Part shown: one piece after another, positions 1 to 35,906 of the stretch
Layout: each line of letters opens with the position of its first letter
How positions within the stretch are numbered: position 1 is the stretch's first letter
Source: Oscillospiraceae bacterium
Lineage (GTDB): Bacteria > Bacillota > Clostridia > Oscillospirales > CAG-272
Direction of reading: 5' to 3'
Length of the DNA: 35,906 bases
NCBI GenBank assembly: GCA_015064355.1
Contig: SVSJ01000025.1
Span: 1 to 35,906 of the forward strand
Notes under the pieces: model-generated
The model's input: the letters and a program-made list of their open reading frames with translations, nothing else
The model's database searches: none
Told to the model about the DNA's origin: nothing
Translations under genes and position numbers: made by a program

Positions 1-68
1 ACCTGCTCTTGCGTTAATTCTTGTAATTTGCGAAGTTCCTTAAAAATATTAGAAAAACGATTGTCCAT
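1..68 (-). CDS. XRE-family HTH regulator, N-terminal fragment
   Basis: Only the first 22 codons lie in the window; the rest is cut off at the left edge. The reading begins MDNRFSNIFKELRKLQELTQ, with the pattern of the first helix of a Cro/C1-type (XRE) helix-turn-helix domain (LRKLQELTQEQ). The ATG at 68-66 is preceded by a good ribosome site (GGAGG read on the minus strand, about 75-79). A promoter with a palindrome lies just upstream. The family binds DNA and often represses its own promoter; the target here is unknown. Because so little is visible, only the fold is supported. Confidence 0.7.
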   Translation of the reverse strand, partial: MDNRFSNIFKELRKLQELTQEQ

Positions 69-93
69 AAATGACCTCCAGTAATTATTATCT

Positions 94-138
94 GAACCGG
101 TTCTGCTTATATTATAGCATAATTTTTATGAAAGTCCA
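94..138 (-). promoter_or_regulatory. Promoter and possible operator of the XRE regulator
   Basis: On the minus strand a TATAAT box (111-116) lies 16 bp from a TGGACT -35-like box (133-138). A perfect 10-bp palindrome, GAACCGGTTC (94-103), sits between the -10 box and the ribosome site, where an autorepressor could bind. A second palindrome, CAACTGTCAGTTG (162-174), lies upstream of the -35 box. The boxes and palindromes are visible; their regulatory role is inferred. Confidence 0.5.
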
Positions 139-191
139 GATACAATTATTTGGATTTATTTCAACTGTCAGTTGTACTAACAAATAAAAAT

Positions 192-231
192 AAAGCAGTA
201 CTTTGCATTTTTTATTGCAAAATACTGCTTT
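192..231. terminator. Long hairpin in a gene-free stretch, terminator-like
   Basis: A 16-bp inverted repeat (AAAGCAGTACTTTGCA paired with TGCAAAATACTGCTTT, one mismatch) has an A/T-rich loop. No gene ends immediately before it on the plus strand inside the window. It may insulate the divergent XRE and blaI promoters. Confidence 0.5.
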
Positions 232-240
232 ATCGCAGGC

Positions 241-264
241 ACCCCAACGGGGTCTTTTTGTTTT
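241..264 (+). terminator. Rho-independent terminator-like stem
   Basis: A short stem ACCCC-AAC-GGGGT is followed by TTTTTGTTTT. It is close to the preceding hairpin. No open gene precedes it on the plus strand, so it could be a leftover of a deleted gene. Confidence 0.5.
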
Positions 265-280
265 AGATAATAGGTAATAC

Positions 281-345
281 ATAAGAGATAAAAGATATTG
301 GTTTAAACCCAACATAACAGGAGGATAATATCCTCTCCTACGGAA
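281..345. repeat. Fragment of the dispersed AT-rich/palindrome repeat
   Basis: The stretch combines GAGATAAAAGATATTGG with the palindrome GGAGGATAATATCCTC (about 321-337), in the same order as in the two 132-bp repeats at 9769 and 10101 but with the middle missing. It is one of about eight palindromes of this kind in the window. Confidence 0.55.
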
Positions 346-407
346 ATATTGTAAAGTAGGATTTGAGGGGGCTACAAAAAATTTTCAAAAAAATTTCCCA
401 AACCCTA

Positions 408-459
408 TTGACAAACCGGTCTACATGTTGTAGAATGTAATTGGTCTACAACATGTAGA
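408..459 (+). promoter_or_regulatory. blaI promoter with two mirror-image BlaI-type operators
   Basis: A strong promoter is visible: TTGACA (408-413), 17 bp, TAGAAT (431-436). Two dyads overlap or follow it: TCTACATGTTGTAGA (420-434) and TCTACAACATGTAGA (445-459). Each has TCTACA/TGTAGA arms, and the second is the exact reverse complement of the first. They lie 25 bp apart centre to centre. The BlaI/MecI family binds TACA-N-TGTA dyads, so binding should block the -10 box. This implies autorepression of the blaI-M56 operon. Confidence 0.85.
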
Positions 460-473
460 ATGGAGGATTACAA

Positions 474-836
474 ATGATCGACTATCAAATGGGGGCAATC
501 GAATCAAGATTTGCCGATATTATCTGGGGAAACGAGCCCATATCCTCGTCGGAGCTTGCCCGCCGCAGCGAAGAGGTGCTGAAATGGAAGAAATCCACTA
601 CCTACACTGTGCTCAAGCGCCTCTGCGACAAGGGCATATTCCAAAACAACGGCGGCGTTGTCGTTTCCGTAATCTCAAAAGAGGAATTCTACTCTGCAAA
701 AAGCCAGCAATTCGTGGAGGAGACCTTTGACGGATCCCTGCCCGCGTTCCTTGCCGCTTTCACCGCAAAGAAGAATCTGACCCCTGACGAGGTAGCGCAT
801 CTGAAACGGATCGTTGCAGAATACGAGGAGGACTAA
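474..836 (+). CDS. blaI: BlaI/MecI/CopY-family transcriptional repressor
   Basis: This 120-residue protein is the usual length for a BlaI/MecI repressor. The winged helix covers roughly residues 8-70, including SSSELARRSEE and the recognition-helix region KKSTTYTVLKRLCDKG, matching the family pattern (W-K.sTv.T.L.RL..KG). The C-terminal part (residues 75-120) should be the helical dimerisation arm that family proteases cleave near its start. The ATG follows a GGAGG at 462-466 with good spacing. It is the first gene of an operon with the M56 protease, which starts 3 bp after its stop. The mirror-image dyads upstream fit autorepression. Family knowledge predicts that protease activation inactivates the repressor. 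The regulon beyond its own operon is not visible; no beta-lactamase lies nearby. Confidence 0.9.
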   Translation: MIDYQMGAIESRFADIIWGNEPISSSELARRSEEVLKWKKSTTYTVLKRLCDKGIFQNNGGVVVSVISKEEFYSAKSQQFVEETFDGSLPAFLAAFTAKKNLTPDEVAHLKRIVAEYEED

Positions 837-839
837 CAA

Positions 840-3251
840 ATGGATTCTGTCTTTCTAAAATTAATTAATATGAGCGTGACGGCCACTTGGTTTGCCCTTG
901 CAGTCATCCTGCTTCGACTATTGCTCAAAAAAGCACCCCGGTGGATCACCGTTGCAATGTGGGCATTGGTTGGCGTGCGGCTCGTCTGCCCCATTTCCTT
1001 TGAAAGTATGCTCAGCCTTGTGCCGAGCGCAGAGACTGTGCCCGCGGACATTGTTTACGCTCAGACTCCCGAAATACACAGCGGCGTTTACATCATCAAT
1101 TCTGTGGTGAATCCTGTTATGTCCGAGTCATTTACTCCGACTCCGGGTGCAAGTGTTAACCCCATACAGATCTTCCTGTTTTTGGCGGAGATAATCTGGA
1201 TCGCAGGTATGATCGGCATGGTCATATACACCCTTGTGAGCTACCTGCTCCTTCACAGAAAGGTGCGAGAAGCCGTTCCATACAAAGATAACGTGTGGCT
1301 CTGCGACAGAATCTCATCTCCATTTATTTTAGGTATCATCCGTCCGCGGATCTACCTGCCTTCAGACATGGCAGAGGCTGATATGGAATACGTCCTCGCC
1401 CACGAAAGAGCCCACATCACCCGTCGGGATCACTGGTGGAAACCTCTGGGTTTTCTCCTCCTGACCGTGTACTGGTTCAATCCTGTTATGTGGATCGCGT
1501 ACATTCTGCTGTGCCGTGATATCGAGCTTGCCTGCGACGAAAAAGTGCTTACAAGTCTTGGCACCGAAATAAAAAAGCCATATTCCGACGCCCTTATTAA
1601 CTGCAGCGTTCCCAGACGTTCTATTGCCGCCTGCCCCCTTGCCTTTGGTGAGGTTGGGGTAAAGACCCGAATCAAGTCTGTGCTTGACTACAAAAAGCCC
1701 GCATTCTGGGTGATCGTTGTGGCACTGGTTTTGTGCGTAGCTTTGGCTGTGGGATTTTTGACCGATCCTGTGAAAAACCTCACCGACGAAAGGCTTGAAG
1801 CGTTTATTGACGTGCAGATCTACGACCATCACGAAACAACCCAATCCGGTGACAATTACCGCTGCATGGACTACACCATACTGGGTGAAGACAAGCGGGG
1901 CGACGAGATCACCGTTTATATGTGGGTGCTGTACGAGGAATACAGCCTTGGGCCGGATGGCGAGCTTATTAACGAAACAGGCGCACACACTATTACCGCT
2001 ATCACAGCGAAAGAGGTAGCGGACTACTACGAACTCGTGGAATACTGGACTCCCCGCGACGGCAACCTTTACGCAAAGGATATAATGGACAAGATTCCGC
2101 CGCGCCTCTGGGGTGAAGCAACCGATCCCCAGAGATACATCGGCAAGCAAAAGGCTAAAACCGAGGAAATGGCGCGGGAATATTTTGCGAGCCAGCCGGA
2201 TACACCGGAGACTGACGGATACTTAGAGTATGTTCCTCAGTATCTCAAAGACTTGCAGGAAAATTATCCCGAATACTTCGGTCTTGATACAACAAAGGGG
2301 CTTGAAGTGTACTGGTATCAGATGGCGGCGGGCAACTACAACTGGGTTGTTCTGCCCGGAAGAGATGAGGAATACACCTGGAAGGATATAGTAGATAAGA
2401 TTGCCACAACAACAGGGGAAATGCGTGCCATCGTTGATTCTTACGGACTGCCGCGGAACCAAGTATCGGTGAAACATTTGGGTGTGCCCCACTCCAGTTA
2501 TATTGTTCCGTATTCTCAGGAATATTACAGCGCAGTGGTAGGGATGTTCTGGAATACCGTTCCCATGATTGACACAAAATTGGTGGTTCCCACCTACGGT
2601 TCCCTGGTGTTTGACATTGACAAGGACGGCCTTGACGAAGTTGTAACCCTCGGTATGGGTCGAACGTCAGGTGTGTTCAGCTTCTCCATAAGCGCCTCTT
2701 ACAACGGCGAGCAGAAGTATACGGATAGTTATATCGCTCCATATTCTGCGCCGCAGTTCTATGTGCGGTCGGAGGACGAAGTGCGCTTGCTCCTCAAAGC
2801 TCAGGCAGAGAAAGGCAAGCCGGAGGTAACTGTACTCTATGAAATCAACGCAGTTAACGGGCACATTATGTTGACGCCGGAGGGAGGCGCGGAGGATCCG
2901 TTTAAGATAAGGAGTTTGCTCTGGCAGGCGGATCCGACGAAAATGCCGTTTAACGGTTACTATCAGGTTGACATTGATGATGACGGAGTTGGGGAGTTAG
3001 CTTGGATCGAATATGACTACAGTTCATCCATTTATTCGATAGTTGTCAGGGATGACGTCGAGCTTGAATATCGAAACACGTTTAATGCGAATTCTCGTTT
3101 CCCCAAAATGACCCTTTTTGACAAGTTGGGTGGTGGAACAAAAGTATGCCTCGAATTGACACCGCGTAATGCAGGAGACTCTCCGATATATTATGATATC
3201 AGCATTGAAGATGGAGAAATAGTGTTGACCGAAATCAATGTAACAGAGTAA
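840..3251 (+). CDS. M56-family (BlaR1-like) membrane metalloprotease antirepressor with large C-terminal extension
   Basis: An 803-residue protein follows the repressor after 3 bp. The N-terminal third is a multi-pass M56 peptidase: membrane segments near residues 12-30, 36-52, 110-138 and 202-224, the zinc motif HERAH at 188-192, then RDIELACDE near 226-234, which supplies the downstream acidic ligand. A last membrane segment lies near 287-308. Residues 310-803 should face outside. They do not show the penicillin-binding sensor motifs of BlaR1. Instead they contain two calcium-loop-like motifs, DIDKDGLDE (about 592) and DIDDDGVGE (about 707), as in FG-GAP/VCBS-type segments. The family role is to sense an outside signal and destroy the BlaI repressor. 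The signal here is unknown, and a beta-lactam is not supported. Confidence 0.85.
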   Translation: MDSVFLKLINMSVTATWFALAVILLRLLLKKAPRWITVAMWALVGVRLVCPISFESMLSLVPSAETVPADIVYAQTPEIHSGVYIINSVVNPVMSESFTPTPGASVNPIQIFLFLAEIIWIAGMIGMVIYTLVSYLLLHRKVREAVPYKDNVWLCDRISSPFILGIIRPRIYLPSDMAEADMEYVLAHERAHITRRDHWWKPLGFLLLTVYWFNPVMWIAYILLCRDIELACDEKVLTSLGTEIKKPYSDALINCSVPRRSIAACPLAFGEVGVKTRIKSVLDYKKPAFWVIVVALVLCVALAVGFLTDPVKNLTDERLEAFIDVQIYDHHETTQSGDNYRCMDYTILGEDKRGDEITVYMWVLYEEYSLGPDGELINETGAHTITAITAKEVADYYELVEYWTPRDGNLYAKDIMDKIPPRLWGEATDPQRYIGKQKAKTEEMAREYFASQPDTPETDGYLEYVPQYLKDLQENYPEYFGLDTTKGLEVYWYQMAAGNYNWVVLPGRDEEYTWKDIVDKIATTTGEMRAIVDSYGLPRNQVSVKHLGVPHSSYIVPYSQEYYSAVVGMFWNTVPMIDTKLVVPTYGSLVFDIDKDGLDEVVTLGMGRTSGVFSFSISASYNGEQKYTDSYIAPYSAPQFYVRSEDEVRLLLKAQAEKGKPEVTVLYEINAVNGHIMLTPEGGAEDPFKIRSLLWQADPTKMPFNGYYQVDIDDDGVGELAWIEYDYSSSIYSIVVRDDVELEYRNTFNANSRFPKMTLFDKLGGGTKVCLELTPRNAGDSPIYYDISIEDGEIVLTEINVTE

Positions 3252-3263
3252 TCAGGAAAAACA

Positions 3264-3287
3264 GCGGGGGTTATCTCCCGCCTTTTT
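3264..3287 (+). terminator. Terminator of the blaI-M56 operon
   Basis: A GCGGG / CCCGC stem (3264-3268 with 3277-3281) is followed by a T-run, 12 bp after the M56 stop codon. Confidence 0.8.
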
Positions 3288-3325
3288 CGTTTAATTTAAC
3301 CCGCACGTTACAAAATATTCGCAGG

Positions 3326-3611
3326 GGAGGATATCATCCTCGGTTCGTTCAGTTTTTATGCACTACGCGTGGGGCGCCCCAGGAGGTTCGTGCCACCCCC
3401 TGGGGAAACCCGGCACTCAAGGAGGGAGGCTTGCGCTGATTCTCCCTCCTTAAGAATCCTCCCTCTTAACACTACGTGCGCAGCAGATTCGCAAGGATGC
3501 TGTCCGTGGCTTCACCAATTTAGTGAGGCTAAGTTGTTTGTTGGGTTTCGAATTAACACGGATAATTAAACCTTTGGTTTAGTTTTTCTGGATTTTGAAT
3601 AGCAAATCCCC
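3326..3611 (+). repeat. Structured ~280-bp repeat, copy A
   Basis: This is a non-coding element sharing sequence and hairpin order with copies B (5158), C (6131, partial), D (6573) and E (6341, inverted). In order it has a GGAGGATATCATCCTC palindrome, hairpin 1 (3377-3386 with 3396-3405, CCCCAGGAGG/CCCCCTGGGG), hairpin 2 (3416-3428 with 3442-3454), a conserved stretch with CTGTCCGTGGCTTCACCAATTT, and an end hairpin AAACC-TTT-GGTTT (3568-3580) followed by AGTTTTTCT. Stem sequences differ between copies while pairing is kept. It could be a structured RNA or a non-autonomous mobile repeat. Any small reading frame through it appears spurious. Confidence 0.75.
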
Positions 3612-3621
3612 CAAAAACCGT

Positions 3622-3722
3622 AGTGGAGGATACCATCCTCCCTGTGTGTTGGGGTTGTTAACGGAATCCCCCCCTTTAGCAAGGGAGGCGTGACTCAAAC
3701 CAATATCTTTTATCTATTATCT
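3622..3722. repeat. Palindrome plus inverted fragment of the second repeat family
   Basis: GGAGGATACCATCCTCC (about 3624-3640) is another member of the palindrome family. GGAATCCCCCC.. ending CTTTAGCAAGGGAGGC (3663-3689) recurs near 22231-22282. CCAATATCTTTTATCTATTATC (about 3699-3720) is the reverse complement of the AT-rich head of the 132-bp repeats near 9769. Confidence 0.55.
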
Positions 3723-3732
3723 AAAACAAAAA

Positions 3733-3750
3733 AGAGACCCTGCGGTCTCT
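3733..3750 (-). terminator. Bidirectional terminator after the esterase
   Basis: A stem AGAGACC / GGTCTCT (3733-3739 with 3744-3750) is flanked by an A-run on the left, which is the T-run for the minus-strand esterase, and TTTT on the right. Confidence 0.8.
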
Positions 3751-3762
3751 TTTGCGTATGTT

Positions 3763-4623
3763 TTATTTTTTCTTTTTCTTGCCGGCTTTGAGGGCAATGA
3801 GAACAGATGCAACAGCTCCTGCGATACCACCGATTGCGGCAAGCTTTTTGATCTTTCCGCTCTTTTCCGCCTTCAGTCTGCGCTCCTTGCGTGACTGGGC
3901 GAACAGCCACTCAAGATTACTCATATCGGAATACACGTGATCCCAGATACCGTGCTGCCAACCGTCAAGCTCGGTGTAGTCGATAAGCTGGCCGCCTTCC
4001 TTTTTGATCGAAGCAAACATACGGCGTGTGCCGCGAACAGGAACAGCAGGGTCGTCGGAGCCGTGGAACGTGCGGATCGGGATTCTTGTGAGAAGCTTTG
4101 CGTAAGCCACGTCACCGCCGCCGCAAACAGGCATACCTGCCGCGAATCTTGCACCATGACGGGAGAGCATATCCCACGTACCGTAACCGCCCATGGAGAT
4201 ACCTGTAATATACACTCTGTCTGAATCTACATTGTACTGCTCCATGCACTCGTCAAGAACCATACACAAGGTTTCAAGCTGTACAGATTCGGGAGTGTCA
4301 GCGATGGAATAGTTTACGTTTTCCCACGGGGTGAGAACCCACTGGCTGTTTTCAGGGCACTGGGGCGCGATCACGATAGAATCGTAAACGGGAGATGCGG
4401 GATCGTTAAACATATTCTGGATAGCAACGGTAAGCTGAAGCTCGTTGTCGTCTCCTCTTTCCCCTGCTCCGTGGAGGAACACCATAAGGGGGTACGCCTC
4501 GCCGCAGTCATAGTTCTTGGGAACGTAAATGCAGTACTTGAGGGTGTATCCGTTGTTGGTGAATTCCCTCTTCTCGAAAATATCTTTTACATTATAAACT
4601 GTATTGCGTTCTACTTTAAGCAT
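3763..4623 (-). CDS. Alpha/beta-hydrolase esterase (PHB-depolymerase/prolyl-oligopeptidase-like) with C-terminal membrane tail
   Basis: This 286-residue serine hydrolase has an oxyanion-region motif FLHGAGERGD (residues 49-58) and nucleophile elbow GISMGG with Ser143. The probable acid is Asp190 or Asp191 (FHGSDDPAVPV), with His224 (DGWQHG) completing the triad. The layout matches bacterial feruloyl/PHB-depolymerase-like esterases. Residues 256-281 form a hydrophobic helix ending in five lysines, with a basic run before it. The enzyme is therefore probably tail-anchored, with its catalytic domain in the cytosol. No signal peptide is seen. The ATG has a GGAGG site, and a promoter with 17-bp spacing lies upstream. 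It stands alone between terminators. The substrate is unknown; an acyl or carbohydrate ester is plausible. Confidence 0.8.
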   Translation of the reverse strand: MLKVERNTVYNVKDIFEKREFTNNGYTLKYCIYVPKNYDCGEAYPLMVFLHGAGERGDDNELQLTVAIQNMFNDPASPVYDSIVIAPQCPENSQWVLTPWENVNYSIADTPESVQLETLCMVLDECMEQYNVDSDRVYITGISMGGYGTWDMLSRHGARFAAGMPVCGGGDVAYAKLLTRIPIRTFHGSDDPAVPVRGTRRMFASIKKEGGQLIDYTELDGWQHGIWDHVYSDMSNLEWLFAQSRKERRLKAEKSGKIKKLAAIGGIAGAVASVLIALKAGKKKKK

Positions 4624-4651
4624 AATAGCCTCCGTGGGTTATTTTTTTCTC

Positions 4652-4680
4652 ATTATACCACAGGTGCGTATCAATTTCAA
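4652..4680 (-). promoter_or_regulatory. Promoter of the esterase gene
   Basis: Read on the minus strand, TTGAAA (4675-4680), 17 bp, TATAAT (4652-4657). The ATG is about 30 bp downstream. Confidence 0.8.
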
Positions 4681-4746
4681 CAACTGACCTGTGTTTTTCT
4701 GAAATTTTATTGCAAATGCAGTCGATAGAAAATCTCGTGAACCCTC

Positions 4747-4775
4747 TTGACTTAGGTGATGTGTTGTGATATAAT
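4747..4775 (+). promoter_or_regulatory. Promoter of tRNA-Met
   Basis: TTGACT (4747-4752), 17 bp, TATAAT (4770-4775), ending 10 bp before the tRNA. Confidence 0.85.
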
Positions 4776-4785
4776 CTTTTCGTTG

Positions 4786-4859
4786 GGGCCATTAGCTCAG
4801 TTGGTTAGAGCTCCCGGCTCATAACCGGTCGGTCCTAGGTTCGAGTCCTAGATGGCCCA
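4786..4859 (+). tRNA. tRNA-Met (CAT anticodon), elongator type
   Basis: A 74-nt cloverleaf with perfect acceptor pairing (GGGCCAT with ATGGCCC) and discriminator A. The D arm is GCTCAGTTGGTTAGAGC, the anticodon loop is CTCATAA, and the T arm is CTAGG-TTCGAGT-CCTAG. CCA is not encoded. A CAT anticodon could also belong to tRNA-Ile2 after lysidine modification; sequence alone does not settle this. It has its own promoter and terminator, and its last 21-22 bases recur at 4995. Confidence 0.93.
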
Positions 4860-4867
4860 TAAAAAAG

Positions 4868-4893
4868 GAATCACCTACGGGTGGTTCTTTTTT
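4868..4893 (+). terminator. Terminator after tRNA-Met
   Basis: Stem GAATCACC / GGTGGTTC (4868-4875 with 4880-4887) followed by six Ts. Confidence 0.88.
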
Positions 4894-4970
4894 ATGCCTA
4901 TTTAGATCGAGAAGCCAGATCCGAGACGTTATCTTTACTAAGGAATTTGCAATTTCTTTATACGACTCGC

Positions 4971-5017
4971 GAATTTGGCGAAGCCAACATTCATGGTTCG
5001 AGTCCTAGATGGCCCAT
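4971..5017 (+). repeat. Second copy of the tRNA-Met 3-prime end plus a small hairpin repeat
   Basis: Positions 4995-5017 repeat 4838-4860 exactly: 23 bases covering the T loop, T stem and acceptor 3-prime strand. Just before it, GAATTTGGCGAAGCCAACAT (with a TTGGC-GAA-GCCAA hairpin) occurs; this unit recurs near 5104-5126 and inverted near 6172-6194. A tRNA 3-prime end repeated downstream is the usual footprint of site-specific integration. The 135 bp in between hold no gene, so the insert may have been lost. Confidence 0.7.
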
Positions 5018-5025
5018 AATTCCGT

Positions 5026-5046
5026 AGGGGAGGATACCATCCTCCC
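5026..5046. repeat. GGAGGATACCATCCTCC palindrome
   Basis: One of the dispersed short palindromes, here preceded by TAGGG. The gene-free stretch from 5047 to 5157 holds only the GAATTTGGCGAAGCC repeat (about 5104-5126) besides this. Confidence 0.55.
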
Positions 5047-5157
5047 GCGTGTTGATGTTAAATGTGCTATTCGCACGGGGTAAAAAAATTGTAGGGGATG
5101 GCCGAATTTGGCGAAGCCAACATTCACTCGACGTCCCATTTTGTTTGTGTTTTATTT

Positions 5158-5435
5158 CACTACGCGTGGGGCGCAAAAAGCACTACGCGTGAGGCGCACA
5201 AGGATGCTCAAGCCGCACCCTTGTAAATCCCGGCTTTTAAGAGGGAAGACGAGCAAGCTCGATTCTCCCCTCTTAAAAATCTCCTCTCTTGGCACTACGT
5301 GCAGGTGATATTTGTTAGCTCACCTTCCGTGGCCGCACCAATTTAGTTTAACTGAACCGTTAATTGGGCTTCAAATTAACACAGGTAATTAAACCAGTGG
5401 TTTAGTTTTTCTGGATTTTGAATAGCAAATCCCCC
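5158..5435 (+). repeat. Structured ~280-bp repeat, copy B
   Basis: This has the same architecture as copy A but with different stems. Hairpin 1 is ACAAGGATGC / GCACCCTTGT (5198-5207 with 5215-5224). Hairpin 2 is TTTTAAGAGGG / CCCTCTTAAAA (5235-5245 with 5268-5278). Then come GCAC-TAC-GTGC (5292-5302), AGGTGA / TCACCT (5303-5308 with 5320-5325), GTTAATT / AATTAAC, and the end hairpin AAACC-AGT-GGTTT (5391-5403) with AGTTTTTCT. A GGAGGATACCATCC palindrome follows at about 5450. The element starts with a doubled CACTACGCGTG-GGCGC unit. Confidence 0.75.
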
Positions 5436-5495
5436 AAAAAACCGTAGGGGAGGATACCATCCTTCAGTTACGTTGGGCATTAACCGAACGGCGGA

Positions 5496-5519
5496 CTGTC
5501 GAGGACGCCAGTCCCTACG
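5496..5519. repeat. Short dispersed repeat GGACTGTCGAGGACGCCAGT
   Basis: A 20-bp imperfect palindrome (ACTG..CAGT ends) followed by CCCTAC. The same unit occurs at about 22601-22622. It lies just downstream of the DUF3784 gene. Confidence 0.6.
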
Positions 5520-5540
5520 AGTAATTGCATGTTTTGGAAT

Positions 5541-5849
5541 TTAGAATACTCCTTTATTGTACTTTTTTTGCACCGCAACAATGCAACCTATACCACCCAC
5601 CAAACCTATGATAAGTATAGCAACAGCAAGCATAAGCAAATTTTCAAACAGTCCTATAATGCCGCTAAGCAGCATTACAGTTGCGATAACAAGCATTGCC
5701 TTTCCAAAGGCTTTTCCGTAGGCTGATTTATTTGTGACTTTTGCTTGGTGGTAATCGTGAATCAAATCCGTTTTTCCCTTGTAAATTGCAATACCCAGTA
5801 CTGTAAACAGAACTGCAACCAGAAACAGAATAATAGAATATAACAACAA
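5541..5849 (-). CDS. Small membrane protein, DUF3784-like
   Basis: This 102-residue protein has three predicted membrane segments (about residues 3-20, 50-64 and 68-91) separated by a polar loop (KGKTDLIHDYHQAKVTNKSAYGKAFGKA). The layout, including the short charged loop after the first segment, resembles the DUF3784 family of Clostridia, whose function is not known. The likely start is a TTG at 5849-5847, because AAGGGGTG lies 7 bases upstream and no ATG fits. No signal for an operon partner is seen; a deformylase relic lies 30 bp upstream. It sits in a repeat-rich, gene-poor region. Confidence that it is a real gene is fairly good; the family call is moderate. Confidence 0.7.
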   Translation of the reverse strand: MLLYSIILFLVAVLFTVLGIAIYKGKTDLIHDYHQAKVTNKSAYGKAFGKAMLVIATVMLLSGIIGLFENLLMLAVAILIIGLVGGIGCIVAVQKKYNKGVF

Positions 5850-5880
5850 ATAAACACCCCTTTAAATTCTTATTTATCGG

Positions 5881-5976
5881 TTAGATCAGCACCCCATTGT
5901 AATGGTCGACTTCGTGCTGTATTATTTGTGCCGTCCATCCTTCGTAATTCTTGGTACGGGTCTGCATCTCCAACGT
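5881..5976 (-). pseudogene. def: Peptide deformylase C-terminal relic
   Basis: The last 30 or so codons before the stop at 5881 read like the end of peptide deformylase: EGWTAQIIQHEVDHYNGVLI carries the metal-binding HEVDH and the family-typical NGVLI end, preceded by a TLEMQTRTKN strand. Upstream the frame loses all resemblance to the enzyme: no GxGLAAxQ or EGCLS motif is present, and the frame runs into unrelated sequence near 5980. Deformylase removes the formyl group from nascent proteins and is normally 150-190 residues. This is therefore a decayed 3-prime fragment, not a working gene. Confidence 0.75.
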
Positions 5977-6130
5977 TTGATAAATAATTATACCACAGAA
6001 ACGGCTTAAACTCAATATGATTCTATGAACAAGGTAAAAAAGAAAAGGGGTATGCAAACCCTGAAAGATAAGTGTCATAGTATGCACCGCTTTTTGCACC
6101 GCTTTTCTATGGCATCCATATTATAAGCAT

Positions 6131-6307
6131 CTTCCGGGTGATATTTGTTAGCTCACCTTCCGTGGCATCACTGAATGTTGGCTTCGCCAAATTCGCGAGG
6201 TTCCTATGACAAGGAGGAACCTCGGCGTTCAAAACCGTTAATTGTGCTTTGAATTAACACGGATAATTAAACCAGTGGTTTAGTTTTTCTATATTTAGAA
6301 AAGCAAA
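6131..6307 (+). repeat. Structured repeat, copy C (3-prime part, with a replacement)
   Basis: GGTGATATTTGTTAGCTCACC (about 6137-6157) and the later block through AATTAACACGGATAATTAAACCA (6252-6274) match the 3-prime half of copies A, B and D, ending with the AAACC-AGT-GGTTT hairpin (6269-6281). Hairpins 1 and 2 are absent. The CACCAATTTAGTTT block is replaced by a segment with the inverted GAATTTGGCGAAGCC repeat and a new hairpin, GAGGTTCCT / AGGAACCTC (about 6197-6223). This looks like shuffling between repeat families. Confidence 0.65.
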
Positions 6308-6340
6308 TGTTTGAGAAAATATTTGTAACAAATCGAACCG

Positions 6341-6529
6341 AGGCGGGCTAGTTTTCACTATGCGTGAAGACTGTAAGCCACGGACAGCCGTACTAATAAG
6401 CTTCCACTCTCGTAGAAAATAGGAGGGATTCTTAAGGGAGGACAGGCTCTGACTCTCCTCCCTTAAGCGGCAGGTGATTCATAAGAGGCCTTGACGCGGA
6501 GGCCTCTTATGTGCCTTGCGCATAGCACG
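6341..6529 (-). repeat. Structured repeat, copy E (inverted, 5-prime part)
   Basis: On the minus strand this segment gives hairpin 1 (CATAAGAGGCCT / AGGCCTCTTATG, 6480-6491 with 6500-6511, perfect) then hairpin 2 (CTTAAGGGAGG / CCTCCCTTAAG, 6431-6441 with 6457-6467, perfect), then CTGTCCGTGGCTTACAG. Hairpin order, spacing and flanking words match copies A, B and D although the stems differ. The 3-prime half is missing. Confidence 0.7.
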
Positions 6530-6572
6530 GGTGGGATATATCATTTTGTGCGAACAAAAAGAATCCCACCCT
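6529..6572. repeat. Long hairpin next to copy E
   Basis: GGGTGGGAT / ATCCCACCC-type ends (about 6529-6538 with 6563-6571) enclose TTTTGT-GCGA-ACAAAA. No gene is adjacent; its role is unknown. Confidence 0.55.
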
Positions 6573-6861
6573 CGAGGATTTCATCCTCGGTTCGTTAGGT
6601 TTTCATGCACTGCGCGTGGGGCGCACAAGAGGTGTTCCATGTCCACACCTCTTGTGAATCTCCGTCCACTTAAGGAGGGAGGCTTACGCTGATTCTCCCT
6701 CCTTAAGAATCCTCCCTCTTGGCACAACGTGCAGGCGAGGTTTATTAGTTTACCTTCCGTGGCTTCACCAATTTAGTTTGGCTAAATCGTTAGTTCAGGT
6801 TCAAATTAACACGGGTAATTAAACCAGTGGTTTTGTTTTTTCTGGATTTTGGGGGGCAAAT
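6573..6861 (+). repeat. Structured ~280-bp repeat, copy D
   Basis: The cleanest copy. It has a GAGGATTTCATCCTC palindrome (about 6574-6588), hairpin 1 CACAAGAGGTGT / ACACCTCTTGTG (6624-6635 with 6645-6656, perfect), and hairpin 2 CTTAAGGAGGGAG / CTCCCTCCTTAAG (6669-6681 with 6695-6707, perfect). The conserved block ACCTTCCGTGGCTTCACC follows, then the end hairpin AAACC-AGT-GGTTT (6821-6833) with a T-run. The T-run makes the end resemble a Rho-independent terminator. Confidence 0.75.
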
Positions 6862-6974
6862 TTTCGTGCAACCATAGGGTGTAGGGGCTATGCGCCAGGT
6901 GCATTTCCATACAAAATCACACAAAATTCCCGATAAGTTAACAATTCCGTCTTTTATTCTGTGCGGAAATATAC

Positions 6975-6980
6975 TATAAT
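6975..6980 (+). promoter_or_regulatory. Probable -10 box of the zapA run
   Basis: A TATAAT lies 55 bp before zapA in an AT-rich stretch. No good -35 box is seen at 16-18 bp, so the call is weak. Confidence 0.35.
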
Positions 6981-7034
6981 GTATTATGTATAATTAGGTG
7001 AATTGTAACCATTCACAAACGGAGGGTAAAATAC

Positions 7035-7595
7035 ATGGAAAACAACTCTAAAAAGCGTATAACCGTAGAAATCGCAGGAGTTTCTTTAAATATCGTAACC
7101 GACGAGAACGAGGAATTTGTCGAGAAGATCGCGGAAACTCTCAACGACCGCATCGCGAAAATGAGAAAGAACAGCTTTACAATTTCCGTTCTTGACGCGG
7201 CACTTCTCTGCGCTATCGAAAACGTAAGCGACAGGCTTACTGCTGAAAAGCAGATCCGTTCTCTCCAGGCGCAGCTCTCCCTTTGCGAAATGAACATGCG
7301 CAATCTCCGCGACGAGATCGCTGTTTTACAGGAGCAGGCACGCGCTTCCGCAACACAGCAAAAGACCGACGGTGGCTCACAGCTCTCCCTTGACATGAAC
7401 ACACCCGACACGCCCAAAGAGGGAATCCTCGGCAGCCTTGGTGTTTCCGATTCCTCCCCTGAAGAAAAGATAAGCGCGCTGGAAAAGTACCTTGAAAACA
7501 AGCGCACGACCGAGAATCCCACAGGCACAACTCGCGCCGACAAGATCAAATACATCGAATCCCTCCTTCGCGGCGGTATCAGCACTGATGACTAA
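7035..7595 (+). CDS. zapA: Cell division protein ZapA
   Basis: The 186-residue protein has a ZapA domain in residues 6-95: a strand pair (RITVEIAGVSLNIVTDENEE), FVEKIAETLNDRI, and a long helix (SVLDAALLCAIENVSDRLTAE) running into a coiled coil at about 70-108. ZapA stabilises the FtsZ ring by cross-linking filaments. Most homologues are 90-130 residues; this one has a 75-residue low-complexity tail (residues 108-186) rich in polar residues, ending in a small helix, KIKYIESLLRGG. The ATG follows GGAGGG by 8 bases. Its last codons overlap the U32 gene by 8 bp, so the two are co-translated. In Clostridia zapA is commonly paired with a U32 peptidase gene. Confidence 0.88.
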   Translation: MENNSKKRITVEIAGVSLNIVTDENEEFVEKIAETLNDRIAKMRKNSFTISVLDAALLCAIENVSDRLTAEKQIRSLQAQLSLCEMNMRNLRDEIAVLQEQARASATQQKTDGGSQLSLDMNTPDTPKEGILGSLGVSDSSPEEKISALEKYLENKRTTENPTGTTRADKIKYIESLLRGGISTDD

Positions 7596-9762
7596 TAAAA
7601 AGCCTCTGCCCGAGCTTCTTGCCCCGGCAGGATCATACGAAAGCTTGCGCGCTGCCCTTGCTGCCGGTGCAGATGCTGTGTATTTCGGCCACTCTGCATT
7701 TTCTAACCGTATGCGCGCAAAGAACTTCACCGACGACGGCATTCGCGAGGCAATCAAGCTTTGTCACGACTGCGGTGCCGCGGCTCATATAACCGTTAAC
7801 ACCCGCGTTAGAGACCGTGAGGAACAGGAGCTTTTGGCTCTGGTGGATCTCCTCTACGGCGGCACTCCCGAAACCCGCCCCGATGCTCTTATCGTTGCGG
7901 ATTTTGGCGTCGCTGCCATGATCAAAAAGGCGTACCCCGATGCCGTTCTCCACGCAAGCACTCAGACATCCCTTTCCTCCCCCGCCGACTGCCGGGTTCT
8001 CCGAGAGCTGGGCTTTTCCCGCCTGGTCGTTCCCAGAGAGTTGTCGGCAAAGGAGATCGGCAACCTTGTAAAAAACGCCGCCCCCACGGAAATCGAAATG
8101 TTCATCCACGGGGCACACTGCGTATCCCTCAGTGGCCAGTGCCTTATGTCATACGTCCAAGGTGGCCGTAGCGGTAACCGCGGCGAATGTGCCCAGCCCT
8201 GCCGCCTTCCTTTTTCAACAAGCTCCGACTCTACCTGCGGCGACAGACTTTCCCTCGCGGATATGTGCCTCGCCGGCAGAATAGTCGATGTTATAGACTC
8301 TGGAGTTTCTTCCCTCAAGATCGAAGGACGGCTTAAATCCCCCGCCTATGTTTACGGGGTAACTCGTATATACCGAAAGCTCCTTGACGAGGGCAGAAAT
8401 GCCACCCGCGCCGAGGAAGAAGAGCTCCGCTCTCTGTTTTACAGAGGATTCACCGACGGATATTTCGCCGGCAAATACCGTGACATGGCCTCGGTTCGGG
8501 TAAGCGGTACAGCGGAAAAAGCCGCAACAGCCGCCCTCTCCGAAGCGATCACCGCAAATCTGAAAAAGCGCATTGCCAACAATCGCGGCAAAAAGATCGA
8601 GGGGGAACAAAAAAGATTATCGGCAAAATTCACTCTCCGCGAAAACTCCCCCGCCGAGCTTACATTATATTTCGGTGAAGTTTGCGGATCAGCCACAGGG
8701 GAGACCCCTACCCCAGCCACCGGACGTCCCATAACAGCGGATGCGGCGGCAAAAAACCTGACGAAATTCGGAGGCACAGGATTCTCTCTTGCGCCCTCTG
8801 ATATAGAATTCAGCATTGGTGAAGATCTTTGGCTTCCCATCTCAGCCATCAACTCCCTCAGACGAAATGCTCTCGAGAATCTCGAGGCAGCTTTGGCAGG
8901 CAACCCTGCTCCAACGGCCGGAAAGGGAGAAAAAGCCACCCCGACTTTCGCCTATCCAAAGACTAACGGGCAGGAATGGGTGGCGGAGATCGCAAGCCTC
9001 CGTGAATTCGGGGCAGATCTCGCAAGTTCAGCAAAGTTAGCTGACCGATTTGACAGAATTTTTGTGCCCGCAAGTGAGATCGAGGCCGCAGCAAAGCTAT
9101 CCTTTGGAGACAAGCTTTCGGCAGCTCTCCCTGTGATAACACCCGATGACGAGGCTGTTAATTCTACACTTGTAAAGCTAAAGAACCACGGCGTCACCCG
9201 TGTGCTGTGCCATACTGTTGGGCAATTGAGACTTGTACAAAAAAATAACATGATCCCGGATATGTCACACCGGGCGAACATAACCTCAACCGCCGCGCTC
9301 CGGGCATATCTTGACCTGGGCCCGGCCTCTGTTACCCTGTCTCCCGAGCTTCCTGCAGGGGCTGTGAAGAATCTGGGCAAGGATATTCCCACCCACGCTT
9401 CTGTTGGCTGTGTAGCTTACGGCAGGTTCCCGGTTATGACCACTGCCCGTTGTCTTATCTGCGGAGGCAAGTGCAAAAAAGGGAACGTTGGCGGCAGATT
9501 TGAGGGTGCTGTGCCCCACAGCTGCAAAACAGAGCTGATTGACCGAATGGGTGAGCGGTTTCCTGTTATAGCCGAAGACAACTGCGTGAATATTATATAT
9601 AATTCCACCCCCATCTGGATGGGAGACCGACTCAGTCAGATTACACGCCACGACGGACGGGGACATCTACATTTTATTTTCACCACCGAAACTGCCCGGG
9701 CAGCCATTGAGATCGCGGACAAATACTCCGGTGGACAATGGTCAGAAGGCAGGAGAATTTGA
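7588..9762 (+). CDS. U32-family protein, RlhA/YdcP-like
   Basis: A 724-residue protein. Residues 6-30 carry the family start (PELLAPAGSYESLRAALAAG), and residues 172-205 the U32 signature HGAHCVSLSGQC...GNRGECAQPCR. The signature cysteines match those that hold an iron-sulfur cluster in the tRNA/rRNA hydroxylation proteins TrhP and RlhA. The length and extra domain after residue 290 favour the RlhA branch (23S rRNA hydroxycytidine) over a true secreted peptidase. A second cysteine group, CLICGGKC plus a later C, lies near residues 619-643. The chosen ATG at 7588 overlaps zapA; a longer upstream reading has no family match. Whether it modifies rRNA is inferred. Confidence 0.82.
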   Translation: MTNKKPLPELLAPAGSYESLRAALAAGADAVYFGHSAFSNRMRAKNFTDDGIREAIKLCHDCGAAAHITVNTRVRDREEQELLALVDLLYGGTPETRPDALIVADFGVAAMIKKAYPDAVLHASTQTSLSSPADCRVLRELGFSRLVVPRELSAKEIGNLVKNAAPTEIEMFIHGAHCVSLSGQCLMSYVQGGRSGNRGECAQPCRLPFSTSSDSTCGDRLSLADMCLAGRIVDVIDSGVSSLKIEGRLKSPAYVYGVTRIYRKLLDEGRNATRAEEEELRSLFYRGFTDGYFAGKYRDMASVRVSGTAEKAATAALSEAITANLKKRIANNRGKKIEGEQKRLSAKFTLRENSPAELTLYFGEVCGSATGETPTPATGRPITADAAAKNLTKFGGTGFSLAPSDIEFSIGEDLWLPISAINSLRRNALENLEAALAGNPAPTAGKGEKATPTFAYPKTNGQEWVAEIASLREFGADLASSAKLADRFDRIFVPASEIEAAAKLSFGDKLSAALPVITPDDEAVNSTLVKLKNHGVTRVLCHTVGQLRLVQKNNMIPDMSHRANITSTAALRAYLDLGPASVTLSPELPAGAVKNLGKDIPTHASVGCVAYGRFPVMTTARCLICGGKCKKGNVGGRFEGAVPHSCKTELIDRMGERFPVIAEDNCVNIIYNSTPIWMGDRLSQITRHDGRGHLHFIFTTETARAAIEIADKYSGGQWSEGRRI

Positions 9763-9768
9763 GGGAAA

Positions 9769-9900
9769 AGATAATAGATAAAAAATATTGGCAAAAACCG
9801 AGCCTCCAATTTAATGGTAGGGGAGGGGCTTGCTCCTCCCGCCAAACAGGTTTTGCCAACAACGGGAGGATGATATCCTCCCCTACAAATGTTTACGGCG
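9769..9900 (+). repeat. 132-bp direct repeat, copy 1
   Basis: Matches 10101-10232 without gaps and with only a few substitutions. An outer stem TTGGCAAAAACC / GGTTTTGCCAA encloses a near-palindrome GGGGAGGGGCTTGCTCCTCC, followed by GGGAGGATGATATCCTCCC. The AT-rich head (GATAATAGATAAAAAATATT) recurs alone or inverted near 284, 3699 and 12842. Confidence 0.8.
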
Positions 9901-9931
9901 GGTGAAAAACACCCTCTCACCCGATAAATCG

Positions 9932-9987
9932 GGAGCTCTCCCTGTGTCAAAGAACGATTTTATCTTTGATCCGGTTCGGGAGAGCCA
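9932..9987. repeat. Large hairpin between the two 132-bp repeats
   Basis: GCTCTCCC (9935-9942) pairs with GGGAGAGC (9978-9985), and TCAAAG with CTTTGA inside. A second inverted pair, CCTCTCCC (10007-10014) with GGGAGAGG (10050-10057), follows. No gene is seen in 9763-10271 besides these repeats. Confidence 0.6.
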
Positions 9988-10100
9988 ACTATAGGTCTAA
10001 CAAATGCCTCTCCCGAGGTGTATTTAGGCAAAAAACATTGCTTGACAATGGGAGAGGTGCAGGAGAGGGCGTTATCCCAATAACCAAGATAAGAGATAAA

Positions 10101-10232
10101 AGATAATAGATAAAAAATATTGGCGAAAACCGAGCCTCCAATTTAATGGTAGGGGAGGGGCTTGCTCCTCCCGCCAAACAGGTTTTGCCAACAACGGGAG
10201 GATAATATCCTCCCCTATGGATGTTTGCGGCG
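10101..10232 (+). repeat. 132-bp direct repeat, copy 2
   Basis: Same length and structure as copy 1, 332 bp downstream. It differs mainly at GGCAAAAACC/GGCGAAAACC and in the central bases of the palindrome (GGAGGATAATATCCTCC). It ends 39 bp before dut, so it lies in the dut leader. Confidence 0.8.
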
Positions 10233-10271
10233 CGCACCTACAACAAAATATTAACATTTTTGAGGATAATA

Positions 10272-10715
10272 ATGGAAAAAGTTGACGTTAAAGTTCAAAA
10301 ACTTAACCCAAATGCAATTATTCCCGCGTACCAGACCCCGGGGGCTGCGGCTGTGGATATCTGCGCTTGTCTCGATACACCGGTTGTTCTCTACCCCGGT
10401 CAGACCGCCCTCATCCCCACAGGTATCGCCATCGAATGTGAGCCCGGCGTGGTCGCACTTCTCTTTGCTCGCAGCGGACTTGCAGCGAAAAACTCCATCT
10501 CCCTTGCAAATTCCGTCGGGGTTATCGACTCCGACTATCGGGGCGAGGTAAAGGTGGCTCTCGTTAACCGCGGTCAGCGTTTCTTTACCGTGAACCACGG
10601 AGATCGCATTGCACAGATGGGATTCTTCCCCGTTTACATGGCGAGCCTTTCAGTTTCTGATTCCCTCTCCGACACAGAACGTGGAAACGGCGGCTTCGGC
10701 CACACGGGAGTGTAA
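10272..10715 (+). CDS. dut: dUTP diphosphatase (trimeric dUTPase)
   Basis: This 147-residue enzyme hydrolyses dUTP to dUMP and pyrophosphate, keeping uracil out of DNA and feeding dTMP synthesis. All five family motifs are visible: PGAAAVDIC, ARSGLAAKN, GVIDSDYRGEV, GDRIAQMGF and the C-terminal glycine loop RGNGGFGHTG. In the last motif, His stands where many dUTPases have Ser. The length fits the homotrimeric class. The start MEKVDVKV was chosen because TGAGGA lies 6 bases before the ATG; a longer reading would include repeat sequence. It sits between the U32 gene and the DUF4321-maf pair, after two non-coding repeats, so it may have its own promoter. Confidence 0.95.
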   Translation: MEKVDVKVQKLNPNAIIPAYQTPGAAAVDICACLDTPVVLYPGQTALIPTGIAIECEPGVVALLFARSGLAAKNSISLANSVGVIDSDYRGEVKVALVNRGQRFFTVNHGDRIAQMGFFPVYMASLSVSDSLSDTERGNGGFGHTGV

Positions 10716-10894
10716 TTGAGTTATCAGTTATAAACGCCTGCGGCGCGTTATGAATTTCAACAAGTTGAAATGTTATTAGCTATGTTTTGAGCCTTGGTGA
10801 AAGACTACCACAACGCTTGTTTACAAGCTCATAACTCAAAACTTGGGGCAGCCAATCATATCTTTTACAAAATATTAACCTTTCGGAGATATAT

Positions 10895-11152
10895 ATGAGA
10901 CGAAATTTTTGGCTTAATATGTTTCTTATTTGCATTGGAATCGTTGTTGGAACAATGGTAGCAGAGCTTACCGCAGGCGTGCCCGGTCTCTCCTGGCTGT
11001 CCTACGGTCTGGACTTCGGCACCACCTCCCCACTGGTTCTTGACATGAACGTATTTCACCTTACCCTGGGTATCGGAATCAAGATCACAATTTCTTCTGT
11101 TATTTTTGTGATCCTCTCCGTTGTTCTGGGAAGACTTATTGCAAAGAAGTAA
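10895..11152 (+). CDS. DUF4321-family small membrane protein
   Basis: An 85-residue protein with two membrane helices (about residues 5-28 and 58-82) joined by a short outside loop containing GLDFGTTSPLVLDMNVFHLTLG. This pattern (helix, WLSYGL.FG...P..LDL.V..L.LG, helix) matches the DUF4321 family, found mainly in Clostridia next to maf and mreB, as here. Its function is unknown; the neighbourhood suggests a link with cell elongation. CGGAG lies 9 bases upstream of the ATG. The stop is 2 bp before maf, so the pair is one operon. Confidence 0.82.
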   Translation: MRRNFWLNMFLICIGIVVGTMVAELTAGVPGLSWLSYGLDFGTTSPLVLDMNVFHLTLGIGIKITISSVIFVILSVVLGRLIAKK

Positions 11153-11154
11153 TT

Positions 11155-11760
11155 ATGAATCAAAAGAAACAAGTTATTTTAGCATCCGCATCCCCCAGGC
11201 GACACGAGATCCTCACTCTTGCGGGGATCGATCACTGTGTAATCACCTCAAACGCTGACGAAAGCTGTGTAAAATTCCAGCCGGGCAAGCCGGAGGAATA
11301 CGCTATCGCCACCGCATCGGTAAAAAATGACGGGGTTTATGAGATCCTTAAAGCAGACGGCAACCTTTCCGGGCTGATCCTTTCCGCTGACACTATCGTT
11401 TACACAGACGGCGCCCCCGCTCCTCTCGGCAAGCCCAAGGACAGAGATGACGCTATCCTCACCCTCGAAAGCCTTTCCGGTATCACCCACAAGGTTGTGA
11501 CGGGAGTTGTTTTGCGGGACGCGGAGACCGGTCGGCGAATGGAGTTTGCCGTGTCCACAAGCGTCAACTTCCGCCCCCTTTCTCACCATGAGATAGCCTC
11601 CTACGTTGACTCCGGTGAGCCTATGGACAAGGCAGGTAGTTACGGGATCCAAGGTGGCGCTTGCTCCTTTGTCCGCTCCATTGAAGGAGACTATTTCAAC
11701 GTTGTAGGACTCCCGATCTGCGCTGTTGTCGAAGCAATGAGGGAACTTGGTGCGTTATAA
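11155..11760 (+). CDS. maf: Maf-family nucleoside triphosphate pyrophosphatase
   Basis: A 201-residue Maf/Ham1-like protein. ASASPRRHEIL (residues 10-20) is the substrate-binding signature, and SADTIV (78-83) carries the catalytic aspartate. GKP plus ITHKVVTGV and MDKAGSYGIQG are also family blocks. Members of this branch hydrolyse dTTP, UTP and modified pyrimidine nucleotides to monophosphates, and have been tied to septum formation in Bacillus. It follows the DUF4321 gene by 2 bp and precedes mreB by 82 bp, the classic maf-mreBCD order. No ribosome site of its own is obvious, so translation may be coupled to the DUF4321 gene. Confidence 0.93.
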   Translation: MNQKKQVILASASPRRHEILTLAGIDHCVITSNADESCVKFQPGKPEEYAIATASVKNDGVYEILKADGNLSGLILSADTIVYTDGAPAPLGKPKDRDDAILTLESLSGITHKVVTGVVLRDAETGRRMEFAVSTSVNFRPLSHHEIASYVDSGEPMDKAGSYGIQGGACSFVRSIEGDYFNVVGLPICAVVEAMRELGAL

Positions 11761-11842
11761 AAATATAACTTTTTAAATTGTTTTTCGCGAATTATCCCTT
11801 TTATCATTATAAAATATTAACTTTTTTACGAAAGGTCACAAT

Positions 11843-12841
11843 ATGAAAAGCATTGGAATTGATCTTGGAACAGCCAACACGATCATCTACGTAAAGGGCA
11901 AGGGAATCGTGCTCCGCGAGCCCTCTGTTGTAGCGGTCGAAGCCAAATCCCGCAAGGTCGTATCCGTAGGAAGCGAAGCAAAATTAATGCTCGGCAAAAC
12001 GCCCGGGTCCATTGTGGCGGTGCGCCCACTCAAGGACGGCGTTATCGCTGAATTTGACGTTACTGCACAGATGCTCCACCATTATTTCAAAAAAGTTTCG
12101 GGAAATACACTTTTCAGCCGTCCGAGGGTCGTTGTTTGCATCCCCTACGGTGTTACAGAGGTTGAAAAGCGTGCTGTTGAGGATGTAACCCTCGAGGCAG
12201 GTGCACAGTCTGTTGCCCTTATTGAAGAGCCTATTGCGGCAGCATTCGGCAGCGGTCTTAGGGTAGATGATGCCCGGGGATCAATGATCGTTGACATCGG
12301 CGGCGGTACTACCGAGGTTGCGGTGCTTTCTCTTGGCGGAATCGTCCAGTCAAGCTCTCTCAGAATTGCCGGCGACGAGCTTGACGAGGCTATCACTTCC
12401 TACATTAAAAGAAAATACAACATTCTCATCGGCGAGACCACAGCAGAGCTCCTTAAAAAGCGTATCGGCAGCGTTCATCCTGCTATGGACCACGGTGCTA
12501 TGGAGATCAGAGGCAGAAATCTCCTGTCCGGACTCCCTGCAATCGTGACTATAACCTCTGCTGAAATTCGCGAGGCTATGATGGACGAGGTTCTCCACAT
12601 AGTAGAGTGCATCCGCAACACCCTTGAACGGACTCCCCCGGAGCTGGCTTCCGACATTTACGACACCGGTATCATGCTCTCCGGCGGCGGCGCACTTTTG
12701 AACGGTCTTGACCTGCTTATTTCCCGTGTCACCGGCATCCGCACAGTCATTGCTAAATCTCCCATCGACAGCGTTGCCCACGGTATCGGCAGAGTAATCG
12801 AAAGCGACAACACAGGAATTGTTAAGTACAGAACAAGATAA
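11843..12841 (+). CDS. mreB: Rod-shape actin-like protein MreB
   Basis: This 332-residue actin homologue forms membrane-associated filaments that guide lateral cell-wall synthesis. It has the phosphate-1 motif IGIDLGTANT (residues 4-13), the connecting motif EEPIAAAFG (near 132), the phosphate-2 motif VDIGGGTTEVAVLS (near 150) and the adenosine motif GGGALLNGLDLLI (near 280). The length is normal. The ATG follows CGAAAGG. It is followed by mreC and mreD, its usual partners, though the gap to mreC is 76 bp and contains a GAGATAATAGATATT word like the head of the 132-bp repeats. Cells of this organism are therefore probably rod-shaped. Confidence 0.96.
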   Translation: MKSIGIDLGTANTIIYVKGKGIVLREPSVVAVEAKSRKVVSVGSEAKLMLGKTPGSIVAVRPLKDGVIAEFDVTAQMLHHYFKKVSGNTLFSRPRVVVCIPYGVTEVEKRAVEDVTLEAGAQSVALIEEPIAAAFGSGLRVDDARGSMIVDIGGGTTEVAVLSLGGIVQSSSLRIAGDELDEAITSYIKRKYNILIGETTAELLKKRIGSVHPAMDHGAMEIRGRNLLSGLPAIVTITSAEIREAMMDEVLHIVECIRNTLERTPPELASDIYDTGIMLSGGGALLNGLDLLISRVTGIRTVIAKSPIDSVAHGIGRVIESDNTGIVKYRTR

Positions 12842-12917
12842 GAGATAATAGATATTTATTAAAGTTTTTGAAGGCACGGAAGCTTTTTTCGAAAAAGTTT
12901 TCTCGAATAATTATAAT

Positions 12918-13781
12918 ATGAAACAATTTTTTAAGAATAAATTTTTCTACATAATGACCGTTATTGCGCTTCTTTGTGCAATCGTTCCTACCGTTATGTA
13001 CTCAATGGGGGTTACTCCCATTCTCCGTAACGCAGTAGGGGTAGCACTGACGCCGCTGCAGAAGCTGTTTAATAATGCAACTGATGCGGTCGACGGATTT
13101 GCTGCGTATTTTTACAAGTTCGACGAGCTTGTAGAGGAAAACGAGGCTTTGAAGCAAGAGGTCGCAGAGCTAAAAAACCAGATATACGACGCTTCAGAGC
13201 TTGAGAGAATGTACGAGTGGATGGCTGACTATATCGAAGTGAAGATTCCACACACGGATTACAAGTTTTTGGCGGCAACGGTAACAGGTCACGAAAGCGG
13301 AAACTACTCCAAGGTATTAAACCTTGACGTGGGAAGCTCCGCCGGAGTTCGCCTCAATATGCCCGTTCTCACATTCGAGGGAATCGTGGGCAGAGTGACC
13401 GAGGTCGGTCTCAACTGGGCAAAGGTCACTACAATTGTAGAATCAAATTCCTCTATTGGCGCATACGTTGAACGCACAAATGACGCGGGCGTTTGTACAG
13501 GCAGATTCGACCTGTCCTCCGAGGGACTCATGGAAATGAACTACCTCCCTGCGGACAGCGACGTTAAGGTGGGCGACCGTATCCTTACCACCGGCTTCGG
13601 CAGCGTTTATCCCCGCGGGCTGGTTGTGGGTTACGTGGAATCTGTGGAGATCAACCCCTACACCAGAGGTCTCACAGTTTACGTCAAGTGCTCCACTGAC
13701 TTCTCTGCCCTTTCAAACGTAATGGTTGTCACATCATTCGACACAACAGCTATCAGTCCATCCGAAAAGACAAAAAATTAA
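12918..13781 (+). CDS. mreC: Rod-shape determining protein MreC
   Basis: This 287-residue protein has a short cytoplasmic start, one membrane helix (about residues 10-29), a coiled coil (about 66-103, LVEENEALKQEVAELKNQI) and a C-terminal beta-rich domain (about 112-275). The latter contains TGHESGNYSKVLNLDVGSSAGV and VGDRILTTGFGSVYPRGLVVG, the usual MreC blocks. It acts outside the membrane as a scaffold between MreB and the elongasome synthases. The ATG lies in an A/T-rich leader with no clear Shine-Dalgarno sequence, unlike most genes here. A hairpin-prone GCTTTTTTCGAAAAAGT lies about 25 bp upstream. Confidence 0.93.
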   Translation: MKQFFKNKFFYIMTVIALLCAIVPTVMYSMGVTPILRNAVGVALTPLQKLFNNATDAVDGFAAYFYKFDELVEENEALKQEVAELKNQIYDASELERMYEWMADYIEVKIPHTDYKFLAATVTGHESGNYSKVLNLDVGSSAGVRLNMPVLTFEGIVGRVTEVGLNWAKVTTIVESNSSIGAYVERTNDAGVCTGRFDLSSEGLMEMNYLPADSDVKVGDRILTTGFGSVYPRGLVVGYVESVEINPYTRGLTVYVKCSTDFSALSNVMVVTSFDTTAISPSEKTKN

Positions 13782-13834
13782 CCTTTATCCCCGATTATTC
13801 ACCTAATTCAAGGTTTTTATATAGGTAAATTAAC

Positions 13835-14497
13835 ATGAAAGATAAGAAGTTTTCCTTATCCCGAAAAGGTGGCAAGAGCATCAGCCTCCACGGTGACACG
13901 GGAATTTCCGAGAGAGAAATCGGAATCCCCGGTTCAAACCCAAAAAGGCTTCGAGGTGGGATCGGCCTCTCATTTGACAGCCTTATGGTGTCGAAGATCA
14001 TAGTCGCCGCCCTCCTTTTGATCCTCTTTTCCCTCCTCCAGACCACCCTATTCACCAGATTCCGCCCCTTTGGCGCAGTTCCCGACCTGATCCTCCCCCT
14101 GGTTGTGGCGGTGGCTATGTCGGAGCGGGAAAAGTTCGGAGCTATCTTTGGGGTGGTTGCCGCTTTTGTAATTGATTCCCTGGGCGGATCCACTATTTCC
14201 ATTCTCCCTATCCTGTATATGCCCGTGGGATACGTCTGCGGAATCCTCACAGTTTGCTTCTTCCGCGATTCTATAGCAGTGCGCGGCCTTTACACGGTTA
14301 CAACGACCCTCGCCCGCGCATTATTCACCGCTTTTACGATCCTGGCAACAGCAGGGGGCATAACCTTTATCTCTCTAATGAGCGATGCAGTCCTGCCTGA
14401 GCTTGTGGCAAATCTCGTGTTTGCAGCTCTTCCCCACCTGGCGGTAATCCTCTGTCTCCGCCCCTTGAACAAGTCCAGAGAAGACAAAATCAAATAG
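13835..14497 (+). CDS. mreD: Rod-shape determining protein MreD
   Basis: This 220-residue membrane protein has about five hydrophobic segments between residues 50 and 212, including FRPFGAVPDLILPLVVAVAM, typical of MreD (P.l.l.....a...g...G...G...D). The N-terminal 45 residues are an unusual polar, basic tail (KDKKFSLSRKGGK..SEREIGIPGSNPKRLRGG), longer than in most MreD proteins. It is a member of the MreBCD elongation complex, with less clear biochemical function. TAGGT precedes the ATG. It closes the mre cluster, 37 bp before dusB. A later start at Met51 (LMVSK) is possible but would remove the basic tail without a better ribosome site. Confidence 0.85.
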   Translation: MKDKKFSLSRKGGKSISLHGDTGISEREIGIPGSNPKRLRGGIGLSFDSLMVSKIIVAALLLILFSLLQTTLFTRFRPFGAVPDLILPLVVAVAMSEREKFGAIFGVVAAFVIDSLGGSTISILPILYMPVGYVCGILTVCFFRDSIAVRGLYTVTTTLARALFTAFTILATAGGITFISLMSDAVLPELVANLVFAALPHLAVILCLRPLNKSREDKIK

Positions 14498-14533
14498 CCG
14501 ATAATGTTATTTTTTTGTAATACAGGAATATAA

Positions 14534-15553
14534 ATGACCGATATTTTAGATAATAATGTTAATACACCGAACACCACCATTCGTGCATCACTTGCGCCAA
14601 TGGCCGGGTTTACAGATTCGGTGTTCCGTAGAATATGTTCAGAATTTGGGGCGGCGGAAGTTGTCAGCGAAATGATATCCGCCGTTGCTCTTACGCTGAA
14701 CGATCGCAAAACAGCTGCCCTCGGGGAGATCACTCAAGGTGAGGCACCGGTGGTGCTGCAGATCTTCGGCCACGATTCGGAGATTATGGCGCGTGCCGCC
14801 GATATTCTCCTCACAGGCGAGTACACCGGCTGCCGATACGCAACTCCCCCCGCCGGGATCGACATTAATATGGGTTGCCCCGTTAAGAAGATCGTTACAA
14901 ACGGCGACGGCTCCGCGCTTATGAAAGACCCCGCCCTTGCCGAAAAGATCACCCGCTCGGTGAAAAAGGTCTGCGAAAGCCACGGCGTGCCCCTTTCCGT
15001 AAAATTCCGTCTTGGCTGGAACGCGGAGTCTATGAACTACGCTGATTTCGGCCTTGCAGTTGCAAACGGAGGAGCCGACAAGATCACCCTCCACTGCCGA
15101 ACCCGCGAGCAAATGTACGCCCCCTATGCCGTTCCGGACCATTGTGAGGTGCTGAAAAACACCCTGATCCGCGGTGGATTTGCCAGAGTTTGCCTTGTTG
15201 GTAACGGGGACATCGAAACACGGACGGATGCGGAGAGGTATATTTCTCTCGGATGCGACGAGGTTGCAATCGGCCGCTCTGCTCTCGGCAATCCTTGGAT
15301 ATTCAAGGAGCTTTCGTCCCCCGACACCTTTACCCCGCCGACAATGAAAGAGCGGATCGCTCTTGTGAAGGATTTTGTCACAAAGGTAGTTGATTCTCGC
15401 GGTGAAGTTTGCGGAATTCGCGAGTCCCGCTCCCGCGCGGCGCACTTTATCAAAGGAGCTCGCGGATCGGCAAAAATCAGAGATTCCCTGAATCGCGCAG
15501 AGACCCTTGCAGATTTTCTCGCTGTTCTCGATTCAATTGAATCAGAGATGTGA
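14534..15553 (+). CDS. dusB: tRNA-dihydrouridine synthase (DusB type)
   Basis: A 339-residue flavoenzyme that reduces uridines in tRNA D loops using NADPH and FMN. The motifs are APMAGFTDSVFRR (residues 21-33), INMGCPVKKIVTNGDGSALM with the catalytic cysteine (about 114), KFRLGW (157-162), VGNGDI (about 220) and IGRSALGNPWIF (about 240), followed by a helical C-terminal domain. The insertion TGCRYATPPAGIDINMGC is longer than in many DusB proteins. The ATG follows AGGAA. It lies between mreD and a flavin reductase-like gene in the same direction. The exact Dus subfamily is inferred from the motif set common to Bacillota. Confidence 0.93.
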   Translation: MTDILDNNVNTPNTTIRASLAPMAGFTDSVFRRICSEFGAAEVVSEMISAVALTLNDRKTAALGEITQGEAPVVLQIFGHDSEIMARAADILLTGEYTGCRYATPPAGIDINMGCPVKKIVTNGDGSALMKDPALAEKITRSVKKVCESHGVPLSVKFRLGWNAESMNYADFGLAVANGGADKITLHCRTREQMYAPYAVPDHCEVLKNTLIRGGFARVCLVGNGDIETRTDAERYISLGCDEVAIGRSALGNPWIFKELSSPDTFTPPTMKERIALVKDFVTKVVDSRGEVCGIRESRSRAAHFIKGARGSAKIRDSLNRAETLADFLAVLDSIESEM

Positions 15554-15591
15554 TACTACATTTGTAAAATAAGAATAATAAGGATAAAATA

Positions 15592-16191
15592 ATGGGAAGA
15601 ATTTACTGGAAAGGCTCTGCCCTCCTTGCTCCTGTACCATCGGTAATGGTCAGCTGCGGCACAGAGGAAAAAGCCAACATTATAACCATTGGCTGGTGCG
15701 GCGTTGTGTCCACCAGACCTCCGCGGATCTACGTTTCCATTAGACCGGAGCGCCACTCGCACGGGATCATCAAGGAAACAGGCGAGTTTGTTGTAAACCT
15801 GACCCCGGCATCTTTGGTTGAGGTTTGCGACTACGTTGGAACGGTGACCGGCCGATGCGTTGACAAGGTTAAAAAGACCGGACTGACTATGATCCCTTCA
15901 AAGGAAGTGAAATCACCAAGTATAGAAAATTCACCTTTGTCACTTGAATGTAAGGTTTGCGACATTTACCATTACGGTTCCCACGATATGTTTGTGGCAG
16001 ATGTTGTGGCGGTGTCAGTTGACGAGAATTACCTTGATGAAAAAGGCAAGCTCCGACTGGACAAGTCAAATCTCCTGGTATTTTCTCACGGTGAGTACTT
16101 TAACCTGGGGAAAAAGCTTGGCCCCATCGGTCTTTCCGTTGCAAACAAGAAAAAAGGCAAAGGTGCCAGAGTAAAAAAGTCCCAGAAATAA
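15592..16191 (+). CDS. Flavin reductase-like FMN-binding protein
   Basis: A 199-residue member of the flavin reductase split-barrel family. Visible blocks are the start with PVPSVMVSCGTEEKANIITIGWCGVVS, then PPRIYVSIRPERHSHGIIKETGEFVVNL, typical of the FMN-binding barrel that reduces or shuttles flavin with NAD(P)H. The last 20 residues are very lysine-rich (KKKGKGARVKKSQK), probably a disordered nucleic-acid or membrane contact. The ATG follows AAGGAT. It lies 38 bp after dusB, a flavin-dependent enzyme, but a functional link is only a guess. The substrate and electron partner are unknown. Confidence 0.87.
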   Translation: MGRIYWKGSALLAPVPSVMVSCGTEEKANIITIGWCGVVSTRPPRIYVSIRPERHSHGIIKETGEFVVNLTPASLVEVCDYVGTVTGRCVDKVKKTGLTMIPSKEVKSPSIENSPLSLECKVCDIYHYGSHDMFVADVVAVSVDENYLDEKGKLRLDKSNLLVFSHGEYFNLGKKLGPIGLSVANKKKGKGARVKKSQK

Positions 16192-16230
16192 CCCGAGTTT
16201 TCCACAACCAAATCCGAAAGGACTCTACAA

Positions 16231-17001
16231 ATGTCAAACTTAACTCTTGAGCAGTTTACTGAAATTTATCTAAATATAGCAAATAGAGATGTGGCGGGAT
16301 ACGGCACAAATTACGAAAAATTAACATCCGACTCAGTTTGCCGCCGTCTTTTTAAAATATCCGACAAGCTCATCGACAATGCAAAAAAGTTTAATCTCAC
16401 CTCAATTCTCGAACCAACGGAAATCGCCAGAAAGCACATAATCGACTCCATCTGCCCTCTTGGGCTTCTCTTGGAATACGGAATTACACCGAAGCGTGTC
16501 CTTGACGTGGGTACAGGCGCCGGCTTTCCTCTTCTCCCGATGGCGGCGGTTATGGCTGACATTTCCCCGAAAACTGTATTTCTCGGACTTGATGCTACTG
16601 CCAAGAAAATTTCCCACATAAACGAGTGCGCCGCATATGCTGAAATTCCGACGGTTTCCGCTATGCAGGGTCGCGCGGAAGAGGTGGCAGCGGGAAAATT
16701 CCGTGAAAAATTCGACATGGTAACCGCCCGCGCCGTTGCTGACTTAACTGTACTAATCGAGCTGTGCGCCCCCTTTGTAGCAGTTGGTGGAGTTTTTGCA
16801 GCTCTTAAATCCCACGCGGACGAGGAAATTTCAAAAAGCGAATCGGCGGCAAAAATTCTCGGTCTGACAAAAGAAGCTAAAATTGATTACGAGATTCCAG
16901 GCGGCGACAGCAGATGCCTGATAATTTACCGCAAAATCTCGCCCACACCACCGAAATACCCCCGCCGCTATGCAGAAATCACAAAACAACCCCTCTTGTG
17001 A
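16231..17001 (+). CDS. rsmG: 16S rRNA (guanine-527-N7)-methyltransferase RsmG
   Basis: This 256-residue methyltransferase modifies G527 in the 530 loop of 16S rRNA using S-adenosylmethionine. The SAM motif VLDVGTGAGFPLLPMA lies near residue 90, and NLTSILEPTEIARKHIIDSI (about 55-75) and TARAVADLTVLIE (about 166) are family blocks. Loss of RsmG is known to give low-level streptomycin resistance. It is the usual upstream neighbour of the noc-parA-parB genes, and a terminator ends this unit before noc. The mnmG and mnmE genes that normally precede it are replaced here by a flavin reductase gene. AAAGGA precedes the ATG. Confidence 0.94.
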   Translation: MSNLTLEQFTEIYLNIANRDVAGYGTNYEKLTSDSVCRRLFKISDKLIDNAKKFNLTSILEPTEIARKHIIDSICPLGLLLEYGITPKRVLDVGTGAGFPLLPMAAVMADISPKTVFLGLDATAKKISHINECAAYAEIPTVSAMQGRAEEVAAGKFREKFDMVTARAVADLTVLIELCAPFVAVGGVFAALKSHADEEISKSESAAKILGLTKEAKIDYEIPGGDSRCLIIYRKISPTPPKYPRRYAEITKQPLL

Positions 17002-17043
17002 TACGCGAAGTTATTTACCGACGGCAACACATAAATCACACGA

Positions 17044-17075
17044 AAATCCCATCTCACTGTGGGATTTTTTCTTTT
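17044..17075 (+). terminator. Terminator after rsmG
   Basis: Stem AAATCCCA / TGGGATTT (17044-17051 with 17060-17067) followed by a T-rich run. It separates rsmG from noc. Confidence 0.88.
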
Positions 17076-17192
17076 TATATGCTTTTGTTGTGCTTTTTTA
17101 CCACTCGCCTTGCGACAATTTTATTTTCCGCATTGTGATACAATATTGCCACGCGCAAATGCGTGAAATTAAAAATTACGGAGGTAGAAATT

Positions 17193-18041
17193 ATGTTTTG
17201 GGGAAAAATCAAGGAGATCAGCCGGGTTGTGCGGGAGGTTCCTACAGATTCAATTATTGTACCGGAGGATCGGATCAGAAAGATCACCTATGACGAAAGC
17301 CTGCGAGTACTGGCGGACAGCATACGTGATCACGGGATACTGGAGCCGCTGATCGTCAGACGGGAGAGCGATTCAACAAAGGGCGAAAGCCTTTACAGGC
17401 TGATTGCAGGAGAGCGACGGCTGAAGGCAGCGGAAACCTTGTCAATGCCCACAGTTCCGTGCGTGTCAATCGAAGCAACGGACATTGATGCCGCAATTAT
17501 TGCAATAATCGAGAACCTGCATCGAGAGGATCTCAACATATTTGAAGAGGCAGCCGCCATAGGATCACTTTTGAAGCTGTCAGGCATGACCCAGGAGCAA
17601 TGCGCACGTAAGCTGTCCGTTAGCCAGTCATATATTGCAAACAAGCTCCGACTAATGCGGCTCACAGACAACGAGCGACAGCTCATTTTAGACAACGGAA
17701 TGTCAGAGCGACACGCACGAGCATTACTTCGTCTGACTCCGGGAGACGAGCGAATGGGCATACTCATTACAATGATCGAGCGGCAGATGAACGTGGCCCA
17801 GGCGGAGGAATACGTAGAGTCAATTTTGTGCGCCGAAGCCAGAGTTGAAGAGATCCGCAAGGAACCGCCAAAATCCGAGCGAAGACAAAAGCTAATAATC
17901 AAAGACATACGAATTTTCTACAATTCAATAGATCACGCGGTGGATATTATCAAAAAATGCGGAATTCCGGTGGAATCCACCCGCCAGGAGACGCAAGAGG
18001 GAACTCTCATCTCCATTTTGCTTCCGAAAAGATCTGCATAA
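17193..18041 (+). CDS. noc: ParB-family nucleoid-occlusion-type protein (Noc-like)
   Basis: A 282-residue ParB-like protein. The N-terminal CTP-binding region holds LADSIRDHGILEPLIVR and YRLIAGERRLKAAE (the GERR box), then IENLHREDLNIFEEAAAI and a helix-turn-helix with MTQEQCARKLSVSQSYIANKLRLMRL. It starts with FWGKIKE, a Noc-style short amphipathic start. In Bacillus subtilis, Noc binds its own sites and blocks division over the chromosome. Its place between rsmG and parA fits. The ATG at 17193 follows GGAGG; a frame upstream is open but lacks a ribosome site. Two canonical parS sites begin 6 bp after its stop. Whether it binds parS or a distinct Noc site is not shown. Confidence 0.87.
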   Translation: MFWGKIKEISRVVREVPTDSIIVPEDRIRKITYDESLRVLADSIRDHGILEPLIVRRESDSTKGESLYRLIAGERRLKAAETLSMPTVPCVSIEATDIDAAIIAIIENLHREDLNIFEEAAAIGSLLKLSGMTQEQCARKLSVSQSYIANKLRLMRLTDNERQLILDNGMSERHARALLRLTPGDERMGILITMIERQMNVAQAEEYVESILCAEARVEEIRKEPPKSERRQKLIIKDIRIFYNSIDHAVDIIKKCGIPVESTRQETQEGTLISILLPKRSA

Positions 18042-18047
18042 GCTGAT

Positions 18048-18063
18048 TGTTTCACGTGAAACA
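18048..18063. promoter_or_regulatory. parS: parS site 1
   Basis: Perfect 16-bp palindrome TGTTTCACGTGAAACA, the canonical ParB (Spo0J) loading site, 6 bp after noc. Confidence 0.95.
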
Positions 18064-18084
18064 TTAGATTCTTGCTCCGATTTT

Positions 18085-18100
18085 TGTTTCACGTGAAACA
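18085..18100. promoter_or_regulatory. parS: parS site 2
   Basis: A second identical TGTTTCACGTGAAACA, 37 bp centre to centre from the first. It lies 16 bp upstream of the parA -35 box, so ParB loading could affect parA transcription. Confidence 0.95.
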
Positions 18101-18115
18101 TTAACAGTTTATCTG

Positions 18116-18144
18116 TTGACTTTTAACATTCATTTAATTATAAT
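18116..18144 (+). promoter_or_regulatory. parAB promoter
   Basis: TTGACT (18116-18121), 17 bp, TATAAT (18139-18144), 40 bp before parA. Confidence 0.88.
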
Positions 18145-18183
18145 GGGTGTAGAATATCAACAGAAAGGTAACAAGCTCGAATT

Positions 18184-18969
18184 ATGGCTAAACCATACGT
18201 TATCGCCTTGGCAAATCAAAAAGGCGGCGTGGGAAAGACCACTTCCTGCGTGAATATCGCCAGTTGCGCCGCAGCGATGGGTCTGAGAGTCTTGCTCATT
18301 GACTCCGATCCACAGGGCAACACCACAAGCGGCGTGGGTGTTTCCAAGAAAAATATCACAAAAACCACCTACGACGTTTTGCTTGACGGCATTGACCCGA
18401 AGGACTGCATTGTAAAAACTGAATTTAACAACCTATGGGTAGTTCCTTCAACTATAAATCTGGCAGGCGCGGAGTTTGAGCTGTTCGACATCGACCACAG
18501 AGAGCGTCAGATGAAGAATTTTATAGCAAAGTGCGAGGATTTCGACCTCATTATGATCGACTGTCCGCCCTCTTTGTCTATGCTGACCATTAACGCTCTA
18601 ACCGCTGCCGACGGAGTTATCATCCCAATGCAATGCGAATATTACGCACTAGAGGGTCTTACACAGCTTATGATGACCATTCGCAAGGTAAAAGAGCTTT
18701 ATAATCCTGCGCTGACCGTCCTCGGAATTCTCGTTACCATGTATAACGGCAGGCTGAATCTGTCAATGGCAGTTTTGAACGAGATCAAGAAATACTACAA
18801 GGACAAGCTGTTTACCACAATGATACCTCGCTCTGTTAAGCTTTCGGAAGCTCCGGGCTTCGGCGAGCCCATCAATTACCACGACAAATACTCAAAGGCA
18901 AGCGACTCTTACGTTCAGCTTACCAAAGAGATACTCGGGCGCATCGGGATCGTTCCCATGCCGCTTTAA
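18184..18969 (+). CDS. parA: Chromosome partitioning ATPase ParA/Soj
   Basis: This 261-residue deviant-Walker ATPase begins NQKGGVGKTTSCVNIA (residues 11-26), the signature with two lysines. It continues with LLIDSDPQGN (Walker A-prime), LIMIDCPPSLSMLTINAL (Walker B) and the C-terminal PRSVKLSEAPGFGEP block. ParA binds DNA when ATP-bound and, with ParB on parS, drives origin segregation; in sporulating relatives Soj also controls DnaA. It has its own promoter beside the two parS sites, and parB follows 18 bp later. The protein is chromosomal-type in length, without the plasmid-type N-terminal HTH. Confidence 0.95.
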   Translation: MAKPYVIALANQKGGVGKTTSCVNIASCAAAMGLRVLLIDSDPQGNTTSGVGVSKKNITKTTYDVLLDGIDPKDCIVKTEFNNLWVVPSTINLAGAEFELFDIDHRERQMKNFIAKCEDFDLIMIDCPPSLSMLTINALTAADGVIIPMQCEYYALEGLTQLMMTIRKVKELYNPALTVLGILVTMYNGRLNLSMAVLNEIKKYYKDKLFTTMIPRSVKLSEAPGFGEPINYHDKYSKASDSYVQLTKEILGRIGIVPMPL

Positions 18970-18987
18970 TTAAGATCGGAGTTAATT

Positions 18988-19875
18988 ATGGCAAAAAAGA
19001 AAGGTCTCGGGCGTGGCTTGGATGCAATTTTCCAGGACAACTCTTTCCCCGAGGAAACAGAAAGCAAATCATCTGACAGACTTACAGTTCCAATTTCAAT
19101 GATCGACACAAATCCCGGACAGCCGAGAAAGGCCTTTGACAACGAGGCTCTGGCCGAACTTGCAGACTCAATTTCCGCAAACGGACTCCTGCAGCCTATT
19201 CTTGTAAGGGAAGTGGCAGGAAGATACGAGATCATCGCCGGCGAGCGCCGTTATCGTGCGTCCAGAATGGCGGGTCTTAGTGAGCTGCCGGTTATCGTTG
19301 TTGAAGCGGACGACTTGGCTACCGCTAAATATGCCCTTATCGAAAACCTCCAGAGAGAAAACCTTAACGCTTATGAAGAGGCGGCGGCTTACGAGTCACT
19401 TATGAAGGAATATTCTCTCACTCAGGAGGAGATCTCCATTCAGATAGGCAAATCCAGAAGTGCCATTGCGAATTCTCTTCGCTTGCTTGATCTGCCCGAC
19501 GAAGTGGTAAAGCTTTTAGTAAGCGGATTTATTTCAGCAGGCCACGGCAGAGCTCTCCTGGGACTGAAAAACAGGGAAGAAATGCTCCCGCTGGCTGAAA
19601 GAATCGTAGCACAGGAGCTGTCTGTCCGCGATGTTGAATCCATAGTCCGTTCAATTAACAAAAAGAAGCCGGACCTGGGCGACCTTGTAGACGGACCTAT
19701 TAAGGTTGACTATAACGCAGAGCTCGAGCAAAGATTCACAAATGTCACCGGCCGCCGTTGCAAAATCACTAACACAGGCAAGAAAAAGAATATCAAGATA
19801 GAATTCGCTGACGACGAGGATCTTTGTGACATTCTTAAGAAATTGGCAGGCAACGATTTCTTCGAGAATTATTAA
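18988..19875 (+). CDS. parB: Chromosome partitioning protein ParB/Spo0J
   Basis: A 295-residue ParB with the standard start KKGLGRGLDAIF (residues 3-15). It has the CTP-binding blocks LADSISANGLLQPILVRE and YEIIAGERRYRASRMAG (GERR box), IENLQRENLNAYEEAAAYESL, and the helix-turn-helix LTQEEISIQIGKSRSAIANSLRLLDL that reads parS. The C-terminal dimerisation region includes a lysine-rich strand near residue 265. It loads at parS and slides to form the partition complex. It is a clear paralogue of the preceding noc gene (same GERR and HTH blocks). AAGATCGGAG precedes the ATG. The next gene starts 12 bp on, so the operon probably continues. Confidence 0.95.
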   Translation: MAKKKGLGRGLDAIFQDNSFPEETESKSSDRLTVPISMIDTNPGQPRKAFDNEALAELADSISANGLLQPILVREVAGRYEIIAGERRYRASRMAGLSELPVIVVEADDLATAKYALIENLQRENLNAYEEAAAYESLMKEYSLTQEEISIQIGKSRSAIANSLRLLDLPDEVVKLLVSGFISAGHGRALLGLKNREEMLPLAERIVAQELSVRDVESIVRSINKKKPDLGDLVDGPIKVDYNAELEQRFTNVTGRRCKITNTGKKKNIKIEFADDEDLCDILKKLAGNDFFENY

Positions 19876-19887
19876 TAGGAGGTCCTG

Positions 19888-20475
19888 ATGAACTATCTTT
19901 CATGGACAGCCGACGGTGTCAGAATTTATCTTGACGAAGGCACGGTATTTTTGACCTACGATGAGCTTATGCTGTACATCGTGGTTATTGGCTTGTGCGT
20001 GGGGCTGATGATCGGTGTTGTGGTTTCCTACTTCACAAGAATCAACTCTCACCGGGCAGTTAAGGCTCTGATCTTCGACGGATGCTTATCCCCGGACACC
20101 GCAAAAACCGTTGGCGAGCTGAATACCAGAAAAAAACAGCAAGTCAAGCGGATTATCAAGAACGGACGCCATCTCGACAAGGTTATTATCTGCGCCAACA
20201 TAGATGATTTTCCCAAGGAAAGCCTAAAGGGATTTGGTAAATTCTGGAAAAAGAATATTCTCGGCAAGGAGCCTGCTGTAAAGCTTGACTTCGACCGTGC
20301 CCGATTCTATATTCCTGAAGAGAAAAAGATCCACGCAGAGGTGCGCTACTCAAATGAGGGAATGTCCCCCGCCGCACTGGTTATTACCCTCATCGTACTG
20401 GCCGGTGTAGCTGTGGCTGCTTTGTACCTTATCCCGGATCTAATCACAATGGCAGAAAACGTATTCGGAAAATAA
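19888..20475 (+). CDS. Membrane protein of unknown function downstream of parB
   Basis: This 195-residue protein has a membrane helix at about residues 28-48, a basic cytosolic middle (residues 52-150) and a second helix at about 160-183. The middle contains GCLSPDTAKTVGELNTRKKQQVKRIIKNGRHLDKVIICANI. A strong AGGAGG lies 7 bases before the ATG, and the gene begins 12 bp after parB, so it is co-transcribed. I recognise no named family. The order parB, small two-helix membrane protein suggests a conserved Clostridia arrangement, perhaps linked to division or sporulation, but this is inference. Confidence 0.8.
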   Translation: MNYLSWTADGVRIYLDEGTVFLTYDELMLYIVVIGLCVGLMIGVVVSYFTRINSHRAVKALIFDGCLSPDTAKTVGELNTRKKQQVKRIIKNGRHLDKVIICANIDDFPKESLKGFGKFWKKNILGKEPAVKLDFDRARFYIPEEKKIHAEVRYSNEGMSPAALVITLIVLAGVAVAALYLIPDLITMAENVFGK

Positions 20476-20507
20476 ATTACCAATAATTACCAATTACGGA
20501 GATAATT

Positions 20508-21437
20508 ATGGATAACAGAATGAACAATAACGGAATGAGAAATCCCGGTTACAATCCACAGGGACAGCCCCCCCGCGGACAGAATCCACAGGGACAGAAT
20601 CCCCAGAGAAACGGCGTCCCCCCGAGAAAGAGACGCAGAAAGAAAAAAGCCAGCTTCGGCAAGGTTATGCTTATAATCTTCATTATCGCAGTTGTTGCGG
20701 TTGGTCTCATGGTTCTTGGCATTTATATGTCCGGTGTGAGATTTATTAAGGTTCCTATTGAAGGCGAGCTTTATGTGAAATTCCTCGGCAAGGTTGACGA
20801 ATACGGTGATCCTTACAAGGGAAAGATCATTTACTCAGACGGAATCTCTGCAAACGTTAACATTGACGAGGGCAAGATCGTTTACTCAAACGGTGACGTA
20901 TACTACGGCGGTCTGACAAATCTTCTAAAAGAGGGTGACGGCAAGATCGAATATGCCAACGGAGACGTTTACGAGGGCGAATTTTCAAAGGATCGCCTTA
21001 ACGGTGACGGCAGATACACATACAAGGACGGAGACGTTTACGTAGGCGAGTTCCAGAACGGTCTCAAGCACGGAAACGGCACATACAACTATGCCACAGG
21101 GGACGTTTTCATCGGAAAATTCAAGAACGACAAGAGAAGCGGCAGCGGTGAGTACAGATACGCAGACGGGGACGTGTTCATCGGCAATTACGTTAACAAC
21201 TACAAGGAAGGCGCGGGAGTTTACACCTGGGCAAACGGCGACGTTTACCAGGGGGATTTCATTGGCGACAAGCGCGAGGGAATCGGTACTTACACCTGGG
21301 CAAACGGGGAAGTGTACACCGGTGAATTCAAGGATAACATGATGTGCGGAAAGGGCAAGTACACCTGGCCCAGCGGCCGCACATACGAAGGATACTTCGA
21401 AAACGGCGTTATAGTCCGCGCAGAGACAGAAGAATAA
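20508..21437 (+). CDS. MORN-repeat membrane protein
   Basis: A 309-residue protein. Residues 1-35 are rich in Gly, Pro, Gln and Asn (repeats of NPQGQ), then comes a very basic run (RKRRRKKK, about 37-44) and one membrane helix (about 50-72). From residue 105 to 303 there are eight 23-residue MORN repeats of the type YANGDVYEGEF...GDG. The helix follows a positive cytosolic start, so the MORN face lies outside. MORN repeats form beta-hairpin rods that contact lipids or proteins; in bacteria their roles are poorly known. AACGGAG precedes the ATG. It is the last clear gene of the par cluster and is probably in the same operon, 32 bp after the two-helix protein. Confidence 0.9.
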   Translation: MDNRMNNNGMRNPGYNPQGQPPRGQNPQGQNPQRNGVPPRKRRRKKKASFGKVMLIIFIIAVVAVGLMVLGIYMSGVRFIKVPIEGELYVKFLGKVDEYGDPYKGKIIYSDGISANVNIDEGKIVYSNGDVYYGGLTNLLKEGDGKIEYANGDVYEGEFSKDRLNGDGRYTYKDGDVYVGEFQNGLKHGNGTYNYATGDVFIGKFKNDKRSGSGEYRYADGDVFIGNYVNNYKEGAGVYTWANGDVYQGDFIGDKREGIGTYTWANGEVYTGEFKDNMMCGKGKYTWPSGRTYEGYFENGVIVRAETEE

Positions 21438-21489
21438 TATAATAAAACAATTATGCGGAGAAAACTTTTTTGAAAAAAAGATTTCCGCC

Positions 21490-21536
21490 GAGATTTCACG
21501 AAGTGAAACTCGTTGAGTTCGACGAAGTCGAATCTC
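21490..21536. repeat. Cloverleaf-like set of small palindromes
   Basis: An outer stem GAGATT / AATCTC (21490-21495 with 21531-21536) encloses three adjacent mini-hairpins: TTTCAC-GAA-GTGAAA, AACTC-GTT-GAGTT and TTCGAC-GAA-GTCGAA. It lies between the MORN gene and the CPCC gene. Confidence 0.65.
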
Positions 21537-21577
21537 AGCCGCTCCCTTTCAAAAAACTTTATGAGGGGGATAAAAAA

Positions 21578-22132
21578 ATGAAACATCAATGCCCGTGTTG
21601 TGATAATTTCACTATTAAAAATCCCGATCCTTTGGAGCACGAGATTTGCCCGGTTTGCTTTTGGGAAAACGATCCGATACAAAACGCTGACCCCGAATAC
21701 GACGGCGGCGCAAACAAAGTCAGCCTCTCAAAGGCACGTAAGAACTATAAAAAGTTCGGTGCGTCGGAAGAGAAGTTTGTTAGCAAGGTTCGCAAGCCCA
21801 AGAAAAGCGAGCTTCCGTCTAAAGTAACAGTGAAACAGTTTTTCGCTTATTTCAGTTATTTTATCTGGCTTGTATATATCATCGGAATCGTTCTTATTAC
21901 AGTTTCTCAAAGTATAGGAAAAGAATTTTTCTTCAGTGTGGTTGAACCGTATTTTGCCACAACACTTATATTATCCCTTGTTCCGCTGCAATCCATCGTC
22001 TTTGTAATTGCCCTTGTTGAATCAATAAAAGCAAAAACAAAGATCATCTCGCCAATTCTTCACTATCTTCTTACCGGTGTAATTTGGTTATCGTACATTA
22101 TTGCTTTTGTTGGGATCACTGGCGGAGTATAA
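21578..22132 (+). CDS. CPCC-type cysteine-rich domain membrane protein
   Basis: A 184-residue protein. Residues 4-75 match the CPCC cysteine-rich family: HQCPCCDNFTI, EICPVCFWENDPIQ and DGGANKVSLSKARKNYKKFGA. The four or more cysteines in CxCC and CPVC pairs probably bind zinc. Three membrane helices follow (about residues 89-111, 125-145 and 157-182). The domain is usually found in small soluble proteins; fusion to a membrane domain is less usual. The start at 21578 was chosen because GAGGGGG lies 8 bases upstream; the longer frame would translate the palindrome cluster. Function is unknown. A terminator lies after the stop. Confidence 0.82.
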   Translation: MKHQCPCCDNFTIKNPDPLEHEICPVCFWENDPIQNADPEYDGGANKVSLSKARKNYKKFGASEEKFVSKVRKPKKSELPSKVTVKQFFAYFSYFIWLVYIIGIVLITVSQSIGKEFFFSVVEPYFATTLILSLVPLQSIVFVIALVESIKAKTKIISPILHYLLTGVIWLSYIIAFVGITGGV

Positions 22133-22152
22133 AGATAAATAAAATAAAAAAG

Positions 22153-22182
22153 GCGTACCTGCTAGATCAGATACGCTTTTTT
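22153..22182 (+). terminator. Terminator after the CPCC gene
   Basis: Stem GCGTA / TACGC (22153-22157 with 22172-22176) with a long loop and six Ts. Confidence 0.75.
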
Positions 22183-22230
22183 GTTTGTTGTTCAAATACC
22201 CGAAAACTATACGTTGGGATTGAATACGAA

Positions 22231-22320
22231 TGGAATCCCCCCGTCTTGCTTCGCAATCCACCCCCCTTTAGCAAGGGAGGCTTTGTTTGCACAATATCTC
22301 TTATATCTTATCTAATAACA
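22231..22320. repeat. Dispersed repeat fragments
   Basis: GGAATCCCCCC ... CCTTTAGCAAGGGAGGC is shared with 3663-3689. The AATATCTCTTATATCTTATC stretch (22291 on) resembles the inverted AT-rich head of the 132-bp repeats. A CTTGCTTCGCAA hairpin lies between. Confidence 0.5.
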
Positions 22321-22328
22321 ATAAATAT

Positions 22329-22352
22329 CCACCCGCATAGCGGGTGGTTTTT
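22329..22352 (+). terminator. Terminator-like hairpin
   Basis: CCACCCGC-ATA-GCGGGTGG (perfect 8-bp stem) followed by five Ts. It lies in a gene-free stretch after the CPCC gene. Confidence 0.75.
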
Positions 22353-22447
22353 CATTTTCGGGCATAGCCCCATCTAAACTGATTGGACCTGTCAGTCATG
22401 CGTTTTTTACTTGATACCCGTAAACGGGATGTCTCAACAATTGTATT

Positions 22448-22622
22448 GTAGGGGGCGACGTCCCCGACGCCCCGCTTGTGCAAAAATCGCAATACTCATT
22501 AATGATGTATATTCTGCTTAACTTCTCTTTACAATTTTTAAAGTATATATTATTTTGGAACACCATTGCACTAATGCTATTTTTTTCGCTTGGAACGGAC
22601 TGTCGAGGACGCCAGTCCCTAC
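22448..22622. repeat. Two related GC-rich short repeats
   Basis: TAGGGGGCGACGTCCCCGAC (22448 on, palindromic) and GGACTGTCGAGGACGCCAGT (about 22601-22620) share a layout: a short arm, GAC/GTC in the middle, the complementary arm, and TAGGG or CCCTA at one end. The second is an exact copy of 5497-5516. No gene is seen from 22133 to 22757. Confidence 0.55.
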
Positions 22623-22730
22623 CACAATCCTATACTTTTGCTCCCCCCTTCTCATTTCTGCTTACCGGCAATAGCCTCCTCTGTACCACGCGACTATCCC
22701 GTGGTTTTCGTGATATAATAAAAAATAAAA

Positions 22731-22755
22731 CCCCGATGTTCTCGGGGTCTTTTTT
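22731..22755 (-). terminator. Terminator of the GH127 gene
   Basis: Stem CCCCGA / TCGGGG (22731-22736 with 22742-22747). A-rich on the left (T-run for the minus strand) and T-run on the right, so it may work both ways. Confidence 0.85.
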
Positions 22756-22757
22756 AT

Positions 22758-24566
22758 TTATCTATACAACAGGTAAACTGACATATCGCATATCTCACGG
22801 TTGCCGAAAATGTGGTAGGGCACAAGTTTGATGCGAGTAGGTTCAAACTTTGCGTCAAGCTCGCTGTAAAGCTCGTCGCCAGCCGCTTCAGTTTTGCGCC
22901 AGCCGTTTACGCTGAGCTTCATGCATCCGCATTTGTCGCAAGCCTCTATTTCCCATTCGGGATTTGCGGGATCAAAGTAGAGATTTCGTAAAGCTCCGTC
23001 GTTGTCGATTCCCTCAGCACAGTACACCACAGGGCCGTATTTCACGCAAACCTTGCCGCGATCTGCCCGCACTCTGTCGTCCGCCTTGATAAACGTGGGC
23101 TTCATTCCGAAATCAACAGTAACCTCGCCCTCGCCTGCAAATACAGCGTATCCATTCTCCATTACGTATTCGCGGCTTGCGGTAAAGGACTTGCACCAGC
23201 CGGGCACACGCACGCGCAGGTTTCTGACTCCATCTGCGGTGATCTCCACCTTGCCGCTTCTGGGGTAGTCAGTCTTCTGTGTGACCTTGATTCCGCCGTC
23301 TGAAAGCACGCTATCGCCAAACTGGTTCACCCAAACGTCCCCTTCATCCCACATATAGAAGTACTGCCCCATGGAAGACAGGGTGCGGTTGAGGTTGGGC
23401 GGGCAACAGGAGCACTCGAAAATTTTAGCTCGCTTTGCGGTTGTGTGTTTTCCGCCACCCGCGCCAAGGTCATTTATCTCAAGCTCCAGGACATTCTGGT
23501 AGAAGAATGCGTCGCCGGACAGAGACAGTCCCACCATCATGCCGTTGTACATTTCAAGCTCAACAACGTCAGCGTACTTTGCGTGGAGTTCCATTTTGTT
23601 CATTCTGTGCGCAAAAAGCATCATGGAAATAGACGCGCAGGTCTCGTTATAGGAGGATTCATTTGGCAGATAGAACTTTTCACCATACTGCTCACCGCTG
23701 GGCACCGCACCAACGCCGCCCGTAACGTACATTTTAGCAGACACAATGTCATCCCAAATGTGGCGGCACGCGGCTTTCAGCTCCTCGTCGTCTGTTTCAA
23801 ATGCCAGGTCTGCCATTGCGGTATAGAGATATCCCGCACGCACGGAATGCCCAACCGCCTCGTGCTGTTCCCTCACGGGAAGCCAGGACTGAGTATACTG
23901 ATCTCTTCCCAGCGCTTCGATCTCATTTGCACCGCGGCTGTCGAGGAAGAATTTTGCAAGCTCCAGCCAGTCGATGTTATCCGTTGCACGGTACATACGG
24001 AGCAGCGCAAGCTCGATCTCCTGGTGCCCCGGAGTGACGAATCTGGGTTTTACGTCAGCCGTGCCGTCCATAAACGCGGACTTGATATATCCCGCGTACT
24101 TTTCGGCGATATCAAGGAAGCGTCTCTTGCCTGTCGCCTCGTAATACGCCACTGCCGCCTCCATCATATGCCCTGCGCAGTAGAGCTCGTGGTGACCGCG
24201 TTTCGTAAATCTTCCCTCCGGCTCAACCACGGTAAAATATATGTTAAAGTAGCCGTTTTCGTCACGGTTCTTCTCGATCAGATCGATCAGATCCTCAACC
24301 TTCTTCTCAAGCTCCGCGTCCGCCTTTCTGGAGAGGCAGTACGCCGCGCCCTCCATCCACTTGACAACGTCGGAATCCCAGAAAAAGTGGGGCTGTTTGT
24401 CCATTCCCTCTTTCCAGTCGCAGCGGAATGCGTCAATTCTGCCGCTCTCGGTAAATCTATCGTAAACCGCCTGCATTGTCACGTCGCGGTTTAAGTCTTC
24501 CTTTGCTTTCCAAAATCCACCGGTCAGCTCTACTGCACGGTAGTCGGTTTTCTTGCAAGATTTCAT
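22758..24566 (-). CDS. GH127 beta-L-arabinofuranosidase-like glycosidase
   Basis: This 602-residue protein matches glycoside hydrolase family 127 over its whole length, starting VELTGGFWKAK and with QPHFFWDSDVVKWMEG. By comparison with HypBA1, Glu308 and Cys310 (YNETCA) and Cys387-Cys388 (CCPPN) are the zinc ligands, Cys387 being the nucleophile. Glu292 (EQYGEKF) occupies the acid/base position, 16 residues before Glu308, as in HypBA1. The C-terminal part is beta-rich. It should release L-arabinofuranose from plant-derived glycans or hydroxyproline-arabinans. There is no signal peptide, so it acts in the cytosol on imported oligosaccharides. AGGAGGA precedes the ATG. No transporter is adjacent; it is a single-gene unit with its own promoter and terminator. 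Confidence 0.92.
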   Translation of the reverse strand: MKSCKKTDYRAVELTGGFWKAKEDLNRDVTMQAVYDRFTESGRIDAFRCDWKEGMDKQPHFFWDSDVVKWMEGAAYCLSRKADAELEKKVEDLIDLIEKNRDENGYFNIYFTVVEPEGRFTKRGHHELYCAGHMMEAAVAYYEATGKRRFLDIAEKYAGYIKSAFMDGTADVKPRFVTPGHQEIELALLRMYRATDNIDWLELAKFFLDSRGANEIEALGRDQYTQSWLPVREQHEAVGHSVRAGYLYTAMADLAFETDDEELKAACRHIWDDIVSAKMYVTGGVGAVPSGEQYGEKFYLPNESSYNETCASISMMLFAHRMNKMELHAKYADVVELEMYNGMMVGLSLSGDAFFYQNVLELEINDLGAGGGKHTTAKRAKIFECSCCPPNLNRTLSSMGQYFYMWDEGDVWVNQFGDSVLSDGGIKVTQKTDYPRSGKVEITADGVRNLRVRVPGWCKSFTASREYVMENGYAVFAGEGEVTVDFGMKPTFIKADDRVRADRGKVCVKYGPVVYCAEGIDNDGALRNLYFDPANPEWEIEACDKCGCMKLSVNGWRKTEAAGDELYSELDAKFEPTRIKLVPYHIFGNREICDMSVYLLYR

Positions 24567-24594
24567 ATTCTCCTCCTGATTATTCTTATACCTC

Positions 24595-24623
24595 AATATA
24601 CCAAATACCGCAAATATTGTCAA
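24595..24623 (-). promoter_or_regulatory. Promoter of the GH127 gene
   Basis: On the minus strand TTGACA (24618-24623), 17 bp, TATATT (24595-24600), about 29 bp before the ATG. Confidence 0.83.
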
Positions 24624-24633
24624 CTATAATTGC

Positions 24634-24671
24634 AAAAAAACATCCCGCACCGGTTTATGGGCACGGGATGT
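24634..24671 (-). terminator. Terminator of rny
   Basis: On the minus strand ACATCCCG pairs with CGGGATGT (about 24663-24671 with 24640-24647), followed by seven Ts (24634-24640). It is about 100 bp after the rny stop. Confidence 0.8.
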
Positions 24672-24772
24672 GTCATAGCATTGTCACAAATAAGTAGAGC
24701 GGTTAATATGGTTCAAATATGTTATTTGGTTTATATTAAGCCCTTTGGCATTGTTTTCTCTGTAACTCTATG

Positions 24773-26317
24773 TTATTTTGCGTAGTCGATTGCTCGACTC
24801 TCGCGGATAATGTGGACCTTGATCTGTCCGGGGTATTCGAGCTCGTTTTCGATCTTCTTTACGATGTCTCGCGCGATGATAGTCATCTGGTCATCGTCAA
24901 CCACATCAGGCTTAACCATAATTCTGATCTCACGTCCCGCCTGGATAGCGTAGGACTTGTCAACACCGTCGAATTCATTTGCGATTTCTTCAAGCTTGGT
25001 GAGTCTCTTGATGTAGTTTTCGAGGTTTTCGCGTCTTGCACCGGGACGTGCTGCGGAAATTGCATCTGCCGCCGCGATGATAAGAGCTGTGATGGACTGT
25101 GCTTCCACGTCGCCGTGGTGAGCTTCTATTGCGTTAATAACTTCCTTGGATTCTTTATACTTTCGAGCGATTTCCACACCGAGCTGAACGTGTGAGCCTT
25201 CAACTTCCTGTGTGAGTGATTTACCAACGTCGTGGAGGAGACCTGCACGTTTAGCCAGTGTGCTGTCTACGCCCATTTCGTCTGCGATGATACCGGCGAG
25301 AAGTGCAACCTCAATGGAGTGAGCCAGCACGTTCTGACCGTAACTTGTTCTGTACTTGAGTCTTCCGAGCAGCTTAACAAGCTCGGGATTGATACCGTGG
25401 ATACCTGCGTCGTATGTTGCTCTTTCACCGGCCTGCTTGATCGTGGTTTCAACCTCTTTTCGAGCCTTTTCAACCATTTCTTCAATTCTGGTGGGGTGAA
25501 TACGTCCGTCGCTGATAAGCTTTTCAAGAGCGAGTCTTGCGATCTCACGGCGTACGGGGTCGAAACTGGATACTGTGATCGCTTCGGGTGTGTCGTCAAT
25601 GATAAGGTCAACTCCGGTGAGAGTTTCGATCGTACGAATGTTACGTCCCTCGCGTCCGATGATTCTACCCTTCATTTCCTCACTGGGAAGGGGTACAACG
25701 GATACAGTGATTTCGGAAACGTGGTCAGCAGCGCATCTCTGTACTGCGAGAGCGATGATCTCTCTTGCCTTTTCGTCCGCTTCGTCCTTGAACTGCTCTT
25801 CAAGCTCAACGATCTTCTTTGCCTGCTCGTGCTTGATCTCACTTTCAAGCTTTGCTATGAGAGAAGCCGTTGCCTCTTCAGCAGTCATACCTGCTATCTT
25901 CTGGAGAGTTTCGACCTGCTCTGCCTTGATCTTTTCGATCTCGGTCTTCAGCTCGTCTGTCTCCTTGAGCTTCTTTGTTAATGTTTCTTCTTTCTTCTCA
26001 AGTGCTTCGGTTTTTCTGTCCAGGGTTTCTTCCTTGGTCTGAACGCGACGTTCCTGACGGGTCAGCTCGTTGCGTCTTTCCTTGAGTTCAAGTTCGAACT
26101 CGTTTTTAGTGTGGAGTATCTCTTCCTTGGCTTCCAGCAGGGCTTCCTTTTTCTTGGTTTCCGCCGCCTTAATGCCATCTTCAAGTATCTTTCGTGCCTG
26201 AAGTTCTGCCGATCCGATTTCTCGCTCAGCATATTTCTTGCGATATACTATACCGACGATGATGCCTACAACCAGGCAAGCAACGCCGGATATTACAGCT
26301 GCAATAATAGGGCTCAT
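24773..26317 (-). CDS. rny: Ribonuclease Y
   Basis: This 514-residue membrane-anchored endoribonuclease starts mRNA decay in many Bacillota. It has one N-terminal membrane helix (residues 4-25), a long coiled coil (about 30-195, full of [20 protein letters not shown]), a KH RNA-binding domain (about 205-270, [15 protein letters not shown]) and an HD domain (about 330-425) with [11 protein letters not shown] and LLHDVGKSL, whose His-Asp pair binds the metals. Length and domain order are standard. An AGGAGGTG lies before the ATG. It is a single-gene unit with a strong promoter and a terminator. Confidence 0.97.
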
Positions 26318-26488
26318 GCCGCACCTCCTTTGTTTTCTTGTTTGGCTAATGGGTTGTTATTCTTCGTAATTGTTGTGTTTGTGGGTCGCTTATTTGTATC
26401 GCTTTTTAAAAGTAAAAATTGATTCCTTAGAAGTTAATATGTCAATATAATACTGAATCGTTCAGAAAATAAAAACACACTACTTTAT

Positions 26489-26517
26489 ATTATAACCCGA
26501 TTATTTGTCAAAGTCAA
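26489..26517 (-). promoter_or_regulatory. Promoter of rny
   Basis: On the minus strand TTGACT (26512-26517), 17 bp, TATAAT (26489-26494). The leader is about 165 nt, long enough to hold regulation, but I see no known riboswitch in it. Confidence 0.82.
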
Positions 26518-26620
26518 GACAAAATTGCGCTACATGTAGTTATAAAATCATTTTTTATTTATATTACCGGCAATAATTATCCCCGCAGCGGGAAATAACT
26601 TATTTTTTTGTCTAACCCTC

Positions 26621-26649
26621 TTGACAAAGCCTACCTGAGATGATATAAT
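26621..26649 (+). promoter_or_regulatory. Promoter of the tRNA-Leu/tRNA-fMet unit
   Basis: Consensus TTGACA (26621-26626), 17 bp, TATAAT (26644-26649), 38 bp before tRNA-Leu. Confidence 0.92.
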
Positions 26650-26687
26650 AATTAGGCAACAAGAGGAAGCCCCCAGGGGATTAAAGT

Positions 26688-26773
26688 GCCGGAGTGGCGG
26701 AATTGGCAGACGCCCGGGACTTAAAATCCCGTGATACGAAAGTATCGTACCGGTTCGAGCCCGGTGTCCGGCA
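26688..26773 (+). tRNA. tRNA-Leu (TAA)
   Basis: An 86-nt class II tRNA with anticodon loop CTTAAAA. The variable-arm hairpin is GATACGAAAGTATC and the T arm is ACCGG-TTCGAGC-CCGGT. The acceptor is GCCGGAG with GTCCGGC: six pairs and a G-G mismatch at the seventh. CCA is not encoded. Confidence 0.92.
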
Positions 26774-26792
26774 TCCTTGTTGAATTTAATAT

Positions 26793-26945
<153 letters not shown>

Positions 26946-26993
26946 TTTCCGACGCCAATTTGACACCACTTTTGACTCCGACGCGGGTGAGTT

Positions 26994-28181
26994 TTAATAA
27001 TACACACTCATCTTTTCCATGCTCTCCTTCTTATGACTTGGGAGTGCGTGGGCATAGAAATTTAAAGTGGTAGAAGCTTGTGCATGACCGAGGATAGAAG
27101 ATAGAACCTTTATGTCCATACCTGCTTCAAGTGCTCTTGTAGCGAATGTGTGACGTAGTGCGTGGAAGTTGATATCAGACACTCCGGCTTCTTTGAGAGT
27201 TCTCTTGAAGAGGTCCTCATAGGTTCTCGGTTCATACACAAGTCCCATAGGTGTAGAAAACACGGGTGTTGAAGGTGACATTAACACTCCATTCTCACAT
27301 AGCATTTCTCTTTGCCGTTCTCTGTATAACATTAGGTCATCCCAGACTTTAGGAAACAGGGGAATAACGCGTCTCGAGTTCTTGGATTTGGGCGCTCTAC
27401 TCACAAGCTCTGTTGTTGTACCTCCCCCTTCTTCCCTGCTCACAAGGAATCCGTTTTCGTCAACCTTTTGAAGTCTGCCGACTGTTCGTCTGATCTTGAT
27501 GGTGTGGTCTGTGAAGTCTACGTCGTCCCATTGCAGCCCTAGCATCTCACCCATTCTAATACCTGTGCTGACTGTGAAGATAATACCGAACGCAGCCAGG
27601 GTGTTTGAACCGAGAGAGGCTTTTTGTAGAGCTGTTTGTTCCTCGACTGTGAGAATCACCATCTCTCTTTGAGGTGTGGAAGGTAGCTTCACTCCATCCA
27701 AAGGATTCATATTCAAGTGTCCGTTTACGACCGCTTGAGCAAGGCAGTTGTGGAGCATATTATAGATATTCCGCAAGGACTTGGGAGATAGTGGCTTATC
27801 GTCATCGCTTCCCTTGTACTTTTGATTGAAGAACCTCTGCATCGTTTCAACCGTCAGGGCTGATAGCTTTATCCTACCAAGCTTCGGTTCCAAGTGAAGT
27901 CTCACATAACTCTCATATGATATGTAAGTGGACTGCTTAACAGTTGGGAGAGCATATATCAACAGCCATTCCCTGAGCCACTTGGAAAACTTCATGTTAG
28001 AGTATCCAATGCGTCCGCCCTTATCAATCTTTGAGAGTATCTCTGTAAGGCGTACTCTCACTTCTTCAAACGTTGCTCCATACACAGCACAACGCTTTCC
28101 GTCCAATGTGTATCGTCCCATATACCTTCCGTCGGACCGCCTAACAATTGAACCTTCTTTATTTCCTTTTCTTTTTGCCAT
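26994..28181 (-). CDS. int: Tyrosine-family site-specific integrase
   Basis: This 395-residue tyrosine recombinase has an N-terminal arm-binding region (residues 8-45, GSIVRRSDGRYMGRYTLDGKR), a core-binding SAM-like domain (about 64-155) and a catalytic domain (about 175-385). The catalytic residues can all be seen: Arg209 (TGIRMGEML), His340 and Arg343 (HALRHTFA), His366 (LGHAQ) and Tyr376 (TLNFYAH); Lys265 or Lys267 is the likely beta-strand lysine. It should act on the tRNA-fMet core to insert or excise the element. The gene ends 48 bp from the attL repeat. Its ribosome site is poor (AAGGG directly before the ATG). The protein looks intact. Confidence 0.95.
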   Translation of the reverse strand: MAKRKGNKEGSIVRRSDGRYMGRYTLDGKRCAVYGATFEEVRVRLTEILSKIDKGGRIGYSNMKFSKWLREWLLIYALPTVKQSTYISYESYVRLHLEPKLGRIKLSALTVETMQRFFNQKYKGSDDDKPLSPKSLRNIYNMLHNCLAQAVVNGHLNMNPLDGVKLPSTPQREMVILTVEEQTALQKASLGSNTLAAFGIIFTVSTGIRMGEMLGLQWDDVDFTDHTIKIRRTVGRLQKVDENGFLVSREEGGGTTTELVSRAPKSKNSRRVIPLFPKVWDDLMLYRERQREMLCENGVLMSPSTPVFSTPMGLVYEPRTYEDLFKRTLKEAGVSDINFHALRHTFATRALEAGMDIKVLSSILGHAQASTTLNFYAHALPSHKKESMEKMSVYY

Positions 28182-28225
28182 CCCTTAAAGGTAATAGAGT
28201 AAATCTATCGCCTTTAGGCTTTTTA

Positions 28226-28519
28226 TTATTTATTGAAGAACAATTCAATCGCCTCTGCCGCAAACCTCATTCCAAGACGGAATCCCACAGCAAATGCTTC
28301 CCTCGCAGTGATGTTCTCTAGTTCATCAATACAATCGTCATAGCGACTGAAACGCTCCACCTGCGCTTCCGTCAGGCTCTCACACAGCCTCTCGCGGTTG
28401 GTGTTGATTGGCTCAACTAGCTCCACAACTTCTGCCGTATCGCAGCCTGAGTTTTTTAATCCATTCGGAACTGCCTTCCCCGGAACGGAATTTAGCATTA
28501 ACTTTTGACCGGATCGCAT
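28226..28519 (-). CDS. Small mobile-element protein, DUF6809-like
   Basis: A 97-residue protein. Residues 28-97 (ETINTNRE-like region, LCESLTEAQVERFSRYDDCIDELENI, EAFAVGFRLGMRFAAEAIE) resemble small proteins carried next to integrases in Clostridia elements (DUF6809-type: acidic helices ending in an xFxxGFRLGxRxxxE motif). The N-terminal 27 residues do not fit and the usual start is missing, so the 5-prime end may be altered or the start may lie elsewhere. The function is unknown. It lies 44 bp upstream of the integrase in the same direction, with a promoter about 180 bp further up. Confidence 0.6.
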   Translation of the reverse strand: MRSGQKLMLNSVPGKAVPNGLKNSGCDTAEVVELVEPINTNRERLCESLTEAQVERFSRYDDCIDELENITAREAFAVGFRLGMRFAAEAIELFFNK

Positions 28520-28701
28520 ATCTCAAAATCGCGAAAAACCATTGAAAATCAATGTTTTTCGGCACAAAACGCGTCGATCCGACGCAAAAAGCGCAATCAA
28601 AAATAAATGAGCTTTTGACGTGCCATTTATGCGCTTGGAGGGATGCTGGAGGGATGTCCCCCAACACCACGACACAAAACAACATCAATCGACACACATA
28701 T

Positions 28702-28730
28702 ATTATACCAACTTTCCCCGCTATTGACAA
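28702..28730 (-). promoter_or_regulatory. Promoter upstream of the small protein and integrase
   Basis: On the minus strand TTGTCA (28725-28730), 17 bp, TATAAT (28702-28707). Confidence 0.75.
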
Positions 28731-28754
28731 TATATTTTGGGAAAGTGGTTGACT

Positions 28755-28937
28755 ATGAAAACGAAAGCTTATTATGAACAACTCTTTGCAAACTACCCCG
28801 ATATTGTCACACTTGAAGAATTTCGTGAAATGCTCGGCGGTACACAGGCATTGCTTGCCGGTTTCTCTGTATCCTCGTACGACTTACTCGATGTCACACC
28901 AAGGTCTCACCAGGCTGAGTGGGAAAAACGTAATTAA
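28755..28937 (+). pseudogene. Truncated excisionase-like HTH fragment
   Basis: The first 29 or so residues (KTKAYYEQLFANYPDIVTLE, then EFREMLGG) match the start of the helix-turn-helix excisionase-like proteins of Clostridia elements, which continue with a DST-A-RKL recognition region. Here the match ends at about 28850, and the remaining residues (TQALLAGFSVSS and on) do not fit. In another frame just downstream, INLTKEERQITIRYGIAQ (about 28930-28989) resembles the start of another small element protein, also cut short. This looks like a junction left by deletion. No good ribosome site is seen. Confidence 0.6.
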
Positions 28938-29105
28938 CCTTACAAAAGAAGAACGCCAGATAACCATTAGATATGGGATTGCTCAATAGGGGCAAGGCTA
29001 TTTCTTTCGCAACTTTTTGTGAAATTATAAAAAACAGCAGAAATATTCACGTTTTTGTGGTATCATATTATAGAAGTTGGTAGTTTTTTGCTTGCAAAAA
29101 TCCTA

Positions 29106-29123
29106 CTTTAGTAGGAAGATAAA
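29106..29123. repeat. Small perfect hairpin in a gene-poor gap
   Basis: TCCTAC-TTTA-GTAGGA. The stretch from about 28990 to 29265 has no convincing gene; it holds this hairpin and, before it, an AT-rich segment. Confidence 0.5.
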
Positions 29124-29265
29124 AACAGTCATCTATGTTAAAATAATACTTGTGGCGATCTGAATCTTCCGGTTTACAAAAAACATAACAATCTCGAATA
29201 ATCTATTGATATTCTCATCGGAGTTTCTCCGCTTCCGCAAAATCGCCAATGCAAGAAAGAGGTGA

Positions 29266-29754
29266 CTACAGCTTGAACCCCAAAAACAAAAATACACGAA
29301 TGAATGTCCTGCTGGTTGCTGCAAGATTGAAATTAATAGTGCTGTAGCGCCACCGATCAACGATCGCTCTGCCTTCGGTCACGTCCTCTTTCAACTTGTA
29401 GTAATTGGGGTTATTGAATCTTGCCGGAGCTTTCCCAACATCAAGATTTCCTGCGATTATTTCATCGTTAATGGAGTATCCGTCGTAAGCGTAGTCAACA
29501 AGCAAAAGCTTAGTCATATCAATGGCGATCCAGGCACCTTGTATTCCACGTATGCCTTCACCTTTCAGGCGATATTCGACGATTACAGTGTCGTATGCTG
29601 CGCCGCTACCGTCTTTTTCGATGTTCCACTTCTCACCCGAATCTTTCACATTTATATTTGTGCCAAATCCGTCGCCTGTTTTCGCACAGACTTGTGTTGG
29701 TATCACGCCAAGCAGGATAATTAATACGAGTACCAATATGGATGCTCTTTTCAT
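29266..29754 (-). CDS. Secreted protein with cohesin-like region, probably truncated
   Basis: A 162-residue protein with a signal peptide (MKRASILVLVLIILLGVIPT, cleavage after QVCA, about residue 24). The mature part has FGTNINVKDSGEKWNIEKDG and RGIQGAWIAIDMTKLLLVDYAY, a layout seen in secreted beta-sandwich (cohesin-like) proteins. From about residue 145 the sequence (LAATSRTFIRVFLFLGFKL) looks out of register, and the protein stops with no anchor. A frame with membrane-like residues continues in another register up to about 29135. A frameshift or deletion at the 3-prime end is likely. GGAGGG precedes the ATG. It is the last gene of the surface operon, 124 bp after the sortase. Confidence 0.6.
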   Translation of the reverse strand: MKRASILVLVLIILLGVIPTQVCAKTGDGFGTNINVKDSGEKWNIEKDGSGAAYDTVIVEYRLKGEGIRGIQGAWIAIDMTKLLLVDYAYDGYSINDEIIAGNLDVGKAPARFNNPNYYKLKEDVTEGRAIVDRWRYSTINFNLAATSRTFIRVFLFLGFKL

Positions 29755-29878
29755 TGTTCCCTCCGAAAAATTACGCTTGTATCTATTTTTATTATATCAT
29801 ACTAAAGAACCCATGTCAATTTTTGTTGGCAATAAAAATTATAAAAACAACGGCCAATTTTGTGACCGTTGTTTTAAT

Positions 29879-30565
29879 TTATTCTTTATCTGCTCTGTTG
29901 CAAAATACCATAATTCTGGATTTTCCAGTATAGTTACAGGTATACAGCACAAGATCAAATCCGCTTTGCTGTACTGCGGCTACGTCATCTCCGGGAACAG
30001 TCTCGATCTTCTCTACTTTAAATGCAACACAGACGCCGTTCATGTCTGTAAATATTATTGAGTCTCCCAGCTGTAGTCGATCAAGCTTGCCAAAGTGACG
30101 GGTATAATTATGGCCCGCAATAACCAAATCATTACTCTCAAGTGAGCCGAAATGTCTGCACGGCGCCGACATTAGTTTTTCGTTGCTCCAATCTGCCATA
30201 ACCGGCAATGTAATACCAATGGTCGGCAAAGCAATATATCCAATATACAGGTCTCCGTCTATCTCTACGGCTGGAGTTTGATTGGTCGAGGGTTCAGTCT
30301 CGGTGACAACATCCGTTTCGAAATCAGTATCTGTTTCGGCAGTTATACTTCCCTGTTCATCCGGTAATTCCACCGATGCGGGAGTTGAATGCCCACCTTT
30401 GCTCCGCTCGTCGATCGAATTTTTCACCTGTTCGAGAATTATCTCTGAACTCTTCCCTGCGTTGTAATCTTCTTCGGCATTATGAAACACCAAACAAATC
30501 GCAACTGCAATGAGAAGCACACCCAGAACAATCAATATCAAGCCTGTTTTTTTACGCATCTTCAT
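29879..30565 (-). CDS. Sortase
   Basis: A 228-residue sortase with an N-terminal membrane helix (residues 7-27), a long acidic, Thr/Glu-rich linker (about 30-100) and the catalytic barrel (about 101-225). His152 (IAGHNYTRH), Cys210 (LVLYTCNYTG) and Arg217 (KSRIMV) form the active site. It cleaves a sorting signal of the LPXTG kind and links the protein to the wall or to another pilin. The start codon overlaps the end of the Cna-B gene by 14 bp, which points to coupled translation and to that protein as its substrate. The class (D, or another pilin-type class) is not resolved. The linker is unusually long. Confidence 0.93.
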   Translation of the reverse strand: MKMRKKTGLILIVLGVLLIAVAICLVFHNAEEDYNAGKSSEIILEQVKNSIDERSKGGHSTPASVELPDEQGSITAETDTDFETDVVTETEPSTNQTPAVEIDGDLYIGYIALPTIGITLPVMADWSNEKLMSAPCRHFGSLESNDLVIAGHNYTRHFGKLDRLQLGDSIIFTDMNGVCVAFKVEKIETVPGDDVAAVQQSGFDLVLYTCNYTGKSRIMVFCNRADKE

Positions 30566-32060
30566 TCTTTTTCTTTTTGGACATCAGCACAACGCCAAGT
30601 ATCACCAGAGCCAAGCCAAGGCCAATAATAACGGGAATGGGCCAATTGAGCTGTCCGGTTTGTAGCAAGGTCGCGGTGTTGGTTATGGTTACCACGTTAC
30701 CGCTCACAGAATATGATGGCGTATAGTTTTTGGGAATGTCAACTTCAATTGCCTGCCAATTTCCGTCAGCAGATAAATCCCGCCATGTGTATGTCCAATT
30801 GTTCCATTCGCCGAGCCACACGCTCTCGGTAGCATCGTCACCGTTATAAAGGGTTATGCAAACACCTGTAGGACGGTTGTTTATGCTATCCTCGTCGCCC
30901 TCCCAAACTTTGTTAACTGTCAGGGAAACTTTCTCTTCGGTCAAGGGCTGCTTTGTGTTGGTGATTATAACAGCGTCATCAGCGGCTATATATGTGGCAG
31001 CATATCCCCTGGGCACTGTCGTTTCCGCCACGCTCCAATTATATGACGACTCAAGATTGCTCCATGTATACGTCCAATCGTTGGATTCATTAAGTTTTAC
31101 AAAAGCAACATATTCTCCATCACAAATGAGCGCTACGGTAATTTCATCATGAGAATCTTTATCATCTATCCAGATCTTCTTGACGGTCAAATCCCGTGGC
31201 TGAACTGTTTGTGATGTCTTTGTGTTTGTTATGGTAGTTGTGTGGCCGGTTATGTCATAAGAAGCTGTATATCCGTCAGGAACAATCTCAACGACACTCC
31301 AGCTATATCTTCTATCAAGCTTTGACCAAGTATATGTCCACTGGTTCATCTCGGAAAGCTTGATTTCCGCAAAAAATTGTCCGTCTCGCAAAAGAGCAAC
31401 TGTCACGCTATTCGGTCGTTCTGCAACACTGTCACCAACCCACAGCTTACGAACTGTAAGTCTTGTACGGTCATTCTGAGGAGGCTTAGGCAAGCTAAAC
31501 GCTTCGGCAGTAAAAACTACGTCAACCTCACCCATTCTTGATGCGTATTCATTTCCAAGCTCAATTGGAACTTCAATGACGAAATCAAGCTTCGCAGACT
31601 CAGTATACTTAAGCTTACAGAGATAAATATTCCCTGTTTCAAGAGCGGGATCAAAAGGCGCTCCGTTGAACACAAGGTCTCCATCACAGTAGACTTTAAG
31701 GTTTAACTGCGACAGGAAATCCTGCATTGACAATACGGTCTCTCCTGCATCCTCTAAGGCTGAGCTAACAGGATTTTTCGCATCGTCATGAGGCTCGAAC
31801 TTAAGATATACTTTTATGTAGTCGGTGTCTATGGCAGCATTCTTGATATTCACCGTTTCTGTGGCAACATCTCCGGGCAACAAACCTTTTAGGTTTACAA
31901 AAAGATCGTTGTCGGAGTACTCGCTGCCACCTTGGATGGTAAGTCCGTCTCTTATTCCACTAAACGTGATCTCAGGTACGTCAGCAAAAACCGAAACCGA
32001 TAAAACACACGCCAAAAGTATCACGAGAAGAGCCGGAATGAGTTTATTAATATATCTCAC
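30552..32060 (-). CDS. Wall-anchored surface protein with TasA-like start and three Cna-B domains
   Basis: This 502-residue protein starts at a GTG (32060) after a strong AGGAGGAG. It has a signal peptide (cleavage after SVFA, about residue 26), then a region resembling TasA/camelysin beta-sandwich proteins (about 28-190, NDLFVNLKGLLPGDVATETV). Three Cna-B domains follow (about 203-285, 292-370 and 380-460), each starting LTVxKxW and ending TITNT or IITNT. The end is LLQTG-QLNWPIPV, a membrane helix and KKKK, the wall sorting signal. LLQTG lacks the usual proline of LPXTG. The Cna-B domains normally form isopeptide bonds and stalks. This is the probable substrate of the sortase next to it, so it may be a pilus or adhesin. 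Confidence 0.92.
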   Translation of the reverse strand: MRYINKLIPALLVILLACVLSVSVFADVPEITFSGIRDGLTIQGGSEYSDNDLFVNLKGLLPGDVATETVNIKNAAIDTDYIKVYLKFEPHDDAKNPVSSALEDAGETVLSMQDFLSQLNLKVYCDGDLVFNGAPFDPALETGNIYLCKLKYTESAKLDFVIEVPIELGNEYASRMGEVDVVFTAEAFSLPKPPQNDRTRLTVRKLWVGDSVAERPNSVTVALLRDGQFFAEIKLSEMNQWTYTWSKLDRRYSWSVVEIVPDGYTASYDITGHTTTITNTKTSQTVQPRDLTVKKIWIDDKDSHDEITVALICDGEYVAFVKLNESNDWTYTWSNLESSYNWSVAETTVPRGYAATYIAADDAVIITNTKQPLTEEKVSLTVNKVWEGDEDSINNRPTGVCITLYNGDDATESVWLGEWNNWTYTWRDLSADGNWQAIEVDIPKNYTPSYSVSGNVVTITNTATLLQTGQLNWPIPVIIGLGLALVILGVVLMSKKKKNEDA

Positions 32061-32100
32061 AATTATCTCCTCCTATCGAAACACAGAGGTTCTTTGCCGT

Positions 32101-32616
32101 TTAATTAAACGACGTAATACCCCACGCGTCTGTTATTGCATTGGCAGGCTCGCTCTGCACTGCAGACGCAAGCACCTCAATGTGGAGCGTGTATCCTGTC
32201 GGAGCATCAGTTAATGCTATGAACTTTGATACAATCGCTGTGGTACAACTGTTAGCCGCAACCGGTTCTGTGAAATAGTAAAAGCTGTCACTGCCAACAG
32301 TCCAGTTGCTACCGCTTGCCAGTTCGTAGTCAGTTCCTAAAACAGGAGATTTCCAATACACGTTGCCAGCATCATCCTGCCAATTCACTACGAGCGCTGC
32401 TCTGATATACGCTGAAACATCGCCTGTGTTTCGTATTGTAATCGGATTCTCGCCTTCAACTGCACAGCTCACAGATGTTGGGTTAAAGGTGTTCTTTAAA
32501 GGGTTAGGCAGATCAACTATGTAAGCAAGGGTGACGCCAACCGCTGTGCAAGCCAAAAGCAGCAAGGAAATCGTCAGCACTGCTGATTTAGTAAAGCGAA
32601 ATTTGCTCTTTTTCAT
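32101..32616 (-). CDS. SipW-type signal peptide protein, TasA/camelysin-like
   Basis: A 171-residue secreted protein. Its start KKSKFRFTKSAVLTISLLLL followed by GVTLAYIVD is the SipW-dependent type of signal peptide. Mature residues 38-165 include NTFNPTSVSC, ITIRNTGDVSAYIRAALVVNWQD and SNWTVGSDSFYYFTEPV, the beta-sandwich pattern of TasA/CalY-like fibre proteins. These proteins form matrix fibres or pilus-like subunits in Bacillota and need the signal peptidase SipW, which is not in this window. GGAGGGTG precedes the ATG. It is followed 40 bp later by the Cna-B gene, whose start region has the same fold style. Confidence 0.88.
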   Translation of the reverse strand: MKKSKFRFTKSAVLTISLLLLACTAVGVTLAYIVDLPNPLKNTFNPTSVSCAVEGENPITIRNTGDVSAYIRAALVVNWQDDAGNVYWKSPVLGTDYELASGSNWTVGSDSFYYFTEPVAANSCTTAIVSKFIALTDAPTGYTLHIEVLASAVQSEPANAITDAWGITSFN

Positions 32617-32631
32617 TTGTCACCCTCCTTA

Positions 32632-33480
32632 TCATTTGTTTTTAGTTCTGGATACTTTCTTTTTGTTATCTCCGCCAAGCCAATATGCCTGTTGTACCTG
32701 TTTGCTTACACGGGTCTGAACAAAGGTCACCGTATTATCCGCGCCTGCTACTGAGGTGGTTTTGATAACTTTTGTACCGCTGCTTGTGTAACGCCAGCTC
32801 CAACCGTCCCTCTCAGTAACTATATAGTTATCAACTGGAAGATCTTTGATCGTTACAGATCCGTTGCCATGTACTATTACAGTAACAGATGCATTGTATT
32901 CAGTACCTCTTACATCAAAGATATAGGCCTGATTTTCATCAATGCTTTTTGTTCCACTGACTGTAATTGTCAAGTCAGCAACTGCACGCTCAAATTTTGC
33001 GTAATATATGGTGCCGTCGCTCCACAATTCGTCGCCAGCCTTTGTTGGGACAAAAGATGCATCCTTTGTTATCACTTGGGTGCATATTGCATCCTGATAC
33101 CAACCAACGAAAACATAGTCAGTATTTGGTACTGCTGTTGCGCCAACGGGAGTTCCTGTTACAACGCCAATGGTTTCGGAAGTTTTTGTGAGAGTTCCGC
33201 AACCTATCGGGCCAATTACGTAATACTTTATCATAGCCTGGTTTTCAGTCCACTGTGCCGTGAGCGTAACGTCGCCATACATTCCCGCGGTAATATTTGT
33301 TCCGCCGAGATATTCGTCGTTTACGGCCCAGAGACCGTTAGCTGCGGTTACATTCCAGCCATCGAATTCATATCCGGCCTGCGCCATGGTTTCCAGCTTG
33401 ATCGGATCGTTAATGGTGTATTCCTTCGAGGTCGGAGCTGTACCAACTTCAGAAACATAAGTGATGGTGTAAAAGTAGAG
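32632..33480 (-). pseudogene. InlB-repeat protein, C-terminal part, start missing
   Basis: The frame is open from 33480 to its stop at 32632 (282 codons) but begins directly after a stop, with no start, signal peptide or ribosome site. It starts in the middle of an InlB-type (Listeria-Bacteroides) repeat: YTITYVSEVG...PIKLETMAQAGYEFDGWNV, then a second unit (IKYYVIGPIGCGTLT... NTDYVFVGWYQD) and a beta-sandwich end domain (about the last 110 residues). It ends KKKVSRTKNK without an LPXTG motif. These repeats occur in secreted or wall-linked adhesins. The gene belongs to the surface operon. Its 5-prime end has been replaced by an EssC-like fragment in another frame. An internal ATG at 33387 could give 251 residues but has no good ribosome site. 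Confidence 0.75.
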
Positions 33481-34316
33481 TTAATCCCTTCTTTAATCAC
33501 ACTGCTTAAACCTACGCTTGTGCTGACTAACATTGCGAGAGACATTGTCAATGAAGGTCCAACAGCCAAAATAAATGGAACAGGCTTTTGCGGTGAAAGC
33601 GGTGTTGGTGGATCTATGACAATTCGTGGGTAATCAACAGATCTCAAAATTCGTGGAGCACTATTGAATACCCAATGCGTTATTTCATCATCACATTCTT
33701 TGATCGTATGAGTTGTACAAGAAGGCGATACCGTGTGTTCACCATAAATAATGACATATTCACCCATAAAAATTATGAGAGTCCCCATAATTCGAACAGC
33801 ATCACCAAAGTCGAGAGATTTTTCTTCGAACTCAAAGCCATTCACATACATATATCCGTTGGAGGATAATTTAGTAATTGCTACAGAGTGAGCGTTTGGA
33901 GTTATTTGCGCGTGTTGACGAGAGATAGCGGGATGCTCAATAATAATATCGCAAGAAGATGAACGACCAATTGTAATAGATTCATTTAATTTTACAACTG
34001 AATATTTTTCGGAATAATTAGACAGATACAAAACATAAAAAGATTTATTTATTCGAGGGTTTAATATTTCAATTAAATCGTTATGTTTAATAAGATTTTC
34101 TCTAGTCGCGAGCATTTCGCCATTAATCTTTATACAAAATGAATGAGTGAAGTCGCAGCAACATAGCTTCACACCATCAACATTATCTTCCGCGGTAAAG
34201 TTCAATATATTTTCATCAATATTTAGTTCTTTGAAAAACGGAAATAAAAACACATTACAATTCCCGATTAAGTCATCATACACAGATATATACTCGGAAT
34301 TATACACAATATACAT
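33348..34316 (-). pseudogene. EssC-like N-terminal fragment (FHA domain), joined out of frame to the InlB gene
   Basis: The start ATG (34316) follows GGAGAG and begins YIVYNSEYISVYDD. Residues 112-185 are an FHA phosphothreonine-binding domain with IGRSSSCDI (116-124) and SRQH (132-135). An earlier region (1-100) is the first FHA-like module. RILRSVDYPRIVIDPPTPLSPQKPVP (split near residues 230-248) and GPSLTMSLAMLV lead into a membrane helix. This order (FHA, FHA, proline-rich strip, membrane pair) is that of EssC, the type VII secretion ATPase. The homologous part ends at about residue 279 (33480); the last 43 residues read the InlB gene in the wrong frame. The ATPase domains, more than 1000 residues, are missing. 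A natural deletion or an assembly join are both possible. Confidence 0.75.
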
Positions 34317-34389
34317 GGTTTGCTCTCCATTTCGCACATAAGTTCATCAAAATACAGTGAACGCAACTTCACAGTTTTTCACTACCAGA

Positions 34390-34444
34390 AACTATAGTTA
34401 TTATTTCTCATATTAACTATAGCATATTGCAGAATAAAAGTCAA
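34390..34444 (-). promoter_or_regulatory. Surface operon promoter with palindromic operator
   Basis: On the minus strand TTGACT (34439-34444), 17 bp, TATAGT (34416-34421). A perfect 10-bp palindrome AACTATAGTT (34390-34399) and a half-match AACTATAGCA (34415-34424, overlapping the -10 box) form a larger inverted repeat with CTATAGTTA / TAACTATAG arms. The divergent XRE gene starts 40 bp away, so its product is the likely binder. Confidence 0.75.
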
Positions 34445-34465
34445 TGTTTTACAATATTTTTGGTG

Positions 34466-34822
34466 ATGAATTTGAAAACTAACTTTAGTTGCGGAGAACG
34501 CATCAAGGAACTGCGGAACGAGCGCTCATTATCTCAGGAGAGACTAGCATTGAACGCCGGAATTACACCCGCATATTTAGGATTGGTAGAGCGCGGCAAG
34601 CGTAATGCTACTGTGGCAACAATTGAGTGTGTATGCGTGGCACTCAACATCAGTCTAGCCGACTTTTTTGCCCCTGCCAATGTATGTGATTCGGTTGAAG
34701 ACGATATTGGCAAACAAATACTACATCAGTTGGTGGGTTTATCCACAGAAGAAAAACAAGCTATTCTTCAGCTGGTAAAAGGCTCACTACACTTGCGTCA
34801 ACTCGGCGTAGAGAGCAAATAA
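34466..34822 (+). CDS. XRE-family transcriptional regulator
   Basis: This 118-residue regulator begins MNLKTNFSCGERIKELRNER. The helix-turn-helix covers residues 8-63: IKELRNERSLSQERLALNAG, ITPAYLGLVERGKRNATVATIECVCVALNI, typical Cro/C1 type. The C-terminal half (residues 75-118, DIGKQILHQLVGLSTEEKQAILQLVK) is a small helical dimerisation region. The start at 34466 was preferred over an in-frame ATG at 34427, because the HTH sits near the start in the family and the earlier codons read as promoter sequence; the ribosome site is weak for both. It is divergent from the surface operon and lies over its operator, so it probably represses that operon and perhaps itself. Confidence 0.88.
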   Translation: MNLKTNFSCGERIKELRNERSLSQERLALNAGITPAYLGLVERGKRNATVATIECVCVALNISLADFFAPANVCDSVEDDIGKQILHQLVGLSTEEKQAILQLVKGSLHLRQLGVESK

Positions 34823-34835
34823 GTTAAAAAAGATG

Positions 34836-34862
34836 CCCCCTATTGTCATTCAATAATGGGGG
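34836..34862 (+). terminator. Hairpin after the XRE gene
   Basis: CCCCCTATTG / CAATAATGGGGG with a short loop, 13 bp after the stop. The T-run is weak, so it may be a weak terminator. The following 340 bp (34863-35202) show no gene. Confidence 0.65.
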
Positions 34863-35202
34863 AGTCTTACATTCAAAGGCGGCACTGCAGGGCAAACAAT
34901 AAAATGAGTGATAAGCCATCCGCACAGTTCCCTAGCACTATCCCGCCCGTTCAAGTCAATCCTCACTATCCCGGGCACAACTCTCAACACCAGCCCTATA
35001 TCGTGTCATCATAAGCACTCAAACACCGTCATTTATGACCTCCGGGTTTTTCAAATTTGTTTTCGCCGACTTGGTGAAAATGACGATAGAAAAGTCTTGT
35101 TTTGGCGTTTTTGAGCCGTCCGTCGGCGAATCGTCGGCGAAAACAGCATCAAATATTAGGATAAAGTCCATTGAGTCGCCATCCTAGGGTCGTTATAGTC
35201 AT

Positions 35203-35251
35203 CTCATAACCCGTAGGTCATGTGGCTCAAATCCCTTCCCCGCAATCGAAA
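35203..35251 (+). repeat. Inner att-like copy of the tRNA-fMet 3-prime end
   Basis: Matches 26825-26873 with two mismatches (G to T in the anticodon stem region, T to C before the T loop). It holds the anticodon loop through the acceptor end only; the 5-prime half is absent, so it is not a gene. It may be the right border of a first insertion, with the more distant copy at 35377 from a second. Confidence 0.8.
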
Positions 35252-35252
35252 C

Positions 35253-35282
35253 AAAAACAGTCACTTCGGTGACTGTTTTGTT
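35253..35282 (+). terminator. Terminator after the inner tRNA fragment
   Basis: CAGTCAC-TTCG-GTGACTG (35258-35264 with 35269-35275) with A-run and T-run on either side. A different terminator from those at the other two att copies. Confidence 0.88.
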
Positions 35283-35298
35283 TTGCCTGTAAGGTCGC

Positions 35299-35345
35299 AA
35301 GGGATTTGATGGAGCGGTAGTGAATGACAGTCCGGGGGACTGTCA
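35299..35345. repeat. Inverted core motif and perfect hairpin between att copies
   Basis: AAGGGATTTG (35299-35308) is the exact inverse of CAAATCCCTT, present in both flanking att copies (35228-35237, 35377-35386). TGACAGTCC-GGG-GGACTGTCA (35325-35345) is a perfect 9-bp hairpin. Both may be integrase or excision sites. Confidence 0.5.
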
Positions 35346-35376
35346 GAGCCGCGACTGGCCGTTTCCGCAGAAATGG

Positions 35377-35472
35377 CAAATCCCTTCCCCGCAATAGAAA
35401 AAGGCTTGTAAACACTACGTTTACGAGCCTTTTTGTTGTTTTATCACTCTATTCCAATCTTGTTTGACGCCA
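35377..35472 (+). repeat. attR: distal copy of the tRNA-fMet end plus terminator
   Basis: 96-bp match to 26850-26945 with five mismatches. It includes the AAAAAGGCTTGTAAAC / GTTTACGAGCCTTTTT terminator (about 35398-35434); two of the mismatches fall in or next to the terminator loop. The tRNA part is limited to the T loop and acceptor end. Confidence 0.85.
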
Positions 35473-35673
35473 GTTTTGACACCAATTGGGACTCCGACGC
35501 CAACGTGATAATTCGTAAGTAAAAACAAGCGAATAATCAATCGAATCCCACTCAAAATCCCTATCAAAACGCATTTTTATGCTCTAAAATAGCCCATTTT
35601 TGCGTAGACGGTCCCTCTTTACCCAACTCGAAACTTGCAAACTTCGAATCTATCCTCTCCCAACAAAAAAACA

Positions 35674-35700
35674 AAACGGACACCCTTAGGATGTCCGTTT
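35674..35700 (-). terminator. Terminator downstream of the tRNA-Ser remnant
   Basis: AAACGGACA / TGTCCGTTT (35674-35682 with 35692-35700), with an A-run on the left that is the T-run for the minus strand. Confidence 0.8.
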
Positions 35701-35712
35701 TATTTCACGCAG

Positions 35713-35763
35713 GGAGTGGGGATTCGAACCCACGTGGGTTGCCCCAAACAGTTTTCAAGTTTT
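35713..35763 (-). pseudogene. tRNA-Ser (TGA) 3-prime half
   Basis: On the minus strand CTTGAAAAC is the tRNA-Ser(TGA) anticodon loop. It is followed by a variable-arm-like TTTGGGGCAACCC and a T arm GTGGG-TTCGAAT-CCCCAC, then CTCCCTGC. The 5-prime half (acceptor strand, D arm) is absent: the sequence before it is A/T-rich and does not pair with the 3-prime end. The T stem also carries an extra C. It is a remnant, perhaps an att scar like the tRNA-fMet copies. Confidence 0.7.
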
Positions 35764-35813
35764 ATGACACTTTATGAATAGATAATAATATCTTAAAAAA
35801 GTGCTATTCAAAT

Positions 35814-35906
35814 TTATTTGTTTTTGTACATTTCAAATATCGCAAGAGCGCGTTCTTTTGCCTTTTCGGGAGTGGACGTTCCGGTAGTTCCTATCTGCTC
35901 GATAGT
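35814..35906 (-). CDS. C-terminal end of an unrecognised gene
   Basis: The last 30 codons before a TAA at 35816-35814, running out of the right edge: TIEQIGTTGTSTPEKAKERA, then LAIFEMYKNK. It reads as a soluble, mostly helical tail. It ends 51 bp upstream, on its strand, of the tRNA-Ser remnant. I do not recognise the family. Confidence 0.5.
   Translation of the reverse strand, partial: TIEQIGTTGTSTPEKAKERALAIFEMYKNK

Follow-up and report, generated by a model that had tools for sequence, protein, structure and literature searches.

The 35,906-nt stretch of DNA that we analysed (the window) carries copies of a palindromic DNA repeat, present in many copies among the ordinary genes of some Clostridia, in which a folded single strand is probably preserved, as pairing, including that of hairpin loops with neighbouring strands, is kept while the letters change. 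The best reading of these repeats, to which we give a probability of about 0.5, is that they are non-autonomous, structure-dependent mobile palindromes whose ends must fold; the main rival is a structured RNA.

Repeat units in the window form alternating arrays

The initial annotation described four copies (A, B, D, and an inverted E) of one hairpin series. All four are there, together with a truncated fifth copy, C; however, they belong to alternating arrays with common palindromes and are not four separate genes. The units and their parts are as follows.

3326-3608, + strand: unit A, in the orientation of D
3361-3377: unit A, m2 mini-hairpin
3378-3404: unit A, H1
3390-3394: unit A, H1 loop GTGCC, complementary to linker GGCAC at 3412-3416
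5158-5435, + strand: unit B
5158-5174 and 5181-5197: unit B, two m2 copies
5198-5224: unit B, H1
5210-5214: unit B, H1 loop AAGCC, complementary to linker GGCTT at 5232-5236
About 6135-6308, + strand: unit C, fifth copy, truncated (3′ part only)
6330-6575, − strand: unit E, inverted; H2 of the CTTAAGGGAGG type; outer hairpin GGGTGGGAT..ATCCCACCC
6481-6510: unit E, H1, with a ATAAGAGGCCT stem
6573-6861, + strand: unit D; 5′ palindrome GAGGATTTCATCCTC, common to D and E
6608-6624: unit D, m2
6625-6655: unit D, H1
6669-6707: unit D, H2
6821-6833: unit D, 3′ palindrome AAACC/GGTTT with T-run

As annotated, hairpins 1 and 2 (H1 and H2) hold constant positions across copies while their stems differ, the fixed words CCGTGGCTTCACC and AATTAACACGG recur in the copies with few changes, and AAACC-N3-GGTTT with a T-run forms the end of A, B, and D. 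The H1 stems are indeed paired, except for one A.C mismatch each in A and B. D and E begin at one common palindrome. Units C and E are convergent and join at the AAACC/GGTTT palindrome (the 3′ end of E), which convergent units have in common.

The family is dispersed, palindromic, and variable in make-up

Searched as DNA against the genome from which the window comes, D matched 40 times, itself counted, and the best non-self match extends over 289 nt at 90% (E 2.5e-109); this recurrence is far beyond chance. In the examined stretches of one genome, 46 profile matches above 60 bits fell into 22 clusters. Units alternate in orientation, and convergent pairs form imperfect palindromes. Inverted hairpin doublets are present both in alternating arrays and as convergent pairs, in 18 of which the two H1 modules could be parsed, and the terminal inverted repeats are two inverted arms that span the whole element. 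The clusters lie between mechanically called ORFs, next to unrelated genes (10 looked up), several of them near gyrA, gyrB, dnaN, and rnpA. No ORF longer than 185 aa was found inside the G000 clusters. By eye, discrete H1 and H2 alleles are combined differently from unit to unit; make-up and truncation differ greatly among copies, and the mosaic character of the borders keeps the elements from being sharply delimited.

Stems and loop-linker helices stay paired as their letters vary

In three tests of H1 stem covariation, 98.9, 98.6, and 93.7% of cells were paired. The covariation score was reached by none of 500 shuffles in any of the three, and slid registers paired 33-54%. The number of further H1 pair types was not exceptional, being reached by 168, 92, and 447 of 500 shuffles.

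Beyond the H1 stem lies a linker whose letters complement those of the loop (GTGCC/GGCAC, AAGCC/GGCTT, GTTGC/GCAAC, and others). This pairing, which the initial annotation had not noticed, extends its structural claim. Loop-linker pairing averaged 3.78 bp against 2.74 bp when permuted, a value reached by 0 of 2000 permutations, which leave the relatedness of the modules in place. These modules were collected by searching for stems whose arm letters passed set filters, a search later widened to 60 modules. The pairing was significant again in a second set, consisting of 60 later stretches found by covariance model, partly in the same genomes; 50 modules are listed, and eight hairpins that are not H1-like were kept in the test. 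It was also found across species of the genus, and the m2 mini-hairpin in front of H1 has the same interleaved pairing. The rule fails for two amplified H1 alleles, the one carried by D, ACAAGAGGTGT..CCGTCCAC, and the one carried by E, ATAAGAGGCCT..CCTGCCGC. Wobble-type neighbours in the loop-linker helix are mixed (13 A.C and 7 G.T), and a score of 2.87 for the segment upstream of H1, with at least 4 bp in 11 of 46, also counts against the reading. The annotated view that paired changes reflect kept structure was supported by shuffles, slid registers, and loop permutations, with module relatedness remaining.

The 54 distinct H1 arm pairs contained 21 A.C and no G.T wobble-type mismatches, a pooled count that left out seven distinct arm pairs of non-H1-like hairpins, in which two C.T mismatches but neither A.C nor G.T occurred. 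Because A.C on one strand is G.U on the other, the folded strand should be the reverse complement of the one read in the initial annotation. The wobble evidence favours this strand, and the annotated orientation gives way to it, as the H1 fold is better kept there in both the covariation tests and the A.C/G.T count. The H2 set, 38 hairpins that include some other than H2, showed only a weak skew, with 14 A.C-type mismatches against 7 of the G.T type. In 2 of the 18 convergent pairs, both from G012 and with the same alleles, A.C occurs in both arms, each in its own orientation. Outward strands therefore fit better than one transcript through the element, and we rejected a single such transcript with strand-specific wobble. 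An intrastrand triplex in H2, judged by eye, was not general.

Matches are patchily distributed across genomes

When related genomes were searched with a covariance model, as the initial annotation had proposed, 14 of the 25 from the window's genus had matches (5 to 104 per genome) and the other 11 had none. Outside the genus, strong matches occurred only in g118, from another family (7 of 10 sampled genomes). The loop-linker rule was not significant in g118, where 348 of 2000 permutations reached the observed pairing (13 distinct pairs; 2 of 17 matches unparsed).

Several G005 copies have 97% DNA identity to the 70-nt ACAAGAGGTGT module of D, while 8 of 13 orthologue-like pairs of G005 and G000 flank proteins are less than 82% identical; we count this difference in favour of mobility. 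Units are also found in both G000 and G005 at no fewer than four intergenic sites (one between gyrB and dnaN, the others upstream of rpsJ, a potA-like gene, and the gene located at position 7035 of the window). These shared sites could mean that the elements are old and retained, which counts against mobility. Comparing a few loci by eye showed no clean empty site, which we likewise count against mobility. A scan for the motif CACTRCGCGTGRGGCGC returned at least 115 stretches, most from unrelated genomes, and the motif is not specific. Among the matches listed, only SIG667, SIG711, and RGIG2226 continue into H1 (by eye). RGIG5299 (sheep colon, G058) has a hairpin of its own, whose fit to the loop-linker rule was judged by eye only.

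RNA families, transcription signals, and transposases

At the gathering score, Rfam 15 gave three tRNAs only in the whole window. With E up to 1, positions 3250-6950 gave a tRNA and three weak matches far below gathering, one of them mir-9441 on unit B (22.6 bits; gathering 91). No family fits at either setting, in agreement with the annotated absence of a named RNA family, and we rejected a known family on this ground. In the same interval, promoter-like sites were not in excess (5 found, 5.2 expected) and terminator-like sites were (14 found, 4.3 expected). Four or more of these terminator-like sites belong to the two terminators of genes, at 3264-3281 and 3730-3753. Unit A lies outside the terminators of both neighbouring genes.

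Y1_Tnp (PF01797) was present in 6 of the 14 carriers and in 2 of the 11 genomes lacking matches, and was not seen in carriers G001, G003, G005, G010, G011, G012, G015, and G019, all counts being from incomplete genomes. The sole G000 Y1_Tnp is on contig C1, where the searches with D, A, and E list no match. Since Y1_Tnp does not track the elements, a RAYT-driven REPIN as such was rejected. GTAG is absent from the foot of H1 (module lists, by eye), which reads GGCGC/ACAA and GAATC; letters resembling GTAG are confined to a subset of m2 hairpins. Phage or plasmid origin was also rejected, as D had no DNA match there and one 22-letter pattern matched no viral contig.

Proposed mobile palindromes and alternative explanations

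Each element consists of two inverted arms, each with a series of hairpins (m2, H1, H2, and so on). We propose that, on the outward-reading strand of each arm, m2 and H1 each fold into a hairpin, the loop of which pairs with the stretch flanking that hairpin towards the centre. This fold may be recognised as single-stranded DNA at the element ends by an enzyme that processes DNA and acts in trans, a role suggested by analogy only; no such enzyme was found. Amplification, with exchange of modules between units, could then yield the mosaic. The repeat looks mobile from its dispersal, its alternating arrays, the mosaic of its modules, and its patchy occurrence among genomes; we also count loop-linker covariation and the presence of A.C without G.T in H1 in favour of this reading. 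Against it, we count that no transposase was identified, that two alleles and g118 depart from the loop-linker rule, and that the loop-linker helix mixes wobble types. More speculatively, Oscillospiraceae-type Clostridia could harbour in these repeats a new class of mobile element, with ends recognised through a self-complementary code in which every module has a guide of its own, the hairpin loop, and a matching site of its own, the linker, the pair being free to change while matching and modules being swapped like cassettes; we consider this doubtful.

A multi-copy family of structured non-coding RNAs, transcribed outward from the arm centres, is the main rival; H1 and m2 would then form small pseudoknots or docked loops, and the copies would be RNA genes spread in the genome. 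Two interleaved helices covary and H1 tolerates G.U on just one strand, a combination that an RNA would give; the pairing recurs across species, unit A stands outside both neighbouring terminators, and terminator-like sites are in excess. Yet promoter-like sites are not, inverted arms would require two divergent transcripts per element, and the copies, which lack an Rfam match, are very variable in make-up and truncation. We also reason that fully paired loops of 4-5 nt would be sterically hard to accommodate in a simultaneous pseudoknot, and we regard this explanation as somewhat unlikely.

Two further explanations fare worse. Template switching or gene conversion between the hairpin arms might maintain their likeness with no selected fold, since whole stems change together as discrete alleles and units look mosaic by eye. 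This is improbable, because arm correction does not predict a loop-linker complementarity that no permutation reached, nor the 21 A.C against 0 G.T, although strand-biased C-to-T mutation could give such asymmetry. That the palindromes organise the chromosome or terminate transcription bidirectionally, as proposed for REP/BIME clusters, would fit their intergenic, alternating placement, the gyrase, dnaN, and rnpA neighbours, and the excess of terminator-like sites. However, the other neighbours looked up are mutually unrelated and 11 of 25 genus genomes have no match, making this most improbable.

A dispersed bacterial repeat whose interleaved (pseudoknot-type) pairing is kept despite letter changes, and which also carries a strand signal, offers a handle on the old question of whether palindromic repeats are maintained for an RNA or for the folded ends of DNA. 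The question is testable here through the strand, the enzyme, and the module borders, with hundreds of natural variants available from the covariance model. Mobile palindromes of this kind would warn that strongly covarying repeat families need not be RNA genes.

Comparison with known systems

Like the ornate bacterial RNAs GOLLD, ROOL, and OLE, as described (PMC12286853), the repeats are large and multi-helix; unlike them, they occur in dozens of copies with inverted arms and arrays, and no Rfam family fits 3250-6950 with E up to 1. Intergenic repeats of Borrelia plasmids, from another organism, have been proposed to form conserved RNA structures on the basis of compensatory changes; the abstract describes stem loops and no interleaved pairing (PMC2674063). 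IS200/IS605 elements are described as recognising their target by base pairing with a short, changeable element segment (PMC5934647), whereas the guide-like segment here would be the hairpin loop itself, in an element without a transposase gene.

The nearest kind is REPIN/BIME/MITE-like repeats, but our elements have neither the GTAG tag nor a Y1 transposase that accompanies them consistently. REPINs are described as inverted REP doublets linked to the RAYT Y1 transposase, which are extragenic, amplified in the genome, found in tandem clusters, and marked by compensatory changes (PMC3116915). Our repeats resemble that description in their inverted pairs of hairpin units, which form long palindromes, and in their clusters, compensatory changes, extragenic position, and amplification; they differ in that each arm, roughly 150-290 nt long, holds several hairpins, and in their interleaved loop-linker pairing, the lack of GTAG at the foot of H1, and the lack of a consistent Y1_Tnp. 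Regular spacing and alternating orientation are also described for bacterial interspersed mosaic elements, or BIMEs (PMC2817692); the modules here, unlike theirs, are not REPs, and their structure is kept while their sequence changes across species.

Repeat units form inverted arms with conserved hairpins

The units alternate in orientation within arrays. Divergent 5′ ends share GAGGATTTCATCCTC, and convergent 3′ ends share AAACC-N3-GGTTT. We found the cleanest form in G008, a genome of the same genus as the window's own, where two inverted arms are mirror-imaged about a centre, in the order m2 (a mini-hairpin), hairpin 1 (H1), a linker (GAATC...), hairpin 2 (H2), second arm and centre. The H1 starts of convergent pairs lie ~200-410 bp apart. 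By eye, H1 and H2 are drawn from a limited set of alleles, combined differently from unit to unit. Several other elements adjoin or interrupt units or lie elsewhere in the window.

Other features
4970-4993, 5103-5126 and 6172-6195: CGAATTTGGCGAAGCCAACATTCA, another repeat, direct and inverted; replaces part of some units (truncated unit C; units in stretches L026, L034 and L036)
3624-3644, 5025-5045 and 5443-5463: short GTAGGGGAGGATACCATCCTCC-type hairpins adjoining units, GTAG tag in front; look like ordinary REPs
4786-4859: tRNA with an exact 25-bp copy of its 3′ end lying 157 bp downstream (4838-4862 / 4995-5019), resembling an attachment site that flanks a small remnant
26994-34822: integrase (PF00589), sortase (PF04203), Cna_B protein, FHA protein and HTH regulator beside two tRNAs; probably an integrated mobile element
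L028 3246-3536 and L035 16800-17041 (outside the window): shared foreign hairpin, CCGAGGTTGCGAAGCAACTC..., breaking H1 of two E units; either a nested insertion or copies of a single broken unit

H1 stems covary and hairpin loops can pair with the linker

The initial annotation had described paired stem changes across units A, B, D and inverted E. In 18 distinct H1 modules (10-bp stem plus 7-nt loop, reverse complement), 98.9% of 270 cells were paired, with both sides changed in 11 of 15 pairs (53 cells). The covariation score was reached by none of 500 shuffles, the number of pairs with both-side changes by three and the number of further pair types by 168. Slid registers were 37-52% paired, and the same rows on the strand used in the initial annotation were 93.7% paired. 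Pairing was similarly complete (98.6% of 208 cells) in 13 modules whose stems have 12 bp and whose loops have 4 nt.

The 18-module pairing comprises a stem (100% of cells) and a second helix (96.7%) between the H1 loop and the complementary linker past the stem, giving an A-B-A′-B′ (pseudoknot) layout. Loop/linker examples are GTGCC/GGCAC, AAGCC/GGCTT, GAGCC/GGCTC, GCGCC/GGCGC, GCGGC/GCCGC, GTTGC/GCAAC, GTGG/CCAC and GCGCAG/CTGCGC. For 46 distinct pairs, the mean longest Watson-Crick run was 3.78, compared to 2.74 (sd 0.11) when permuted (0/2000), and 28 reached a 4-bp run (permuted mean 7.5, maximum 16). We obtained 29 further distinct pairs from 60 additional stretches, unrelated hairpins included; their mean run was 3.31 versus 2.46 (sd 0.14) permuted (0/2000), with at least 4 bp in 15 (permuted mean 4.4, maximum 10).

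The m2 mini-hairpin, which precedes H1 and was not detected in two of 60 modules searched, obeys the same rule. Its 30 distinct hairpins have 17 distinct stems, and all 19 distinct loop-linker pairs (such as TACGC/GCGTA, TATGC/GCATA, TGTGC/GCACA and TGCGC/GCGCA) form at least 3 bp (mean 3.68 versus 2.88 permuted, 0/2000). Two amplified H1 alleles break the rule, namely the ones carried by D and E. In g118, a genus of another family, 13 distinct pairs were not significant as a set (3.23 versus 3.03, 348/2000); single cases that fit include GCGGTT/AACCGC and GAAGT/ACTTC.

Mismatches appear to favor the outward strand of each arm

Among 54 distinct H1 arm pairs from the window's genus (two module sets pooled, non-H1 hairpins dropped), mismatches comprised 21 of A.C type (19 AC, 2 CA), no G.T and one C.T, falling at six positions from the base. 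Nine g118 arm pairs contained two A.C, no G.T and one C.T. Read on the other strand, A.C mismatches become G.U or G.T wobbles. Allowing A.C lengthened many m2 loop-linker helices, while allowing G.T lengthened none. The skew was weak both in H2 (14 A.C-type to 7 G.T-type) and among wobble-type neighbors in the loop-linker helix of H1 (13 A.C to 7 G.T). As related alleles have mismatches in common, the independent events are fewer.

Of 18 convergent pairs parsed, two G012 elements with the same alleles carried A.C in both inverted arms. Thus, the favored strand seems, from these sequences, to be the outward one of each arm rather than a single strand along the full element. Such a preference would fit ends handled as single strands, or a pair of divergent transcripts, more easily than a single RNA. 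Strand-biased C-to-T mutation on the outward strand would also give A.C mismatches and, if true, would likewise single out that strand. The main rival to a structure-dependent palindromic repeat is a structured RNA. Although a 461-nt stretch around one clean element folds at -208.6 kcal/mol (z -13 versus shuffles), the predicted fold is chiefly a long palindrome and by itself would not argue for RNA.

Units recur at intergenic sites and in other genomes

The window's own genome, G000, is incomplete (2.17 Mb, 57 contigs, completeness 79.9%). As queries against it, D, A and E returned 40, 37 and 31 matches, respectively. Profiles from the D and E matches found 56 and 60 local matches in the genome stretches searched (46 D-profile matches exceeding 60 bits). 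Because these mostly coincide in position, D and E are homologous. Units form 22 clusters between mechanical ORFs; six of them also overlap such ORFs, 85-185 aa long, and one cluster begins where its contig ends. Nine of 10 neighbors looked up could be named (gyrA, gyrB, dnaN, rnpA, rplS, rpsJ, a potA-like ABC gene, an rsuA-like gene and ligA). The remaining neighbor lies at window 7035 and had no NCBIfam match; we take it to be zapA. Genome G000 and its congener G005 both carry units at at least four intergenic sites.

Sites occupied in G000 and G005
gyrB-dnaN gap
upstream of the potA-like gene
upstream of rpsJ
upstream of the window-7035 gene

The potA-like site is also occupied in G008, and three genomes, G005, G008 and G012, have units in the gap beside rnpA and the presumed rpmH and dnaA. 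The composition of the units differs at co-occupied sites, and the gaps are also crowded with other hairpin repeats; we take the sites to be either permissive or long-occupied. In G005, several degenerate tRNA-end repeats (GGAGGTTCGAGTCC) lie upstream of the window-7035 orthologue (L221, 500-1100).

A covariance model of m2-H1-linker (R1; E ≤0.001) matched 14 of 25 genomes of the window's genus, G000 included, with 5 to 104 matches each (up to 150 candidates scored per genome). In a sample of the order (up to 13 candidates per genome, stricter filters), 18 of 394 genomes matched: G000, seven of 10 from g118, whose best E values ran from 1.2e-12 to 9e-9, and a further 10 genomes whose matches were weaker (7.5e-7 to 7.8e-4). 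Unit D had no match in phage and plasmid records. The m2 motif CACTRCGCGTGGGGCGC is also abundant in unrelated Cephaloticoccus (L115, L118, L129, L206 and others) and Acidobacteriaceae TAA 166 (L108, L109, L111 and others), apparently within hairpins of those genomes' own.

Comparison with known palindromic repeats

REPINs resemble this family in organisation, amplification and compensatory change, and a supplementary legend contrasts hairpin with clover fold (PMC3116915). In another study, folded single-stranded REPs are recognised, with strand choice (PMC8266576). Unlike REPINs, our units lack the GTAG tag at the H1 foot and are not consistently accompanied by a Y1 transposase. The layout had no match in the open-licence papers searched. 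Given this likeness, these differences and the lack of a counterpart in that literature, we file the family as a new variety of structure-dependent palindromic repeats.
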